Positions 1 to 64,000 of a stretch of DNA of 64,000 nt are shown here, one piece after another. The notes beneath the pieces are model-generated. The model saw only the letters and a program-made list of their open reading frames with translations. It searched no databases and was not told the DNA's origin. Position 1 is the first letter of the stretch; each line of letters begins with the position of its first letter. Made by a program: the position numbers and the translations under genes. Origin of the DNA: Wenyingzhuangia sp. 2_MG-2023 (GTDB taxonomy: Bacteria > Bacteroidota > Bacteroidia > Flavobacteriales > Flavobacteriaceae); NCBI RefSeq assembly GCF_030548295.1, contig NZ_JAUOSB010000001.1, positions 558,001-622,000 of the forward strand, in the 5' to 3' direction.

Positions 1-2
1 AA

Positions 3-251
3 GGAAAAGAAGTTTTATTAAACATCTTAAAATCTGACCCTAGAGTATTAAGTACTCCTGCTGAACCTTTTGTAGAAGTAACTGCTTTGGCAGATAGCTC
101 TGTTAATTTTGCAGTTAGAGTATGGGTAAATGCAAGTGACTACTGGGGTGTTTATTTTGATACAAACGCTAAAGTTTACAACGAGTTTAATAAAGTTGGT
201 TTAAACATTCCTTATCCTCAAATGGATGTGCATGTTCACAAAGCCAATTAA
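3..251 (+). CDS. C-terminal end of an MscS-type mechanosensitive channel (partial)
   Basis: Only the last 82 codons are inside the window; the frame is open from base 3 to the TAA at 249-251. The visible part starts GKEVLLNILKSDPRVL, continues with an alternating strand pattern (VNFAVRVWVNASDYW) and ends in the amphipathic segment GLNIPYPQMDVHVHK. This is the usual shape of the cytoplasmic alpha/beta C-terminal domain of small-conductance mechanosensitive channels, where an IPFPQ/IPYPQ motif precedes the last strand. Family membership is quite secure from that motif. The membrane part and pore helix lie outside, so the subfamily cannot be judged. A terminator follows directly. Confidence 0.75.
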   Translation, partial: GKEVLLNILKSDPRVLSTPAEPFVEVTALADSSVNFAVRVWVNASDYWGVYFDTNAKVYNEFNKVGLNIPYPQMDVHVHKAN

Positions 252-270
252 TACATAACCATCTTTATAA

Positions 271-308
271 AAAAAGGCTATTTGAAAAATTTCAAATAGC
301 CTTTTTTT
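271..308. terminator. Bidirectional rho-independent terminator
   Basis: A 12 bp perfect inverted repeat (GGCTATTTGAAA / TTTCAAATAGCC) with a tiny loop is flanked by an A-run on the left and a T-run on the right. It can therefore end both the rightward MscS gene and the leftward HNH gene, whose stop codon lies in the T-run. Confidence 0.85.
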
Positions 309-861
309 AATCATCTATGGTAACAGAACCCCAATTTTCACCTGTTTTAATTCGGTGAATTTGCATGTCTGAAACACCAAATTGTTTGGCAATCATTTTC
401 AAACGAGTTTTGTTATTTGGATCTGCTAATTTCCTTTTGATAATTTTTACCCTACCTTCTGTTAACTTTGCGTAAGTACGTTTGGGTTTAGACTTTAAAT
501 ACTCTTCATTTGCATATTGATGCAATTCTTTTTCTCTTTTAGTTGCCCATTTTAAATTATCTACATGATTATTTTTCTTGTCATAATCTAAGTGAATAAC
601 ATACTCATCTCCTTCTTTTTTTTCTAGAAAATGCTGAGCAACCAACTTGTGAACATACCTACTTGTTCTCTTTCCGTTTGCTTCTTGGGTTAATGGAATG
701 GATGTATACCCATTGATATGATGGTATCTTAAAATCTCATTTTTTCCGTCCTTACAATTTAATATTCGTCCGTAATTAGAAATTTTATACTTCTCAAATT
801 TGGCTATCACACTGTCAAATTCCACGTCCTTCCACTCTTCATTTCTATAACCATTAATCAT
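307..861 (-). CDS. NUMOD4 / HNH endonuclease family protein with C-terminal HTH
   Basis: 184 aa. An N-terminal NUMOD4-like segment (EEWKDVEFDS...YKISNYGRI, residues 8-33) is followed by an HNH_3-like core (YVHKLVAQHFL, then HLDYDKKNNHVDNLKWAT, about residues 68-107). A C-terminal helix-turn-helix-like stretch (MIAKQFGVSDMQIHRIKTG, about 155-173) resembles the DNA-contacting modules of homing endonucleases. The usual NHIDG of the core is IHLDY here, so the first His is kept but the preceding Asn is not. There are no intron or phage genes beside it, so it looks like a free-standing chromosomal copy. Whether it cuts DNA or only binds it cannot be told. Family call is fairly sure, role unknown. 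Confidence 0.7.
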   Translation of the reverse strand: MINGYRNEEWKDVEFDSVIAKFEKYKISNYGRILNCKDGKNEILRYHHINGYTSIPLTQEANGKRTSRYVHKLVAQHFLEKKEGDEYVIHLDYDKKNNHVDNLKWATKREKELHQYANEEYLKSKPKRTYAKLTEGRVKIIKRKLADPNNKTRLKMIAKQFGVSDMQIHRIKTGENWGSVTIDD

Positions 862-1008
862 AATTTAAGACTTTAAAACATTAATAATATGCTCAAGAAA
901 AAATCTCAAACAACATTTAAAAATCTTAATCATAGCAGTGATTTGGGCATAAGACCCAAAAGATTATATATTTTTTGAATAAAAAAAAGTAATACTATTG
1001 TACCAAAT

Positions 1009-1761
1009 TTACAATTTTTTTATAAACTTTTTTAAAATCCATCCAACTTGTCCATCGGCTATCTTAATTTTTTGCCAATCTCCAACAACATCTAACACGC
1101 GTAATTTGGTTCCTTCATGCAATATAAATAATTCAGAAGCACTGTCTCTAGGTGCGTTTTTTATAGATACTTCTTCTGAAAAAACTATAGCAAAAAGTGT
1201 GTTTTTTGTTCTGTTGTATTGCTGAACGGTAATGACAAAACTTGTCAAACAACTTAGAGTAACAATGATAGACATTGTAAAATATACTTTTTTAATTCCT
1301 GGCTGTGTACTAAAGAAGAAAATCATCCAAAATAAACCAGCCAGCAATGAAGTTACAACGGTAATTTTAGACCAATTATTGTATGAAAATATACCTAAAA
1401 TATTTTTATTTAGCTTCTCATATAAAGATTTTGGAACTTCTTTAATACTATCAATAATACCACGATTGGCATACTCTAAATTTACATTCGCATCCTTATT
1501 AGATGGGTCTAGCTTCAAAGCTTTTTCATAATGGTAAATAGCCTCTGCCAATTGATTGGTTTTGTAATAAGAATTACCCAAATTAAAATATACTTCAGAT
1601 GACTCTAAACCTTGATCTAAGATGTTTTGGTAAGATTCAATTGCCAAATCATAAGCTTCTGTCTGATATTGACTATTGGCTTCTTCAAATAACTTTTGTG
1701 AATCCTGAGCACTCACAAAACTAAAGGTGAACCATAAAATTCCAAATATAAAATTTTTCAT
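1009..1761 (-). CDS. batE: BatE: TPR and SH3 domain protein, last gene of the bat operon
   Basis: 250 aa. A signal peptide (cleavage probably after FVSA, residue 18) is followed by three TPR-like repeats (residues 23-105, for example SSEVYFNLGNSYYKTNQLAEAIYHYEKAL). Two membrane segments follow (about 135-180), then a bacterial SH3 domain at the C-terminus (VSIKNAPRDSASELFILHEGTKLRVLDVVGDWQKIKI...GWI). This TPR-TM-TM-SH3 order is that of BatE in Bacteroidota aerotolerance operons. It lies 11 bp after batD and shares its direction, so it is almost certainly co-transcribed. TPRs suggest a scaffold for the other Bat proteins in the envelope; the biochemical role of the family is not settled. Confidence 0.85.
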   Translation of the reverse strand: MKNFIFGILWFTFSFVSAQDSQKLFEEANSQYQTEAYDLAIESYQNILDQGLESSEVYFNLGNSYYKTNQLAEAIYHYEKALKLDPSNKDANVNLEYANRGIIDSIKEVPKSLYEKLNKNILGIFSYNNWSKITVVTSLLAGLFWMIFFFSTQPGIKKVYFTMSIIVTLSCLTSFVITVQQYNRTKNTLFAIVFSEEVSIKNAPRDSASELFILHEGTKLRVLDVVGDWQKIKIADGQVGWILKKFIKKL

Positions 1762-1772
1762 TTTTTCCTGTT

Positions 1773-3569
1773 TTATAAGTTTTTATCAATCAATGTGATG
1801 GCTTGTTTTGCTTTTTCAAAATCCTCTTTCATCTTTTCTTCAGAAGAAGGAGCATACCTAGCAAACTCACAAGCACTAAACACCTCAATAAATTGTGTTG
1901 TAATCTCTTTAGAAACCCCTCTAGACTCTAGCATATCTACAATCTTATCTTTGCTAATATCTGTAGTTTCTACGCTTAATTTAGCCTTTAAGTAGTTGTG
2001 TAATGCTTTTTCTAAAGAACTATAAAACGTTTCTTTATTTCCTAATTCTTTTCTAGCACTTGTTAAATATTTTTTGGTCAATTTGTCTGCGTTTTTCAAT
2101 TTATTACGCGTTTTATCTTTGCTCAATTCTCTTTGTTTTTGAGAAGCGAAAATTCCTAAAGGCAATACAAAGAAGGGCAACAACAACAAAATATAAAACA
2201 GTTTAGAGGCATAAAAATCTTCTTTTTCTATTGGTTCTAAATTTGTAGTCGTTTGAATGTATCTAAAATCATTTCCTGTAGCTTTTACCGTTTGTTTGAT
2301 GGTTCCACTAGTAAAATCTTCAGAAGCTGTAGCAACCAATTCTTTTCCTTCTGTTACATCCAATACAATTTCATCAGAAGTAATGGTGTGGTATTTTTCA
2401 TCCTTAGGATTGAAATAAGAAAATGTAGTTGAAGGTATGATAAACTTCCCTTTGTACTGAGGAACCACCGTATATGCATTTTCTAAACTACCTGACATTC
2501 CTGAAGAAGTAACTGCAACTTTTTCTTTTCTTTCCGGATCGTAAACTTCCAATTCTTTTGGCGTTTTGATGGCCGGAATTTCAAACAATTTGATGTTTCC
2601 TTTTCCTTCAACCTTTACTTTTATTTGAGCCGATTCGTTGGCTTTAAATACCGCTCTACTTGTGTTAACATCATAGCTATAAGTACCAACTGCTCCGGTA
2701 AAATCTAACGGTTTTCCTTCTAATGGCAATGGTTTTACCTGAATGGTTCTTTGTTCAGAGGCTAATTTTTGATTTACATTTCTGCTAATCATATTTCCAA
2801 AAAAATCTCCTCTTCCCGTAGGAACAGCTACTACAATATCTGCAGACATGGAATTTACGTTCAGCTTTCCTTCTCTTTGTGGAATTAACAATACTTTGTG
2901 TAAAACAGCATATTGCCATTGTTCTCCCTTAAAATCACCATCTCTAAACTGTGGTCTTTTGTTTTCTATATTCTGGCTCCAAAATCCTTCGTAATTAGGT
3001 GGTGTGTCCACATCAAAACCATTGATTCCCATTTGATTAACATACAAACGGTATTCCGCATAAATAGGCTCTCCTACATAAGGGGTTTCGTTAGAAATTG
3101 TTACAACCATTTTTACATTTTGACTGGCAATGTAATTTGGGTCGTTAGGATTTACAGGAATGTCTACCGGATCTACCACATTTATAGTTATGGCGTTAGA
3201 TTCTATTCGATCTCCTTTGTACTCAATACTTGCTGGGGGTAACGTAAACGTTCCTTTCCTCTTAGGTTCTAAAATATACGTATAGGTTTTGCTAAAATTA
3301 CTTTTAAGTTTACCATTCGTAATTGAATATGAATTACTAACCGATTGACTCGGTCCTTGGACTACTTTAAAATTTTTGAAATTTGGCAATTTAAAATCAT
3401 CCGCCTCTTGATTGTTGATTTGATATTCTAATCTTAAACGTTGATTTTCTCCTAATGTTTTTTTACTTACGGATGCTTTTAATTCTACTTGAGCCACAAT
3501 ATTGGCACTCACTAAAAACAATAGTAAAAAAATAGATTTGAATAAAAATGTGTTACCAGTCTTTTTCAT
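1773..3569 (-). CDS. batD: BatD: oxygen-tolerance family membrane protein
   Basis: 598 aa. It has a signal peptide (to about residue 27, ANIVAQ) and then a long periplasmic region of Ig-like beta repeats typical of the BatD family (VELKASVSKKTLGENQRLRLEYQINN at its start). One transmembrane helix (about 455-475, LFYILLLLPFFVLPLGIFA) leads to a basic cytoplasmic helical tail of about 120 residues. The length matches BatD of other Flavobacteria. Its start overlaps the 3' end of batC by 17 bp, showing tight operon coupling. BatD is thought to be the periplasmic adaptor of the MoxR/VWA complex; no enzymatic motif is visible. Confidence 0.88.
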   Translation of the reverse strand: MKKTGNTFLFKSIFLLLFLVSANIVAQVELKASVSKKTLGENQRLRLEYQINNQEADDFKLPNFKNFKVVQGPSQSVSNSYSITNGKLKSNFSKTYTYILEPKRKGTFTLPPASIEYKGDRIESNAITINVVDPVDIPVNPNDPNYIASQNVKMVVTISNETPYVGEPIYAEYRLYVNQMGINGFDVDTPPNYEGFWSQNIENKRPQFRDGDFKGEQWQYAVLHKVLLIPQREGKLNVNSMSADIVVAVPTGRGDFFGNMISRNVNQKLASEQRTIQVKPLPLEGKPLDFTGAVGTYSYDVNTSRAVFKANESAQIKVKVEGKGNIKLFEIPAIKTPKELEVYDPERKEKVAVTSSGMSGSLENAYTVVPQYKGKFIIPSTTFSYFNPKDEKYHTITSDEIVLDVTEGKELVATASEDFTSGTIKQTVKATGNDFRYIQTTTNLEPIEKEDFYASKLFYILLLLPFFVLPLGIFASQKQRELSKDKTRNKLKNADKLTKKYLTSARKELGNKETFYSSLEKALHNYLKAKLSVETTDISKDKIVDMLESRGVSKEITTQFIEVFSACEFARYAPSSEEKMKEDFEKAKQAITLIDKNL

Positions 3570-4386
3570 TTTTGTTCACTTTTGCTTTTACTTTTTGAGC
3601 ATTCACTTTTTTCTGAGTTTTTTGCTCTTCATTACTCATAGACTCTAACAATTGCTCCATTTGCTCTGGAGAAAGTTTGGATTTTTGAGGTTGAGGTTGT
3701 TCCTTTTTCTCATCATCTCCCTTGTTGTCTTTTTTATCTTCAGGATTCTCTTTTTGATCATTTTTATCTTGATCTTTTTTGTCATCTCCCTCTCCTTTAT
3801 CGTCCTTGTTATCCTTATTATCTTTGTTGTCCTTATCTTTATTTTTATCGTCTTTGTTATCTCCTTTATTATCCTTATTGTCCTTGTTTTTATCGTCTTT
3901 ATTATCTTTCTGATCGTCCTTTTTTTGTTGATCGTCTTGCTTCTGTTTTTCTTGTTTGGCAGCTATAAATTTTTCACGTAAAATATCATCCGTAGGATTT
4001 TTTAACAAGGCTTGTTTGTAAGCTTCTAACGCTTTTTCTAGCTCTTTTTGCTTTTTAAAAGCATCTCCTATTAGTTCACTTGTTTTGGCCTTATTCTCTT
4101 TCTCTTTAGCTAACTTGTTTGCTAATTGGTACTGTTCTATTGCCTCTTTGTATTTTTTTTGCTGAAAATACGCATTTCCTAAATTGTAGGCTCCTTTGTA
4201 ATACGTTCCGTCTTCGGCCAAACTTTTTTGATAGGCTATAGAAGCTTCTGAAAAATTCCCTTTTTCATAATCATCATTTCCTGCTCTCAATTGTTTTTTT
4301 GCTTCGTACAATTTTTCTTTTGGCAATTCCTGTCCAAAACTCAAACACGTGGTGATGATAAAAATGAAGGCTATTGTTTGTCTCAT
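3553..4386 (-). CDS. batC: BatC: TPR protein with a long charged tail
   Basis: 277 aa from the ATG at 4386. This start gives a clean signal peptide (MRQTIAFIFIITTCLSFGQ) and lies one base after the batB stop codon. A longer frame to 4419 would overlap batB and mask the signal. Residues about 20-150 form TPRs (YKGAYNLGNAYFQQKKYKEAIEQY and two more). Residues about 155-240 are an Asp/Lys/Asn-only low-complexity linker, followed by a Gln/Lys-rich tail with SPEQMEQLLESMSNEEQK. TPRs probably dock the other Bat proteins. The charged tract is expected to be disordered and periplasmic. Confidence 0.85.
   Translation of the reverse strand: MRQTIAFIFIITTCLSFGQELPKEKLYEAKKQLRAGNDDYEKGNFSEASIAYQKSLAEDGTYYKGAYNLGNAYFQQKKYKEAIEQYQLANKLAKEKENKAKTSELIGDAFKKQKELEKALEAYKQALLKNPTDDILREKFIAAKQEKQKQDDQQKKDDQKDNKDDKNKDNKDNKGDNKDDKNKDKDNKDNKDNKDDKGEGDDKKDQDKNDQKENPEDKKDNKGDDEKKEQPQPQKSKLSPEQMEQLLESMSNEEQKTQKKVNAQKVKAKVNKNEKDW
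3700..3945 (-). repeat. Low-complexity Lys/Asp/Asn-coding tract inside batC
   Basis: About 245 bp on the minus strand encode degenerate repeats of K-D-N-K-D-D built from GAT, GAC, AAA and AAT codons (on the plus strand recurring TTATC, TTTGTTGTCC and similar). The antisense strand happens to stay open for over 100 codons here; that is a by-product of the composition, not a gene. Such tracts expand and contract easily by slippage. Confidence 0.75.
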
Positions 4387-4387
4387 C

Positions 4388-5428
4388 TTACTTTTCATTT
4401 TCGTTAAACAAATTGACACTCTTTACCCATTTTGTTTTCTTTTCAAATACAAACAAGTCTAAAATCAACCACAAAATACCCAAACCAATAAACCATTGAA
4501 ATTGACTTTTATAATCTGAAAATTGTTTGGTTTCAAATTCTGTCTTTTTAGCTTTGGATAAAACCTCAATAATTTTATTTACCGATGTAGCCGTTTTGTT
4601 ACCATCCACATAAAACCCTTTTGTGTTTTCTGCTACTTCTTTTAGAACTTGTGCATGTCTTTGGGTAATAACAACTTCTCCGTTTTTATCCTTTTTCAAT
4701 CCTTTGTTGTAACCATTAATCATGTCTGGAATTACACCTCCTTTTTCTGTACCAATTCCAATTGTAATTACTTTAATTCCTTCTTCTGCCAATTCTTTAG
4801 CTTTGTCAATAGTATTTTCTTCATGATCTTCACCATCGGATAAAATCACCAAATATTTATTGGTTTGCTCTTCGTTATTGTAATAATTTTTGGCAGAATT
4901 TAATGCTTCGTTAATTGCTGTTCCTTGACTAGAAACCATGTCTGGAGATGCATTTTTTAAAAACAATTTTGCTGCAGCATGATCTGTGGTAATAGGCAAT
5001 AGGGGATAGGAGTTCCCTGCATAAATAATAATTCCTATTCTATCACTACCTAATTGATCTATTGTTTTTAAAATAATTTGTTTTGCTTTTTCCAATCGGT
5101 TAGGAGCAATGTCTTCGGACAACATACTTTTAGAAACATCCAAAGCAAACACAATATCTACTCCTTCTCTTTTTACGGTTTCTAACTTGGTTCCTATTTT
5201 AGGATTGACCAATGCAATAACCAAAAAAGCAATTGCCAACGCTAAAAACACATATTTAATGGTTGCTTTGTACACCGAATAATCTGGAGCTAATTTTTGA
5301 AGCAATTCGTGTTTTGCAAATACTTTTTGTGTTCTTTTTTGCCACCAAAATTTATACAACAAAACCACCAATAAAAAAGGTAGCAATGCCAAAGCATAAA
5401 AATATATAGGTTCTTCTAATCTTTGCAT
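4388..5428 (-). CDS. batB: BatB: von Willebrand factor A membrane protein
   Basis: 346 aa. Two N-terminal membrane helices (about 9-27 and 59-78) bracket a short cytoplasmic loop. A VWA domain (about 88-290) follows, with an intact MIDAS motif DVSKSM (D-x-S-x-S) and the downstream ILSDGEDHE loop. A last helix lies near residue 315 (FQWFIGLGILWLILDLFVF). This layout is the same as BatA beside it and fits the BatB position between batA and batC. The gene starts 2 bp after batA and ends one base before batC. MIDAS residues imply metal-dependent partner binding, probably with the MoxR ATPase complex. Confidence 0.88.
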   Translation of the reverse strand: MQRLEEPIYFYALALLPFLLVVLLYKFWWQKRTQKVFAKHELLQKLAPDYSVYKATIKYVFLALAIAFLVIALVNPKIGTKLETVKREGVDIVFALDVSKSMLSEDIAPNRLEKAKQIILKTIDQLGSDRIGIIIYAGNSYPLLPITTDHAAAKLFLKNASPDMVSSQGTAINEALNSAKNYYNNEEQTNKYLVILSDGEDHEENTIDKAKELAEEGIKVITIGIGTEKGGVIPDMINGYNKGLKKDKNGEVVITQRHAQVLKEVAENTKGFYVDGNKTATSVNKIIEVLSKAKKTEFETKQFSDYKSQFQWFIGLGILWLILDLFVFEKKTKWVKSVNLFNENEK

Positions 5429-5430
5429 AT

Positions 5431-6432
5431 TTATATAAAACTTTTAAATAGGGTGTTTTTTAACAAATATTCAAGTACCAATAAAGCCAAAGCCATCAAT
5501 ACCAAACCTCTGTACATTTCTTGATAATTGTAATATTTAAACTCTTCTATTTCTGTTTTCTCCAATTTATCAATTTCGTCATAAATGGTTTCTAACTTCG
5601 TGTTTGACGTAGCTCTAAAATATTTTCCTCCTGTTTCAGTAGCTATATAATTCAACAATTTTTCGTCAATTTCTACTTGCATTGGTTGGTACAACAATCT
5701 ACCATTGTAATCTTTTGCATAAGGCATTTCTGCCATACCGTTAGTTCCAATTCCAATGGTATATACTTTAATTCCAATTCCTTTAGCCAATTCCGTTGCC
5801 AATTTAGGATCTACAGAACCCGCAGTGTTTACTCCATCCGTTAGCAAAATAATTACTTTGCTTTTTGCTTTGCTATCTTTCAATCTGTTAACGGCCGCAC
5901 CCAATCCCATTCCAATAGCAGTTCCATCTTCTATACCACCATATTCAATAGTTTCAATGGTTCTTTTTACGATAGATTTATCACTAGTTATAGGAGTTTT
6001 TGTATAACTTTCACCTGCATACAAAACAATTCCAATTCTATCATTTGGACGTTTGTCAACAAATTTTTGTGCTACTTCTTTTAGTGCTTCTAATCTATTT
6101 GGCTTTAAATCTCTGGCCAACATAGATCCTGAAACATCCGTAGCCATTACAATATCAATTCCTTTGTTTTTTTTGTTCTTAGTAGTAACGGCAACATTTC
6201 TAGGTCTTGCCAATGCTACAATTAACAATGCGATTGCTGCCAATTTTAACAACCATAAAAATCTATAAATTACTGCATACACAGAAGGTTTTTGAATAGA
6301 TTTTGTAGAAGCAATAGACAACTTAGCTTGATTTCTATTTCTGCTCATGTACAGCCAAACTGCTAACAAAGGAATGACTAACAATGTCCATAAAAAAACA
6401 GGATGTGTAAATTCAAAATTACTGTACTTCAT
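5431..6432 (-). CDS. batA: BatA: von Willebrand factor A membrane protein
   Basis: 333 aa. N-terminal BatA-type membrane segment (FLWTLLVIPLLAVWLYM at 14-30 and a second helix at 60-78), then a VWA domain with the MIDAS motif DVSGSM near residue 95 and LLTDGVN near 195. A C-terminal membrane helix is at 308-325. Its start overlaps the end of the upstream gene by 14 bp and batB follows at once, so it belongs to the same transcript. It is paralogous to BatB in the same operon; order and the N-terminal FEFTHPVFLW motif support the BatA assignment. Confidence 0.88.
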   Translation of the reverse strand: MKYSNFEFTHPVFLWTLLVIPLLAVWLYMSRNRNQAKLSIASTKSIQKPSVYAVIYRFLWLLKLAAIALLIVALARPRNVAVTTKNKKNKGIDIVMATDVSGSMLARDLKPNRLEALKEVAQKFVDKRPNDRIGIVLYAGESYTKTPITSDKSIVKRTIETIEYGGIEDGTAIGMGLGAAVNRLKDSKAKSKVIILLTDGVNTAGSVDPKLATELAKGIGIKVYTIGIGTNGMAEMPYAKDYNGRLLYQPMQVEIDEKLLNYIATETGGKYFRATSNTKLETIYDEIDKLEKTEIEEFKYYNYQEMYRGLVLMALALLVLEYLLKNTLFKSFI

Positions 6433-7354
6433 CTTTCTCTTCTGTCTTTTTTGATTCTACTATTTCATGAATGGTGTTGATAACAAGTTCCGCATCAGAC
6501 TGATGTCCTTTGATGTCACTATCCAAAGGTTTTTGTTTGGCAAATTTCACAAAATCCGCTTGCGATAAGAACGATTTTAATCTAAGTAAAACTTCTTTGT
6601 CCAAACCTAAACTACGTTGTTTATTTTCCGATGTTAACAACAACATCAATTCATCCGTTGTAATTTCCATCGCTTGTACCATCAACTCATCACCAATATA
6701 TTTTCTTACAATATCTGTTAGTTCAGAATAGTATTCTTTTATTTTATTGTTTTGCCAAAGTTCTTTGTTTTCTAATTCTTCCAATTCTTTTTTAGCTGCT
6801 ATGTAAGGTGGAATTTTAGGAACAACCACACGTTTTTCTTCCTTCTTTTTACGGAACAAAAAGTACAAGGCTAATAAAAATGCCACAATTCCCAAGGCTA
6901 TATACACATATGTTTGACTTCTGTACCACAGTTCTGCCAATGTATACGATTCTTTTTCAAAATCTTTTACCGTGTAATAAGGAGCTAATTTGGTGGTATC
7001 TACTTGAACTGTAGCAACATTTACTAACAAAGAATCTGTAAAATACGCTTTTGCATCTATAAAAACTTGTTGTTTTTTAATGTAAAAAGCTCCACTATCA
7101 AAACCTGTAATTAAATACTTTTTCACCAAGTTGTTGGTCAATGTATCTACTGGTAAATCTTCTGCAACTTCTAATCCTTGTAAATTTAACTTTGGAAAAA
7201 TTACCTTTTCTTGATTAGGAGTTGAAATTGAAAACGTTAATTGTTCTCCTATTTTAATATTTGTGGTGTCTGTTTTAACGGTGATTGAAGGCTCTTTTTG
7301 TGCCATCATTTGCAATCCTAACGCTAAAAACAAACAAGTAATGATCTGTTTCAT
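6419..7354 (-). CDS. BatD-like periplasmic/membrane protein of the bat operon
   Basis: 311 aa. It has a signal peptide (MKQIITCLFLALGLQMMAQ), one beta-rich periplasmic domain (about 22-125, similar in pattern to a single BatD repeat), one transmembrane helix (about 150-168, YVYIALGIVAFLLALYFLF) and a basic/acidic helical cytoplasmic tail. The tail (KKELEELENKELWQNNKIKEYYSELTDIVRKYIGDEL) resembles the tail region of BatD and of DUF4381 proteins. This gene regularly sits between DUF58 and batA in Flavobacteria. I see no catalytic motif. It probably links the DUF58 protein or MoxR to the VWA proteins; that is inferred from position only. Confidence 0.7.
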   Translation of the reverse strand: MKQIITCLFLALGLQMMAQKEPSITVKTDTTNIKIGEQLTFSISTPNQEKVIFPKLNLQGLEVAEDLPVDTLTNNLVKKYLITGFDSGAFYIKKQQVFIDAKAYFTDSLLVNVATVQVDTTKLAPYYTVKDFEKESYTLAELWYRSQTYVYIALGIVAFLLALYFLFRKKKEEKRVVVPKIPPYIAAKKELEELENKELWQNNKIKEYYSELTDIVRKYIGDELMVQAMEITTDELMLLLTSENKQRSLGLDKEVLLRLKSFLSQADFVKFAKQKPLDSDIKGHQSDAELVINTIHEIVESKKTEEKDEVQ

Positions 7355-7355
7355 T

Positions 7356-8222
7356 TTACCCTCTTTGTTTAAAATATGTCAACAATTTTTTAGCATAATT
7401 CTCTTCCGTTCTACAACTTAATATTCCAGCTCCACTTTTTTTGAAAGCTGTTTCAAAGTTGTTTTTCCAGTGTGCAAATTGCTGTTCGTATTGATTTCTA
7501 ACTTTTTTAGACGATGTATTTACCATAACTGTTTGACCAGATTCAGCATCTACCATAGGCACCAACCCAATTTTAGGAAGGGTAGCATCGTATTGATCGT
7601 AGATTCTAACACCCGTTACATCGTGTTTGTTTCCCACAATTTTTAATGTATGCTCATAACCTTCATCCATAAAATCAGACAATATAAAAACGATGGCTTT
7701 CTTTCTCATTACATTAGAAAGATATTTTAACGCTTCATTAATATTGGTTTTTTGACTCTTAGGTTCAAATTCTATCAATTCTCTAATAATACGCAATACG
7801 TGACTTTTTCCTTTTTTAGGAGGAATGTACAATTCTACCTCATCAGAAAACAACAACAAACCTACTTTGTCATTATTTTGAATGGCAGAAAAAGATAAGG
7901 TTGCAGCAATTTCTGCAATGGTTGCTCGTTTGAACTGCTCCTTAGTTCCAAAATTTCCAGAACCACTAATATCAACCATCAACATCATGGTCAATTCTCG
8001 TTCTTCTTCAAAAACTTTTACATAAGGTTCATTGTAACGTGCAGTTACATTCCAATCTATACTACGAACATCATCGCCAAAACCATATTGCTTTACCTCA
8101 CTAAAAGTCATACCACGTCCTTTAAAAGAACTGTGATATTCTCCTGAAAAAATATGATCGGACAAACGACGTGTCTTGATCTCTATTTTTCTAACTTTTT
8201 TTAAGATTTCTTTGGTTTCCAT
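7356..8222 (-). CDS. DUF58 family protein of the MoxR/bat operon
   Basis: 288 aa from ATG 8222 (METKEILKKVRKIEIKTRRLSDHIFSG). A frame 7 codons longer exists, but it runs into a 14 bp tandem repeat and adds a sequence not expected in the family. The DUF58 signature (SFKGRGMTFSEVKQYGFGDDVRSIDWNV) is at about 33-60. The second half is a VWA-like fold starting LMVDISGSG (D-x-S-x-S kept). DUF58 proteins act with MoxR ATPases as chaperone-like assembly systems. It follows moxR by 71 bp, filled by the repeat, and precedes the BatD-like gene by 1 bp. Confidence 0.85.
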   Translation of the reverse strand: METKEILKKVRKIEIKTRRLSDHIFSGEYHSSFKGRGMTFSEVKQYGFGDDVRSIDWNVTARYNEPYVKVFEEERELTMMLMVDISGSGNFGTKEQFKRATIAEIAATLSFSAIQNNDKVGLLLFSDEVELYIPPKKGKSHVLRIIRELIEFEPKSQKTNINEALKYLSNVMRKKAIVFILSDFMDEGYEHTLKIVGNKHDVTGVRIYDQYDATLPKIGLVPMVDAESGQTVMVNTSSKKVRNQYEQQFAHWKNNFETAFKKSGAGILSCRTEENYAKKLLTYFKQRG

Positions 8223-8232
8223 TTTCTTTTGG

Positions 8233-8288
8233 CTTTTGGCCATTAGCTTTTGGCCATTAGCTAAAGACTAACAGCTAAAGACTAAAAG
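8233..8288. repeat. 7 bp-periodic tandem repeat between moxR and the DUF58 gene
   Basis: Four 14 bp units lie head to tail: CTTTTGGCCATTAG twice (identical), then CTAAAGACTAACAG and CTAAAGACTAAAAG. Each 14-mer is two heptamers, so the tract is a run of eight 7 bp words, nearly all ending in AG or GG. It fills the short gap before the DUF58 start codon and could change the spacing of its ribosome-binding region. Confidence 0.85.
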
Positions 8289-8293
8289 CCATA

Positions 8294-9283
8294 CTATGGT
8301 ACTTCTACTACATTCACTATTTGGTTTACAATATCTTCTGCTGTTACATTTTCTGCTTCAGCTTCGTATGTAATTCCTACTCTGTGACGTAAAATATCTA
8401 AAACTACAGCTCTTACATCTTCTGGAATTACATAACCTCTACGTTTGATAAATGCATGACATTTAGCGGCTTTTGCTAATGAAATACTACCACGTGGAGA
8501 AGCTCCAAAAGAAATTAATGGTTTTAAGTTTGCCAATCCATATTTTTCAGGATAACGAGTTGCAAAAATCAAATCTAAAATATATTTCTCAATTTTCTCG
8601 TCCATGTAAACCTCTTGAACCACTTTACGAGCATTGACAATTTGTTCTAAAGATACTACCGGATTTACTTTTTCATACGTTCCTGATAAGTTGGCTCTCA
8701 TAATCAATTGTTCCTCTTCTAACTTAGGATAATCAATAACAACTTTTAGCATAAAACGATCCACTTGCGCTTCTGGTAATGTATAAGTTCCTTCTTGATC
8801 TACAGGGTTTTGAGTTGCCATTACTAAAAATGGTTCGTCCAATTTAAACGTTTCATCACCAATGGTAATTTGACGTTCTTGCATGGCTTCTAACAAAGCA
8901 GATTGTACTTTTGCAGGAGCACGGTTGATTTCATCTGCCAACACAAAATTTGCGAAAATAGGACCTTTCTTTATAGAAAAATTATTTTCTTTCATGTTGT
9001 ATATCATGGTTCCTACCACGTCAGCAGGCAACAAATCTGGTGTAAATTGAATACGGCTAAAAGCACCGTCTACAGCTTTTGCTAAAGTATTAATAGCTAA
9101 AGTTTTTGCCAATCCTGGAACCCCTTCTAATAAAATATGTCCATTCCCTAGCAAACCAATCAACAAACGGTCAATCATGTGTTTTTGACCTACAATTACT
9201 TTGTTCATTTCCATGGATAACAAATCCACAAATGCACTTTCTCTTTCAATTTTTTCGCTGATAGCTCTAACGTCTACTTCCAT
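8294..9283 (-). CDS. moxR: MoxR family AAA+ ATPase
   Basis: 329 aa from ATG 9283 (MEVDVRAISEKIERE), which is the usual N-terminus of Flavobacteria MoxR; a 13-codon longer frame is not needed. Walker A is GVPGLAKT (about residue 58), Walker B is FVLADEINRAP (about 120), and sensor 1 is MATQNPVDQEGTYTLPEAQVDRF (about 160). The lid domain ends near the C-terminus. It is a cytoplasmic ATPase that drives assembly or activation with the VWA proteins downstream. It is the first gene of an eight-gene leftward operon (moxR to batE). Confidence 0.92.
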   Translation of the reverse strand: MEVDVRAISEKIERESAFVDLLSMEMNKVIVGQKHMIDRLLIGLLGNGHILLEGVPGLAKTLAINTLAKAVDGAFSRIQFTPDLLPADVVGTMIYNMKENNFSIKKGPIFANFVLADEINRAPAKVQSALLEAMQERQITIGDETFKLDEPFLVMATQNPVDQEGTYTLPEAQVDRFMLKVVIDYPKLEEEQLIMRANLSGTYEKVNPVVSLEQIVNARKVVQEVYMDEKIEKYILDLIFATRYPEKYGLANLKPLISFGASPRGSISLAKAAKCHAFIKRRGYVIPEDVRAVVLDILRHRVGITYEAEAENVTAEDIVNQIVNVVEVP

Positions 9284-9425
9284 TGTTTTATAAGGTTTTA
9301 TTCTTAATATAGTACTGTCCAATCAATTTGCGTACCAAAATACAATATTGATTGCAATTAAGTAAATATGACAGATTAATAATTACTATTCAAAATATTC
9401 TTAACTCACATTATTCAAATAGATT

Positions 9426-9433
9426 TAATTTTG
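9426..9433 (+). promoter_or_regulatory. -7 box for the sulfatase gene
   Basis: TAATTTTG fits TAnnTTTG and ends 43 bp before the ATG at 9477. No clear -33 TTG is seen, so this is a one-box call. Confidence 0.4.
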
Positions 9434-9476
9434 TTTATTTTGATTTAAAATTCCATTTAAAAAAGAAAATTCCACA

Positions 9477-10895
9477 ATGTATAAAACTTTAAAATCTATT
9501 CTTAAAAAAAGTGCTCTACTTACTATTTTACTAATAATATCTTGTAAATCTAGTAATAAAAAAGACTCTTTATTAAAACAACCAAACATTATTGTTATTC
9601 TTATTGATGATGCGGGTTATGTAGATTTTGGTTTTATGGGATCTAACGATTTAGAAACTCCTAACATAGATAAATTAGCAAAACAAGGAGTTGTTTTTAC
9701 AGATGCACATGTATCAGCTACCGTTTGTGCACCTTCAAGAGCAGGATTAATTACTGGAAAATATCAACAGCGTTTTGGTTTTGAAGCAAACAATACAGGC
9801 GATGAAAAAACTGGAGATATTGGCCTTTCTGACGATGTAGTTACCATGGCTGATGTTTTTAAAGAAAATGGATACAAAACAATTGCCATTGGTAAATGGC
9901 ATTTAGGTTATCATGAATCTGACCATCCAAACAATAGAGGTTTTGATGAGTTTTATGGTTTTGAAACTGGAAGCAGATCTTATTTTCCTATTAAAAACCC
10001 ATCAAAAAAAGTCATGTTACAACACAACGGAAAAAAAGTAACTTTTGATGGATATATGACAGATGTTTTAGGTGATAAGTCTGTAAAGTTTATTGAAGAA
10101 AATAAGGATAAACCCTTTTTTATGTATTTAGCCTACAATGCCGTACATACTCCAATGCATGCCAAAGAAGAACATTTAGAGAAATACAAAAATCATCCTA
10201 GACAAAAATTAGCCGCTATGACTTGGTCTTTAGATGAAAATATTGGAAAATTACAACAAAAGTTGAAAGAACTTAACATTGAAGAAAATACTTTGATTTA
10301 TTTTTTAAGTGATAATGGGGGAGCAGCTAATAATACCTCAAGCGGTGGTCCTTTAAAAGGATGGAAAGGTAATAAATTTGAAGGAGGGCATAGAGTTCCT
10401 TTTATTGTAAGCTGGCCATCACAAATTAAAGGAAATCAAACATTTTCTGGACTGTCTTCATCTTTAGATATTTTTACCACATCTTTAGCTGCAGCTACTA
10501 TTAAAAAAGACAAAAATCTTCTATTAGATGGTGTTGATTTATTGCCTTATTTGAAAGGTAAAAAACAAGGAAATCCGCACAACAAACTCTTCTGGAGAAA
10601 ATTAGAAGAAGCTGGTGCCAGAGTAGGAGATTATAAAATGATCCGTTTACAAAATTATGGAGCAACCTTATATAACTTAAAAAATGATATTGGAGAAACT
10701 GTAAATCTTAAAACAATAGATACGCTACAATATCAGCTATTACAAAAGGAACTGACAAACTGGGAATCTAAAATAATGCCTCCTTTATGGGCAGAAGAAC
10801 GCAATTGGATGGATGTTACTTATCATATTCACCAAAGATTAATGGAAAATAAAAAAGTGCTTTACAAAAGTCCTTCTGAAATGAAAAATAATTAA
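9477..10895 (+). CDS. Formylglycine-dependent sulfatase, lipoprotein
   Basis: 472 aa. A lipobox (LLIISC, Cys23) predicts attachment to a membrane. The sulfatase core opens with QPNIIVILIDDAGYVDFG, the metal-binding aspartates. It carries the full active-site signature CAPSRAGLITG with Cys84, the residue normally converted to formylglycine. Further family motifs are GKWHLG (about 141) and the later SDNGG metal motif. Flavobacteria use such S1-family enzymes to remove sulfate esters from algal polysaccharides, but the substrate cannot be deduced here. No SusCD pair is adjacent. It stands alone between leftward genes. Modification would need a working FGE or anSME; the FGE-like protein 4 kb downstream lacks its catalytic cysteines. 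Confidence 0.92.
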   Translation: MYKTLKSILKKSALLTILLIISCKSSNKKDSLLKQPNIIVILIDDAGYVDFGFMGSNDLETPNIDKLAKQGVVFTDAHVSATVCAPSRAGLITGKYQQRFGFEANNTGDEKTGDIGLSDDVVTMADVFKENGYKTIAIGKWHLGYHESDHPNNRGFDEFYGFETGSRSYFPIKNPSKKVMLQHNGKKVTFDGYMTDVLGDKSVKFIEENKDKPFFMYLAYNAVHTPMHAKEEHLEKYKNHPRQKLAAMTWSLDENIGKLQQKLKELNIEENTLIYFLSDNGGAANNTSSGGPLKGWKGNKFEGGHRVPFIVSWPSQIKGNQTFSGLSSSLDIFTTSLAAATIKKDKNLLLDGVDLLPYLKGKKQGNPHNKLFWRKLEEAGARVGDYKMIRLQNYGATLYNLKNDIGETVNLKTIDTLQYQLLQKELTNWESKIMPPLWAEERNWMDVTYHIHQRLMENKKVLYKSPSEMKNN

Positions 10896-10909
10896 AGATC
10901 GCTAAAAAA

Positions 10910-11662
10910 CTATATTTTAAACTCCTTTAAACTAAACACGCCATTTACTAAAACTCCATACGTAAAATAGGTAATCCAATCTCCAGTATTTACATATTTT
11001 GAGTTTTGTGGCAAATCAAAAATCATGGGTAAATGCCTGTGTCCAAACACAAAATAGTCGTAGTGTTTTTCTTCTAAAACTTTTTTACAATGTTGAATTA
11101 AAAACTCTTTTTCTTCTCCTAAAAATTTAACATCTTCATCTCCAGAAATCAATTTGTTTTCTACAGACATATATTTTGCCAAACCTACACCCAAATCTGG
11201 ATGAAACCATTTAAAAAGCCAATTACACAAAGGACTAGTAAATACTTTTTTCATCATTTTATAGCCCTTGTCACCAGGTCCCAAACCATCTCCGTGACCT
11301 ATTAAAAATGTTTTATTTTGCAATGTAAACTCTTTAGGTTGATGGTATACTGGAATATTTAATTCTTGTTCAAAATAACCATTCATCCACAAATCATGGT
11401 TTCCTACAAAAAAATAAATTTGTATTCCCGCATCTTTCAATTCTGCCAATTTTCCTAAAACACGTACAAATCCCTTAGGAACAACATGTTTGTATTCAAA
11501 CCAAAAGTCAAACAAATCACCCAATAAAAATATAATTTCTGCATCTTGTTTAACGGTATCCAACCACTTTATAAAAAGCTGTTCTCTAGGAAAACTTTTT
11601 TCAGAATTTGGAGCTCCAAAATGTTGATCGGAAGCAAAATATATTTTTTTAGTCATCGTCAT
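10910..11662 (-). CDS. lpxH: UDP-2,3-diacylglucosamine diphosphatase, LpxH-like metallophosphoesterase
   Basis: 250 aa. Calcineurin-like phosphoesterase motifs in order: FASDQHFG (D-x-H), LLGDLFDFW (GD-x-x-D), FVGNHDLWM (GNHD), GHGDG and VFGHRHLP. The GDLFDFWFEY motif is typical of LpxH, which cleaves UDP-2,3-diacylglucosamine to lipid X in lipid A synthesis at the inner membrane face. The ATG at 11662 overlaps the last base of the S41 protease stop (TAATG), so translation is probably coupled. An in-frame ATG six bases later (11656) is equally possible. The family is certain, the exact substrate likely. Confidence 0.82.
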   Translation of the reverse strand: MTMTKKIYFASDQHFGAPNSEKSFPREQLFIKWLDTVKQDAEIIFLLGDLFDFWFEYKHVVPKGFVRVLGKLAELKDAGIQIYFFVGNHDLWMNGYFEQELNIPVYHQPKEFTLQNKTFLIGHGDGLGPGDKGYKMMKKVFTSPLCNWLFKWFHPDLGVGLAKYMSVENKLISGDEDVKFLGEEKEFLIQHCKKVLEEKHYDYFVFGHRHLPMIFDLPQNSKYVNTGDWITYFTYGVLVNGVFSLKEFKI

Positions 11663-13218
11663 TACTCTTCATGTTTGTGTAATGAAAGTACCTTTTTAAT
11701 ATAAGGATCTCTTTTCTGAATCAATTTGTAATATACCTCATCGTTGATCAAAGTAGAAGCAAAATTTTCTTTCAACAACATTTCAATTTCGTCTTGATTT
11801 TTTAATTTATAAGGTCTAATATATTTATCAAACTGATTTTTAATTTCTGGAGTAATTTTAAAAGAATCTATAAAATTATTTTCGTTGTAATTTGCCAATT
11901 CCTTTCTGTGTGTATCTACATATTGATACACAAAATTATTGATCATATTCAACTCATAATAATTAGCACCACCCATAGTGTCTAAAGGAATAAATACGTC
12001 GGGAGTAATTCCTCCACCACCGTAAACAACTTTTCCTTTAGGCGTAGTATATTTTAAAGAATCTATAACTTTAATACTGTCTTTGTAAAACAATTCTCCA
12101 CTTTTAAACCTACTAGAAACTTCATTATCATAATTGTTATCACCGTATGGCTTTTGAATAGAACGACCAGTAGGAGTGTAGTACCTAGCAATGGTCAGCC
12201 TCATGGCAGAACCATCGTTAAAATCCATTTCTTGTTGCACCAATCCTTTTCCAAAAGTTCTTCTACCTACAATGGTAGCTCTATCATGATCTTGCAAAGC
12301 TCCAGAAACAATTTCACTTGCCGAAGCTGAATTTTGATCTACCAAAACATACACATATCCTTTTTCAAAAGAACCTTCTGAAGTGGCAACTGAATTTTTT
12401 TGACGTCCTTTTTTGTTTTTTGTGTACACAATCAATTGACCATCTTCTAAAAACTCATCCGAAATTTGATCAGCAATGTGCATGTATCCTCCAGGGTTTC
12501 CTCTTAAATCTAACACCAAATCTTTGATTCCTTTTTTTTGTAAAGTATCCAATGCCGTTTTAAACTCATCATAAGAAGTCATGGCAAAACGATCTAGTTT
12601 TATATACCCCAAACTGTCTGTTAACACATAAGAAACTGGCACACTTTTAATGGCTACTTTTCCTCTAGTGATGTTTATATCAATTAAGTTTTTTTCTCCC
12701 GGACGATAAACTTTTACAAGTACTTGAGTATCTTCAACACCTTTTAATTTGCTAACAATATCATTGCTATCTAAATTTTTACCAAACAAAGTATCTTTGT
12801 CTGCCATTAACAATCTATCACCATCTCTTAACCCTGCATTTTTACTTGGTCCGTCTGGTATTACTTTTACCACCACAACGGTGTCTTTTTTAACTACAAA
12901 CTGTACACCAATTCCAACAAAATTACCATCCATGGTTTCTTTTGCATACTGCTGCATTTCTTTAGGTAAATAACTAGAATGGGGATCTAGTTTGCCCAAC
13001 AAATCTGTAATAATTTCTTCGGTCATTTTTTCTGCATCTACATCGTCTACATATTCGCTTTCAATGTATTTTATAACCGCGTTTAGTTTGTTTTCAGATT
13101 TTTTTTGAGAAGGCTCGTAAACCGTTCCTGTATTTTTTATGTTAAAAAAACTTCCTATCATAATCCCTAATGCAATAGAGATTCCCATAAAAAGAGGGAT
13201 ATTATTGTTCTGTTTCAT
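11662..13218 (-). CDS. S41 family C-terminal processing peptidase (CtpA/Prc type)
   Basis: 518 aa from ATG 13218; the preceding in-frame TTG is less likely. N-terminal membrane anchor (LFMGISIALGIMIGSFF), PDZ domain about 95-185 (GIGVQFVVKKDTVVVVKVIPDGPSKNAGLRDGD is its start), and S41 protease domain to about 380. The motif NSASASEIVSGAL and the later FGKGLVQQ carry the catalytic Ser (about 299) and Lys (about 324), 25 residues apart as in CtpB. A C-terminal helical region follows. It cleaves envelope proteins at their C-termini in the periplasm. The start overlaps the dCMP deaminase gene by 17 bp. Confidence 0.9.
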   Translation of the reverse strand: MKQNNNIPLFMGISIALGIMIGSFFNIKNTGTVYEPSQKKSENKLNAVIKYIESEYVDDVDAEKMTEEIITDLLGKLDPHSSYLPKEMQQYAKETMDGNFVGIGVQFVVKKDTVVVVKVIPDGPSKNAGLRDGDRLLMADKDTLFGKNLDSNDIVSKLKGVEDTQVLVKVYRPGEKNLIDINITRGKVAIKSVPVSYVLTDSLGYIKLDRFAMTSYDEFKTALDTLQKKGIKDLVLDLRGNPGGYMHIADQISDEFLEDGQLIVYTKNKKGRQKNSVATSEGSFEKGYVYVLVDQNSASASEIVSGALQDHDRATIVGRRTFGKGLVQQEMDFNDGSAMRLTIARYYTPTGRSIQKPYGDNNYDNEVSSRFKSGELFYKDSIKVIDSLKYTTPKGKVVYGGGGITPDVFIPLDTMGGANYYELNMINNFVYQYVDTHRKELANYNENNFIDSFKITPEIKNQFDKYIRPYKLKNQDEIEMLLKENFASTLINDEVYYKLIQKRDPYIKKVLSLHKHEE

Positions 13219-13648
13219 CAATTTCTAATTTCAATAGTTGTACACCTGCTTTTCTTAAAAAATCTATACCTGTGGTGTCTTTATATTCTTTGGCATATAC
13301 TACTCTTTTAATTCCGGATTGGTGAATTAATTTGCTACAATCTTTACAAGGAGATAGTGTAATATACAACGTTGCATTTTTAGTAGATTGTGTAGATGCC
13401 GCTACTTTTAAAATAGCATTGGCTTCTGCATGCAAAACCATCCATCTAGTTTCGTTATTTTCATCTTCACAACAATTGTCAAAACCTGAAGGAGTTCCGT
13501 TGTAACCATCAGAGATAATCATTCTTTCTTTAACAATTAAAGCACCCACTTTTTTTCTTTGGCAATGAGACAACTTTGCCCATTCAAAAGCCATTCTCAA
13601 ATAAGCTTTGTCGTATTTTAATTGTTTTTCATCCAACACTTTATTCAT
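13202..13648 (-). CDS. Deoxycytidylate (dCMP) deaminase family protein
   Basis: 148 aa from ATG 13648. The zinc site is complete: HAEANAI (His73, Glu75) and PCKDC (Cys101, Cys104). The insertion GYNGTPSGFDNCCEDENNETRW between strands is characteristic of dCMP deaminases and ComEB proteins, which convert dCMP to dUMP for thymidylate synthesis. It is the first gene of a leftward run with the S41 protease and LpxH-like genes. A promoter with both Bacteroidota boxes lies directly upstream. Confidence 0.88.
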   Translation of the reverse strand: MNKVLDEKQLKYDKAYLRMAFEWAKLSHCQRKKVGALIVKERMIISDGYNGTPSGFDNCCEDENNETRWMVLHAEANAILKVAASTQSTKNATLYITLSPCKDCSKLIHQSGIKRVVYAKEYKDTTGIDFLRKAGVQLLKLEIDETEQ

Positions 13649-13678
13649 TCTCAATCATTTTAAATAAAAATAATGACA

Positions 13679-13711
13679 CAAAAATAGTATCTTATTCATA
13701 CTTCCTATCAA
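13679..13711 (-). promoter_or_regulatory. Promoter of the dCMP deaminase - S41 - LpxH run
   Basis: On the minus strand TTG (13709-13711), 22 bp, then TATTTTTG (13679-13686), which fits TAnnTTTG. The box ends about 30 bp before the ATG at 13648. Confidence 0.6.
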
Positions 13712-13764
13712 AAATATAGATATAAATGGATAATATTGCATTTACATTAAACATATATATCAAA

Positions 13765-14691
13765 ATGAAATATTTACTAAGTCTATTCATTGTTGCTTCT
13801 TTATTTTCTTGTAAAAATGACAAACAAACTAAAGATGCACAAACAGATAAACATATTGTATCACCTACAGAAACCGTTATACCTGATCAAGCCGTAAAAC
13901 CCGTTAGCGATACTTCTGAAATGGTTTATTTTGAAGGAGGAACTATTACGATTGGTGCAAATGATAGAACCCCTATAGAAACTCCAAGTTTTACCACAAC
14001 TGTAGCTCCTTTTTATTTGGATGTAAATTTGGTAACAGTTGCTGATTTTAGAAAATTTATTGAAGCTACAAATTACACAACGGAAGCAGAAAATTTTGGA
14101 GATTCAGGAGTTTTCAACTTTCAAACACTTAAATGGAATTTAGAAAAAGAAGTAACTTGGGAATATCCTTTTGGTCCTAATGGAGATAAAGCTCCTGACA
14201 ATCATCCGGTAACGCACGTAAGTTGGAACGATGCAAATGCTTATGCAAATTGGATAGGAAAAAGATTGCCTACAGAAATAGAGTGGGAGTACGCTGCAAA
14301 AAATGGAGAAAATTTAAAATATCCTTGGGGAAATACCGTTATGGTAAATAAAAAATTCATGGCCAATGTTTGGGATGGTAAAACTATAGAGGATCAAAAT
14401 GTACTAGATGGTTATCTATATACTTCTCCTGTAGGTACTTTTCCTAAAAGTAAAAGTGGAATTTACGATATGGTAGGAAATGTTTGGCAGTGGACTTCTT
14501 CTGTTTTTGAACCTTATGACAAAGCTGCACCTTTTCAAAAAAATCCTCAAATTGTAACAACAAGAGGAGGTTCTTTTATGTACGATCAGGCATTAGAATT
14601 GAGCTTTACCACAACTTTTAGAGGTCAAAATACCATAGAATCTTCTTTATTCAATACTGGATTTAGATGTGTAAAATCAGCAAATAAATAA
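13765..14691 (+). CDS. FGE/SUMF1-fold lipoprotein lacking the catalytic cysteines
   Basis: 308 aa from ATG 13765, which gives a lipobox (VASLFSC, Cys16); the 13-codon longer frame hides it. The formylglycine-generating-enzyme fold is clear: MVYFEGGTITIG, HPVTHVSWNDANAYANWIGKRLPTEIEWEYA, GNVWQWTSS, RGGSFM and NTGFRCV. In true FGE the segment after GGSYM is CHRSYC, holding both active cysteines. Here it is YDQALE, so the positions are Tyr273 and Glu278. It therefore should not oxidise sulfatase cysteines. Related cysteine-free lipoproteins include GldJ and GldK of the gliding/T9SS machinery, so a structural role is possible. The multiheme cytochrome gene follows 55 bp later and may share its transcript. 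Confidence 0.82.
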   Translation: MKYLLSLFIVASLFSCKNDKQTKDAQTDKHIVSPTETVIPDQAVKPVSDTSEMVYFEGGTITIGANDRTPIETPSFTTTVAPFYLDVNLVTVADFRKFIEATNYTTEAENFGDSGVFNFQTLKWNLEKEVTWEYPFGPNGDKAPDNHPVTHVSWNDANAYANWIGKRLPTEIEWEYAAKNGENLKYPWGNTVMVNKKFMANVWDGKTIEDQNVLDGYLYTSPVGTFPKSKSGIYDMVGNVWQWTSSVFEPYDKAAPFQKNPQIVTTRGGSFMYDQALELSFTTTFRGQNTIESSLFNTGFRCVKSANK

Positions 14692-14746
14692 AACACTATT
14701 TAGTATTTTATTTGTATTTTTAGCTACCTAATAAATCTTACGTCTT

Positions 14747-16987
14747 TTGAAAAAAATAGTTTTCCTTTTCGCATCTCTCTTGTTTATTGTTTCCTGTCAG
14801 AACAAAAAAGAAGAAACTTATAAAAAAATGGATCCAATGTCTGTTTTTACCAATACAGATAGTATTCCCAACAAACATTATGTAGGAAGTAAAAAATGTG
14901 CTGAATGTCATCCTGATCAATTTAAAGACTGGGAAGGATCTCACCACGATAAATCCATGCAAAAAGCCAGTAGAGAAAGTATATTGGCTCCTTTTGATGG
15001 AGAAGTTTTTAAAAGTCAAGGTGTTACTTCTACTTTTTTTCAAAAGGACGGAAAATTTTATGCAAACACAGAGGGTAGAGATGGTAAAAATCATGATTTT
15101 GAAATTATCTATACTTTTGGATTTACACCTCTACAACAATACATTGTTTTGTTTCCTGATGGACATTACCAATGTTTAAGAACAGCATACGATACGGTAA
15201 AAAACAAATGGTTTGATTTGTATCCAGATTTTAAAGTGGTACATGGCGAATGGTTGCATTGGAGTAGAGGTGGACTGAACTGGAATACCATGTGTTCAGA
15301 TTGTCACAGTACCAATGTAAAAAAGAACTACAACGAAAAAGACCATACTTATGAAACCAATTATGCAATTATAAATGTAAGTTGTGAAGCTTGTCACGGA
15401 CCTGGAAAGGAACATGTTTCCAAAGCTGTTATACAAGGTGATAGGTATGAAAATGATGGAACCATGCAAATGACCAACTTGGGTTCTAAAGAATTGGTAG
15501 ATGCTTGTGCTAGATGCCATGCAAGAAGAGAAAATATAAGCTTATTTCACACACCACAAGGAACATTTTTAGATCATTATTTTCCACAGTTGCTAAGAGA
15601 AAATTTATACCATGCTGATGGACAAATTTTAGATGAAGACTATGTGTATGGTTCTTTTACACAAAGTAAAATGTATCATGAAGGTGTAAGCTGTAAAGAT
15701 TGCCATAACGTACATTCTACCAAACGAAAGTTTGACGACAATAGATTGTGTTTGCAATGTCACGAAGGTCCAAAATTTGACACACCAAGTCATCACAAAC
15801 ACACCATGGGAACTGAAAGTGCTTTGTGTATCAACTGCCACATGCCAGGAAAATATTACATGGGAAATGATTTTAGACGTGATCATAGTTTTAGAATTCC
15901 TAGACCAGATTTAAGTTTAAAATACAATAGTCCGAATGTTTGTTCTGGTTGTCACAAAGACAAAAACGATGAATGGGCTTATGAAAATTTTGTCAAATTA
16001 TACGGAGAACCTAAAAAGAATCATTTTTCTGATAAGTTAGCTCCAGGAATAACAGGAGCAGAAGGAGGAAATGATAGTTTGATTTTATTAGCAAAAGACA
16101 CTACTTATCCTAACATTGCAAGAGCATCGGCAGTGTCTAATTTGGTCAATTACACCAATGTTATAAACATCAATCAAGTTCTTCAATTTTTGAATGATAA
16201 ATCTCCGCTGGTAAAAGGAGCTACAGCAGATTTGTTATTTGATATGAAAGCCGGAACTGAGTATTACAAAGCATTGTTGCCTTTGTTAAAAGATGAAAAA
16301 AGAGCAGTTAGAGTGAAAGCTTTTTATGCATTAAGTGCTGTACCTAGCGCTAATATTCCAAAAGAATACAAGGCTTTTTATGACAAAGTACGAATTGAAT
16401 TTGCCAACAACTTGAAAGTTACTGGAGAATTTTCTGGAGGAAAAATGAAACGTGCTCAATATTACATAAGTGTTGGTAAAACCGTAAGTGCTATAAAAAC
16501 ACTAGAAGAAGCTTTAATATTAGATCCTATCAATAATATTGTGAGAACATCACTTGCTAACTTATATTATCAAAACAAGCAGTACAAAAAGGCTGAGGAG
16601 GCTTATAAAACAATTTTGGAACAAGAACCTGGTTTTGGATTGACTAATTTTGATTACGGTTTGTTATTAAACGAAATGGGCAGACCTATGGATGCTATTG
16701 TACAACTAAAAGAAGGACTTAGATTGTTACCAAATAATGATAGAATAGCTTATAATTTAAGTTTACTGTACTTTCAAAACAAACAAACAAACAACGCATT
16801 TAGTGTTTTGAAAAAACAATTGAAAAAGAATCCTGAAAATACAGACTTAATTTATTTGTTGGCTTATATCTATCAACAAAATAAACAAACAAACTTAGCA
16901 AAAGAACAAGTTGAAAAACTATTGCAATTGCAACCAAACAATCAGCAATACCAACAGTTTTATCAGATCTTAAGATCTGATAACTAA
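14747..16987 (+). CDS. Eight-heme c-type cytochrome lipoprotein with HEAT and TPR repeats
   Basis: 746 aa. The start is TTG 14747; it alone gives the lipoprotein signal MKKIVFLFASLLFIVSC, and the next ATG falls beyond it. There are eight CxxCH heme motifs: CAECH 51, CSDCH 183, CEACH 213, CARCH 254, CKDCH 316, CLQCH 335, CINCH 361 and CSGCH 399. The first half thus resembles the cytochrome c554/NrfA-related multiheme proteins. Residues about 440-540 look like HEAT repeats (SPLVKGATADLLFDM, KRAVRVKAFYALSAV). Residues about 565-745 are four TPRs. It probably moves electrons at the cell surface or periplasm and docks partners through the repeats; donor and acceptor are unknown. Confidence 0.85.
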   Translation: MKKIVFLFASLLFIVSCQNKKEETYKKMDPMSVFTNTDSIPNKHYVGSKKCAECHPDQFKDWEGSHHDKSMQKASRESILAPFDGEVFKSQGVTSTFFQKDGKFYANTEGRDGKNHDFEIIYTFGFTPLQQYIVLFPDGHYQCLRTAYDTVKNKWFDLYPDFKVVHGEWLHWSRGGLNWNTMCSDCHSTNVKKNYNEKDHTYETNYAIINVSCEACHGPGKEHVSKAVIQGDRYENDGTMQMTNLGSKELVDACARCHARRENISLFHTPQGTFLDHYFPQLLRENLYHADGQILDEDYVYGSFTQSKMYHEGVSCKDCHNVHSTKRKFDDNRLCLQCHEGPKFDTPSHHKHTMGTESALCINCHMPGKYYMGNDFRRDHSFRIPRPDLSLKYNSPNVCSGCHKDKNDEWAYENFVKLYGEPKKNHFSDKLAPGITGAEGGNDSLILLAKDTTYPNIARASAVSNLVNYTNVININQVLQFLNDKSPLVKGATADLLFDMKAGTEYYKALLPLLKDEKRAVRVKAFYALSAVPSANIPKEYKAFYDKVRIEFANNLKVTGEFSGGKMKRAQYYISVGKTVSAIKTLEEALILDPINNIVRTSLANLYYQNKQYKKAEEAYKTILEQEPGFGLTNFDYGLLLNEMGRPMDAIVQLKEGLRLLPNNDRIAYNLSLLYFQNKQTNNAFSVLKKQLKKNPENTDLIYLLAYIYQQNKQTNLAKEQVEKLLQLQPNNQQYQQFYQILRSDN

Positions 16988-16991
16988 AAAT

Positions 16992-17020
16992 AAAAAGCTC
17001 ACCAAATGGTGAGCTTTTTT
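16992..17020. terminator. Bidirectional terminator between the cytochrome and LRR genes
   Basis: A 12-13 bp stem AAAAGCTCACCA / TGGTGAGCTTTT with a 2-base loop is flanked by A-run and T-run. It serves the two convergent genes. Confidence 0.88.
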
Positions 17021-17044
17021 AACATTTGATAAATTCTTAAAAGA

Positions 17045-19690
17045 TTACTGTCTACCTATTTTCTTTACAAAAACACCTTTGTCTGTACTTACTTTTAAAA
17101 TGTACATTCCTACAGAGACATTTGATAAATCAATTACATTAGTCTCGCTTAATTTCACAACCTTTCCGTTAATACTTAACAACTGAATCTCTTCTATATT
17201 GATTCCTGTTTTAGATTGGATATCTATGTTATTTTGAACATATTGAATGGTAAAATTCTCCTGGAACTTAATTTCTTTTGTACTCAACGAAGGATCTTCT
17301 ATAATGGTTCCAAAATCTTGCCAAACATTCGAAGTTTCATATGTTGTTTTGGTAGATGGAGGTACATTTAAAATTACTGATGATAGAGTAACATTGTTAA
17401 ATATAGCTGAAGAAATAGCCAATGGACTTGTATGGTAAACACTTACATTTTCTAAAGGACAAGAATTAAATGCATCTTCTCCTATACTGCTAACAGTATT
17501 AGGCAAAGTAATGTTTTTTAAAACCGCACAATAATAAAAAGCAGCATTTCCTATAGTTTCAAGTCCCTCAGGTAACTCAACGGTTGACAACGCATAACAA
17601 GAATTAAAACTTCCATCTCCTATACTAGTAACAGAACTAGGAACTACCACATTATTCAAAGCCCAACAACCAGAAAAAACAGTATTTTCTATACTTGTCA
17701 TAGAACTAAAAAGACCGATACTGCTTAATTTTTTACAATCCTTAAAAGCAGACTCTCCAATACTAATAACTGAATTTGATAGATCTACACTCGTTAAGTT
17801 TTCACAACCCTCAAAAGCTTTATTTCCGATGCTTTGAATTGAAGTAGGAAATGTAACACTAGACAAACCAATACAACCATAAAATGTATCTGCTGCTATA
17901 CTGGAAACAGAATTAGGAATTGCTATACTTGTAAAGCTACTACAATACAAAAAAGCCTCGTTTCCAATAGTTGTCAACGTATTTGGAAGCGTAACATTAT
18001 TTAAGGCATAACATGCTTTAAAAGCTCCAGATCCAATAGTTTCAATCGTGTTTGGCATGTTTGCATTTTGTAAACTTGTACAACCATAAAAAGCTTCAAC
18101 ACCAATACTTTTAATAGTATTCGGTAAATTTAAAGTTTCTATCTTATCACAAAAGTAAAAGGCCTCATCTCCAATACTTGTCAACGTAGTTGGAAGACTT
18201 ACATTTTTTAAGGCGTAACATTCTCTAAAAACTCCAGTTCCAATACTTGTAACTGAGTTAGGAATACTAATATCTGTCAGAACCCAACAATCTAAAAATG
18301 CAGTATTTCCAATACTAGAAATAGAATTTGGAAGATTGATAGCTCTTAATTTTTTACATTTTTCAAAAGCAGATTCTCCTATACTAAGAATCGTATTAGG
18401 AAGTACCACATTTGTCAAACTGGTACATTCATAAAAAGCATAATAACCTATACTTTCTAACGTATTTGAAAGCGTAATACTTGATAATTTTTCACACTTG
18501 AAAAAAGCAGATGGTCCAATTGTTTTGATAGAATTTGGAAGTACTAATGAAGTCAAATTTCCACAAGCTACAAAAGCTGAATTTCCAATACTTGTTACAG
18601 AATTTGGAATATTTACAGTTGTCAAAGCTGGACAACCATAAAATACATAATCTCCAATACTAGACATAGAAGTAGGAATAGAAACACTCACCAAACTAGC
18701 ACAGTAAAAAAATGCTGCTTCTTCAATGCTGGTAAGAGACGTAGGAAGATTGATACTTTCTAAAAAATAACATTCTCTAAAAGCAGCTTTACCAATTGTT
18801 TCAATAGTAGTTGGAAGTACTAAGTTTTTTATACCCCAACAACCTAAAAAAGCTTCTTCACCTATAGTCTCTAGAGTATTTGAAAGTGTAATATTTGCTA
18901 AAATAGTACATCCTGAAAAAGTAGATTCTTCTATACTTTTTACAGTATTTGGAATCACAATACTCGTTAAACTAGTGCAATAATAAAAAGCATATTTACC
19001 TATACTACTCAAAGAAGTAGGTAGAATAACATTATTCAACTTATAGCATTCACTAAAAGTATACTCTTTAATTGCATCTACAGAGCTTGGAATATTAATA
19101 CTACTCAAATTACTACAACCCTCAAAAGCATTGGTACCTATACTAGAAACAGTATTTGGAAGTACAATACCTGTCAATCCTGTACAATATTTAAAAGATG
19201 AATTTCCTATAGCGGTCACTGAAGTAGGCAAAGTAATAGTAGTTAATAAACTACAACTATCAAACATGTTATTTCCTACAGTATCCATAGAATTTGGAAG
19301 ACTTACACTGGTCAAACCACTACAATATCTAAAAATTGCATTTCCAAAAGTAGTTACTGTTTCTGGAATACTCACACTCGTTAATGAAGTACAACCTTCA
19401 AAAGCGTTGTTCCCTATTTCAGTTACATTACTTGGAATAGAAATACTTGTCAAACCAGAAGCATATTTAAAAGCAGTATCCCATATTTTAGTAACATTGT
19501 AAGTAGTTACATGATTTACTGTATTGGGTATGACCATATCACCACTATAAGTTCCAGAAGCAAGAGGGATGACCTCAACTGTAGTACTACTAGTGGTATT
19601 GTAATGGATACCATCCACCATAAATGTCTCTGCTTTTGCCATATAGGCACAAAGAAATAGAGACAAAATCAATAATAATTTTGTTTTCAT
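17045..19690 (-). CDS. BspA-type leucine-rich repeat surface protein with T9SS sorting domain
   Basis: 881 aa. Signal peptide MKTKLLLILSLFLCAYMAKA, then from residue 80 to about 745 there are 29 consecutive LRR_5 units of exactly 23 residues (pattern LTSIxIPNSVTSIGxxAFxxC). After a short linker, residues about 810-881 form a type A T9SS C-terminal domain (IQLLSINGKVVKLS, LSNVSVGMYILKVS and the end GVFVKKIGRQ). It is therefore predicted to be secreted by the type IX system and fixed on the cell surface. BspA-like LRR proteins bind host or matrix proteins or other cells. No promoter box was found upstream. Confidence 0.92.
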   Translation of the reverse strand: MKTKLLLILSLFLCAYMAKAETFMVDGIHYNTTSSTTVEVIPLASGTYSGDMVIPNTVNHVTTYNVTKIWDTAFKYASGLTSISIPSNVTEIGNNAFEGCTSLTSVSIPETVTTFGNAIFRYCSGLTSVSLPNSMDTVGNNMFDSCSLLTTITLPTSVTAIGNSSFKYCTGLTGIVLPNTVSSIGTNAFEGCSNLSSINIPSSVDAIKEYTFSECYKLNNVILPTSLSSIGKYAFYYCTSLTSIVIPNTVKSIEESTFSGCTILANITLSNTLETIGEEAFLGCWGIKNLVLPTTIETIGKAAFRECYFLESINLPTSLTSIEEAAFFYCASLVSVSIPTSMSSIGDYVFYGCPALTTVNIPNSVTSIGNSAFVACGNLTSLVLPNSIKTIGPSAFFKCEKLSSITLSNTLESIGYYAFYECTSLTNVVLPNTILSIGESAFEKCKKLRAINLPNSISSIGNTAFLDCWVLTDISIPNSVTSIGTGVFRECYALKNVSLPTTLTSIGDEAFYFCDKIETLNLPNTIKSIGVEAFYGCTSLQNANMPNTIETIGSGAFKACYALNNVTLPNTLTTIGNEAFLYCSSFTSIAIPNSVSSIAADTFYGCIGLSSVTFPTSIQSIGNKAFEGCENLTSVDLSNSVISIGESAFKDCKKLSSIGLFSSMTSIENTVFSGCWALNNVVVPSSVTSIGDGSFNSCYALSTVELPEGLETIGNAAFYYCAVLKNITLPNTVSSIGEDAFNSCPLENVSVYHTSPLAISSAIFNNVTLSSVILNVPPSTKTTYETSNVWQDFGTIIEDPSLSTKEIKFQENFTIQYVQNNIDIQSKTGINIEEIQLLSINGKVVKLSETNVIDLSNVSVGMYILKVSTDKGVFVKKIGRQ
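17456..19453 (-). repeat. 29 x 69 bp LRR_5 coding repeats
   Basis: Each unit codes for 23 residues with one conserved Cys near its end. The DNA copies are well diverged. Unit-end signatures such as CW(G/V/A) recur at units 9, 17 and 26, so blocks of 8-9 units look duplicated. These are protein-coding repeats, not a CRISPR array. Confidence 0.85.
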
Positions 19691-19865
19691 AGCTATGTTT
19701 TTTTTTAGCTAATGTATACCCTAGTTGTAGAAAATAAAAATAAAGTTATATTAATTATTTGTTAAAAATTAACAATTATCATTTAGATAAAAAATTACAA
19801 TATATTTAACATATATCATTATTTTTTAAAATTTTGAGAGTAGAATGATAATCTTTATCACGCAT

Positions 19866-19904
19866 AAAAAAACCCGCTAAATTTCAAATATTTAGCGGGT
19901 TTTA
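19866..19904 (-). terminator. Terminator of rpiB
   Basis: Stem AACCCGCTAAAT / ATTTAGCGGGTT around a 6-base loop with an A-run (T-run on the minus strand). It lies just past the rpiB stop at 19923. Confidence 0.85.
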
Positions 19905-19922
19905 ACTTTTTGTAATAAAAAT

Positions 19923-20354
19923 CTAACTACATGCTATTTTACTAACTCTATTTTGATGTCTTCCTCCTTCAAAATCCGTATTTAAAAAAGTTTCAACCAT
20001 TTCTAAAGCTTGTTGCACTGCCGTAAAACGAGCAGGTATACACAATACATTTGCATTGTTATGTTGTCTTACCAAAGAAACAATTTCTTTAGTCCAACAT
20101 AAACCAGCTCTTACATTTTGGTATTTATTAGCAGTCATAGCCACACCATTGGCACTACCACAAATTAAAATTCCAAAATCAACAACATTGGTATCTACAT
20201 CTTTGGCTACTTTGTGTGCATGATCTGGATAATCTACGCTATCAAAAGCATCTGTTCCATGGTTTACAACTTCAATGCCTTTATCTTTTAACAATTTAAC
20301 AATAGCTAACTTGTAATCTGGTCCTGCATGATCATTCCCTATGGCTATTTTCAT
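19923..20354 (-). CDS. rpiB: Ribose 5-phosphate isomerase B
   Basis: 143 aa, the usual RpiB length. It starts MKIAIGNDHAGPDYK, the phosphate-binding opening of the RpiB/LacAB family. It carries ICGSANGVAMTANK with the catalytic Cys65, and ends in the DFEGGRHQNRVSKI motif. It interconverts ribose 5-phosphate and ribulose 5-phosphate in the pentose phosphate pathway, in the cytoplasm. It has its own -7 box and terminator, so it is probably transcribed alone; ndh upstream is 42 bp away in the same direction. Confidence 0.93.
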   Translation of the reverse strand: MKIAIGNDHAGPDYKLAIVKLLKDKGIEVVNHGTDAFDSVDYPDHAHKVAKDVDTNVVDFGILICGSANGVAMTANKYQNVRAGLCWTKEIVSLVRQHNNANVLCIPARFTAVQQALEMVETFLNTDFEGGRHQNRVSKIACS

Positions 20355-20377
20355 TTTTTATATTTTATAATTTGCTA

Positions 20378-20385
20378 CAAATTTA
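20378..20385 (-). promoter_or_regulatory. -7 box for rpiB
   Basis: On the minus strand TAAATTTG fits TAnnTTTG, 23 bp before the ATG at 20354. No well-spaced -33 box. Confidence 0.45.
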
Positions 20386-20396
20386 CGTAAAAAAGG

Positions 20397-21704
20397 CTAC
20401 AATTCTGCGTTGGTTCTTACTCTACGTTTGGTGACACTAAACCTTCTAATAATTAAACGAGCTCCTTTGTTGTAATTGGTATAATTGTAAATCCAACTAA
20501 TTAAAATAACCATTCTATTTTTAAAACCTACCAAAGAAATTAAGTGTACAAACATCCAAATTAACCAAGCTATAAATCCACCAAATTTTAATTTATTGAT
20601 ATCTGCAACAGCTTTGTTTCTTCCTATAGTAGCCATAGAACCTTTGTCTTTGTATGTAAAAGATTTTAGATTATGAGTTCCTTTTAATATTTTAGGAAAG
20701 TTTTTAGCCAAATTATTTGCTTGTTGAATGGCTGGTTGTGCAACCTGAGGATGTCCTCTAGGATAATCTTCAGAAACCATTAAAGCTACATCACCCAAAG
20801 CAAAAACATTTTTGTATCCTTTAATTTGATTAAATTCATTTACAAAATACCTTTTACTACGCGGTTCTGTACATTCTTCTGGTAAACCTTTTATATTGTT
20901 TGCAATTACTCCTGCAGACCAAATTAAAGTACGGGTAGCAAATTCTTTTCCATCTTTAGTTTTAGCCAACTTCCCATCGTATTCTGTAACTATAGTACTA
21001 GTGTGTATTTCTACACCTAACTCTTTTAAAAATTTTGTAGATTTTTTAGAAGCATGTTCACTCATAGGAGGCAAGACTCTATCTCCACCTTCTAACAAAT
21101 TTATTTTCATTAAACTTGGATCCAAATCAGGATAATCTAAAGGCAGCACACTTTTTTTAAATTCTGCAATAGCTCCAGCCAACTCAACTCCAGTAGGACC
21201 TGCACCTACAATTACAAAGTTTAATAAAAACTTTTTAGTTTCTTCATCAACTTCTACAGTAGAACGTTCAAAGTTCTGTAAAATTAAACTTCTCAAATTC
21301 AATGCCTGAGGAATTGTTTTCATCGGCATTGCATGTTTTTTAATTTCTTTATTTCCAAAATAATTTGTTTTGGTACCTGTATTGATGATTAAATAATCAT
21401 AAGACAAATTACCTATATCAGATTTTATTATTTTAGTTTCAGGATCTACCTCTTTAACATCCGCCATTCTAAAATAAAAATTCTGCTGTTTTTTGATAAA
21501 CATCCTTAATGGATACGCAATGGAATCTGATTCTATACCACTTGTAGAAATTTGATACAACAAAGGTTGAAAAGCATGATAATTGTGTTTATTGATCATT
21601 ACCAATTGTATAGGTAATTTTCTCAATCTTTTTACCAAAGTAAGACCTGCAAATCCTCCTCCAATAACTACAACTCTAGGTAAATCTGATTTAGGTACAT
21701 TCAT
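20397..21704 (-). CDS. ndh: Type II NADH:quinone oxidoreductase (NDH-2)
   Basis: 435 aa. It has an FAD dinucleotide fold at the N-terminus (VVVIGGGFAGLTLVKRLRK) and the family motif HNYHAFQPLLYQ. The NAD(P)H fold is in the middle (IVGAGPTGVELAGAIAEFKK), and the second FAD motif is NVFALGDVA. The C-terminal part has a hydrophobic stretch (FGGFIAWLIWMFVHLISLVGF) that should hold the enzyme on the inner membrane. It oxidises NADH and passes electrons to quinone without pumping ions. It is transcribed leftward away from the 690 bp AT-rich spacer. Confidence 0.9.
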   Translation of the reverse strand: MNVPKSDLPRVVVIGGGFAGLTLVKRLRKLPIQLVMINKHNYHAFQPLLYQISTSGIESDSIAYPLRMFIKKQQNFYFRMADVKEVDPETKIIKSDIGNLSYDYLIINTGTKTNYFGNKEIKKHAMPMKTIPQALNLRSLILQNFERSTVEVDEETKKFLLNFVIVGAGPTGVELAGAIAEFKKSVLPLDYPDLDPSLMKINLLEGGDRVLPPMSEHASKKSTKFLKELGVEIHTSTIVTEYDGKLAKTKDGKEFATRTLIWSAGVIANNIKGLPEECTEPRSKRYFVNEFNQIKGYKNVFALGDVALMVSEDYPRGHPQVAQPAIQQANNLAKNFPKILKGTHNLKSFTYKDKGSMATIGRNKAVADINKLKFGGFIAWLIWMFVHLISLVGFKNRMVILISWIYNYTNYNKGARLIIRRFSVTKRRVRTNAEL

Positions 21705-22395
21705 ATAAATTATTTTTAAGCCGCTAAATTACAAAATGGTATACTTGTGTATGCATTTGAACACAATTTATTTAATTGACTTGCTTTCAAGGATTCATAT
21801 TATTGTATATTTAATTTTAGTACTATTTTTTTACGTTTTTAACATCTTAACTAGTTATTAACATTAAAAATGATAACTTTAATAGAATTGGTTTAAAATC
21901 AATGGTTTATAAAAACGGTAGTTTTGTTAATAACATGTTATAAAAAAGAGCAAACTAAATTTTGATTTTCATCTTTAAAAAACAATACAGCGAACGACCA
22001 ATACAAGCCAAATTTATTTACTATAAAGTTACCACAGGTTGTTAACAATTTATTCACACTTTATCAAGATTATCAAACTGTAATTTTATAAGCTAATTGT
22101 AAAAAAAACAGTTATTAACAACTGTGGATAACTATACATAATCCCTTTAATTACAAATATTTATTACTTTAAAAACTTGTTGATAAAGTAAACTTAGTGT
22201 TAAGTAAAAATATTTTAATGTTAATTTACTGTGTAAGTAAACAGCTAATAATACTCCATAATTTGTTTTATAAATTTTAAAAAAGAAAAAATTAAATATT
22301 ATATAGTTGTTGAAAAGGTTTACATAAAATTTATTTAGATCAACTTTCCTTATACGTATTTGCTGTACCTTTATCGGAGATAATAAATAAAAAAT
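21705..22395. other. Candidate chromosomal replication origin (oriC)
   Basis: 690 bp without a gene, flanked by divergent ndh and rnr, and unusually AT-rich. It has a perfect DnaA box on the minus strand (TGTGGATAA at 22123-22131). One-mismatch boxes are TTATTCACA (22050-22058) and TGTTGATAA (22178-22186). TTATTAACA-like sites occur at 21855, 21925 and 22112. The stretch 22200-22330 is almost pure A/T and could unwind. Gene strand bias shifts here (15 of 19 genes leftward before it) and three parS-like sites lie 7-10 kb to the right. dnaA itself is not in the window, which is common for Bacteroidota. The call rests on motifs only; no skew was computed. Confidence 0.55.
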
Positions 22396-24606
22396 ATGCC
22401 AAGAGCAAAAAGAAAAGGGCTTTTTAAGAAAAAAGGTGGAGTTGTAAAAGATTTGACTCGTAAAGTATTTAAAGTACTTAATGAAAATAGTAATAAAGCT
22501 TTAAATTATAAACAAATTGCCGCTGCTTTAGATTTAGAAGATCATGGTAGCAAACAACAATTGTTGTTAAAATTAGAAGAGCTCAAAGCTCAAAAAAAAA
22601 TTATAGAACAAGATAGAGGTAAGTATCTTTTAGATGCCACTAAAAACTATCATATAGGTACTTTAGATTTAACAAGTACAGGAAATGCTTATTTTATTTG
22701 TGACGATTTTGAATCAGATGTTTTTATAAATAAAGCTGATGTAAATGGAGGTTTGAATGGTGATACCGCAAAAGTTTATGTTTACAAACGCAAACAAAGA
22801 AATAAATTTGAAGGTGAAGTTGTAGATATATTAGAACGTAAAAAATCTGAATTTGTTGGTACGTTACAATTGAGTGCTCGTTTTGGTTTTGTGGTTACTG
22901 ATGACCGTTCTATGCCTAACGATATTTTTATACCAAAAGATAAAATTTCTACTGCTGTAGATGGTGATAAAGTGGTTGCCAAAATTACAGATTGGTCTGG
23001 TGATTCTAAAAATCCTTATGGAGAAATTACAAGAGTTTTAGGACAGGCGGGTGAACACAATACAGAGATTCATGCCATTTTAGCGGAGTACGATTTGCCT
23101 TACGAATTTCCTCCTGGTGTAGAAGCAGCTGCTGAGCAATTGGATGTTGCTATTACAGAAGAAGAAATTGCCAAACGTAGAGACATGCGTGATGTATTAA
23201 CATTTACCATCGATCCACGTGATGCCAAAGATTTTGACGATGCTTTGTCTTTTCAAATTTTAGAAAACGGAAATTACGAAATAGGAATTCACATTGCTGA
23301 TGTTTCTCACTATGTAGCAGAAAATTCTATTTTGGATGAAGAAGCTTACAATCGTGCAACTTCTGTTTATTTGGTTGATAGGGTAGTACCTATGTTGCCA
23401 GAAATGCTGTCTAACGGTGTTTGTTCTTTACGTCCAAATGAAGAAAAATTAACGTTTTCTGCCGTTTTTCAAATGAATGACAAAGCTGAAATTAAAAATG
23501 AATGGTACGGTAGAACCGTTACTTATTCTGACAAACGTTTTGCTTATGAAGAAGCCCAAGTTATTTTAGAACAACCTGATGAGAAGAATCATAGTATTCC
23601 TGCTGAAATTTCTTTGACGGATGAAGCTTATGATGTAGATGTTAAAATTTCTGAAGCAATTCTTAAAATGGATATTTTGGCAAAAATTATGCGTGGTAAA
23701 AGATTAAAATCTGGAGCTTTGGCTTTTGATAAAGTTGAAACCAAATTTAATTTAGACGAAAATGCCAATCCTATAGGTGTCTTTTTTAAGGAATCTAAAG
23801 ATGCTAACAAATTGATTGAAGAATTTATGTTGTTGGCCAATAGAAAAGTTGCTGAATTTGTAGGTAAAACAAAATCAGGAGAAGCTAAAAAAACATTTAT
23901 TTATAGGGTTCATGATGAACCTAATATTGATAAATTAGAAGCTTTAGGAACTTTGGTTTCTAAATTTGGATATGGCATCAACACAAAATCTAGAATGACT
24001 ACTTCTAGTTCTTTAAACAAATTGTTAAGTGATGTACATGGGAAAGCAGAATCTAACATGATTGAAACGCTTACCATACGTTCTATGAGTAAGGCTGAAT
24101 ATACAACTGAAAATATTGGACATTACGGTTTGGCTTTTGATTATTATAGCCATTTTACATCGCCAATTAGACGTTACCCAGATGTAATGGCTCATAGATT
24201 GTTACAACATTATTTAGACAAAGGTAAATCTGTATCTACTGAAGAGTATGAAGAAAAATGCAAACATTCTTCAGAAATGGAAATGTTAGCTTCTAAAGCT
24301 GAGCGTGATTCTATCAAATACATGCAGATAAAATACATGCAAAACTTTACTGGTATTGCTTTTAAAGGTGTTATTTCTGGAGTAACAGAGTGGGGAATTT
24401 ATATTGAAATTATTGAAAACAAATGTGAAGGAATGGTAAGAACTAGAGATATTACTAGTGATCATTTTGCCTTTGATCAAGACGAATATGCTTTGGTAGG
24501 TCGTAAGTATGGACAAATTTACCGTTTGGGTGATGAAGTTTGGATAAAAGTTAAAAATGCTGACTTAGAACGTAAGCATTTAGATTTTTATTTAATTGAG
24601 GAATAG
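22396..24606 (+). CDS. rnr: Ribonuclease R
   Basis: 736 aa. A basic N-terminus (MPRAKRKGLFKKKGG) is followed by a winged-helix-like region (about 20-75) and two cold-shock domains (about 80-220). The RNB nuclease domain has the metal-binding motif FTIDPRDAKDFDDALSF (about 270-287). A single S1 domain (about 650-730) closes the protein. It degrades structured RNA 3' to 5' in the cytoplasm. The first gene right of the candidate origin; a near -7 box (TACCTTTA, 22366-22373) lies 22 bp upstream. Length and order match RNase R rather than RNase II. Confidence 0.93.
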   Translation: MPRAKRKGLFKKKGGVVKDLTRKVFKVLNENSNKALNYKQIAAALDLEDHGSKQQLLLKLEELKAQKKIIEQDRGKYLLDATKNYHIGTLDLTSTGNAYFICDDFESDVFINKADVNGGLNGDTAKVYVYKRKQRNKFEGEVVDILERKKSEFVGTLQLSARFGFVVTDDRSMPNDIFIPKDKISTAVDGDKVVAKITDWSGDSKNPYGEITRVLGQAGEHNTEIHAILAEYDLPYEFPPGVEAAAEQLDVAITEEEIAKRRDMRDVLTFTIDPRDAKDFDDALSFQILENGNYEIGIHIADVSHYVAENSILDEEAYNRATSVYLVDRVVPMLPEMLSNGVCSLRPNEEKLTFSAVFQMNDKAEIKNEWYGRTVTYSDKRFAYEEAQVILEQPDEKNHSIPAEISLTDEAYDVDVKISEAILKMDILAKIMRGKRLKSGALAFDKVETKFNLDENANPIGVFFKESKDANKLIEEFMLLANRKVAEFVGKTKSGEAKKTFIYRVHDEPNIDKLEALGTLVSKFGYGINTKSRMTTSSSLNKLLSDVHGKAESNMIETLTIRSMSKAEYTTENIGHYGLAFDYYSHFTSPIRRYPDVMAHRLLQHYLDKGKSVSTEEYEEKCKHSSEMEMLASKAERDSIKYMQIKYMQNFTGIAFKGVISGVTEWGIYIEIIENKCEGMVRTRDITSDHFAFDQDEYALVGRKYGQIYRLGDEVWIKVKNADLERKHLDFYLIEE

Positions 24607-24644
24607 TTTTTGTTCCTTATTCATTTATTGAAATTATAAATATT

Positions 24645-25304
24645 ATGAAAAAATTATTATTGCTGTTATTGATTACTAATTTTGTTTCTGCTCAAGATTT
24701 AAAACAAAATTTAAAAGAATTCAAATCAATAACAATTAGTAGTGACATGGATGTTGAGTTGATTGTTTCGGATTCTTACAAAATAGAAGTTTATGGAAAT
24801 GATGTAGATAAATTAACTATTGATAACAAAGGACATGAATTAAAGTTGACAACATCTTTAAGTGCAAAATTCAAAAGTGATTTAAAAACCAAAATTTATT
24901 ACAAACCTGGAATTCGCTACATCAAATTGTCTAACAACGTAAAAATTACTTCTGCGGATGTAATTCAAGAAAATTTTCTTGAATTAGAGTTGATTAACAA
25001 CGTTAGAGCAGATTTAAAGCTAAATACAGTTGATTTTATAGCCAAGCTTGAGTTAGGTAGTGATATTGTCTTAAATGGCGTTACTGAAAGTCAAAAAATT
25101 GAGGTTTTAACTAAAAGTAATTACAATGCTTATCAGTTAAAAAGTAAAAAAGCGTATGTAAAAGTAAATGCTTCTAATGCGTTTATTTTTGTTTCTGAAT
25201 TTTTAGAAGCCAATGCACGTATAAAAGGTGAAATTAGTTACAAGGGAAATCCTTTCTCTGTAAGTGAAAAAACTTTTTTAGGAAAAGTTATAAGAATAGA
25301 GTAG
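24645..25304 (+). CDS. DUF2807 head-GIN domain protein, secreted
   Basis: 219 aa with a signal peptide (MKKLLLLLLITNFVSAQ). The rest is a beta-helix-like DUF2807 domain opening with the typical FKSITISSDMDVELIVSDSYKIEVYG and followed by short strand repeats. These proteins are widespread in Bacteroidota; the fold is known but the job is not. It lies 38 bp after rnr and could be read from the same transcript, though function gives no link. Confidence 0.75.
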   Translation: MKKLLLLLLITNFVSAQDLKQNLKEFKSITISSDMDVELIVSDSYKIEVYGNDVDKLTIDNKGHELKLTTSLSAKFKSDLKTKIYYKPGIRYIKLSNNVKITSADVIQENFLELELINNVRADLKLNTVDFIAKLELGSDIVLNGVTESQKIEVLTKSNYNAYQLKSKKAYVKVNASNAFIFVSEFLEANARIKGEISYKGNPFSVSEKTFLGKVIRIE

Positions 25305-25342
25305 TCTAAAGATTCTTTAGTTTTCTTTATGGGTAAAAAATG

Positions 25343-25350
25343 TATATTTG
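25343..25350 (+). promoter_or_regulatory. -7 box for tatA
   Basis: TATATTTG fits TAnnTTTG, 21 bp before the tatA ATG. Confidence 0.55.
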
Positions 25351-25371
25351 TAGAATAAAAAATAGATAAAA

Positions 25372-25566
25372 ATGAATATTTTAAATATATCTCTAGGTTT
25401 TGTTGGACCTCAGTCGATGATTTTAATAGCTGTTGTTGTATTATTATTATTTGGAGGTCGTAAAATTCCTGAATTAATGAAAGGTCTTGGTGGCGGAATT
25501 AAAGAATTTAAAAAAGCAACCAAAGAAGACGATGAGCCTACCAAAAAAGTAGAAAAAGAAAAATAA
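25372..25566 (+). CDS. tatA: Sec-independent translocase subunit TatA/E
   Basis: 64 aa. One membrane helix (residues 14-27, [14 protein letters not shown]) is followed by the hinge [22 protein letters not shown] and a charged tail. This is the standard TatA architecture and the FGGRKIPEL motif is diagnostic. TatA forms the pore for folded proteins carrying twin-arginine signals. tatC is not in the window. It has its own -7 box and a strong terminator, so it is a single-gene unit. Confidence 0.92.
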
Positions 25567-25587
25567 GCGTATTTATATTATAATATT

Positions 25588-25624
25588 AACACCAATAGTT
25601 TAAGAAGCTATTGGTGTTTTTTTA
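25588..25624 (+). terminator. Terminator of tatA
   Basis: Stem AACACCAATAG / CTATTGGTGTT with a 9-base loop followed by a run of T. Confidence 0.88.
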
Positions 25625-25659
25625 TGCATTTGTTTAAGATATTTTACTCTTTATTTCTT

Positions 25660-25667
25660 TAGTTTTG
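25660..25667 (+). promoter_or_regulatory. -7 box for the DUF5723 gene
   Basis: TAGTTTTG fits TAnnTTTG, 35 bp before the ATG at 25703. Confidence 0.45.
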
Positions 25668-25702
25668 TATAAAACTATCCCCAATAGTTTTATACCCCTT
25701 GA

Positions 25703-27088
25703 ATGAAGTATATTTTATACTTATTTTTTTTATTTCCTAATTTCACATATTCTCAAAACACAATAATTTCTACAGATAATTATTCTGGTGTTTTAGGTGT
25801 ACTTGTCAATCCTGCTCGTAGTGCCAATACTCCTTATAAATTAGATATCAATTTATTTTCTAATTCATCTGTCTTTACTAACAACGTAACTAATATTGAT
25901 TATGCTGCTATTGTAAAAGATGTAAATGTAGGTTTTAAGGATTTTGAATTACTTTCTAAATCTAACAATTCTAATATCAATTCTTTTTTAAAAGATTTAG
26001 GCTTTGGTGATTTTGAGAGCTATTTATATAATTTTAATGCAACTAAAAATTCTTTTGGTTATTTAAATTCTACAACTTTAGGACCTTCTTTTTTGTTAGC
26101 TATCAATCCAAGAAGTTCTTTTTCATTTACAAGTGCTTTAAGAGTTCAAGGTTTGGCTTACAATTTAAATGGTTATTTTTTATCAAAGGACAATACGATA
26201 GGTTCAATTGATGATTTTTTAGATTTTCAAAAAAACAATTTGAGAGGCTATGGTCAAACTTTTTCTTGGGGAGAACTAGGGTTGAGTTATGCTACTATTA
26301 TTCGACATGATTATGACAAATTATGGAAATTTGGTTTGACTCTAAAGTTTTTAAAAGGAATAAAAACGTTTTCTTTTGCCATGAATGATTTTCAATCTAC
26401 GTTAAATTATTACATTCCTAATCCTTTGCAAAGCACTTTAGATGTTTCTGGTGTTATCACTGTTCAAAATTCTTCTAATGGAGCTAATTATGGTCAAGCT
26501 TTAGATTTTGGTTTTACTTTTGAAAAAAATAGGAAACATTATCATTCTTTATATAAAGATAAAAGCAACAATATTCATTTGAACACTGTTGCTTATCAAT
26601 ATAAATTATCGTTTTCAGTTACAGATTTAGGTTTTATAAATTTTAACAATGTTCGTAAAAAAAATAACCTCGTAGATTTTACACTTCCTAACAATACGAT
26701 CAATTATTATAGTTATTTAACAATTGACAAGGAACAAAAACATGAAAAAGTTAGCTATATTTTACCTACCACAATTCACTTAAATTTTGACTACAATTTA
26801 GGAAAACATTTTTTTATGAATACTAATTTGGATTATTTTCCATTGAATGGTAAAAAACTTGAATACATAAAATCCATCTCAAATTTTTCTTTCAGTACTC
26901 GTTTTGAAACATTAAAATTTACTTGTTCCTCTTATTTTAACTATGATAGTTTTGGAAGTCTTACTACGGGACTTTATTTAAGAACCGGATATTTTTTTAT
27001 GAACAGTTCTTTTATTCTAGATAGTAAAAGATTCAATATGAATCAAGATCAAATTTCTTTAGGATTTAAAATTCCTTTTTATCAATAA
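25703..27088 (+). CDS. DUF5723-like outer-membrane beta-barrel protein
   Basis: 461 aa. A signal peptide (MKYILYLFFLFPNFTYSQ) is followed by many alternating strands rich in Tyr, Phe, Ser and Asn. The early motif GVLVNPARSANTPYKLDINLF matches the start of DUF5723 proteins, which look like PorV/FadL-type barrels. The C-terminus ends in a strand (QDQISLGFKIPFYQ) with a final aromatic segment as in outer-membrane proteins. Function of the family is unknown. It is convergent with the SPFH gene, one base apart. Confidence 0.65.
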   Translation: MKYILYLFFLFPNFTYSQNTIISTDNYSGVLGVLVNPARSANTPYKLDINLFSNSSVFTNNVTNIDYAAIVKDVNVGFKDFELLSKSNNSNINSFLKDLGFGDFESYLYNFNATKNSFGYLNSTTLGPSFLLAINPRSSFSFTSALRVQGLAYNLNGYFLSKDNTIGSIDDFLDFQKNNLRGYGQTFSWGELGLSYATIIRHDYDKLWKFGLTLKFLKGIKTFSFAMNDFQSTLNYYIPNPLQSTLDVSGVITVQNSSNGANYGQALDFGFTFEKNRKHYHSLYKDKSNNIHLNTVAYQYKLSFSVTDLGFINFNNVRKKNNLVDFTLPNNTINYYSYLTIDKEQKHEKVSYILPTTIHLNFDYNLGKHFFMNTNLDYFPLNGKKLEYIKSISNFSFSTRFETLKFTCSSYFNYDSFGSLTTGLYLRTGYFFMNSSFILDSKRFNMNQDQISLGFKIPFYQ

Positions 27089-27089
27089 T

Positions 27090-27986
27090 TTATTTTGAAT
27101 TTTCTTGAACTTTATTTGCAGCTACCAAACTTGTAACCATATCGTTTAACATGCTACTTGCAGCATTTGGATTGTTTGGCAACAAAATTAAATTGCTGTT
27201 TGTTTCAGAACCTATAGATTGTAAAGTATCATAATGCTGCGTAATTACAATCAATGCAGATGCTTCTTGACTATTAATACCAGCTTTGTTTAAAACATCA
27301 ACAGATTCTTCCAAACCACGTGCAATTTCTCTACGTTGATCCGCAATACCTTTACCTTGTAAACGTTTACTTTCAGCTTCTCCACGTGCTCTTTCTACTA
27401 TAGAAATTCGCTGAGCATCTCCTTCAAATTGAGCAGCAATTTTTTCACGTTCTGCAGCATTAATTCTATTCATTGCAGCTTTTACTTGTGCATCAGGATC
27501 TATGTCTGTTACCAATGCTTTTACAATGTCATATCCGTAGTTTAGCATTGCTTCTTTCAACTCTCTTTGTATAGCTAAGGCAATATCATCTTTCTTTTCA
27601 AAAACATCGTCTAACTTCATCTTTGGAACTTCTGCTCTTACTACATCAAAAATATAAGCAGTAATTTGATCGTGTGGATTTTGTAATTTGTAAAATGCAT
27701 CTTCAACTTTTTCTCTTAAAATTTGAAATTGAACAGATATTTTCATTTGTACAAAAACATCATCTTTTGTTTTTGTTTCTACTAAGACATCTAGTTGTTG
27801 AATTTTTAAACTTACTCTTCCTGCTATTTTATCTATAAATGGAATTTTAAAATTCAATCCTGCTTGTCTTGTTCCCACAAATTTGCCAAATCTTTCTATT
27901 ATGGCAGTTGTTTGTTGTTGTACGGTAAATATTCCTAAAACTAATAATAGTACTATGGGAATTAAAATGGGTAAGATGTTTAACAT
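27090..27986 (-). CDS. SPFH/Band 7 (stomatin-like, QmcA type) membrane protein
   Basis: 298 aa. One N-terminal membrane helix (ILPILIPIVLLLVLGIF), then the SPFH domain from QQQTTAIIERFGKFVGTRQAGLNFKIPFID to about 175. A coiled-coil region rich in Glu/Ala/Arg (AAEREKIAAQFEGDAQRISIVERARGEAESKR is its core) precedes a short tail. Such proteins oligomerise at the inner membrane into cage-like microdomains and affect protease activity. No nfeD partner gene is adjacent, which favours a QmcA-like rather than an NfeD-coupled protein. Confidence 0.88.
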   Translation of the reverse strand: MLNILPILIPIVLLLVLGIFTVQQQTTAIIERFGKFVGTRQAGLNFKIPFIDKIAGRVSLKIQQLDVLVETKTKDDVFVQMKISVQFQILREKVEDAFYKLQNPHDQITAYIFDVVRAEVPKMKLDDVFEKKDDIALAIQRELKEAMLNYGYDIVKALVTDIDPDAQVKAAMNRINAAEREKIAAQFEGDAQRISIVERARGEAESKRLQGKGIADQRREIARGLEESVDVLNKAGINSQEASALIVITQHYDTLQSIGSETNSNLILLPNNPNAASSMLNDMVTSLVAANKVQENSK

Positions 27987-28019
27987 GTTTTTTCTTTTAA
28001 AGATATGTTTTTTAAGTCA

Positions 28020-28053
28020 CAAAAAAACCGTCTAAAATATTTTTTTAGACGGC
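28020..28053 (-). terminator. Terminator of gltX
   Basis: Inverted repeat CCGTCTAAAA / TTTTAGACGG preceded by an A-run, giving a T-run on the minus strand just past the gltX stop. Confidence 0.85.
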
Positions 28054-28076
28054 TTATATGAAATATTTTGAATTGA

Positions 28077-29591
28077 TTAACTCAACGTTTGAATCGCATT
28101 TTCTATTCTTAAAATAGTATTTTCTTTTCCAATCATTTCTATGATATCAAATAGGTGAGGACCTTTCATTGCACCAACAATACTCAATCTTAATGGTGGC
28201 ATTACACTTCCAAATCCTAATTCTTTTTCAGTCAAATATTCTTTTACTTTTGTTTCTATTTTCATGCTATTAAATTCAGAAGTATTCTCTATTATATTTT
28301 TAACATCTTTTAGAATAGCAGGAGTATTTTCTTTCCATTGTTTTTTAGATGCTTTTTCATCGTAAGTTTCCGGGTTTTTAAAAAAGTAATCTGATAATTC
28401 CCACAAATCTTTTGTAAATACAGCTCTTTCTTTTACCAATCCAATAACTTTAACAATGTATTCTTTGCTAAATGTATTTAATTTTTCGGCATACAACTCT
28501 GTAAATAATAAAGCAATTTCTTCGTTGCTTTTCGTTTGCATATATTGTTGATTGAACCAGTTTGTTTTTTCTGGGCTAAATTTTGCTCCAGACTTAGAAA
28601 CACGTTCAATGGTAAATTCTTTAGCTAACTCTTCTAAAGAAAATATTTCTTGTTCTGTACCAGGATTCCATCCTAATAAAGAAAGCATATTTATAAAAGC
28701 ATCATTAAAATACCCATCCTCTCTATAACCTCTAGAGATTTCACCAGTCTGTTCATTTGTATAACTCAATGGGAATACTGGAAATCCTAATTTATCCCCG
28801 TCACGTTTACTCAATTTCCCTTTACCAACTGGTTTTAGAATAAGAGGTAAATGTGCAAATTTGGGTGAAATCCATCCAAATGCCTCGTACAATAAACTAT
28901 GCAGTGGGAGTGAAGGTAACCATTCTTCTCCACGAATCACATGACTAATTTCCATCAAATGATCGTCTACTATGTTTGCCAAATGGTAGGTTGGCATTCC
29001 ATCAGATTTGAATAAAATTTTATCATCCAAAGTATTTGTATCAATCACAATTTCACCACGAATCATATCGTCTAAAATTAATTTTTGATCTTTAGGTGTT
29101 TTAAATCTTATTACATATTTTTCATTAGCTGCTATTTTTTTAGCAATTTCTTCTTTAGATAAATTGATAGAATTGTTCAATGTTTCACGTGAAACATTAT
29201 TATATACAAATACAGTTTTGTTTGCTTCTGCTTGTTTTCTTAATTCATCTAATTCTTCTGAACTATCAAATGCATAATAGGCTTGGTTACTTGCCACCAA
29301 AGCATCTGCATATTTTTTATAAATTTCTTTTCTTTCAGACTGACGATAAGGACCAAACTTTTCATTTTTTCCAGGACCTTCTTCAAAAGGAATTCCACAC
29401 CATTCTAAGGCTTCAGTAATGTATTTTTCTGCATTGGCAACATATCTAGTTTGATCTGTATCTTCTATTCTTAATACAAAAGTTCCATTGTGTTTTTTTG
29501 CAAATAAGTAATTGAACAATGCGGTTCTTACTCCTCCAATATGCAAAGGTCCTGTTGGACTAGGTGCAAATCTTACACGTACATTTTCCAT
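28077..29591 (-). CDS. gltX: Glutamyl-tRNA synthetase
   Basis: 504 aa. The class I signature is PSPTGPLHIGGVRTALFNYL (HIGH-type motif near residue 16), and the KMSKS-type loop is KLSKRDG (about 258). It charges tRNA-Glu in the cytoplasm. The length and the C-terminal anticodon-binding region (to LGFGSVMPPLRLSIVGAMKGP) match bacterial GltX. An intact parS-like palindrome is embedded in the coding sequence at 29181-29196. A terminator follows the stop, so it is a single-gene unit. Confidence 0.95.
   Translation of the reverse strand: MENVRVRFAPSPTGPLHIGGVRTALFNYLFAKKHNGTFVLRIEDTDQTRYVANAEKYITEALEWCGIPFEEGPGKNEKFGPYRQSERKEIYKKYADALVASNQAYYAFDSSEELDELRKQAEANKTVFVYNNVSRETLNNSINLSKEEIAKKIAANEKYVIRFKTPKDQKLILDDMIRGEIVIDTNTLDDKILFKSDGMPTYHLANIVDDHLMEISHVIRGEEWLPSLPLHSLLYEAFGWISPKFAHLPLILKPVGKGKLSKRDGDKLGFPVFPLSYTNEQTGEISRGYREDGYFNDAFINMLSLLGWNPGTEQEIFSLEELAKEFTIERVSKSGAKFSPEKTNWFNQQYMQTKSNEEIALLFTELYAEKLNTFSKEYIVKVIGLVKERAVFTKDLWELSDYFFKNPETYDEKASKKQWKENTPAILKDVKNIIENTSEFNSMKIETKVKEYLTEKELGFGSVMPPLRLSIVGAMKGPHLFDIIEMIGKENTILRIENAIQTLS
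29181..29196. other. parS-like centromere site 1 (inside gltX)
   Basis: TGTTTCACGTGAAACA equals the classical ParB binding site consensus TGTTNCACGTGAAACA without a mismatch. The palindrome extends to 20 bp with AA and TT on the flanks (29179-29198). It lies in gltX codons, as parS sites often lie in genes. Confidence 0.8.
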
Positions 29592-29629
29592 GATTGTGTT
29601 TTTAAAATTAGTGTTGTTTTATTCGATTG

Positions 29630-29637
29630 CAAATATA
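29630..29637 (-). promoter_or_regulatory. -7 box for gltX
   Basis: On the minus strand TATATTTG fits TAnnTTTG, 38 bp before the gltX ATG. No -33 box was recognised. Confidence 0.45.
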
Positions 29638-29704
29638 CTTTATCCGTTAATTTTTAAGCATATATACTTTATTTTATTGTGTTTCTAGGTACAATCCTTT
29701 TTAG

Positions 29705-29712
29705 TACCTTTG
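29705..29712 (+). promoter_or_regulatory. -7 box for ybeY
   Basis: TACCTTTG fits TAnnTTTG, 18 bp before the ATG at 29731. Confidence 0.55.
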
Positions 29713-29730
29713 CAAAACTAAATTTGTTAT

Positions 29731-30144
29731 ATGATTGTTTTTAATTACGAAGCTGATTTTGAATTGGTTAACGAAGATATGTATAGTGATTGGATTTCAC
29801 AATCTATCATAAAAGAAGGCTTTCAAGAAGGTGATATCAATTATATTTTTTGTGATGATGAGTATCTACATAAATTGAATGTAGAATTTTTAGATCATGA
29901 TACTTTAACCGATGTGATTAGTTTTGATTATACCATGGGAAAATTGATTTCTGGTGATATTTTTATTTCTATTGAAAGAGTTAGAGACAATGCTATTGAT
30001 TTGAATATTTCTTTTGAAGATGAATTGCCGAGAGTCATTATTCATGGAGTTCTACACTATTGTGGTTTTAAAGATAAATCTGATGACGATGCAAAAATGA
30101 TGAGGTCTAAAGAGGAGGAGTATTTATCTATCTTAACAAATTAA
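29731..30144 (+). CDS. ybeY: rRNA maturation endoribonuclease YbeY
   Basis: 137 aa. The family core VISFDYTMGKLISGDIFISIERV is followed by the metal motif HGVLHYCGFKDK. The usual pattern is H-x3-H-x5-H; here His105 and His109 are kept but the third position is Asp115. Asp can also bind zinc, and a similar loop occurs, as far as I recall, in other Bacteroidota YbeY. It processes 16S rRNA ends and takes part in ribosome quality control. It is followed by a parS-like site and then mnmG in the same direction. Confidence 0.85.
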   Translation: MIVFNYEADFELVNEDMYSDWISQSIIKEGFQEGDINYIFCDDEYLHKLNVEFLDHDTLTDVISFDYTMGKLISGDIFISIERVRDNAIDLNISFEDELPRVIIHGVLHYCGFKDKSDDDAKMMRSKEEEYLSILTN

Positions 30145-30152
30145 TTTTATAC

Positions 30153-30168
30153 AGTTCCACGTGGAACA
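30153..30168. other. parS-like site 2 (between ybeY and mnmG)
   Basis: AGTTCCACGTGGAACA. The inner 14 bp (30154-30167) are a perfect palindrome matching the GTTCCACGTGGAAC form of parS known from Pseudomonas. Confidence 0.72.
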
Positions 30169-30210
30169 TTAACTAATATTGCTCTGTCAATATTTTAATT
30201 TAAATGATTT

Positions 30211-32088
30211 ATGAGTTTATTTACGGATACTTATGATGTGATAGTTGTTGGTGCAGGTCATGCTGGTTCTGAAGCTGCTGCTGCTGCTGCTAACATGGGT
30301 TCAAAAACTTTATTGGTAACAATGAGTTTGCAAAATATTGCTCAAATGAGTTGTAATCCTGCTATGGGTGGAATTGCAAAAGGTCAAATTGTAAGAGAGA
30401 TAGATGCCTTAGGTGGTTATAGTGGTATTGTTACCGATAATACAGCTATACAGTTTAAGATGTTAAACAAATCTAAAGGACCTGCTATGTGGAGTCCAAG
30501 AGCTCAATCTGATAGAATGCGTTTTGCTGAGGAGTGGAGAAACATGTTAGAGCAAACTGATAATTTGGATTTTTATCAAGATATGATCAAGGGTTTGATA
30601 ATTGAAGATGGAGAAATTAAAGGAGTTAAAACGGGATTGGGTTTTGAGATAAAAGCAAAATCTGTAATTATTACTGCTGGTACTTTTTTAAATGGTCTGA
30701 TTCATATTGGAGAAAAATCATTTGGAGGGGGGAGATCTGGTGAAAGTGCTTCTACAGGAATTACAGAAGATTTAGTGAAAGTTGGTTTTGAAGCAGGGAG
30801 AATGAAAACAGGAACACCACCAAGAGTGGATGCTCGTTCTTTAGATTTTTCTAAAATGATTGAACAGCCAGGTGATGAAAATCCTGAAAAGTTTTCTTAT
30901 CTACCAACTACTAAAAAGTTAACGGAACAACGTTCTTGTTATATGAGTTATACTTCTCAAGAAGTTCATGATTTGTTAAGAACAGGTTTTGATCGTTCTC
31001 CTATGTTTAATGGTAGAATTCAATCTACAGGACCAAGATATTGTCCTTCTATAGAAGATAAAATTGATCGTTTTGCTACGAAAGATAGACATCAAATTTT
31101 TGTAGAACCAGAAGGGTGGAAGACTGTAGAGATTTATGTAAATGGTTTTTCTACTTCTTTACCAGAAGATGTTCAAGACAAAGCTTTGCGTAAAGTAGCT
31201 GGTTTTGAAAACGTAAAATTCTTACGCTATGGATATGCTATTGAATATGATTTTTTCCCACCAACACAATTAACTCATTCTTTAGAAACTAAATTGGTTA
31301 AGAATTTGTTTTTTGCTGGACAGATTAATGGAACCACAGGTTATGAAGAAGCGGGTGCTCAAGGTTTGATGGCTGGAATAAATGCTGCTTTAAAAGTTCA
31401 ACAAAGACCTCCTTTTATTTTAAAAAGAGATGAAGCTTATATTGGAGTTTTAATTGATGATTTAATTACAAAAGGAACAGAAGAGCCTTACAGAATGTTT
31501 ACTTCTAGAGCTGAATATAGAACTTTACTTCGTCAAGATAATGCAGATATTAGATTAACACCATTATCTAATGCTATTGGTTTAGCTTCTGATGAGCGTT
31601 TAGAAACAGTAAAAGAAAAGATTAAAAATTCTGATTTATTAGTTCAGTTTTTACATGAAACTAGTATAAAACCGAAAGACATCAATCCAATTTTAGAAGC
31701 TAAAGGATCTGCTGTTATCAATCAATCTGTAAAGATGTTTAAGGTTGCTTCACGTCCTCAAATTGATTTTAAAGATGTGATTACTTTTCCTGGAGTTGCA
31801 GATTTTGTAGCTGAAAATAATATAGATGCTGATGCTATTGAGCAGGCAGAAGTAAAGGTTAAATATGCTGGTTATATTGAAAAAGAAAAGAACAATGCAG
31901 ATAAGTTACAACGTTTAGAAAATATATCCATTCCTAAAACGTTTGATTATTACAAAGTAAAATCTTTGTCTATAGAAGCACAACAAAAATTGACTAAGAT
32001 ACAACCTGTAACCATTTCCCAAGCGAGTAGAATTAGTGGAGTATCTCCATCAGATGTATCTGTTTTGTTGGTTTATATGGGACGTTAA
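30211..32088 (+). CDS. mnmG: tRNA uridine 5-carboxymethylaminomethyl modification enzyme MnmG (GidA)
   Basis: 625 aa. An FAD-binding Rossmann motif opens the protein (VIVVGAGHAGSEAAAAAANMG). The GidA signatures are SCNPAMGGIAKGQIVREIDALGG and, further on, GQINGTTGYEEAGAQG (about 370). The C-terminal helical domain binds MnmE and tRNA. With MnmE it adds the cmnm5 group to wobble uridine 34. Full length. mnmG is a frequent neighbour of chromosomal origins, which fits the DnaA-box spacer 8 kb to the left. parS-like sites lie on both sides of it. Confidence 0.96.
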   Translation: MSLFTDTYDVIVVGAGHAGSEAAAAAANMGSKTLLVTMSLQNIAQMSCNPAMGGIAKGQIVREIDALGGYSGIVTDNTAIQFKMLNKSKGPAMWSPRAQSDRMRFAEEWRNMLEQTDNLDFYQDMIKGLIIEDGEIKGVKTGLGFEIKAKSVIITAGTFLNGLIHIGEKSFGGGRSGESASTGITEDLVKVGFEAGRMKTGTPPRVDARSLDFSKMIEQPGDENPEKFSYLPTTKKLTEQRSCYMSYTSQEVHDLLRTGFDRSPMFNGRIQSTGPRYCPSIEDKIDRFATKDRHQIFVEPEGWKTVEIYVNGFSTSLPEDVQDKALRKVAGFENVKFLRYGYAIEYDFFPPTQLTHSLETKLVKNLFFAGQINGTTGYEEAGAQGLMAGINAALKVQQRPPFILKRDEAYIGVLIDDLITKGTEEPYRMFTSRAEYRTLLRQDNADIRLTPLSNAIGLASDERLETVKEKIKNSDLLVQFLHETSIKPKDINPILEAKGSAVINQSVKMFKVASRPQIDFKDVITFPGVADFVAENNIDADAIEQAEVKVKYAGYIEKEKNNADKLQRLENISIPKTFDYYKVKSLSIEAQQKLTKIQPVTISQASRISGVSPSDVSVLLVYMGR

Positions 32089-32093
32089 TTGAT

Positions 32094-32109
32094 AGTTCCA
32101 CGTGGAACA
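32094..32109. other. parS-like site 3 (after mnmG)
   Basis: AGTTCCACGTGGAACA, identical over all 16 bp to the site at 30153-30168, 6 bp after the mnmG stop and before its terminator. Confidence 0.72.
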
Positions 32110-32123
32110 GTTTTAAAATAGTT

Positions 32124-32154
32124 AACCGATACTTTGTGAAAAGTATCGGTTTTT
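32124..32154 (+). terminator. Terminator of mnmG
   Basis: 11 bp stem AACCGATACTT / AAGTATCGGTT with a 6-base loop and trailing T-run. Confidence 0.87.
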
Positions 32155-32208
32155 ATTTGGAATTAAGTCAAATTTTAAATCTGTTTTTGAGATGAAAAGA
32201 AGGAAAAA

Positions 32209-32667
32209 ATGATCTATTTTTCTTTTCTATTGGTTGTAATTCTTCCTTATTATTTTGTGAAATCAAGCTATATCAAAAGTTTTTAATTATGTGAGTTTAA
32301 TAAAGTAGACAAGATTGCAAAAAAATATGTGTTGTTAATTGGTAATTATAATACTCAAGAATATAATTATCCAATAAATTTTAAAAGTGAGTTGATAAAG
32401 AGGAATTCTAGCAGCTATAAAATATTTATATTTTTGCTGGTTTTAGAAATTCCAAAAGATAATTCCTTAACTATTATTTCACAAGAGCTCTATGATAAAA
32501 GTGCTGTGTACCTTGCTTAGTTAAATTGGATAAAAACAAAAGTATTTAATGCAAAAGACATAAGTAGAAAATATGGTTTTAAAGTATATTTGTGTAAGCA
32601 TTTAGTAAGAACAAAAATGTGTTTGTATTTTCTATCTAATGCAAAATTTAAATTTCAGGTAAAATAA
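32209..32667 (+). pseudogene. Decayed gene for a small protein with an N-terminal membrane segment
   Basis: From ATG 32209 (preceded by GAAGGAAAAA) to TAA 32665 one frame of 153 codons is interrupted only by TAA at 32284-32286 and TAG at 32518-32520. It reads as MIYFSFLLVVILPYYFVK (a membrane segment), then KIAKKYVLLIGNYNTQEYNY, a middle part with ELIKRNSSSYKIFIFLLVLE, and after the second stop LNWIKTKVFNAKDISRKYGF. In DNA this AT-rich so few stops over 153 codons is unusual, so I read it as a recently inactivated gene. The family is not recognised. The methyltransferase gene starts 9 bp after its end. Confidence 0.5.
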
Positions 32668-32676
32668 AATAAAATA

Positions 32677-33684
32677 ATGGCCTTAGAATCGTATTTAAAA
32701 ACCAAAGATTATTCTGTTTCAAAAGAAAATTTTGAATTGTTATTAGATGATAGAATTGATTTGTTAATTACAAATCCTAGACCTGAAAAAGAAGATTTGG
32801 GATCGTATTATGAAAGTGAAAATTATATTTCTCACACAGATAGTAAAAAAACAATTACCGAAATTGCTTACAATTTTGTCAAAAAATATGCATTGAATAA
32901 AAAATTAGAATTGTTAAATTCTTTTTCTACAGAACACAAAACAGTTTTAGATATAGGTTGCGGAACAGGTGATTTTTTAAATACATGCCAACAAGCAGGG
33001 TGGAAGGTAACCGGAATAGAACCTAGTAAAAAAGCACGAGAAAAAGGATTAGAAAAATTAAAGAAAGGAACATATATTTATTCTGATATTCATGCTTTTT
33101 TTGAAGATGACTTTGCTGGAGAAGAAAAAGAGATAGATTACAAACAAAGTTACAAGCATACAAAACTATACCATCATTCCGAACATGAAACTAAGAATGT
33201 AGAAAAAGAAGTTTTAAAATTTGAAGGAAAAGAAATTCAAAATGAATCCAATCCTTATCAATTTGATGTAATTACACTTTGGCATGTTTTAGAACATGTG
33301 TATGATTTGGATATGTATATTTATAGGTTAAAGCAATTGTTAAAACCAGATGGAGTATTGGTTATTGCTGTACCAAATTATAAAAGTTACGATGCAGAAC
33401 ATTACAAACAGTTTTGGGCTGCCTATGACGTACCTAGACATTTGTGGCATTTTTCTCAAACTTCTATTCATAGATTGTTTTCTACAGAATTAATGAAAGT
33501 AGTAAAAACCATACCTATGAAATTTGATGCATTTTATGTTTCGTTATTAAGTGAACAATACAAAACTGGAAAAAAGAATTTTATCAAAGCAATTATCAAT
33601 GGAATAAAATCTAACAAGGCTGCAAAACGTACAGGAGAGTACTCTTCGTTAATTTATGTGCTTAAAAATATGAAAAACGAATAA
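32677..33684 (+). CDS. Class I SAM-dependent methyltransferase
   Basis: 335 aa. The SAM-binding motif I is VLDIGCGTGDFL (residues 90-101), followed by VTGIEPSKKAREKG and then the post-motif FDVITLWHVLEHVYDL (about 190). This is the Methyltransf_23 type often found with O-antigen or ubiquinone-like methylation. A strongly charged insert of about 45 residues (143-186, rich in Glu, Lys and His) interrupts the fold between motifs I and II. The N-terminal 85 residues contain no zinc motif. The substrate is unknown. No neighbouring sugar gene supports a specific role. Confidence 0.78.
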   Translation: MALESYLKTKDYSVSKENFELLLDDRIDLLITNPRPEKEDLGSYYESENYISHTDSKKTITEIAYNFVKKYALNKKLELLNSFSTEHKTVLDIGCGTGDFLNTCQQAGWKVTGIEPSKKAREKGLEKLKKGTYIYSDIHAFFEDDFAGEEKEIDYKQSYKHTKLYHHSEHETKNVEKEVLKFEGKEIQNESNPYQFDVITLWHVLEHVYDLDMYIYRLKQLLKPDGVLVIAVPNYKSYDAEHYKQFWAAYDVPRHLWHFSQTSIHRLFSTELMKVVKTIPMKFDAFYVSLLSEQYKTGKKNFIKAIINGIKSNKAAKRTGEYSSLIYVLKNMKNE

Positions 33685-33827
33685 TAAGCTGTTTTAAGAC
33701 ATTTTTATAAGTTTATGTTATAATTGTATTTCTTTTTTTAAAAAATGGATTAAAATTTATTTATGAATGTCATTTTTAAAAGAGATTATTTATAGAGTAT
33801 TGCTTTTTATATAAATAATCTTTATAG

Positions 33828-34205
33828 TTATAATTGAATAGCAATAGAAGACAAATACCAACCAAAAATTACAAGCAGCATGTAAATTCCCAAATTTGCT
33901 GCTCCTTGAAAATCTCCCGCCATTCTTTGTCCAAAAAGTAATATTAAAATTGTGACAGCAGAAAATTTAAAGATTAATGTAAAAGCACAAAAGTTAAAAT
34001 TGAAAAGTAGTTGAAAAATTCCGATACATAAAAAAAGAGTTGTTACTGAATTTATAATAACTAAAAACCACCAAAATAAATTTGCTCGTTTTTTATTTTT
34101 TAAATGATGTGCTAAGAATTGAGTGTATCCTTTTTTATCTTTTAATTTTTCAAAAAGTGAGTACCCAAAAGAAATACCTAAAAAAGCTAGAATGGATAAT
34201 ATCAT
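33828..34205 (-). CDS. Small four-helix membrane protein, unknown function
   Basis: 125 aa. Hydrophobic segments at about 2-15, 44-66, 70-92 and 105-122, joined by a basic loop (KLKDKKGYTQFLAHHLKNKKRAN). The third loop has GQRMAGDFQGAANLGIY. The pattern resembles DoxX-like or other small four-helix membrane proteins, but I do not recognise the family with certainty. It lies 13 bp after the TonB receptor gene in the same direction and is likely on the same transcript. Confidence 0.5.
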   Translation of the reverse strand: MILSILAFLGISFGYSLFEKLKDKKGYTQFLAHHLKNKKRANLFWWFLVIINSVTTLFLCIGIFQLLFNFNFCAFTLIFKFSAVTILILLFGQRMAGDFQGAANLGIYMLLVIFGWYLSSIAIQL

Positions 34206-34218
34206 ATTCTGGTCAAAT

Positions 34219-36489
34219 TTAAAAACGAATGTTAGTGCTAATATTTGGTGTAAATTTTAAGGATCTATTGTCAATTTGAATCACACCATTATTGTCGTCT
34301 AAAGTATAATATCTTTGAATGATATTTTGTTTATTGGTCAAATTTAAAATTCCAATATTAAAACTTCCAGTAATACGATTGTTCATTTTAAATTTGTATT
34401 TCAAAGAAGTGTCAATTCTAAAAAAATCTTCTAAATTTTCTTTGTTAGGAAGATCGTAATTGATAGCTTCAATTCCATTGATTTTGATTACAGGATTGTC
34501 TTTTATAGGTTTTGTGTATACATTTCCTTTTTTCCAATTTAGACCTACGGACAATTCAATATTTTTAAGCAATGTATAGTTAAAACCTAGTGATGAAGAT
34601 TGATTTACATTTAAATTGTTTGGAAAAACTTTCGGATCAAATTTGCTAAAAAAGTAATTGTTATTGCTAATAGTGTAACTAATCCAAGTACTGTATTTTT
34701 TACCCGTTTTATTGATTAGAAATTCGGTACCATAAGTGTTGTAATTCCCGTGTGCTTGCTCAAATTTAAAACTATTGTAAAATCCTTGACTAGCTGCGGT
34801 TACTCCTGTTACACGCTTATAAAAACTAGTGATTTCCACATACATATTTTTGAAGCTATAATCTATACCGTAAGAAATTTGTTTGCTTTTTACGATAGGT
34901 GTAAATTTATTATCTGATAAAATCCATCGTCTATTTTCAACACCTAAAAAATGATCTTTAAAATCTACTTTTTGATTGACAGTTTGATGTTTGAATTCTC
35001 CTAACAATTTAAACTTTAGATTATCGGTTATTTTTTGTTTTAAAACAAATCTTGGTTCAAAAATTAATTTGTCAAATTTTTGTAAATAATTGATTCTAAG
35101 TCCTGATTTTAAAAAAGTGTTTTTATTTTTATAGACCATCTCAGAGAATACAGCTTGTGTTTTTAATACTTCTTTTATATTTCGTTCTATAGTAGGTTTG
35201 TTGATTAGAGTCCTATTTAAGACACCTGTTTCTATAAATTCTGCACCCAATAAAAGATTGTAATTTGTTTTGAATTTGAGGTGATGCTGTATTTTTATAT
35301 TGTTTTCTGTGACTAAATTTTTCTGAAAATTAGTTTGATTCAAATTGTATTTTTTATCAAAAGATTCAATATTATATTGAGTATGATAAGCTAAAATTTC
35401 TGTTAAATTGTTAGAATTCCACTGTGTTTTCCAATCTAGCCCAATAGCTTTTTTTTCCTGATTTAAATTGCTCTTTTTCTCATCTGTAGATAGTTCATGA
35501 TAGTTTAAACTATTGACTATGTTTATATAATTTACACGTAGCTTGTTTTTAGAATTGACATCGTAAAGTAGTTTTGCACTATAATCATAAAAGGAAAATT
35601 TAGATTTTGTATCTATTATTTCATCTTTCTTAATTTTAATTTCACTATCCTGAAAACTTTTGTAGAAATAATTATCATAAGTAATGGTTTCAAAAAAATT
35701 TGTCAGAGATTTTCTACCAGAAACTTGTAATTCTAATTTTTGATTGATTGGGATCTTTAAAAACATACCAGCATTGATCAAATCTACATTGATATTTCCC
35801 GAAAAATTATGAGTCAATTCATCTTTGTTAGACATAAAAATGGTGCTAGAAATACCATTTCCATAAGCACTGCTAGTTCCGTTTTTAGTAACGGTAACTT
35901 TATCTATAAAATTTGAATTGTAAGCAGAAATGAGTCCAAAAAAATGACTGGAATGATACATTTTCATACCCTCCCAAAGAATCAGATTTTGATCGTTAGT
36001 TCCACCTCTAACATTTAGGTAGTTAATACTTTCATTTTCACTTTCTATACCTGGTAATATTTGTATGGATTGCATGATGTCTGGACTAGACAAACCCGGT
36101 AAAATACCAAATTTTTTAGTATTCAAAACAATGCTTCCATCAGTCTTTTTTTGCAATCCTTTTGTTAAGTATTTGGTTAAAGTAACAGTGTTTAAAACCT
36201 CTATAAATTTGTTTTTTTTGGTAATGGTAATGTAGCGCTTGTTTATTCTTTTAAAACGCAATAGACTGTTATTGTTTATGAATAAAATAATTTCATCTAA
36301 ATTAGTTGTTTGTGTTGGTTGAGAGATGGTTACTTTTTCTAAATCTGATGGAGAAAAAGCAAATTTAACATCAAATTTTTTCTCAAGCACAGGAATATAA
36401 TCAATCAAAAAAAGTGATGATTTTTTTGATTGAGAATACACCCAAATATTGGTTGATAACCAAAGAAAAATCCAAAATAGATGTTTCAT
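34219..36489 (-). CDS. TonB-dependent receptor with STN signalling domain (set 1)
   Basis: 756 aa. Signal peptide to about residue 19. An STN domain follows (residues 24-92, VLEKKFDVKFAFSPSDLEKV and its continuation), which in FecA-type receptors contacts the FecR anti-sigma factor. The plug has GSIVLNTKKFGILPGLSSPD, then NVRGGTNDQNLILWEGMKMY, and the remainder is a 22-strand-type barrel. The carboxypeptidase-like domain present in its paralogue at 41396 is missing here. ATG overlaps the fecR stop (TAATG). The ligand is unknown. Confidence 0.85.
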   Translation of the reverse strand: MKHLFWIFLWLSTNIWVYSQSKKSSLFLIDYIPVLEKKFDVKFAFSPSDLEKVTISQPTQTTNLDEIILFINNNSLLRFKRINKRYITITKKNKFIEVLNTVTLTKYLTKGLQKKTDGSIVLNTKKFGILPGLSSPDIMQSIQILPGIESENESINYLNVRGGTNDQNLILWEGMKMYHSSHFFGLISAYNSNFIDKVTVTKNGTSSAYGNGISSTIFMSNKDELTHNFSGNINVDLINAGMFLKIPINQKLELQVSGRKSLTNFFETITYDNYFYKSFQDSEIKIKKDEIIDTKSKFSFYDYSAKLLYDVNSKNKLRVNYINIVNSLNYHELSTDEKKSNLNQEKKAIGLDWKTQWNSNNLTEILAYHTQYNIESFDKKYNLNQTNFQKNLVTENNIKIQHHLKFKTNYNLLLGAEFIETGVLNRTLINKPTIERNIKEVLKTQAVFSEMVYKNKNTFLKSGLRINYLQKFDKLIFEPRFVLKQKITDNLKFKLLGEFKHQTVNQKVDFKDHFLGVENRRWILSDNKFTPIVKSKQISYGIDYSFKNMYVEITSFYKRVTGVTAASQGFYNSFKFEQAHGNYNTYGTEFLINKTGKKYSTWISYTISNNNYFFSKFDPKVFPNNLNVNQSSSLGFNYTLLKNIELSVGLNWKKGNVYTKPIKDNPVIKINGIEAINYDLPNKENLEDFFRIDTSLKYKFKMNNRITGSFNIGILNLTNKQNIIQRYYTLDDNNGVIQIDNRSLKFTPNISTNIRF

Positions 36490-37385
36490 TATTTCGAAAT
36501 AATTACTTCATTTTGATTAATAGTGTAGGTTAATTTTAACGGAATTGTAAGAGTTTTTAATGCTATTTCTAAATTTGTGTGCGTAAATGTACCCGTAAAA
36601 AGAGTTTTGTTGTCTACGTTTTTTAGAACAATATTGATATCATACTGTTTTTCCAATTCCTCTATTACTTTAAATAAAGGAGTCTGATTAAAAGAAGATT
36701 CCTTAAGAATCCAACTAGGTTTTTTATTAGGGGTAGTTAAATGTTGAATTTTATTTTCGGTAAGAATTTGAATTATTTTACCTGGAAGTAGAATTTTTTC
36801 ATGATTTTGATAAGTTACTTTTACAGAACCTTCATAACAATCAACTTGAAAAAAACCGGTACGATCTTGTACATTAAACTGTGTTCCTAAAACTTGAACT
36901 GTTCCACTTTGAGTATGCACAGTAAATTTTTTTCCTTTGGCTACTTTAAAATAAGCTTCTCCAGTTAAATTTATATTTCTATGTTCGTTCCAATTATTTT
37001 CAGCATACGAAATAGTAGAGTTACCATTTAAAACAACTTCAGAATTGTCTGGCAAAACAAGGATTTTAGTTTCTGCTATGCTAGTTGTAATGGTGGTAGA
37101 ATTGTTTTGCGTTACAAAATAGTAAGTAGGGTAGATAAGTAACAATATAGCTGCAGCTACTTTAAATACTACAGAAAAGTTTACAACCTTTCCTTTTTTG
37201 TGCTTTTTTAGTTGTTGAAAATTCTGAAAAGCTTCTTCAGAATTTTCTTTAGGAACATTGATATGTGTGGTATAATGAGATAATTTTTTCAATGCTTCCA
37301 ATTCCTTAAAACCTATTTTTGATTCTAATTCCTCAGAAGTCAACTCATCATTCATCCATTGGTGTATGTATTTTTCATTTTCCAT
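36489..37385 (-). CDS. FecR family anti-sigma factor (set 1)
   Basis: 298 aa. The N-terminal 80 residues are cytoplasmic, one membrane helix lies at about 75-92 (FKVAAAILLLIYPTYYFV). The periplasmic FecR domain has the typical VLPDNSEVVLNGNSTISYAENNW, GEAYFKVAKGKKFTVHTQSGTVQVLGTQFNV and DVKV-like tail. A DUF4974-like C-terminal domain (PLFKVIEELEKQYDINIVLKNVD) follows. It transmits the signal from the receptor STN domain and controls the sigma factor encoded upstream (11 bp gap). Confidence 0.9.
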   Translation of the reverse strand: MENEKYIHQWMNDELTSEELESKIGFKELEALKKLSHYTTHINVPKENSEEAFQNFQQLKKHKKGKVVNFSVVFKVAAAILLLIYPTYYFVTQNNSTTITTSIAETKILVLPDNSEVVLNGNSTISYAENNWNEHRNINLTGEAYFKVAKGKKFTVHTQSGTVQVLGTQFNVQDRTGFFQVDCYEGSVKVTYQNHEKILLPGKIIQILTENKIQHLTTPNKKPSWILKESSFNQTPLFKVIEELEKQYDINIVLKNVDNKTLFTGTFTHTNLEIALKTLTIPLKLTYTINQNEVIISK

Positions 37386-37396
37386 TTTAAGATGTT

Positions 37397-37912
37397 TTAT
37401 TTGCTGAATTTTGTTTTAAGCTGTAAATTTTTAAGAGCTTCAGACATATGTTTTTCTACTGTTTTTTGGGAGATATTTAGCAATTCAGCTATTTCTCTAT
37501 ACTTTTTATTTTCTATTCTGTTCAATAAAAAAATCTGTCTTTGTTGCGCAGGTAAAGCAGCAATTTTAGTCAGCAATTGTTGTTTGTATTCTTCTTCTAA
37601 ATAAAGATATTCTGGGGAGTGATTGTCTTTATCGTAATTAGGAGTTTCTTTTTGATAAGCAAATACAACATTTTGATGCTTTACTTTGTTTAAAAAAAGA
37701 TGATTGATAGTTGTAAACAAATAACTTTTGGCTTTTAGATAGTTGATAGAAGCGCAATTTTCCCAAATTTTAGCAAAGGAATCTTGTAAAAGATCTAAAG
37801 AATCACTAGAACTTCCACATTTGTAAAAAGCAAAATTATTTGCAGCTTTAAAGTTTTGTTTGTAAAATTTTTCAAACAAAATTTCATCACATAGATTAGG
37901 ACTTTTACTCAT
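37397..37912 (-). CDS. ECF RNA polymerase sigma-70 factor (set 1)
   Basis: 171 aa from ATG 37912 (MSKSPNLCDEILFEKFYKQ); 11 extra in-frame codons upstream lie in a hairpin. Region 2 (SSDSLDLLQDSFAKIWENCASINYLKAKSYLFTTINHLFLN) and region 4 (LPAQQRQIFLLNRIENKKYREIAELLNISQKTVEKHMSEALKNL) are separated by a short linker, as in the Bacteroidota-type ECF sigma factors that work with FecR. It probably activates its own receptor operon on ligand binding. It is about 50 percent similar by eye to the sigma factor at 39906. Confidence 0.9.
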   Translation of the reverse strand: MSKSPNLCDEILFEKFYKQNFKAANNFAFYKCGSSSDSLDLLQDSFAKIWENCASINYLKAKSYLFTTINHLFLNKVKHQNVVFAYQKETPNYDKDNHSPEYLYLEEEYKQQLLTKIAALPAQQRQIFLLNRIENKKYREIAELLNISQKTVEKHMSEALKNLQLKTKFSK

Positions 37913-37931
37913 ATATATTTTTTTAAAACCG

Positions 37932-37962
37932 ATGAGTAATTCCATGAAAAGGAACTACTCAT
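37932..37962 (-). terminator. Hairpin between the repeat lipoprotein and sigma factor genes
   Basis: Imperfect 12 bp inverted repeat ATGAGTAATTCC / GGAACTACTCAT around a 7-base loop, on the minus strand followed by a T-rich stretch. It could end the lipoprotein transcript or weaken read-through into the sigma operon. Confidence 0.5.
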
Positions 37963-37972
37963 TAGTATTATT

Positions 37973-39202
37973 TTATAAACAATCATCTACTTTTAAAATA
38001 AATTCACCATCGTTGTTAATGGTTGTATTAGTCCCATTTGCATCTTTTACTTGAATAGGATAAGCAATGTCAATCAAAGAGTCTGAATCACTATAAAACT
38101 GGATATCATTTTCAATTGAATAAATTCCTTGTGTTGTATTTATTTCTACAGGATATACAATCTCAATACATGAAAATGGGTTACTACTCGTATAAGTAAA
38201 ATCGTTGTTATAATTGGTTTGTAAACTGTTCAATTCATCAATAGTATTGATGGTATATACACCATCAGAACCTGTAACATTTATAGGATATTCAATATAA
38301 ATAGGGGCATTGTCGTTGTTTATTTTTAATGATAAAAGATTGTCAAAATTACTTTCATTGGTCAAATCTATAACTTCATTTACAATGGTTACACTAAAAG
38401 GGAATTGAATAGAAATATTAGGAGAATTGTCTATAAAATCATCTGTTGTACCGTTGTGTTGAGTTATGAATTTTATGGCATTTTTAATGTCAATTTGCTT
38501 AGATTCAAAAAAGACTTCTAATTCTAAATTGGAACGAACAGTTGTGTTTTCAATTTCAATAGGATATTCAAAAGCTACCAATAAATTTTCGTTAGAATTA
38601 GTAGGTAGAAAATTGATCAAATCTTGCTTGTCGGTTGCTTGGTAAGTACTGATTGCCAAACCGTTCTGTAATACATTTTGCAAACCCGTTGTAAATTGAA
38701 TAGGATATTCAAAACCATTGTAAGAGCTTAAATAATCTCGTATCTTATCTAATAAATCGTCTGTTAAATAGCTTTCTGTAAGTGGCAGATATACTTTGAT
38801 GGGTTTTATAGTGTTTTCAATAATATCGTCCAATTCTGTATTGTTTTTTAGTGTATAAGAATCTTTGTTTCTGTCTAATACTTGAATAGGATATTTGATA
38901 GAAGCCAGAATATTACCTGTTTCAGAACTCTTTAAAAAAGAAAACAAATCATCTTCATTTTTAAATTCATTACTTCCAGATTGTTCAGAATTTAGATAAT
39001 AAGTAACCACAGTTACAGGAAAACTTATTTCTGCAGAAGCATCTAGAATTAAGTTTTTTAGATTGGCTATAGATTTATTACTCAAACTACTGTTGCTAGT
39101 TTCAGTACTACCAAGCATATTATCAGAAGTTTCTTTTTGACAAGAATTTAGAAATAGAAAGGCTATAAAGATTATTTTGTATAGAAAAGGAATTGTTTTC
39201 AT
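37973..39202 (-). CDS. Lipoprotein built from repeated [YF]-P-[IV] strand modules, unknown function
   Basis: 409 aa. Lipobox FLFLNSC (Cys21). From residue 58 on, a strand motif of the form I-x-[YF]-P-[IV]-x-[VI] recurs with its Pro at 62, 105, 167, 213, 268, 306, 351 and 382. Between copies there is usually a loop with D/N-G and a short helix like NEDDLFSFL or TIDELNSL. This suggests seven or eight small alpha/beta modules in a row. Cys345 and Cys408 might pair. I do not recognise a named family. It sits between the two sigma/FecR/receptor sets and is read toward set 1. A surface-exposed partner or cargo of those receptors is my inference. Confidence 0.6.
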   Translation of the reverse strand: MKTIPFLYKIIFIAFLFLNSCQKETSDNMLGSTETSNSSLSNKSIANLKNLILDASAEISFPVTVVTYYLNSEQSGSNEFKNEDDLFSFLKSSETGNILASIKYPIQVLDRNKDSYTLKNNTELDDIIENTIKPIKVYLPLTESYLTDDLLDKIRDYLSSYNGFEYPIQFTTGLQNVLQNGLAISTYQATDKQDLINFLPTNSNENLLVAFEYPIEIENTTVRSNLELEVFFESKQIDIKNAIKFITQHNGTTDDFIDNSPNISIQFPFSVTIVNEVIDLTNESNFDNLLSLKINNDNAPIYIEYPINVTGSDGVYTINTIDELNSLQTNYNNDFTYTSSNPFSCIEIVYPVEINTTQGIYSIENDIQFYSDSDSLIDIAYPIQVKDANGTNTTINNDGEFILKVDDCL

Positions 39203-39283
39203 AAGATAATTGGTTGTGTTTGATTCAAATACGACTAAGAATCAGAACGATATAAATATATTGAGAAATAATGGGATGAGACT

Positions 39284-39622
39284 TTACAATTTATTTGCTT
39301 TGTCAACTTCTTCTTGAGTTCTCTTAAATGTTTTGCAAGTAGTTATTCCTTCTGAATTTTCGTCAGTAACCAATTTTATACAAAATTCGGTAGTACCTAT
39401 ATTAGATCCCAAATGTAATTCTGCACCACTATGCTCATCTATTTGGGTATAACTTCCTTCAATTTTTGTGGCAATAACTTTGATATCTAAATTATTTTCA
39501 GCCTCAAAAGTTCTAAACTCTATTTTAATTTCTACTTCTTCATTGTTTTCAGATTCAGAACAAGAGATAAAGATAAAAGAGAATAGTAATATTTTGTAGA
39601 TAGATTTGCTAATGGTTTTCAT
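39284..39622 (-). CDS. Small lipoprotein, unknown function
   Basis: 112 aa. Lipobox ILLFSFIFISC (Cys21) followed by an acidic spacer (SESENNEEVE) and a short beta-rich domain with two cysteines (EFCIKLV and GITTCKTF) that could form a disulfide. The C-terminus is charged. No family is recognised. It is the first gene of the leftward run to the sigma/FecR/receptor set 1, with 81 bp to the next lipoprotein. It shares the opening MKTI and a similar signal with that neighbour. Confidence 0.55.
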   Translation of the reverse strand: MKTISKSIYKILLFSFIFISCSESENNEEVEIKIEFRTFEAENNLDIKVIATKIEGSYTQIDEHSGAELHLGSNIGTTEFCIKLVTDENSEGITTCKTFKRTQEEVDKANKL

Positions 39623-39686
39623 AATAAGATTTGTTTGTGTTATATAAGTAAGACAAACAGCTTATGAGTTTCCCTATAAAAAAGAC

Positions 39687-39722
39687 AAAAAAAAATCCCT
39701 GTAATGATAAACACCACAGGGA
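39687..39722 (-). terminator. Isolated terminator-like hairpin upstream of the lipoprotein genes
   Basis: Stem TCCCTGT / ACAGGGA with a 13-base loop. On the minus strand it is followed by nine T residues. No gene precedes it on that strand for at least 180 bp, so it would end a short leader RNA or small RNA before the gene at 39622. Confidence 0.55.
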
Positions 39723-39733
39723 CCGACTGGTTT

Positions 39734-39760
39734 TTGCTATGAAACGAAAAACTATCTTTG
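39734..39760 (+). promoter_or_regulatory. Promoter of the sigma/FecR/receptor set 2
   Basis: TTG (39734-39736), 16 bp, TATCTTTG (39753-39760). The -7 box fits TAnnTTTG; the spacing is just below the usual 17-23 bp. The sigma start codon is 145 bp further on. Confidence 0.5.
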
Positions 39761-39905
39761 TATTTTTTTATGTGCGATAGACGTTAATAAAACATCTAAT
39801 TTTTAAAATACCCTACCATATTTTTTGACTTTTTTAAGAATAGATTTTAATTTAAAACATAATATAACTAAGAATCATTTATTTTTGAGATTACAAACAA
39901 TAGAT

Positions 39906-40421
39906 ATGTCAAAAGAAACTTCGGTTTGCGAGGCCAAAACATATGAATCCATTTATAAACAATACAGTAGGTCTTTGTATAGATTTATGTATTTTAAATG
40001 TGGCGATCAAGATAGGGCAGAAGATTTGGTGCAAGAGGCTTTTATAAAACTCTGGAATAACTGTGCAAAAGTAATTTTTAGCAAAGCAAAATCTTATTTG
40101 TACACCATAGCTAACAATCAATTTTTAAATGAAGTGGCTCACAACAAAGTAAAACTTAATTATCAGCAAAGTTCAGCAAAAGATAGAAACAACAATGAAT
40201 CTCCAGATTTTATTTTAGAAGAACAGGAGTTTATGATTAAGCTTGAAAAAGCAATAGAAGAATTAACTCCGGGAGAAAGAGAGGTTTTTTTATTGAACAG
40301 AATAGAAGATAAAAAGTACAGAGAAATAGCAGAAATGCTAAATATTTCTGTAAAGGCAGTCGAAAAAAGAATGCACGGAGCTTTGCTAAAATTAAGAAAT
40401 AGCATTGGAAAAAAAATATAA
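39906..40421 (+). CDS. ECF RNA polymerase sigma-70 factor (set 2)
   Basis: 171 aa from ATG 39906 (MSKETSVCEAKTYESIYKQY), the same start type and exact length as its paralogue at 37397-37912. A longer frame to 39825 is AT-rich and unlike the family. Region 2 is DQDRAEDLVQEAFIKLWNNCAKVIFSKAKSYLYTIANN and region 4 is LTPGEREVFLLNRIEDKKYREIAEMLNISVKAVEKRM. The FecR gene follows after 63 bp. It probably drives the receptor operon it belongs to. Confidence 0.9.
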   Translation: MSKETSVCEAKTYESIYKQYSRSLYRFMYFKCGDQDRAEDLVQEAFIKLWNNCAKVIFSKAKSYLYTIANNQFLNEVAHNKVKLNYQQSSAKDRNNNESPDFILEEQEFMIKLEKAIEELTPGEREVFLLNRIEDKKYREIAEMLNISVKAVEKRMHGALLKLRNSIGKKI

Positions 40422-40484
40422 GGTTAAAACAAATTAGAGTAGGGTTTTTAGGCTTACAAATGTTATAGTTACAAATAGAAAATA

Positions 40485-41393
40485 ATGAAACAAAATCATA
40501 TAAATAACGATACTTTTTTAGCAAGGTGGTTGAGCAATGATTTGTCTGATAATGAGTTAAAAGAATTTAAAGAGTCTCCAGATTATTCTCTGTATTTAAA
40601 AATTGCTGAGAAAAGTAAAGAGTTTAAAGTACCCGTTTTCAATCAAGAAAAAGTATACCAACAAATACAGTTGGCTATTCAAAAGGAAAAAAATAAAGTT
40701 AAAAAATTAATTTCTACTTGGGTATATGGTGCTGCAGCTGCAATTTTGTTATTGATAGGTGTTTCTTTCTTTTTCAATCAAAATAATACAATACAAGTAG
40801 CAAAAGGGCAAAAATTAGCGTATATTTTACCAGATGGATCTACGGTAAATTTAAATGGCCAATCGTCTATTAGTTTCAATGAAAAAAAATGGAAAGAAGG
40901 AGAAAGAGAATTGGAATTAGAAGGAGAGGGGTATTTTAAAGTAAAAAAAGGTTCTGCTTTTTCTGTACATACAGAAGAAGGATCTGTAACAGTTTTGGGA
41001 ACACAGTTTAATGTACAAACCATAAAAAATTATTTGTCGGTTGAGTGTTATGAAGGAAAGGTATATGTTGCTAACGGATTTTTGGATACAGTTTTAACTC
41101 CAGGAAAAGGAGTAAATTTTAAAGATAAAACCAAAAAAAATTACAACATTCATTGGTCTCAACCAGATTGGGTTAGAAATACATATCAATACAACGGTAC
41201 TCCTTTAAGCATTGTTTTTAAAGATTTGGAAAATGTTTACGGAATAACTGTAAAAAATAAAAATGTAGATATAACTCAAAAATATTCAGGGAAACTTTTG
41301 AATGATGATTTAACCAAAGCGGTAGAAATTATTGGTAAGTCAATGGATATCAACTATAAAATTAAAGAGAACACAGTAACGATTGATCAATAA
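40485..41393 (+). CDS. FecR family anti-sigma factor (set 2)
   Basis: 302 aa. One membrane helix at about 84-100 (VYGAAAAILLLIGVSFFF). The periplasmic FecR domain has ILPDGSTVNLNGQSSISFNEKKW, GEGYFKVKKGSAFSVHTEEG and TVLGTQFNVQ, and a DUF4974-like end has PLSIVFKDLENVYGITVKNKN. The domain order equals that of set 1. It should hold the set 2 sigma factor until the receptor STN domain signals. The receptor gene starts 2 bp after its stop. Confidence 0.9.
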   Translation: MKQNHINNDTFLARWLSNDLSDNELKEFKESPDYSLYLKIAEKSKEFKVPVFNQEKVYQQIQLAIQKEKNKVKKLISTWVYGAAAAILLLIGVSFFFNQNNTIQVAKGQKLAYILPDGSTVNLNGQSSISFNEKKWKEGERELELEGEGYFKVKKGSAFSVHTEEGSVTVLGTQFNVQTIKNYLSVECYEGKVYVANGFLDTVLTPGKGVNFKDKTKKNYNIHWSQPDWVRNTYQYNGTPLSIVFKDLENVYGITVKNKNVDITQKYSGKLLNDDLTKAVEIIGKSMDINYKIKENTVTIDQ

Positions 41394-41395
41394 TT

Positions 41396-43969
41396 ATGAA
41401 GAGATTTTTAGGTTTTCTTTTTTTGCTATCATTTTCTATATTTTGCCAAGAAAAACAAACGCTAAAAGAGGTTTTAAATCAATTATCTCAAAATAATAAC
41501 ATCACTTTTTCTTACAACGAAAATCAAGTTCAACAGTTTTCAGCGATCACTGTTTTTAAGCATAAAAATTTAGAAACTATTTTGCTAAACTTAGCAGAAC
41601 AAACACAATTGGTTTTTGAAAAAATTGATGATAAAAATTATATTGTTAGAAGAAAAAAAGCCCATAAAATTAATGTTTGTGGAAGAGTTTTAGACGCTAA
41701 AACTAAAAAAGGTCTTTCTTTTATTGCTTTGTTTTTTAATGGAAAAAGTACCATAACAAATGAACAAGGGTACTTTGAAATTGAAAATATTTTGGAGGAT
41801 GAAATCATCTCAATTAAAGAATTAGAGTATAAAAAAATGACCATTCCTGTTGCTTATTTTAGCAATGATTGTTTAAAAATTTTCTTAGAAGAAAACATTC
41901 AGCAACTTTCAGAAATTGTAATTACAGATTATTTAGCAAGAGGATTGGATCAAAAAAAAGACGGAAGTATTGTTTTAAATCCTAAAAAAATAGGAATTCT
42001 TCCTGGAGTTATAGAACCCGATGTATTGCAAACTTTGCAATTGATTCCTGGAGTTCATAGTCCAGATGAAACAGCTTCGGGTATTCATGTAAGAGGTAGT
42101 ACTCCTGACCAGAACTTGGTGCTTTTTGATGGGATGAAAATGTATCATTTTTCCCATTTTTTTGGATTGATATCTGCGTTCAACCCTTACATAACTAACG
42201 ATGTTAAATTGTACAGATCTGGCACACATGCAAAATATGGTAACAATGTAGGTGGTGTTTTAGATATCAATACGCAAAACAACATTCCTGATAGTTTTTC
42301 TTTTGGTTTAGGTAGTACGTTAACACATTCTGATTTTTATGTAAAAACACCCATGTTTAAAGACAAAGTTGGATTGATTTTTTCTGCACGAAGATCTATT
42401 ACAGATGTTTTTAATACAATTACATATAAAAAATTTGCCAAAGTTGCTTTTCAGAATAGCAGAATATCTGAAGCTTTAGAAGATGAAAAATTAAGATTGG
42501 AAAATATAGACAATGATTTTTTCTATGAAGATTATCATTCTAAAATAATAGTAAAACCTAATTCTAAAAACAAATTAACGTTTAGTTATTTGTACAATCT
42601 GAACAATTTAAAATTTAGTGGAGAAATTCCTGGAGCAGAGGAATCTTTTGAAGATAAAATAAATATAGAAAACAAAGGATTTCACTGGAGCTGGAAATAT
42701 GGATCATTACAAAAAGGTACTTCTCAAATAGCTTTTAGTAGTACCAATTTCAACAAAGAATATGATGGTTTTAGAGAGTTTTCATCCGTTGATGGAACCT
42801 TAGAAAACACTTACTTCATAAAAAATAATTACATCAAAGAAAACGATGTTGAGTATGTTTTTGAAAAACAAACAAAGAATAATAACAAATGGCAATTGGG
42901 ATCTCAATACAACAATTACAATGTTTATTATTTATTTGGGAGAGATGTAGCACAAGACACTAATCAAATAAATGATATAATTAGTGATAAAACTTATAAT
43001 TATGCTTTTTTTACGGAGTATGAGTTCAATATAAAAAACAAATGGCTTGTTAATTTAGGGATGAGATGGCAATATTTTAACAATTTAGATAAAAGTTTTT
43101 TTGAACCAAGGTTGAATGTAAATTACAAAAAAAATAAAGCAATAAGTTTTAAGTTTTCGTCGGAGTTAAAACACCAATCTATAGCGCAAGTAGTAGATTT
43201 TAGATCAGATGGTCTTGGTGGTTTATTTGATAGATTTTGGGCTTTGTCTGACAATCAAAGTATTCCTGTTTTGAATAGTTTTCAGACCAGTTTTGGTTCT
43301 AGTTATCAAAAAAATGGATGGACTTTAGATGCAGAATTGTACTATAAATTTACGGATGGCATTTTGTATTTAATGGATGAAAACATTCGCGTTAGTAAAT
43401 ACTTCAACGGTAGTAATACCGTAAAAGGTATAGATCTTTTAATCAAAAAACAGTGGAAAGATTACAGTAGTTGGATTAGTTATACGTTGTCAGATAGTAG
43501 TTATCTTTTTGACAATTTGAATGAAGGTGAAAAATTTAAAGGTTCTTACGATGCTCCTCACAATCTTATTTGGTCGCATAACTATACAATGAATAAGTTA
43601 GAATTTTCTATGGGATGGAGATTCCATTCAGGAATTCCATACACGCTCAAAACGGCTGTTTTAGACAAAAAGAATAATTTAAGAATTGATTTTGAGGAGT
43701 TGAATAGCAAAAGATTACCAGATTACCATAGAATTGATTTTTCGATGTTCTACATGTTTAAATTTAATAGTAAAAGCAAAGTAAAAGGTAAAATAGGGTT
43801 GACTTTACAAAATTTGGTGAACAGGAAAAATATTTTAAATAGAGATTACGACATCGAAACAATTATAGAAGAAGAAGGTCCTAACAGAGTGGAAAGGCAA
43901 GTCTTGATTCAAAAAGATAGAATTTCTTTAGGCTTTGTTCCTAATCTGATTTTTAGAGTCGCTTTTTAA
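41396..43969 (+). CDS. TonB-dependent receptor with STN and carboxypeptidase-like domains (set 2)
   Basis: 857 aa. Signal peptide (MKRFLGFLFLLSFSIFCQ), STN domain (about 22-88), carboxypeptidase-D regulatory-like domain (about 94-165, INVCGRVLDAKTKKGLSF), then the plug (VITDYLARGLDQKKDGSIV, IHVRGSTPDQNLVLFDGMKMYHFSHFFGL) and the barrel. The last strand ends in VPNLIFRVAF with a C-terminal Phe as in outer-membrane barrels. Its plug is strikingly like that of the set 1 receptor (shared GILPG, PDQNL, GMKMYH and HFFGLISA). The ligand is unknown; no siderophore or sugar enzyme genes are nearby. Confidence 0.88.
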   Translation: MKRFLGFLFLLSFSIFCQEKQTLKEVLNQLSQNNNITFSYNENQVQQFSAITVFKHKNLETILLNLAEQTQLVFEKIDDKNYIVRRKKAHKINVCGRVLDAKTKKGLSFIALFFNGKSTITNEQGYFEIENILEDEIISIKELEYKKMTIPVAYFSNDCLKIFLEENIQQLSEIVITDYLARGLDQKKDGSIVLNPKKIGILPGVIEPDVLQTLQLIPGVHSPDETASGIHVRGSTPDQNLVLFDGMKMYHFSHFFGLISAFNPYITNDVKLYRSGTHAKYGNNVGGVLDINTQNNIPDSFSFGLGSTLTHSDFYVKTPMFKDKVGLIFSARRSITDVFNTITYKKFAKVAFQNSRISEALEDEKLRLENIDNDFFYEDYHSKIIVKPNSKNKLTFSYLYNLNNLKFSGEIPGAEESFEDKINIENKGFHWSWKYGSLQKGTSQIAFSSTNFNKEYDGFREFSSVDGTLENTYFIKNNYIKENDVEYVFEKQTKNNNKWQLGSQYNNYNVYYLFGRDVAQDTNQINDIISDKTYNYAFFTEYEFNIKNKWLVNLGMRWQYFNNLDKSFFEPRLNVNYKKNKAISFKFSSELKHQSIAQVVDFRSDGLGGLFDRFWALSDNQSIPVLNSFQTSFGSSYQKNGWTLDAELYYKFTDGILYLMDENIRVSKYFNGSNTVKGIDLLIKKQWKDYSSWISYTLSDSSYLFDNLNEGEKFKGSYDAPHNLIWSHNYTMNKLEFSMGWRFHSGIPYTLKTAVLDKKNNLRIDFEELNSKRLPDYHRIDFSMFYMFKFNSKSKVKGKIGLTLQNLVNRKNILNRDYDIETIIEEEGPNRVERQVLIQKDRISLGFVPNLIFRVAF

Positions 43970-43971
43970 AA

Positions 43972-44172
43972 CTATATAGGATTGTATTTTTTGCTTTTTT
44001 TTGAATTTAAAAAGGAATAACATCTGTTGGTCAATAAAAAATAAGTGTACATACGGTCACAACTTGCACATTGGTAAAATTTAAATAAAATAAATAGCCG
44101 CTTAATTCCATGCTTTTTCAATCTAGACCTTGATCTAGATTGACAATGAGGACAATGTTTTTTATAAGACAT
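43972..44172 (-). CDS. Small zinc-ribbon protein
   Basis: 66 aa from ATG 44172 (MSYKKHCPHCQSRSRSRLKK); a start at 44211 adds 13 residues. Two CxxC knuckles (CPHC and CASC, 27 residues apart) indicate a zinc ribbon, with a very basic linker and tail (NSKKSKKYN) that suggests nucleic-acid contact. The gene is convergent with the receptor gene and only 2 bp from it. A 10 bp perfect inverted repeat lies inside it. It resembles the start of some transposase zinc ribbons, but no transposase gene follows. Confidence 0.5.
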   Translation of the reverse strand: MSYKKHCPHCQSRSRSRLKKHGIKRLFILFKFYQCASCDRMYTYFLLTNRCYSFLNSKKSKKYNPI

Positions 44173-44211
44173 TTTTTTGCGAGAATTAGAACCAAATAGA
44201 TTGTTGTGCAT

Positions 44212-44649
44212 TTAGGAATTTCAATCAAATAAACAATAGGTAATGTAACTATCACATATTAATCTAAGACAAATTTAATCAAACTTCACCAACAAATGTT
44301 AGTACTAAAGTATGGTGTAAAAATTAAGGTTACCTTTAATCTTATTTATATTTTTGTTTTCAAAGAATTTATTGATGTAATGAATCTTAGTCAAAGCTAT
44401 TTTTTGATTCCTTCTCTTAGGTGTTCAATTTGATAGTTGTGTTTGACAGATAGGTATCTTTTTATTTATCAAAAGCGTATAGCTTGTAAGTCATGCTTAA
44501 AAGTAGTCATCTTTTTTTCTAAAAGGCAGAAATAATTCAATTTACAAAACAAATTATCTGTAACTTAATAACCATAGTAATTCATGTTTTGATTAGCACA
44601 AAATGCTTTTTTAGAACGTGTTAAAAATTTGAATTACAGTTTTTCTCTT
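44212..44649. other. Gene-free stretch between the zinc-ribbon gene and holB
   Basis: 438 bp, AT-rich. All six frames are short. I see no terminator with a good stem, no clear -7 box, and no repeat of more than chance length. It might hold the promoter of the zinc-ribbon gene. Confidence 0.4.
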
Positions 44650-45774
44650 TTATTTTACGTGAAGTAATCGTGTTAGTTTTATAGACGTATCTAACAAAAC
44701 TAGTTTAGCATTTCCATTTCTTTCTATATGGTAAATAGCATCGTTAAGTTCTTTGTTAATGCTTTCTATGTTTCCCCCATGTACAAAAGGAGCAAATTTT
44801 TCTAAAGAAAAACCCTGGGTTTGTGGTTGAAAAAAAACCAAATCTTTGGCTCCATAATTTAATAATAATGCTTGTCTAAAGAACTGTAGACAAAAGTCTA
44901 AAAATTGTTTTTGTTTTTCCCTTCCAAAAGAAGCTACCATATCAGACCATTCAATCAAATCTTGAATCACACTAGCGTTTCCTTTTGCCTTAAATGCAGC
45001 TCTTACCCAAGTGATAAATAATTGTTCAAATTCAAGATCGTTTCCTTCTTTTTTAAGAGTTTCTAAAGCTTTTTTATAATTTCCTTCGGATCGGTGTGCT
45101 ATTTTTAGTGCTTCGGCCGGAAATGTATTTTCCCTTTCTATCAAACCCTCTGCAATGCTGTTTTCGCTCAAAAGAGGAAATTCCAAAAGTTGACAACGAG
45201 AAAGTATGGTATTGATCATTTGTTCTTTTTGTTCAACAACCAATAAAAAAATGGTTTTGCTAGGGGGTTCTTCTATCAATTTTAACAATTTATTACTAGC
45301 AGCAGTGTTCATTTTTTCTGCCATCCAAATAATCATAATTCTATAACCTCCTTCGTATGATTTTAAAGTCAAAGATTTTACAATTTCTTCAGCTTCGTCA
45401 ACACCCATTTGTCCCTGTTTGTTTTCAATACCTAGTTGTTGATACCATTGGAATAGACTACCGTAAGGATTTTGTTTTACAAACGTTCTCCATTCTTCCA
45501 TAAAGAGTTTGCTTACAGGATGTTTTTTTACTTTATCATTTACGGCTACAGGAAAAGCAAAATGCAAATCAGGATGTTGCAATTTTTCAGTTTTAAGATT
45601 GCATGTTTCATCATTGTTACAAAGAATATATTGAGCATATGCAATAGCTGTAGCCAAAGTACCAACTCCTTCTTTTCCAACAAATAATTGCGCATGAGCT
45701 ATTCTACCCGAATCAACCGTTTTTTTCAAATGATTGACAATGTGTTCTTGACCGATAATTTTGTTAAAAAGCAT
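44650..45774 (-). CDS. holB: DNA polymerase III delta' subunit
   Basis: 374 aa from ATG 45774 (MLFNKIIGQEHIVNHLKK); the frame can extend two codons to a TTG. The AAA+ clamp-loader motifs are FVGKEGVGTLATA (a Walker A in which the Lys is replaced by Thr, as expected of a non-hydrolysing delta'), MNTAASNKLLKLIEEPP and the sensor 1 SRC motif (ILSRCQLLEFP). It is part of the clamp loader that puts the sliding clamp on DNA. A -7-like box touches its start (see findings). Confidence 0.88.
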   Translation of the reverse strand: MLFNKIIGQEHIVNHLKKTVDSGRIAHAQLFVGKEGVGTLATAIAYAQYILCNNDETCNLKTEKLQHPDLHFAFPVAVNDKVKKHPVSKLFMEEWRTFVKQNPYGSLFQWYQQLGIENKQGQMGVDEAEEIVKSLTLKSYEGGYRIMIIWMAEKMNTAASNKLLKLIEEPPSKTIFLLVVEQKEQMINTILSRCQLLEFPLLSENSIAEGLIERENTFPAEALKIAHRSEGNYKKALETLKKEGNDLEFEQLFITWVRAAFKAKGNASVIQDLIEWSDMVASFGREKQKQFLDFCLQFFRQALLLNYGAKDLVFFQPQTQGFSLEKFAPFVHGGNIESINKELNDAIYHIERNGNAKLVLLDTSIKLTRLLHVK

Positions 45775-46099
45775 ATTCAAAGATAAAGCATTTTAGATTG
45801 AAGAAGAATACAGGGGCTAATTAATTAAAACTTTTGTGTGTTGAAAGATAGATAAGGTTCAGATTTTTAGATCTTTGTTTTTTTGGTAATTTGTCAATAA
45901 TTAAGGAAATGTTTTGCGTAAGTAGAGTAGATAATTGATGATGAGATAATAGCTTGTTAAGAATAGAAATTTATACACAATAGCAAGCTAAATAATTAAT
46001 GATAGTCAAACAAAAACGTTGTAGTATCTTTTTTTGTTTGAGGGTAACTGTTTTAGGAATTAGATTATATTTGTTATAGAATTTTAATTAAGAATATAG
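45775..46099. other. Divergent promoter region between holB and pgk
   Basis: 325 bp with no gene. TATCTTTG on the minus strand at 45778-45785 ends 3 bp before the holB ATG. TATATTTG lies at 46066-46073 before pgk. The rest is AT-rich and shows no inverted repeat strong enough to call. Confidence 0.5.
46066..46073 (+). promoter_or_regulatory. -7 box for pgk
   Basis: TATATTTG fits TAnnTTTG, 26 bp before the ATG at 46100. Confidence 0.55.
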
Positions 46100-47284
46100 A
46101 TGAAAACCATTAAAGATTTTAATTTCAAAGGTAAAAAAGCCTTAGTTAGAGTTGACTTTAACGTGCCGTTAGATGCAGATTTTAACGTAACAGACACAAC
46201 AAGATTAAAGGCGGCAAAGCCTACTATTATTAAAATATTAGAAGATGGTGGTTCTGCGGTCTTAATGTCTCACTTAGGACGTCCAAAAGGAGTAGAGGAT
46301 AAATTTTCTTTAAGACATATTGTAAAAACGACTTCAGAAATTTTAGGTGTTGAAGTTAAGTTTATAGCTGCAACTGTTGGTGCTGAGGCCGAAGCTGCGG
46401 TAGCTGCTTTAGAACCAGGAGAAGTATTGTTGTTAGAAAACTTACGTTTTTTTGCTGAAGAAACTAAAGGTGACTTGGCTTTTTCTGAACAATTGTCTAA
46501 ACTAGGAGATGTTTATGTAAACGATGCCTTTGGAACTGCACACCGTGCACATGCATCTACAACTATTGTAGCTCAGTTCTTTGAAGATAAATTAGCTGGT
46601 TTAGTAATAGAAGCAGAATTGGTAAATGCTGATAAAGTATTAAAAGGTGGAGTTAAACCGGTTACTGCTATTATGGGTGGTGCTAAGGTTTCTGACAAAA
46701 TTTTAATCATAGAAAAATTATTAGACGTTGCTGATAACATCATTATTGGTGGAGGTATGTCTTATACTTTTGCAAAAGCAGAAGGAGGAAGTATTGGAGG
46801 ATCTTTGTGCCAAGATGATTTGTTAGAATACGTTCTTGAATTAGAGGCAAAAGCAAAAGCAAAAGGAGTTAACTTGATTTTCCCTGTTGACAACTTTTTA
46901 GGAGATGCTTTTTCTAACGATGCAAATACTCAAATAGTATTAAGAGGACAAATCCCTGATGGATGGGAAGGATTTGATATTGGACCAAAATCAATTGAGA
47001 AATTTTCTGAAATCATTAAAAATTCTAAAACTGTTATTTGGAATGGACCTATGGGAGTTTTTGAAATTCCGTTGTACGCAACTGGTACTATTGAAATAGC
47101 AAAAGCGGTAAAAGATGCTACAGAAGGTGGAGCATTCTCTTTAATTGGAGGAGGAGATTCTGCTGCTGCAATCAACAACTTAGGGTTTGGAGATGATGTG
47201 TCTTACGTATCTACCGGTGGTGGAGCATTGTTAGAATACATGGAAGGGAAAACATTGCCTGGAATTGCTGCTCTACAAGCATAA
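46100..47284 (+). CDS. pgk: Phosphoglycerate kinase
   Basis: 394 aa, standard length. It begins with [21 protein letters not shown] (the family signature) and contains [34 protein letters not shown] and the nucleotide-binding glycine-rich loop [13 protein letters not shown] near the C-terminus. It catalyses 1,3-bisphosphoglycerate + ADP to 3-phosphoglycerate + ATP in glycolysis and the reverse in gluconeogenesis. The codon use is more GC-rich at third positions than in its neighbours, as is usual for highly expressed genes. Own promoter box and strong terminator. Confidence 0.97.
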
Positions 47285-47307
47285 TTAGAACATAAAAAAA
47301 TAGATAA

Positions 47308-47343
47308 TAAAAATCCCAACTTGTACAAGTTGGGATTTTTATT
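47308..47343. terminator. Bidirectional terminator between pgk and tonB
   Basis: A near-perfect palindrome with stem AAAATCCCAACTTG / CAAGTTGGGATTTT and a central TA, flanked by A- and T-runs. It serves the two convergent genes. Confidence 0.92.
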
Positions 47344-47360
47344 TTTTTGAAATAAGTAGT

Positions 47361-48143
47361 TTATTCAATCATAAATTTTACGGGTAAAGAATAAAGTAAA
47401 TTTACCGCTTTTCCATTCTGTTTTGCAGGCTTCATTTTAGGCAAGTCTTTTAAAACTGTTTTAATTTCTTCTGCAATTTTTGGATGCGTTCTAGAAGTTT
47501 GAATATCTGCTTTGACTTCTCCATTAGAATCAATGATAAAAACGCAACCAATTCGTTGAATTCCAGATAAATTTAAATCATTGGCTATTCCTGTGTCAAA
47601 ATGATTGTTAAAAAACTTAGAAATCTTTTTACTAAAGCACTTTTTTGATTTCTCTTTATCATACATATATTTTTCACAACCAGGAAAAACAGGAACGTTG
47701 TCTATGCTGACGTAAGGAACAGTTTCTTCAACCAAATCTTCTATTTCTCTAACATGCTTAATTTCTGTTTCTGTAGTGGCATTATTGTCTGAGTCATCAT
47801 TTTTAATCAAAGTACTTTCTAAAACATCTACATCGTTGTCTTCTTTCTTAATGATATTTGGGTCTATAACATCCAAAGGCTTTTGAATTTCTACAGGTTC
47901 TTTTGTAATTGGTTCTTGTATTTTTTTAGGAGCTACTTTTGGTTTTTCTACAGTGTATACAAATGTTTTTATTTCATCATCTTCAATTGTAGGTTTTGCA
48001 TCATACACGGTTGGTTTGTTAATTGCGTAGGTTTTGTGTTCAATAAGAATGTAAGAGATAAAAAGAGTAAGAACTAGACCTAATAGTGTAAACACTTTGC
48101 TGTACTCTTCCAAATTGGCTTTTGGGTTTTTCTTGATTTTCAT
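47361..48143 (-). CDS. TonB family energy transducer
   Basis: 260 aa from ATG 48143 (MKIKKNPKANLEEYSKVF). One membrane helix (about 19-38, VFTLLGLVLTLFISYILI), a Pro/Lys-rich spacer (KPKVAPKKIQEPITKEPVEIQKP), an acidic linker, and a C-terminal TonB domain (about 150-260, IGCVFIIDSNGEVKADIQTSRTHPKIAEEI). The ending LLYSLPVKFMIE is typical. It couples the proton motive force to TonB-dependent receptors such as those in this window. exbB and exbD are not adjacent. Confidence 0.88.
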   Translation of the reverse strand: MKIKKNPKANLEEYSKVFTLLGLVLTLFISYILIEHKTYAINKPTVYDAKPTIEDDEIKTFVYTVEKPKVAPKKIQEPITKEPVEIQKPLDVIDPNIIKKEDNDVDVLESTLIKNDDSDNNATTETEIKHVREIEDLVEETVPYVSIDNVPVFPGCEKYMYDKEKSKKCFSKKISKFFNNHFDTGIANDLNLSGIQRIGCVFIIDSNGEVKADIQTSRTHPKIAEEIKTVLKDLPKMKPAKQNGKAVNLLYSLPVKFMIE

Positions 48144-48191
48144 GATATTAAAGTTTATGGTTAACATATGTTTACTATCAAGTTCGGTGCC

Positions 48192-48226
48192 AAAAAAATC
48201 CCTAGATTTTGAATGCTAGGGATTTA
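48192..48226 (-). terminator. Terminator of pgi
   Basis: Stem AAATCCCTAG / CTAGGGATTT with a 10-base loop, A-run before it (T-run on the minus strand), just past the pgi stop at 48252. Confidence 0.85.
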
Positions 48227-48251
48227 AGAATTAAAAGTGTATAAAAAGATT

Positions 48252-49799
48252 TTATTTCAATAATTTTTTAGCCATTTCTTTTCCTAGTTCTACACCAAAT
48301 TGGTCAAAACTAAAAATGTTCCAAATAACACCTTGAACAAAAATTTTGTGTTCATACATTGCAATTATTTTTCCTAAACTATTTGGGCTTAATATACTTG
48401 CGGTGATACAGTTACTAGGTCTATTACCTGTAAATACTTTAAACGGCAATTCTATAGCGTCTGGAGCAACGTTTTCTAAAACTTGCTCTTTAGTTTTACC
48501 AAAACACAAAGCATCTTGCTGTCCGTAAAAATTAGCCATTAATTTTTTATGATGATCTACTTTTCCGTACAAAGATTCTTCAAAACCAATAAAATCACAT
48601 GGAATTAATTTAGTTCCTTGGTGTACCAATTGCATAAAAGCATGTTGCATGTTGGTTCCTGCTGCTCCCCAAATAATGGTTCCTGTTTGGTAATCAACTT
48701 CGTTACCATCTCTATCTACAGATTTACCATTACTTTCCATAAAAGCTTGTTGTAAATATGCTGGTAATGTGTTTAAATATTGCGTGTAGGGTAAAATAGC
48801 TTCACTTTCTGCACCATAAAAATTGTTGTACCAAATGCTTAACAAAGCTAAAATAACAGGAATGTTTTCTTCAAAACTTGCAGTTTTAAAATGGTTGTCC
48901 ATTTCGTACGCACCGTTTAGCAATGCTGCGTAGTTTTCATAACCTACAGATAATGCAATCGACAATCCAACGGCAGACCACAAAGAAAAACGTCCTCCAA
49001 CCCAGTTCCACATTGGAAACACATTTTCTGAGTCAATTCCAAACTCAGCAACAGCTTCTAAATTGGTAGATACAGCCACAAAGTGTTTTGCAACATCTGT
49101 TTTTGAGGCAGTTTGTAAAAACCATTCTTTAAGAGTAACTGCATTACCAATGGTTTCTTGTGTGGTAAATGTTTTAGAAACAATTACAAACAAGGTGGTT
49201 TCTGGATTTAGTTTTTTGATAACTTCAGAAACATGATCTCCATCTATGTTTGAAACAAAATGAGTTGTAAGGTGATTTTTATAATACTGCAATCCATCTA
49301 CAACCATGTTTGGTCCTAAATCAGAACCTCCAATACCAATGTTTACAATGTCTGTAATTTCTTTCCCTGTATATCCTTTCCAAGCTCCAGAAATTACTTT
49401 TTCAGTAAATGCTTTTATGCTTTCTTTGGCTGCATTTACCTCGGGCATTACATCTTCTCCTTCAGACAAAACAGCATTTCCACTATTGTTTCTTAAGGCA
49501 GTATGTAAAACAGCCCTTCCTTCTGTAGCATTGATAACGTCACCTCCAAAATATTTCTCAATAGCATCAGCCAATTCTGTTTCTTTTGCCAATGATACTA
49601 ACAAATCCAAAGTTTCGTCTGTAATTCTATTTTTGGCAAAATTTAGCTTGAAATCATCTAGAGCTACGGTAAACTTTGTGTCTCTATTTGTATCTGTAGC
49701 AAAAAGCTCTTTTAACTTTAGATCTTTTGTAGTTTCAAAATGCTCAGTTAACTTTTTCCAAGCATTTGTTTGGGTTGGGTTGATGTTTTTTAATGACAT
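48252..49799 (-). CDS. pgi: Glucose-6-phosphate isomerase
   Basis: 515 aa. It has the family motifs [17 protein letters not shown] (phosphate binding), [34 protein letters not shown] and, near the C-terminus, [25 protein letters not shown]. It interconverts glucose 6-phosphate and fructose 6-phosphate in the cytoplasm. The length fits the bacterial type, with a slightly short N-terminus compared with the 547 aa E. coli protein. It follows the M23 gene by 11 bp and probably shares its transcript. Confidence 0.96.
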
Positions 49800-49810
49800 A
49801 ATTTTTTGGT

Positions 49811-51034
49811 TTAATATGGAATAGCATCCAATTTTTCTTTTATTGAAGCAATATAAATTAAATATTTCTGTTGAATTTCTTTTTTCATGGGTTCTGCTTC
49901 AGGTAATTTCTGTTTCAATGGATCTACCTGACTTCCGTTTTTCCAAAAACGATAACAAACGTGTGGTCCAGACGTGTTTCCTGTCATTCCTACCCAACCA
50001 ATAACATCACCTTGTTTTACGTAATCACCAACTTTTACATTTCTTTTTTTCATGTGTAAATATTGTGTGGTATAGGTACCGTTGTGTCTTACTTTTACAT
50101 AGTTTCCGTTTCCTCCTCTATAAGCAGATTCTATTACTTTTCCGTTGGCAGTACTCATAATAGGGCTTCCCACAGGAGCAGCAAAATCAGTTCCTAAGTG
50201 AGGTTTTATTCTTCCGTAAAAAGCAATACGTCTTTTTAAATTGTATTTAGATGAAATTCTACTAAATTTTAATGGAGCTTTTAAAAAAGCACGTCTTAAA
50301 TTGTTGGCTTCATCATCAAAATATTCTTCAATTCCTGTAATAGAATCTGGAACGTAATTAAAAGCGTAAAAAGGTTTTCCTACATGTTCAAAATAGGCAG
50401 CTTTAATTCTACCAATTCCAGCAGGAATGGTATCATCAATATATTTTTGTTCGTAAATTACTTTGAATTTATCGTTTTTTTGCAATCTAAAGAAGTCAAT
50501 GGTCCAAGCGTATATATCTGCTAAATCATTTGCTACAATAGGACTTACATGTTTTTCATCTAAGGTTTGAGACAAAGAACTGGTAATAACACCAGAAGAT
50601 TTTTTTAATTGAATGGTAATTGGCTTCTGAATTTTTTTGGTATAAATAGAATCTTGAAAATCAATGATAGAGTAATTGATCAAATCGTGTTGATAAATAA
50701 ATATTTTGGCTTGTTCTGTAGAATCTTTGCTTGTTAAAACTGTATAGTTTTTTCCAGCTCTTAATCTACGAACGTCAAATTCAGGTTTTACCACATTGGC
50801 AATTTCGTATATTTTGGGCGTAAAAACATGGTGTTTGTCTAAGATAGTTCCAAACGTTTCTCCTTTTTTTATCTCCTTTTCTACCACCCTAAAGTCTTTT
50901 AAATCGTACCCAAAAAGTTTTTTAGAAGGTTTTTCTATTACTTTTTTAGGGATGACTTTTGTGGTTTTTTCTTGCTTTTTTCCACAAGAAATAATAGACG
51001 ATAAAATGATGATAACTAAAGAGAATTTTTTCAA
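49811..51034 (-). CDS. M23 family peptidoglycan peptidase, lipoprotein
   Basis: 407 aa. The start is TTG 51034, which gives the lipoprotein signal [17 protein letters not shown] (Cys17). The LysM/OapA-like middle part ([23 protein letters not shown]) precedes the M23 domain. Metal ligands are present in [14 protein letters not shown] (H-x3-D). The usual second motif H-x-H reads HVC in [13 protein letters not shown], so the third ligand would be Cys. This form seems common in Bacteroidota. It probably cleaves peptidoglycan cross-bridges in the periplasm. Confidence 0.85.
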
Positions 51035-51060
51035 GGTAAATAAGGATTTAATCCGGCTAA

Positions 51061-51089
51061 CAAAAGTACAATTAATTAATTTAAATCAA
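51061..51089 (-). promoter_or_regulatory. Promoter of the M23 - pgi genes
   Basis: On the minus strand TTG (51087-51089), 18 bp, TACTTTTG (51061-51068), with both boxes and spacing as expected for the Bacteroidota housekeeping sigma factor. It overlaps the 3' end of the DUF3108 gene; the leader to TTG 51034 is about 20 bases. Confidence 0.65.
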
Positions 51090-51834
51090 ACAAGGTTGGG
51101 TGGGCAAGACCTTTGTATTGGTCAATATCTGCTTTTAAAGAACCTACGGCTAATTCTGCTTGAATTCTTACAGGAATCCTATTTTTATCTGCGGTAATCC
51201 ATAAGGTCAAACTTTCTTTAGCTTTAAAAACTCTTCCCGATTGCACCATGGGTCTGAATACAATACAGTTGACCTTTCCAAAGGCGGTGTTTATTTTTTC
51301 TTCTCCTAATTTTACCAATTTAAAAGGGAATTTTTTATGATCAAAAAACATATCAATCTCTACAGATTCATCAATTTTTAGATCTTCGGGCACATTGTTT
51401 CTCAAATAATAAAAAGCAGAAATCATGTCTTGAACTTCTTTTGCTGCAACGTATTTTTCTCTTTTTCTTTTATGATCTACAGTTAAAACACTGTCTTTTA
51501 AAAAGAAAAGTTCAACGTTTTTGGTGTGTTTACCTTCTTTTAATTTTCGGATTGCTCTTACTGGAAAACTCGTTTTTTTGTTGATAAAAGATTGATAATC
51601 ATCTTTTACAGGGAATACCCATCTTAACATGCCAGTAGTCCAACCTTTACCTTTTACATGTTCTATAGATTGATTGTTTATAATAGTGTCATTTACCTCA
51701 ATAGATGCGTAACCCGCGTTTATGATTCCATAGTGAATTCTAAACGTGATTTTTTCTCCATCTTTATATGCTTTTAATGGCTGAGCTTGCAGAGTTGCGA
51801 TTGTGAAAAATATAAAATATATAAAATGTTTCAT
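51076..51834 (-). CDS. DUF3108 domain protein, exported
   Basis: 252 aa from ATG 51834, which gives the signal peptide MKHFIYFIFFTIATLQAQ; the longer frame to 51879 hides it. The domain opens with GEKITFRIHYGIINAGYASIEV and includes DDYQSFINKKTSFPVRAIRKLKEG, followed by strands with WITADKNRIPVRIQAEL. DUF3108 proteins are beta-rich periplasmic or outer-membrane-linked proteins of unknown function in Bacteroidota. It is upstream of the M23 gene in the same direction, but the latter has its own promoter. Confidence 0.78.
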   Translation of the reverse strand: MKHFIYFIFFTIATLQAQPLKAYKDGEKITFRIHYGIINAGYASIEVNDTIINNQSIEHVKGKGWTTGMLRWVFPVKDDYQSFINKKTSFPVRAIRKLKEGKHTKNVELFFLKDSVLTVDHKRKREKYVAAKEVQDMISAFYYLRNNVPEDLKIDESVEIDMFFDHKKFPFKLVKLGEEKINTAFGKVNCIVFRPMVQSGRVFKAKESLTLWITADKNRIPVRIQAELAVGSLKADIDQYKGLAHPTLFDLN

Positions 51835-51925
51835 GTCTGTGTTTTCAGTTATAAAGGGTAATATCAAAACGTATTCCAAAATAAAAAATAAAACTCCAAC
51901 TCAATTAAATACTGTGCTAATTTTT

Positions 51926-51933
51926 TAGCTTTG
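51926..51933 (+). promoter_or_regulatory. -7 box abutting the waaA start codon
   Basis: TAGCTTTG fits TAnnTTTG and ends only 4 bp before the ATG at 51938. If used, the transcript would start at or within the start codon. Confidence 0.45.
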
Positions 51934-51937
51934 CTTT

Positions 51938-53185
51938 ATGCAATTTATTTACAATATTTTTACACAGCTGGCTGTTTTAGTGCTCAAATTTGTGGCTTTG
52001 TTCAATGCCAAAATAAAATTATTTGTGCTAGGTAGAAAACATGTGTTTTCCGAAATAGACTCTAAATTAATTACAACAAAACCGGTTGTTTGGGTTCATG
52101 TGGCTTCTTTAGGAGAGTTTGAACAAGGAAGACCTTTGATTGAAGAAATTAAAAAAAAGTATTCCAATCATCAAATTCTGTTAACTTTTTTTTCCCCTTC
52201 GGGCTACGAAGTTAGAAAAAATTATGAATTGGCAGATGCGATTTGTTATTTGCCTATGGACACTCTTGGAAATGCCAAGAAATTTATAGCCAAAACCTGT
52301 CCGTCTGTAGCCATTTTTGTTAAATATGAATTTTGGCCTAACTATTTATTGGAGTTGAAAAAACATGAAATTCCAACGTTATTAGTTTCTGGTATATTTA
52401 GAGAAAATCAAATATTTTTCAAATCTTACGGAGCTTGGATGCGAAAATCTTTAGAAGCATTTACACATTTTTTTGTACAAGATGAGGTTTCTAATATGTT
52501 GTTAAAAAACAGTGGATTTGACAATGTTACCATTGCGGGTGATACTCGTTTTGATAGAGTTCAGAAACAATTAGAAGCCAACGAAAAATTAATTTTTATT
52601 GAAGAATTTGCTAAAAATTCTCATGTTTTGGTTGCAGGAAGCACTTGGCCAGAAGATGAAGAAAAGTTGGTAGAATATATAAATAACAAAGCAAATCAGA
52701 ACGAAAAATTTATCATTGCCCCACACAACATAAACAAAGAGGGAATAGAACATTTGAAAAAAAGTATTCATAAAAAGGTGTTATTGTTTACGGAACATGA
52801 AACCCAAAAAAAAGAAGATTTTCAAGTGTTTGTTATTGATACTGTTGGAATCTTATCAAAAATATATGCCTATGCAGATGTTGCTTACATCGGTGGTGGC
52901 TATACCAAAAGTGGAGTGCACAATACTTTAGAAGCAGCTACTTTTGGACTTCCGATTCTTATAGGTCCTAATTACAGAAAATTTAAAGAAGTAAAAGATT
53001 TAATTGCATTAAAAGGTTGCATAAGTGTAAATAATAAAGAAGATTTAGCTAGTTGGTTGACACTATTTTACGAAGATGAACTTAGTAGAGTTGAAAAGGC
53101 AAAAATTACAAAACAATACGTAACACAGAATTTAGGTGCTACAGAAAAAATAATGAAAACAATAGATAAAGTTCTTACTCTATGA
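51938..53185 (+). CDS. waaA: 3-deoxy-D-manno-octulosonic acid (Kdo) transferase
   Basis: 415 aa. N-terminal membrane-associated segment (about 5-22), then the GT-B glycosyltransferase domain opened by KPVVWVHVASLGEFEQGRPLIEEI with the HVASLGE motif. Further motifs are WPNYLLELKKHEIPTLLVSG, AGDTRFDR, VLVAGSTWPEDEE and YIGGGYTKSGVHNTLEAATFGLPILIGP. It adds Kdo to lipid A precursor at the inner face of the inner membrane. Together with the LpxH-like gene at 10910 it belongs to lipopolysaccharide synthesis, though the two are not linked. The next gene overlaps it by 4 bp (ATGA). Confidence 0.93.
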   Translation: MQFIYNIFTQLAVLVLKFVALFNAKIKLFVLGRKHVFSEIDSKLITTKPVVWVHVASLGEFEQGRPLIEEIKKKYSNHQILLTFFSPSGYEVRKNYELADAICYLPMDTLGNAKKFIAKTCPSVAIFVKYEFWPNYLLELKKHEIPTLLVSGIFRENQIFFKSYGAWMRKSLEAFTHFFVQDEVSNMLLKNSGFDNVTIAGDTRFDRVQKQLEANEKLIFIEEFAKNSHVLVAGSTWPEDEEKLVEYINNKANQNEKFIIAPHNINKEGIEHLKKSIHKKVLLFTEHETQKKEDFQVFVIDTVGILSKIYAYADVAYIGGGYTKSGVHNTLEAATFGLPILIGPNYRKFKEVKDLIALKGCISVNNKEDLASWLTLFYEDELSRVEKAKITKQYVTQNLGATEKIMKTIDKVLTL

Positions 53186-53583
53186 AAAAACATAACATCA
53201 TAGCCGTAGTTTTAACGGTAATTACTCTTTTTGTATTGACTGATTTTGATTTTTTTAACACACTTGTGTGGATGCCCAATGTGTTGTGGACCTTGCCATT
53301 GTACCTTTTTTTTATGATGAGTGTGCTTTATTTTAAAATGGCTTTCAAACCTTTAAAGACGATTACTTATAGAATTTTATTGATTTTAGGAAGTATTGCA
53401 ATATCAATAGGATTGTTGTCTGTGGGATTTCACGTATGGAAAATCAATAGTGGGAACATTTTTATGGATGAGATTCAAGATTTTCAAATCAACGTTAAAA
53501 ATATTTGGTTTTGGTGTATCTATCAATCGTATTTACTTTTGTTTTTCTTTTCAGCTTTTAAACAGTTGGTAACTATTAAGTAA
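53182..53583 (+). CDS. Small four-helix membrane protein, unknown function
   Basis: 133 aa. Four hydrophobic segments (about 6-22, 33-52, 63-85 and 108-128). Aromatic-rich loops (NTLVWMPNVLWTLP, FHVWKINSGN) and no known catalytic motif. The start overlaps the waaA stop by 4 bp, so the pair is translationally coupled and may be linked to envelope synthesis. I do not recognise the family. Confidence 0.55.
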   Translation: MKKHNIIAVVLTVITLFVLTDFDFFNTLVWMPNVLWTLPLYLFFMMSVLYFKMAFKPLKTITYRILLILGSIAISIGLLSVGFHVWKINSGNIFMDEIQDFQINVKNIWFWCIYQSYLLLFFFSAFKQLVTIK

Positions 53584-53668
53584 ACCATAGTTTGTTGTAA
53601 AGTTAATAGCTTCTTTATGTTGGCGTAATATTATAAGTATAAAATTGCAAGTTACTAATAGAGTGACT

Positions 53669-56600
53669 ATGCGTTTTGCCCCTTTTTTGTTTTTTTACTT
53701 TTTTTTAGCATCTTTATTTGGTCAACACATTAAATTTGAGAGTTTTACTACCAACGAAGGTTTGTCTAACAATTCTGTTGTTGATATAGAAAACGATAAA
53801 GATGGTGGGCTTTGGATGGCTACTTGGGATGGATTGAATTATTTTGATGGTCATAAATTTGTAACGTACAAACACCATATCAATAATAAAAATTCTATTC
53901 CAGGCAATTATGTCTTAGATGTAGATAGAGATGCCAATGGAACTATTTGGATTTTTACGAACGAAGGAAAAGTAGCTCGGTATTTAGGGAATCAACAATT
54001 TCAGAATTTTCAGTTTGTCGGTAAACCAGCCAATCTAACTATTTCTAAAAAAGGAAATGCACTTGTTAGGGTTGGCAGTAATTATTATGAATTTGTAAAA
54101 GGTGCTTTTGTAAAGAGTGCAAACAATTCAATTCAGACAGAAAAATATCAGGTTTTTAGAGATATGTTGTTGGCAAAATATCCAAGTTTAATTATCAATG
54201 ATATTTTAAAAGACAAAACAGGAAATATTTGGATCGCCACTAGAAGAGATGGCTTATATATTATACCCAATAGTTCTAGAAATTTACAAAATGCGCAAAT
54301 AGACCATTATGTGTTTGATTTGTATTCCCCTTATAGTTTTAATAGCAATGAGATTGTAAGACTGCATACTGATGTTTTTGGAAATGTATGGTTGGGTCAA
54401 AAGGATGGAGGTGTTAGCATGGCTTATCAAGGATCAGAATTGATTTCTTCGGTAACACCACACCCTGTAATTTACCCTCATTTGCCAAGTGAAACTATCA
54501 GGGCTATTACCAAAGATTTTAGTGGACAAGTGTGGCTGGGATATTACACTCAAGGACTGTATTACTATGATTATCCTACCGGTTGTTACTTAAAATATAC
54601 ATTTAAAGAACAGACAGAAAACCCTGATTGGAACCGAATAAGAAGTTTGTTTACCTCTTCGGAAGGAAGTGTTTGGGTAGGAACTTATGCAGGATTGTTA
54701 AGAATAAACAAGGGAAAGTATCAATTGTATGAATCTAAGAAAATATCGAATTTTCCAAACGATAGAAATTATTCTGTTTACGAAGATGAACAAAACATAT
54801 TGTGGATTGCTTGTTGGGGAGGTTTGGCAAAATTCAATTTAACTACCAATACTTTTGAATCTTTTAAAGGACAGGAATTGCTCTCAACTTACAATTTTAG
54901 GAATGTAAAAAAAGTAGACAATGAGTTGATTTTGGCTACAGAAACTAAAGGAGTTGTGTTGTTAAATATTGTTTCTGGTAAAAAAGAAACCATCACCGTG
55001 ACAGATGGAATTTTAGGAAACAGTGTGTATTCTGTGTTTAAAGATACGGAAACTAACAATTATTGGATTGCCTCTTTAGGTGGATTAAGTGTATATAATA
55101 AAAAGGTTGGAGTTGTAAAAAACTTAACGGAACAAGAAGGGTTGCCAAGTCATATGGTTTATGGTTTGTTGCAAAATGACGATCAGGTGTGGCTAAGTAC
55201 AACCAAAGGATTGGTTTTTGTAGACAAAAAAAGTTATAAAATAACGGTTATAAATCCTGAAGAGGGTTGGCAAGCACCCGAATTTTCTGAAGGAGCATAT
55301 TATCAAGATGCCAAAGGAATTTTGTTTTTTGGAGGGGTAAATGGGTTGAATTATTTTCTTCCAAGTCAGATAAACATTCAAAAAACAGAACCTAAAATAA
55401 AAATAGAAATAGAAGGTAATGAAAAGTATAGCAAACACATTGTAAAAAAACATATGGACAATCGTTTGGAAGTTAACATTGTTCCGATTGTTTTTCCGGT
55501 GGGTAGAATAGAGGAGTTTTCTGTTTTTTACAAACTAGAAGGTTATGATAAAGATTGGGTTCTATTAGATCCTAATAATTCAAATGTTATTTACGATGAT
55601 ATTCCGTCCGGAAATTATCAGTTCTATATAAAAAACAAAGATGGAGAGGTAAATGAACTTGGTTATTTTTCATTGTACATTAGAAAAGCGTTTTACCAAA
55701 CTGTTTTGTTTTATGTGATTTTGTTATTGTTGTTGGTCATAGCGTTGTTTGTAATTATTTATATCAAAAATAAAAACACACTGCTGCAAAAGAAAAAGTT
55801 AGAAGATCAGATTGCAGAACGTACCAAGGTGATTCATAATCAGAAAGAAGATTTGCTTTTAGTCAATCAAAAATTAGATGATAAGAACAAAGAAATCATC
55901 ATTCAAAAAGAAAAATTACTAGAACTTCATAACAACTTAAAAAATGAAGATTTTGAAATTGAAAAGTTTAAAACCTTTGTTTTGTCAGAGTTTCAAGATC
56001 CTATTTCTAAAATCATTCAAACATCTTACAAAGTAGATGATGAAACACTTCAAAAAAAATTAGTTTCTCAGTCTGCAAAATTAATCAATTTAGTTTCTGA
56101 GTGGAATTATTTAGATCACATTAAAGACATCAAAAATCAAAAGAAAAGCTCGGTAAACATATATCCGATTGTTAAAAAAAGCATCGAAAAAGTAAAACAA
56201 GCATTGCAAAACAATCAAGTAAACTTCAATGCAAGTATTGATAAAAACTTAGGATGGGTTGAGATAGACTTGCTAAGATTTAGACTGTTGTTGCAATATT
56301 TTTTTAACGATATTATTAAATATTCTGATGAAAAAAGCTCCGTAAAAATAACAATTAGTCACGATCAAGAAGTTTTAAACATCAAATTAGGATCTAACAG
56401 TACGGTGCTTAAAAACAGTTGGGATAGCATTGTACATTTTAGTCCCTATTACAAAGCGGTAAAGGTGATGCTTAAAGATTTAGAGGGAAGTTTGATGGTT
56501 GTGCAGAACAATGATGTTGAATTGCAATTAAGCATTCCAATGATTTTGGTAGATACAGAAACCAAGCCGATAGAAACCATTGCTTGGAAGCATTTAAACT

Positions 56601-56761
56601 TAGAAGAAAAACTAGATGCTAGCAAACAAACCATTTTGGTCTTTAGTGATGATGAAAATTTAGGAGCTGCCAATCAAATTTTAGAAAACGAACAATACAA
56701 TTTATTATTTGAGACTTCTGTTTCTGATTTAAGTTCTGCTTTGCAACAAATTAGTATTTAG
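53669..56761 (+). CDS. Hybrid two-component regulator, N-terminal part (degenerate kinase), ends at an in-frame TAG
   Basis: 1030 aa from ATG 53669 (MRFAPFLFFYFFLASLFGQ signal peptide; the longer TTG frame is unlikely). Two-component propeller repeats fill about 30-590 (IENDKDGGLWMATWDGLNYF, LLKDKTGNIWIATRRDGLYI type). A Y_Y_Y domain follows (about 605-675), then a membrane helix (about 690-710) and a coiled coil. The HisKA segment reads FKTFVLSEFQDPISK: the phospho-acceptor His of S-H-E-F is Ser. The HATPase part keeps an N-box-like FFNDIIKYS but not the DxGxG box. A receiver begins at about 985 (ILVFSDDENL) and is cut by TAG 56759-56761. The second half continues in the same frame. It is the likely regulator of the susCD genes downstream. 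Confidence 0.75.
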   Translation: MRFAPFLFFYFFLASLFGQHIKFESFTTNEGLSNNSVVDIENDKDGGLWMATWDGLNYFDGHKFVTYKHHINNKNSIPGNYVLDVDRDANGTIWIFTNEGKVARYLGNQQFQNFQFVGKPANLTISKKGNALVRVGSNYYEFVKGAFVKSANNSIQTEKYQVFRDMLLAKYPSLIINDILKDKTGNIWIATRRDGLYIIPNSSRNLQNAQIDHYVFDLYSPYSFNSNEIVRLHTDVFGNVWLGQKDGGVSMAYQGSELISSVTPHPVIYPHLPSETIRAITKDFSGQVWLGYYTQGLYYYDYPTGCYLKYTFKEQTENPDWNRIRSLFTSSEGSVWVGTYAGLLRINKGKYQLYESKKISNFPNDRNYSVYEDEQNILWIACWGGLAKFNLTTNTFESFKGQELLSTYNFRNVKKVDNELILATETKGVVLLNIVSGKKETITVTDGILGNSVYSVFKDTETNNYWIASLGGLSVYNKKVGVVKNLTEQEGLPSHMVYGLLQNDDQVWLSTTKGLVFVDKKSYKITVINPEEGWQAPEFSEGAYYQDAKGILFFGGVNGLNYFLPSQINIQKTEPKIKIEIEGNEKYSKHIVKKHMDNRLEVNIVPIVFPVGRIEEFSVFYKLEGYDKDWVLLDPNNSNVIYDDIPSGNYQFYIKNKDGEVNELGYFSLYIRKAFYQTVLFYVILLLLLVIALFVIIYIKNKNTLLQKKKLEDQIAERTKVIHNQKEDLLLVNQKLDDKNKEIIIQKEKLLELHNNLKNEDFEIEKFKTFVLSEFQDPISKIIQTSYKVDDETLQKKLVSQSAKLINLVSEWNYLDHIKDIKNQKKSSVNIYPIVKKSIEKVKQALQNNQVNFNASIDKNLGWVEIDLLRFRLLLQYFFNDIIKYSDEKSSVKITISHDQEVLNIKLGSNSTVLKNSWDSIVHFSPYYKAVKVMLKDLEGSLMVVQNNDVELQLSIPMILVDTETKPIETIAWKHLNLEEKLDASKQTILVFSDDENLGAANQILENEQYNLLFETSVSDLSSALQQISI

Positions 56762-56797
56762 GCTATTGTTTTTTACCAAGCATCTTTTAGCAAAGAG

Positions 56798-57388
56798 TTG
56801 GTTTATTTTTTAAATCAATACAAACAAGAAATCAACAATAGTTTTAGAATACCTATCATATACATTTCTGAAGAAATTAACTATACGTTACAAGAGCAGT
56901 CTGTAGAGTTGGGTATTGATGTGGTGATTCAATTACCCGCAAGTGAGAGTTTTATCATGAAAAAATTGACATCGGTAATGCAGCCTAAAGACAAGGTGGT
57001 AGAAAATAAGTTTCAACAAGAAATTTTTCAAATTTTAACAGAAGATCAAGAAGTAGAAACGGCTAATGACAAACTCTTAAAAAAAGGACTGAAGATTATT
57101 AAAAAAGAATTGTCCAATCCGGAGTTTAATGTAGAAATGTTGATAGAGCTTTTAGAGGTTTCTAGAGTAAAATGTTACCGATTGTTTAAAGAAGTATTGA
57201 ATCAATCGCCATCGGATGTTATTACCTCACTTAGGTTCCAAAAAGCAACTTATTTGTTAAAGAATAAAAACTTAAATATATCCGAAGTAGGTTTTGAATG
57301 TGGTTTTAACGATCCTAAATACTTTAGCAAGTCGTTTAAAAAACATTTTGGGGTAACTCCTAAGGCTTACAAAAAAGAAAATGAGTAG
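56798..57388 (+). pseudogene. C-terminal receiver and AraC-type HTH part of the same regulator
   Basis: In frame with the 53669 gene and separated from it by one TAG and 12 codons. Open from 56762; possible own starts are TTG 56798 and ATG 56957. Residues to about 75 complete the receiver (IPIIYISEE, VIQLPA). The phospho-acceptor Asp of the receiver falls in the IVFYQASF segment just after the TAG, where it reads Gln. The conserved Lys is Leu. Residues about 105-196 are an intact AraC-type HTH (VEMLIELLEVSRVKCYRLFKEVLNQSP, ISEVGFECGFNDPKYFSKSFKKHFGVTPKAY). Either a broken gene with a still usable DNA-binding part or a two-part protein. The DNA-binding domain shows no decay. Confidence 0.6.
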
Positions 57389-57466
57389 TCAGTCTTGTTA
57401 TAGTAGGATTATCCCAATGTTAACTCACTGTTAGTGTAACCAAAAGACACCTTTTTATTTTTTAAC

Positions 57467-57515
57467 ACCCCCATATTAGAAACAATTTTACCCTTTTCAA
57501 ATACAATTTCACCCC
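57467..57515. promoter_or_regulatory. Phased C-rich repeats upstream of susC, possible regulator operator
   Basis: Short C-rich words CACCCC (57467), TACCC (57489) and CACCCC (57510) lie 22 and 21 bp apart, two helical turns. The last is part of a small inverted repeat CACCC-6-GGGTG (57511-57525 region). AraC-type regulators often bind such phased direct repeats. Placement is just upstream of the susC -7 box. Confidence 0.4.
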
Positions 57516-57535
57516 GTTTTGGGTGTGGTCAAAAT

Positions 57536-57543
57536 TACTTTTG
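57536..57543 (+). promoter_or_regulatory. -7 box for susC
   Basis: TACTTTTG fits TAnnTTTG, 27 bp before the ATG at 57571. TTG at 57519-57521 is only 14 bp upstream, so the -33 box is uncertain, as expected of an activator-dependent promoter. Confidence 0.5.
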
Positions 57544-57570
57544 AAGCAAATCAAAAACTAAATTTTTCAA

Positions 57571-60500
57571 ATGAAAAAAGCTTATTTATTTTTATTATTT
57601 GTGGTGGGATGTATGTCCTTTTCTATAGCCCAAGTAACTGTAAAGGGAACAATAGTTTCTGAATCAGATGGAATGCCAGTACCAGGAGCGTATATTACGG
57701 CAAAATCACAAGATCAAAAGGAAGTTTTTACGGTATCAGACTTTGATGGAAACTTTGTGATTGAAAACCTTTCTAAAGAAGGTGTTTTAAACATATCTTC
57801 TTTAGGATATCAAACAGTAGATTTTTCTTACAAAGGAAATCAAGAAGTGAACATTACTTTAAAAGATGTAGCAAGTACATTGGATGAGGTGGTTTTAATT
57901 GGTTACGGTTCTGCAAAAAAAGGAGATTTAACATCTTCTATTGGAATTGCTACCAATGTTAAAAGTTTAGAGAGTAGACCCGTAAAAGATTACAAAAATT
58001 TTTTACAAGGAAACATTGCAGGGGTAACTGTATCTAACGCTGGAGGAGATCCTTCAGGAGGAGCGGATATTAGAATTAGAGGTATTGGTACTTTTAACTC
58101 AGAATCTCCATTAATCGTTGTAGATGGAGTTCCAAATGGACCAGTTGCTAACGCTAACGACATTGCTTCTATTTCAGTGTTAAAAGATGCAGCATCTGCT
58201 TCTATCTATGGAGCACAAGCTGGATCAGGAGTTATTGTGATTGAAACTAAAAAAGGAAAAATTGGAAAGCCAAAATTAAGAGTAAATTATTATACAGCTA
58301 TTGAAAGTGCTACAAACTTACCAACTCCATTAACTGCTAAGCAACAAGCAGAGGTGTACAACACAGCTGCAGACAATGCAGGTTCTCCTAGGCAATCTGC
58401 TCACGATGCTACTCAAAACCCTTACGGACAAGTAAACCGTACCAATTGGATTGATGCTATTTTTAGAGATGCAAAGGTGAACAACTTAAACTTAAATTTA
58501 AGTGGAGCAGGAAAAGCGTATAATTATTACACTTCGTTTGCTTTTAGAGATAGAGAAGGTTTGTTAAAAGGGACAAGTACCCAAGAATATAACTTAAGAT
58601 TAAAAGCAGATTATGATATTACGGATAAAATTAACATAGGAGAAAATGTGTATTTATCAAGATCTGAAGCCTATGGAACTAATACAGATAATCCATATTC
58701 TGGAACTATCATCAATGCTATTTACATGCCATCTGCTTCTCCAACTCGTTATGCAGATGGAAGTTTTGCAGGAACAGCACCAGAAGATTTGTCTCAGTTT
58801 GCCGGAGCTTATGGAGATGTTTACAATCCTTTAGCATTATTGTTAAGACCTAATAAAAAGTCTCCAAGTACTTATTTAGTAGCAAATATGTATTTAAAGT
58901 ACGATATTTTAGATAATTTTTCTTTTAAGACGAATTATTCTTTTTTATATAGAGAGGTTAATAGAAAAGAATTTTATCCTAAAGTTCCTGAATTAGGAAG
59001 AACAAATCCTCAAAACTCGTTGTCTGAATCAAGTACTGTTTATGATAAATGGATTTGGGACAACCAATTGAATTATAATAAGTCTTTTGGAGAGCATAAG
59101 GTTGAAGCTACGGTAATTTATTCTGCACAAAAAATGATCAATAATTCAATTTCAGTATCAGGAACTGGTTTTGCTATTGAAGATCCATATTACCAATACA
59201 TTCATAATGCAACAACTGTAAAGAAACCTTCTAACAGTCCGTATGAGGTTGCTTTGACTTCTGCTATAGGTAGGCTTATGTATAATTATGGCGATAAATA
59301 CTACGTGTCAGGTAGTTATCGTAGAGATGAATCGTCAAAATTACATGTAAATAATCAGTCTGATAATTTTCAATCAATTTCTGCAGGTTGGAGAATTTCT
59401 AAAGAATCCTTCTTTAATTTAGAGGTTATCAACGATTTAAAATTAAGAGGTTCTTGGGGAGAAATCGGAAATATAAATACAGTTGGGAATTATTCATTTG
59501 ATGTACCCATTGCTAACCGTGATGTAGTTTTAGGAGAGAAACCAAATTTTTATGGAATACCAGGGAGTTATGTAGCTAGAAATGAAAATCCAAGTCTTAA
59601 ATGGGAAAGAATTGAATCATTAGACTTTGGTTTAGACGCAACTTTGTTTAATCATAGCTTGAACTTAACAGCAGATTATTTTGAAAAAACAACCAAAGGA
59701 ATGATTCTTCCAGGTTTGTCAGATCCACATCAAGGAATTTCTCCAGCAAGTGTAAATGGAGGTGAAGTAAAAAACACAGGATTTGAAATAGCACTGTCTT
59801 ATAAAAATAAAATAGGTAATTTAAATTATAATGTAAATACCAATTTAACCTCACTAAAAAATAGATTGGTAAACTTAGAGGGATATGGTTCAATAGGTCA
59901 GGTAACTTTTATTCATGGAGAAAATGTAAGAAGTGTTTTAAAACCCTATCAAACTAGAGTTGGAGGAGAATTATTCACACCTTTCTTGATTCCATATTTA
60001 GGAATCTTTCAAAATCAAGCAGAAATTGATACTTATGTAAAAGACGGAAACCTAATTCAGCCAAAAGCAAAACCTGGAGATTTTAAATTTCAAGACACCA
60101 ACAATGATGGTAAAATTAGCGAAGCAGATAAAAAATACTATGCTGCGTATCAACCAAAAATCACTTATAACTTTGGGTTAAACCTAGACTACAAAGGTTT
60201 TGATTTGGGAATGATTTTTCAAGGAGTAGGAGGTGTAAAAGCGTTTAACGGATACAAGTACACTACTTACAATGCATCTTTATCAGGATATAACTTAGAC
60301 AATAGAGTTTTAGGGGCTTGGTCAGAAACAAACACAGGAAGTAACATTCCTAGATTGTCTACAAAAGACGATAATAAAAACTTTGGAACTACCTCTAGCT
60401 GGTATTTAGAAAATGCTTCTTATTTAAGAATTAAGAACGTGACTTTAGGATACACATTTAGCAAAGATATTATGGATAGAGTAGCGAATGGAGCTTCATT

Positions 60501-60642
60501 AAGAATGTACCTGTCTGGAGAAAACTTACTGACTTTTACTAACTATTCAGGTTTAGATCCAGAAGTAGGAGGAAGAGGATTAGACGTTGCTAAATATCCA
60601 GTGGCTAGAACATTATCATTAGGATTGTTATTGTCATTATAA
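57571..60642 (+). CDS. SusC/RagA-type TonB-dependent outer-membrane transporter
   Basis: 1023 aa. Signal peptide (MKKAYLFLLFVVGCMSFSIAQ). Carboxypeptidase-D regulatory-like domain (about 22-100, VTVKGTIVSESDGMPVPGAYI and SDFDGNFVIENL). TonB-box-like LDEVVLIGYGS, plug with GNIAGVTVSNAGGDPSGGADIRIRGIGTFN and PLIVVDGVP, then a barrel ending VARTLSLGLLLSL. This is the full SusC architecture. It works with the SusD partner directly downstream to take up a ligand across the outer membrane. The neighbouring phosphatase suggests the ligand is a phosphate ester or its product. Confidence 0.95.
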   Translation: MKKAYLFLLFVVGCMSFSIAQVTVKGTIVSESDGMPVPGAYITAKSQDQKEVFTVSDFDGNFVIENLSKEGVLNISSLGYQTVDFSYKGNQEVNITLKDVASTLDEVVLIGYGSAKKGDLTSSIGIATNVKSLESRPVKDYKNFLQGNIAGVTVSNAGGDPSGGADIRIRGIGTFNSESPLIVVDGVPNGPVANANDIASISVLKDAASASIYGAQAGSGVIVIETKKGKIGKPKLRVNYYTAIESATNLPTPLTAKQQAEVYNTAADNAGSPRQSAHDATQNPYGQVNRTNWIDAIFRDAKVNNLNLNLSGAGKAYNYYTSFAFRDREGLLKGTSTQEYNLRLKADYDITDKINIGENVYLSRSEAYGTNTDNPYSGTIINAIYMPSASPTRYADGSFAGTAPEDLSQFAGAYGDVYNPLALLLRPNKKSPSTYLVANMYLKYDILDNFSFKTNYSFLYREVNRKEFYPKVPELGRTNPQNSLSESSTVYDKWIWDNQLNYNKSFGEHKVEATVIYSAQKMINNSISVSGTGFAIEDPYYQYIHNATTVKKPSNSPYEVALTSAIGRLMYNYGDKYYVSGSYRRDESSKLHVNNQSDNFQSISAGWRISKESFFNLEVINDLKLRGSWGEIGNINTVGNYSFDVPIANRDVVLGEKPNFYGIPGSYVARNENPSLKWERIESLDFGLDATLFNHSLNLTADYFEKTTKGMILPGLSDPHQGISPASVNGGEVKNTGFEIALSYKNKIGNLNYNVNTNLTSLKNRLVNLEGYGSIGQVTFIHGENVRSVLKPYQTRVGGELFTPFLIPYLGIFQNQAEIDTYVKDGNLIQPKAKPGDFKFQDTNNDGKISEADKKYYAAYQPKITYNFGLNLDYKGFDLGMIFQGVGGVKAFNGYKYTTYNASLSGYNLDNRVLGAWSETNTGSNIPRLSTKDDNKNFGTTSSWYLENASYLRIKNVTLGYTFSKDIMDRVANGASLRMYLSGENLLTFTNYSGLDPEVGGRGLDVAKYPVARTLSLGLLLSL

Positions 60643-60665
60643 TTTATTAAAACTTAGAATATACA

Positions 60666-62261
60666 ATGAAAAAAATATATAGAAAAATAGGAATAGTAAT
60701 GTTGACTGCTGTATTAGTAGGAAACACGATATCTTGTTCAGACGATTTTACAAACTTAGAACCAATAGGAAGTGTTTCCAATGGTAATTATTGGAAGACA
60801 GAATCTGAAGCAATAAAAGCTGCAAACGGTTTACAAGGAATAATGTTTGAAGAAGAAATGTTTGGTAGGGGTTTTTTTTGGTATATCAATGCTTCTGATG
60901 ATATGATTACGGGAAGAATCAAAGCGACAGCTGATGTTATTAAAGATTTTAATATTGATGGTAGCGAAGGAAGTTATACTTCTACCTGTTATGCGAGTTG
61001 TTACAAAGTAGTGAGAAGGGCTAACGACGTACTTTTACATGTACCTGATATGGAAATTAATGAAGCTTTAAAAAACAGAGTTTTAGGAGAGGCTTATTTT
61101 ATGCGTGCTTTTAGTTATTTCTGGTTGGCACATACGTATGGAGATGATAAAAGTGGAGGTATTCCAATCATTACAATTGAAAATATGTTTGATGTTGGAG
61201 GTAAATACCAACGACCAACAAGTGTGGTAGAAAACTATGCAATGATTGTTGAAGATTTAAAAAAAGCTGCTGATTTGTTACCATTGTTTACAGCATATTC
61301 TTCGGATGATTATGGTAGACCTCATAAAGATGCAGCTTTAGCTTACATTGCCAAAACTAATTTGTATTGGGCTCAATACGATGCATCAAGATATGCAGAG
61401 GTAGTAAAATATGCAGATTTGGTAACCAATTCCGGTTCTGGTAGAGCTTTGGTAAATACAGGAAATCCTGCTAAAGATTATAGAGAATTACACAGCCATT
61501 TACAAAACTGGGGTAGCGAATATATTTGGACAGTGAATTCTGGGGTAGATAGAGGAAGTATTTTAAGTGGTGTTATGTTAGAAAACAAAGGTTGGGGTAA
61601 ATTTAATGGATGGGGATATTATACACCATCAGAAGGATTGTACAACGAATTTGAAGAGGGTGATGCTCGTAAAAAAGTTACTATTTTGAGTTTTGGTGAT
61701 GAGTTTCAATATTTTGGTGAAACAAAAAGATATCAATCAGAAAATTCTTTGTCTGGTTTCCAATTCAACAAATATATGTATGAGTTCGGTTTACCAGATC
61801 CGATAGGAACTTATGTGAATACCAATGGAGATATTCCTTCAACTACTTACAATATACCGTTAATGCGTTATGCAGAGGTGTTGTTAATGAAAGCCGAAGC
61901 ATTAATTGCAAGTGGTCAAAATGGAGATGCTCCTTTAAACTTAGTAAGAGCTAGAGCAGGATTGGCAGCAAAAACCAATGCAACTATGGATGATTTAAAA
62001 CATGAAAGAAGAGTAGAGTTGGCAGGAGAATTTGCTAACAGACACTTTGATTTGGTTCGTTGGGGAGATGCACAAGCAGTATACACACAACCAATTTATG
62101 GAAGAATTTATACAGATAGATCTGATCCAGATTCTCCATATACATCAGAAATTGTATGGCCTGCAAGAACTCAATTTGATGCCTCTTATATGAATGTCTG
62201 GCCTATTCCTAACACAGTAATACAATCATCAGGAATTCCTCAAAATAAAAACTGGAATTAA
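60666..62261 (+). CDS. SusD/RagB-type surface substrate-binding lipoprotein
   Basis: 531 aa. Lipobox (VGNTISC, Cys24) followed by SDDFTNLEPIGSVSNGNYWKT, the usual start of SusD proteins. Inner TPR-like helices (ALKNRVLGEAYFMRAFSYFWLAHTYGD) and a C-terminal RagB-like region (MRYAEVLLMKAEALIA, ERRVELAGEFANRHFDLVRWG) are complete. It caps the SusC barrel from outside. The gene starts 23 bp after susC and is followed by a terminator. Confidence 0.95.
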   Translation: MKKIYRKIGIVMLTAVLVGNTISCSDDFTNLEPIGSVSNGNYWKTESEAIKAANGLQGIMFEEEMFGRGFFWYINASDDMITGRIKATADVIKDFNIDGSEGSYTSTCYASCYKVVRRANDVLLHVPDMEINEALKNRVLGEAYFMRAFSYFWLAHTYGDDKSGGIPIITIENMFDVGGKYQRPTSVVENYAMIVEDLKKAADLLPLFTAYSSDDYGRPHKDAALAYIAKTNLYWAQYDASRYAEVVKYADLVTNSGSGRALVNTGNPAKDYRELHSHLQNWGSEYIWTVNSGVDRGSILSGVMLENKGWGKFNGWGYYTPSEGLYNEFEEGDARKKVTILSFGDEFQYFGETKRYQSENSLSGFQFNKYMYEFGLPDPIGTYVNTNGDIPSTTYNIPLMRYAEVLLMKAEALIASGQNGDAPLNLVRARAGLAAKTNATMDDLKHERRVELAGEFANRHFDLVRWGDAQAVYTQPIYGRIYTDRSDPDSPYTSEIVWPARTQFDASYMNVWPIPNTVIQSSGIPQNKNWN

Positions 62262-62285
62262 TATTTGGTTTGTTTCATTAATTCG

Positions 62286-62317
62286 AAAAGGTGCTATTTC
62301 GATAGCACCTTTTTTTA
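62286..62317 (+). terminator. Terminator/attenuator between susD and the phosphatase gene
   Basis: An 11 bp stem AAAGGTGCTAT / ATAGCACCTTT closed by a TTCG tetraloop and followed by T6. It lies only 11 bp before the ATG at 62329, so the downstream gene must be reached by read-through. Confidence 0.85.
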
Positions 62318-62328
62318 ACTATTTATTT

Positions 62329-64000
62329 ATGCTATTAATTGCAAAAAGAAAGCTTTCAATATTATTTTTTTCATTCTTAATTTCTATTGGGTTTGCTCAA
62401 AATCATGATGAAATCATCATACAATCTCACAACGATTACAAACAAAAAACACCTTTTTGGACTGCCTATACAAGTGGTTTAAATTTAATAGAAGCAGATG
62501 TTTTCTTAAAAAAAGGAAAACTATATGTAGCCCACGAAAATGGCGAAATAGAAAAACACAAAACCTTAGAAGCTTTATATTTAAAGCCATTGTTGCAAGT
62601 TTCTAGCAAAGATGAAGATTTGCACAAAGACATTATTCTAATGATTGATGTGAAAACAGAAGCTGTAAGCACCTTAACTAAAATTCAGGAAACGTTACAG
62701 AACTATCCACAAATTATAAATCACAAGCACATAAAAATTGTAATTTCTGGAAACAGACCAAATTCGGATGTTTATCATACATATCCAGCTTATATTTCTT
62801 TTGATTACCAGGAAATTGAGGAGCCAATAGCTCCTGAAAATTTAGAGAAAGTAGCATTGGTTAGTACCAGTTTTAATCAATATTCTGAATGGAACGGGAA
62901 AGGTAGATTAACACATCATGATTATGAAAAAGTAACAAACGTCATTCACAAAGGTAAAAAGTTACACAAGCCTTTTCGTTTTTGGGGAACTCCAGATTCT
63001 AAAACAGCTTGGAGAATTTTTACAGAGTTAGGAGTTGATGTAATTAATACAGACATGCCTAAACGTTGTGCAGAATATGTACACAGTTTAGTACATAGAA
63101 CTACAAAACCTTTGGTGGTATCAAAAGTATATCAGCCTACTTTTAAAAATGATGGAGCTCAAACACAAGTAAAGAATGTTGTTTTGTTGATTGGTGATGG
63201 AAATGGATTGTCTCAAATTTCATCAGCAACATTGGCAAATAAAGGAGTGTTAACCTTAACTCAACTTAAAAAAATAGGACTGATTAAAACACAGTCTGCT
63301 GATGATTTTACTACCGATTCTGCAGCAGCAGGAACAGCATTAGCAACTGGTCAAAAAACGAACAATAGAGCTATTGGTACAGATGTAAATGGGGATCCTC
63401 TTAAAAATATTACAGAGTTGCTACATCAAAAAGGGTTTTCTACAGGCTGTATTACTACTGATGAAATTACAGGAGCTACTCCATCTTCTTTTTATGCACA
63501 TCAAAAAGATAGATCACAAAAAGAGGAAATTGCCGAAGATTTGTTAACTAGTGATTTGGATTTTTTTGCAGGTGGAGGTGCTAAAACCTTTAAAAAATTA
63601 GAAATTAAAAAACAGTTTAGTATCGTTAATCATGTAGATGAATTGACCAATTCAAAGGCTAAAAGAGCTGGGTTGTTTTTTTCTAAAGGAGGAGTACCAT
63701 CTATAATAACTAATAGAGGTAATTTGTTAGCAGAAACTACAAAAGCAGGATTGCAATTTTTAAAGCAAAAAGAGAAACCATTTTTCTTAATGGTAGAAGC
63801 TGCTCAAATAGATAGTTTTGGACATTCTAACAATACAGAAGGAATTGTAAATGAAGGGGTAGATTTTGATAGAGCCATTACAGAGGCTATAAAATTTGCG
63901 GATGAAAACGAAGGGACTTTGGTAATTGTAACCGCAGATCACGAAACATCTGGTTTTAGTGTTTCTAGTGGAGATGTTCAAGAGCATAAAATAGAGGGTG
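62329..64000 (+). CDS. Secreted GDPD-like phosphodiesterase / alkaline phosphatase fusion (partial)
   Basis: Open to the window edge, 557 codons seen. Signal peptide (LSILFFSFLISIGFAQ). The first domain (about 25-265) looks like a GDPD/PI-PLC-type phosphodiesterase: IIIQSHNDY (His34), NLIEADVFL (Glu55, Asp57), LYVAHENG (His69) and MIDVK. The second starts at about 283 with VVLLIGDGNGLSQISSA (Asp290) and is an alkaline phosphatase. Its nucleophile motif is TTDSAAAGTALATG (Ser331). The metal motifs are VEAAQIDSFGHSNN (Asp495, His499) and VTADHETSGF (Asp537, His538). The last ligand region lies outside the window. Together they could turn a phosphodiester into alcohol plus phosphate in the periplasm or outside. 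Confidence 0.82.
   Translation, partial: MLLIAKRKLSILFFSFLISIGFAQNHDEIIIQSHNDYKQKTPFWTAYTSGLNLIEADVFLKKGKLYVAHENGEIEKHKTLEALYLKPLLQVSSKDEDLHKDIILMIDVKTEAVSTLTKIQETLQNYPQIINHKHIKIVISGNRPNSDVYHTYPAYISFDYQEIEEPIAPENLEKVALVSTSFNQYSEWNGKGRLTHHDYEKVTNVIHKGKKLHKPFRFWGTPDSKTAWRIFTELGVDVINTDMPKRCAEYVHSLVHRTTKPLVVSKVYQPTFKNDGAQTQVKNVVLLIGDGNGLSQISSATLANKGVLTLTQLKKIGLIKTQSADDFTTDSAAAGTALATGQKTNNRAIGTDVNGDPLKNITELLHQKGFSTGCITTDEITGATPSSFYAHQKDRSQKEEIAEDLLTSDLDFFAGGGAKTFKKLEIKKQFSIVNHVDELTNSKAKRAGLFFSKGGVPSIITNRGNLLAETTKAGLQFLKQKEKPFFLMVEAAQIDSFGHSNNTEGIVNEGVDFDRAITEAIKFADENEGTLVIVTADHETSGFSVSSGDVQEHKIEG

Follow-up and report, generated by a model that had tools for sequence, protein, structure and literature searches.

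A predicted chromosomal parS cluster near the likely replication origin of Wenyingzhuangia, with sites on both sides of mnmG and one inside gltX

Three palindromes in a flavobacterial genome very probably form a chromosomal parS cluster, at which ParB would be loaded 7–10 kb from oriC. The DNA analysed here (hereafter the window) is a stretch of 64,000 nucleotides from a bacterium of the same GTDB genus as Wenyingzhuangia gilva, in the family Flavobacteriaceae. We favor this reading because the sites are unique in the genome, clustered, and conserved, because the single ParB of the genome carries parS-type residues and has a ParA-like neighbour, and because a likely origin is near. Chromosomal parS sites, as in Bacillus subtilis, Pseudomonas aeruginosa, and Caulobacter, are 16-bp palindromes centred on CACGTG that cluster near oriC in genomes encoding ParA and ParB. 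The present sites resemble them in being CACGTG-centred 16-bp palindromes near the predicted origin of a genome with ParA-like and ParB genes. Unlike in those three organisms, neither parB nor dnaA shares a contig with the sites here, and in the relatives checked both are far from parS; one pair of sites brackets mnmG, and one site lies in gltX. Such a cluster is a known kind of element, and the mnmG bracket and the gltX site are the parts that may be worth a specialist's test. The features of the locus, in window coordinates, are:

21705–22395, no strand: candidate oriC gap, 691 bp, 21% GC, with DnaA-box-like sites at 22050 (+), 22123 (−, exact), and 22178 (−)
Neighbours of the candidate oriC gap: on the minus strand, an oxidoreductase-like gene (named by eye); on the plus strand, rnr (TIGR02063)
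28077–29591, minus strand: gltX, glutamate–tRNA ligase (NCBIfam TIGR00464, 497 bits; PDB 6b1z/6brl), with site 1 in its coding sequence
29181–29196, no strand: predicted parS site 1, TGTTTCACGTGAAACA, inside gltX at the codons of N-V-S-R-E-T
29731–30144, plus strand: ybeY, rRNA maturation RNase (TIGR00043)
30153–30168, no strand: predicted parS site 2, AGTTCCACGTGGAACA, between ybeY and mnmG
30211–32088, plus strand: mnmG (gidA; TIGR00136, 846 bits), bracketed by sites 2 and 3
32094–32109, no strand: predicted parS site 3, AGTTCCACGTGGAACA, a few bases past the mnmG stop and ahead of its terminator
32124–32151, plus strand: terminator-like stem-loop after mnmG (stem-loop search and fold), separate from site 3

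Other parts of the window were annotated by eye. A hybrid two-component-like regulator at 53645–57388 is split over two ORFs (53645–56761 and 56798–57388), possibly by a frameshift or as a true split, and stands upstream of a SusC/SusD-like pair (57571–62261). Two neighbouring sets of ECF sigma factor, FecR-like anti-sigma factor, and TonB receptor lie in opposite orientation at 34219–37945 and 39825–43969.

The window holds exactly three copies of the motif GTTYCACGTGRAAC, with 14-bp cores at 29182–29195, 30154–30167, and 32095–32108, and the corresponding 16-mers begin one base earlier (29181, 30153, and 32094). All three cores are exact with respect to the 16-bp palindrome TGTTYCACGTGRAACA, from which sites 2 and 3 deviate at the first base only. 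The window held no fourth match at two or fewer mismatches, and 100 dinucleotide shuffles of it gave a mean of 0.34 matches at this threshold, with a maximum of 2. Across the whole draft genome (3,976,284 bases in 253 contigs), the same three sites were the only matches at one or fewer mismatches; a control pattern, GTTYCACGTGRAAC read backwards, matched once under the same conditions. A first-order Markov estimate predicted 0.023 exact copies per genome, and the chance of three exact copies was about 1e-15 in one given 2.9-kb stretch and roughly 1e-12 anywhere in the genome. An earlier note on this DNA had called three such palindromes in about 3 kb far beyond chance, a claim borne out by three exact copies at this expectation, and the genome-wide count that it proposed placed 3 of 3 matches within 2.9 kb at this locus, not spread along the chromosome. 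The note had also set the sites around ybeY and mnmG: sites 2 and 3 do directly flank mnmG, but site 1 lies in the gltX coding region and is not intergenic. Its remark that the sites mix two sequence types carries little weight, and the idea was dropped, because relatives show every one of the four pairings of T-type and C-type half-sites at these same positions.

A cluster of DnaA boxes at 22050–22186 lies about 7.0, 8.0, and 9.9 kb from sites 1, 2, and 3, respectively. The three boxes in the 691-bp gap (one or fewer mismatches) were matched by 1 of 2,000 simulated gaps. DnaA boxes were not enriched over the whole window (20 observed versus 22 expected), so that, as far as DnaA boxes go, the case for an origin depends on the cluster. 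In an alignment with three other same-genus genomes, parts of the gap were conserved. When GC skew was sampled over about 55% of the contig, window included, 10 of 13 pieces to the left of the window were negative and all 7 to its right positive. In a closed genome of the same genus (G539), the skew has opposite signs in the 20-kb pieces that begin at 3,255,001 and 3,275,001, with parS at 3,265,651–3,268,583 and the aligned gap with DnaA boxes at about 3,276,100–3,276,500. The DnaA boxes and the change in skew place a likely origin 7–10 kb from the sites, at the distance that the earlier note had given.

The origin of G539 is near neither dnaA, at 1.87 Mb (C1:1870219–1870425), nor parB, at 0.47 Mb. 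Its dnaA is about 1.4 Mb from the origin (C1, about 3.27 Mb), in the terminus half and not far from the place, at 1.4–1.8 Mb, where the skew reverses again in the sampled pieces. In all seven other family genomes checked, parB and dnaA were at least 0.9 Mb from parS in record coordinates. No cluster of DnaA boxes, defined as three boxes at one or fewer mismatches with neighbours less than 150 bp apart, was found in the 38–40 kb around parS in each of 10 other family genomes, so the closeness of parS to oriC is supported for this genus only. Genome G254 gave a weak, noisy signal when its GC skew was sampled, and in G143 the agreement was no more than rough. In gut bacteria including Bacteroides, parS clusters have been located by Hi-C and GC skew with two mismatches allowed, and according to the available text of that study parS marks the origin, which is not always at dnaA (PMC10197239). 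The present sites share its consensus and, by the same available text, its origin-marking; the study covers gut species only, and mnmG or coding-sequence sites are absent from that text.

The genome contains one ParB-family gene, which exceeds the TIGR00180 cut-off and lies on contig 200, not on the parS contig. Directly upstream of it is a gene for a ParA-like ATPase, which reached no NCBIfam ParA cut-off. Absence of parA and parB, which the earlier note had named as a refutation, is thus not the case, and its interpretation of the palindromes as ParB loading sites gains from the unspread motif, from these two genes, and from the supported candidate origin. The protein matches ParB/Spo0J chains (7bnk, 6sdk, and 6t1f among 13). 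Counted from the GK-x-R motif, its residues equal Q162, G170, K171, R173, N178, G201, and R204 of Caulobacter ParB, so that the equivalents of R173, G201, Q162, N178, and R204 give the cognate ParB parS-type specificity residues; it has K for S172, Y at position 179, and K at position 184. The portion of PMC7383237 available gives R173 and G201 as parS-type choices and Q173, K179, K184, and R201 as Noc-type, and describes any residue as tolerated at position 184 in parS binders. Lysine 184 is as in Noc, and the top NCBIfam score of the protein was to the nucleoid-occlusion model TIGR04285 (238.8 bits, under its cut-off of 315). The NBS sites of Noc are likewise 16-bp palindromes bound by a ParB relative, with a sequence that differs at two positions. 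An assignment of the palindromes to Noc was rejected: the sites carry parS-type bases, the protein has R and G where Noc has Q173 and R201 (PMC7383237, same portion), and TIGR04285 was below cut-off. We read the single ParB-family protein as ParB, not Noc.

In all seven same-genus genomes (our own and six others), GTTTCACGTGAAAC stands at the same gltX codons and encodes the peptide NVSRET, which the palindrome spells on the opposite strand as well. Each of the seven has three exact sites, all at this locus; two of the six others (G228 and G538) have one extra one-mismatch match elsewhere. The second of these is W. gilva, a member of the genus and the closest named relative among the best 80 of 587 matches (MnmG 96%), whose gltX stretch is identical to that of G534. 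When the gltX genes of 59 of the 80 loci (best 80 of 587) were aligned, W. gilva read NVSRET, and the other 58 comprised 47 with WHNR and 11 with other peptides. A further 23 gltX genes from outside the genus, whose species may overlap with the 58, included 18 reading WHNR. Among these genes (58 and 23), none from outside the genus contained an exact parS, and a two-mismatch parS-like word was present at the same codons in one genome outside the genus (G030, locus L270).

All 14 bases of site 1 are invariant among the seven same-genus gltX genes, which are 78–88% identical. Across these genes, 336 degenerate codons encode an unchanging residue, and 111 of them are codon-invariant; in site 1 this holds for the codons of V, S, R, and E alike, with a product of residue-specific rates of 0.004. 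Two more runs of invariant bases occur in the gene (14 and 18 bases long), one of them at the start codon, and by itself the nucleotide constraint in gltX appears moderate. When the enzyme is aligned with Thermus GluRS (1j09), the NVSRET stretch coincides with gaps, and two extra residues are present there in 7 of the 59 gltX genes, as would suit a tolerant loop. From the distribution of the site over genomes, an aminoacyl-tRNA synthetase gene appears to have acquired a centromere site, with some of the encoded residues replaced. The gain probably dates to the genus ancestor and fell in a part of the enzyme that varies in length, and the site is probably now fixed at the nucleotide level.

Sites on the two sides of mnmG extend well beyond the genus. 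The 16-mer was present at one or fewer mismatches in 292 of 299 sampled family genomes, with two apparently the commonest count per genome, and in all 30 family loci fetched from these 292 genomes it lay at mnmG or within about 0.5 kb. Among the best 80 of 587 mnmG loci, which include W. gilva, 76 had sites at one or fewer mismatches on both sides of mnmG, in the 500 bp ahead of the gene and the 200 bp past it, and 67 had exact sites on both sides. In two of the exceptions (L087 and L089) the downstream site is farther off, and the other two, L043 (Tenacibaculum finnmarkense) and L104 (Capnocytophaga), have no site on either side. Matches were found in 230 of 247 genomes of the phylum sample, and 14 of 21 same-class loci fetched from outside the order (L203–L223) were at mnmG, with 7 elsewhere. 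By this distribution, the link of predicted parS sites with mnmG is old but not universal. No 16-mer match at one or fewer mismatches was found in 7 of the 299 family and 17 of the 247 phylum genomes; ParB was present in 5 of 5 such genomes checked (G383, G123, G234, G386, and G509), so either the consensus is not universal or the assemblies lack the place. Within the genus, the 14-mer was the only long invariant block in the ybeY–mnmG gap of the seven genomes (nine rows, two genomes entered twice). Among the titles and abstract openings listed, we found nothing on mnmG-bracketing parS in Flavobacteriaceae or on parS inside gltX; most subscription journals lay outside this coverage, and we do not claim absence from print.

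Site number and sequence varied among loci of the family. Some Flavobacterium loci (L062, L055, and L053) carry parS arrays ahead of mnmG. In L055, seven exact copies lie within 500 bp. A 1.1-kb run in L062 from −1188 to −77 before mnmG includes five copies about 117 bp apart, with the centre CACATG or TACATG instead of CACGTG. Drifted or one-mismatch sites were seen in Polaribacter-like, Tenacibaculum, and Kordia loci (L038, L042, L044, L046, L047, L048, L050, L099, and L043). The Polaribacter-like loci have one-mismatch sites past mnmG with TCGTGG or ACGAGG centres, the Tenacibaculum loci drifted sites past mnmG (CACATG or CATGTG centres), and the Kordia loci drifted sites ahead of mnmG; T. 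finnmarkense (L043) has degraded-looking words only, on both sides of the gene. ParB preference or selection may differ in these three groups of loci.

Other explanations of the palindromes were weighed against the parS reading. They might be operators of a transcription factor regulating ybeY, mnmG, and gltX, as two of the three occupy gaps next to genes and site 2 is upstream of mnmG. However, one site is in the middle of gltX and another past the mnmG stop, the word fits the parS consensus in the available text of PMC10197239, a likely origin is near, and as many as seven exact copies within 500 bp before mnmG (L055) are common at centromeres but would be odd at a promoter; we consider operators very improbable. 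Even less probable is a role as RNA hairpins, that is, terminators or attenuators of the gltX, ybeY, or mnmG transcripts. Each palindrome could form a stem of 5–9 bp, and the stretch around site 3, which includes the separate terminator stem, folds far better than shuffles (z −4.43), but the stretches of sites 1 and 2 fold about like shuffles (z −0.60 and −0.87). The variant GTTCCACGTGAAAC, which accounts for 10 of the 106 exact sites ahead of mnmG and 20 of the 70 past it (80 loci, best of 587), puts C opposite A and so would break the RNA stem, which counts against hairpins. An intrinsic terminator (stem plus T-run) was rejected, since the sole plus-strand terminator-like site in 29500–32400 is that at 32124–32151, at no palindrome.

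A narrower alternative accepts sites 2 and 3 as parS and takes site 1 as a functionless by-product of the NVSRET protein sequence. Because NVSRET does not vary within the genus, some of the underlying DNA is dictated by it; the invariance of the V-S-R-E codons is alone modest evidence, and one genome outside the genus has a two-mismatch look-alike at the same codons. Nevertheless, we regard this as unlikely: among the genes compared, NVSRET occurs only in this genus and is exactly what parS needs in that frame, the 14 bases are unchanged in seven genomes despite the divergence of gltX, and site 1 lies 1 kb from two other parS sites when 0.02 exact copies are expected per genome.

Under the parS reading, established ParABS biology suggests that ParB dimers would load at each of the three sites, close with CTP into clamps, and slide over the gltX–ybeY–mnmG stretch to build a partition complex, which ParA would move to bring about early separation of sister origins. 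Loading of ParB at parS near the origin and movement of the complex by ParA are described in the available part of PMC7333895. Sites 2 and 3 would be the older pair around mnmG, kept by most family members, and site 1 a later gain inside gltX in the genus ancestor. We also considered, as a doubtful proposal, that the mnmG bracket is functional: clamps arriving from both sides would cover the gene, its expression would follow the state of the newly replicated origin, and the Wenyingzhuangia domain would have been enlarged through a parS in gltX that replaced an enzyme stretch well conserved in relatives. The bracket is kept across Flavobacteriaceae although dnaA and parB are elsewhere.

The predicted sites would be a handy centromere mark for the Flavobacteriaceae, a family in which dnaA is no guide to the origin, as its distance in G539 illustrates. 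The mnmG bracket poses a testable question, namely why the sites have stayed with mnmG, and the gltX site looks like a natural case of a DNA-binding site shaping the sequence of an enzyme.
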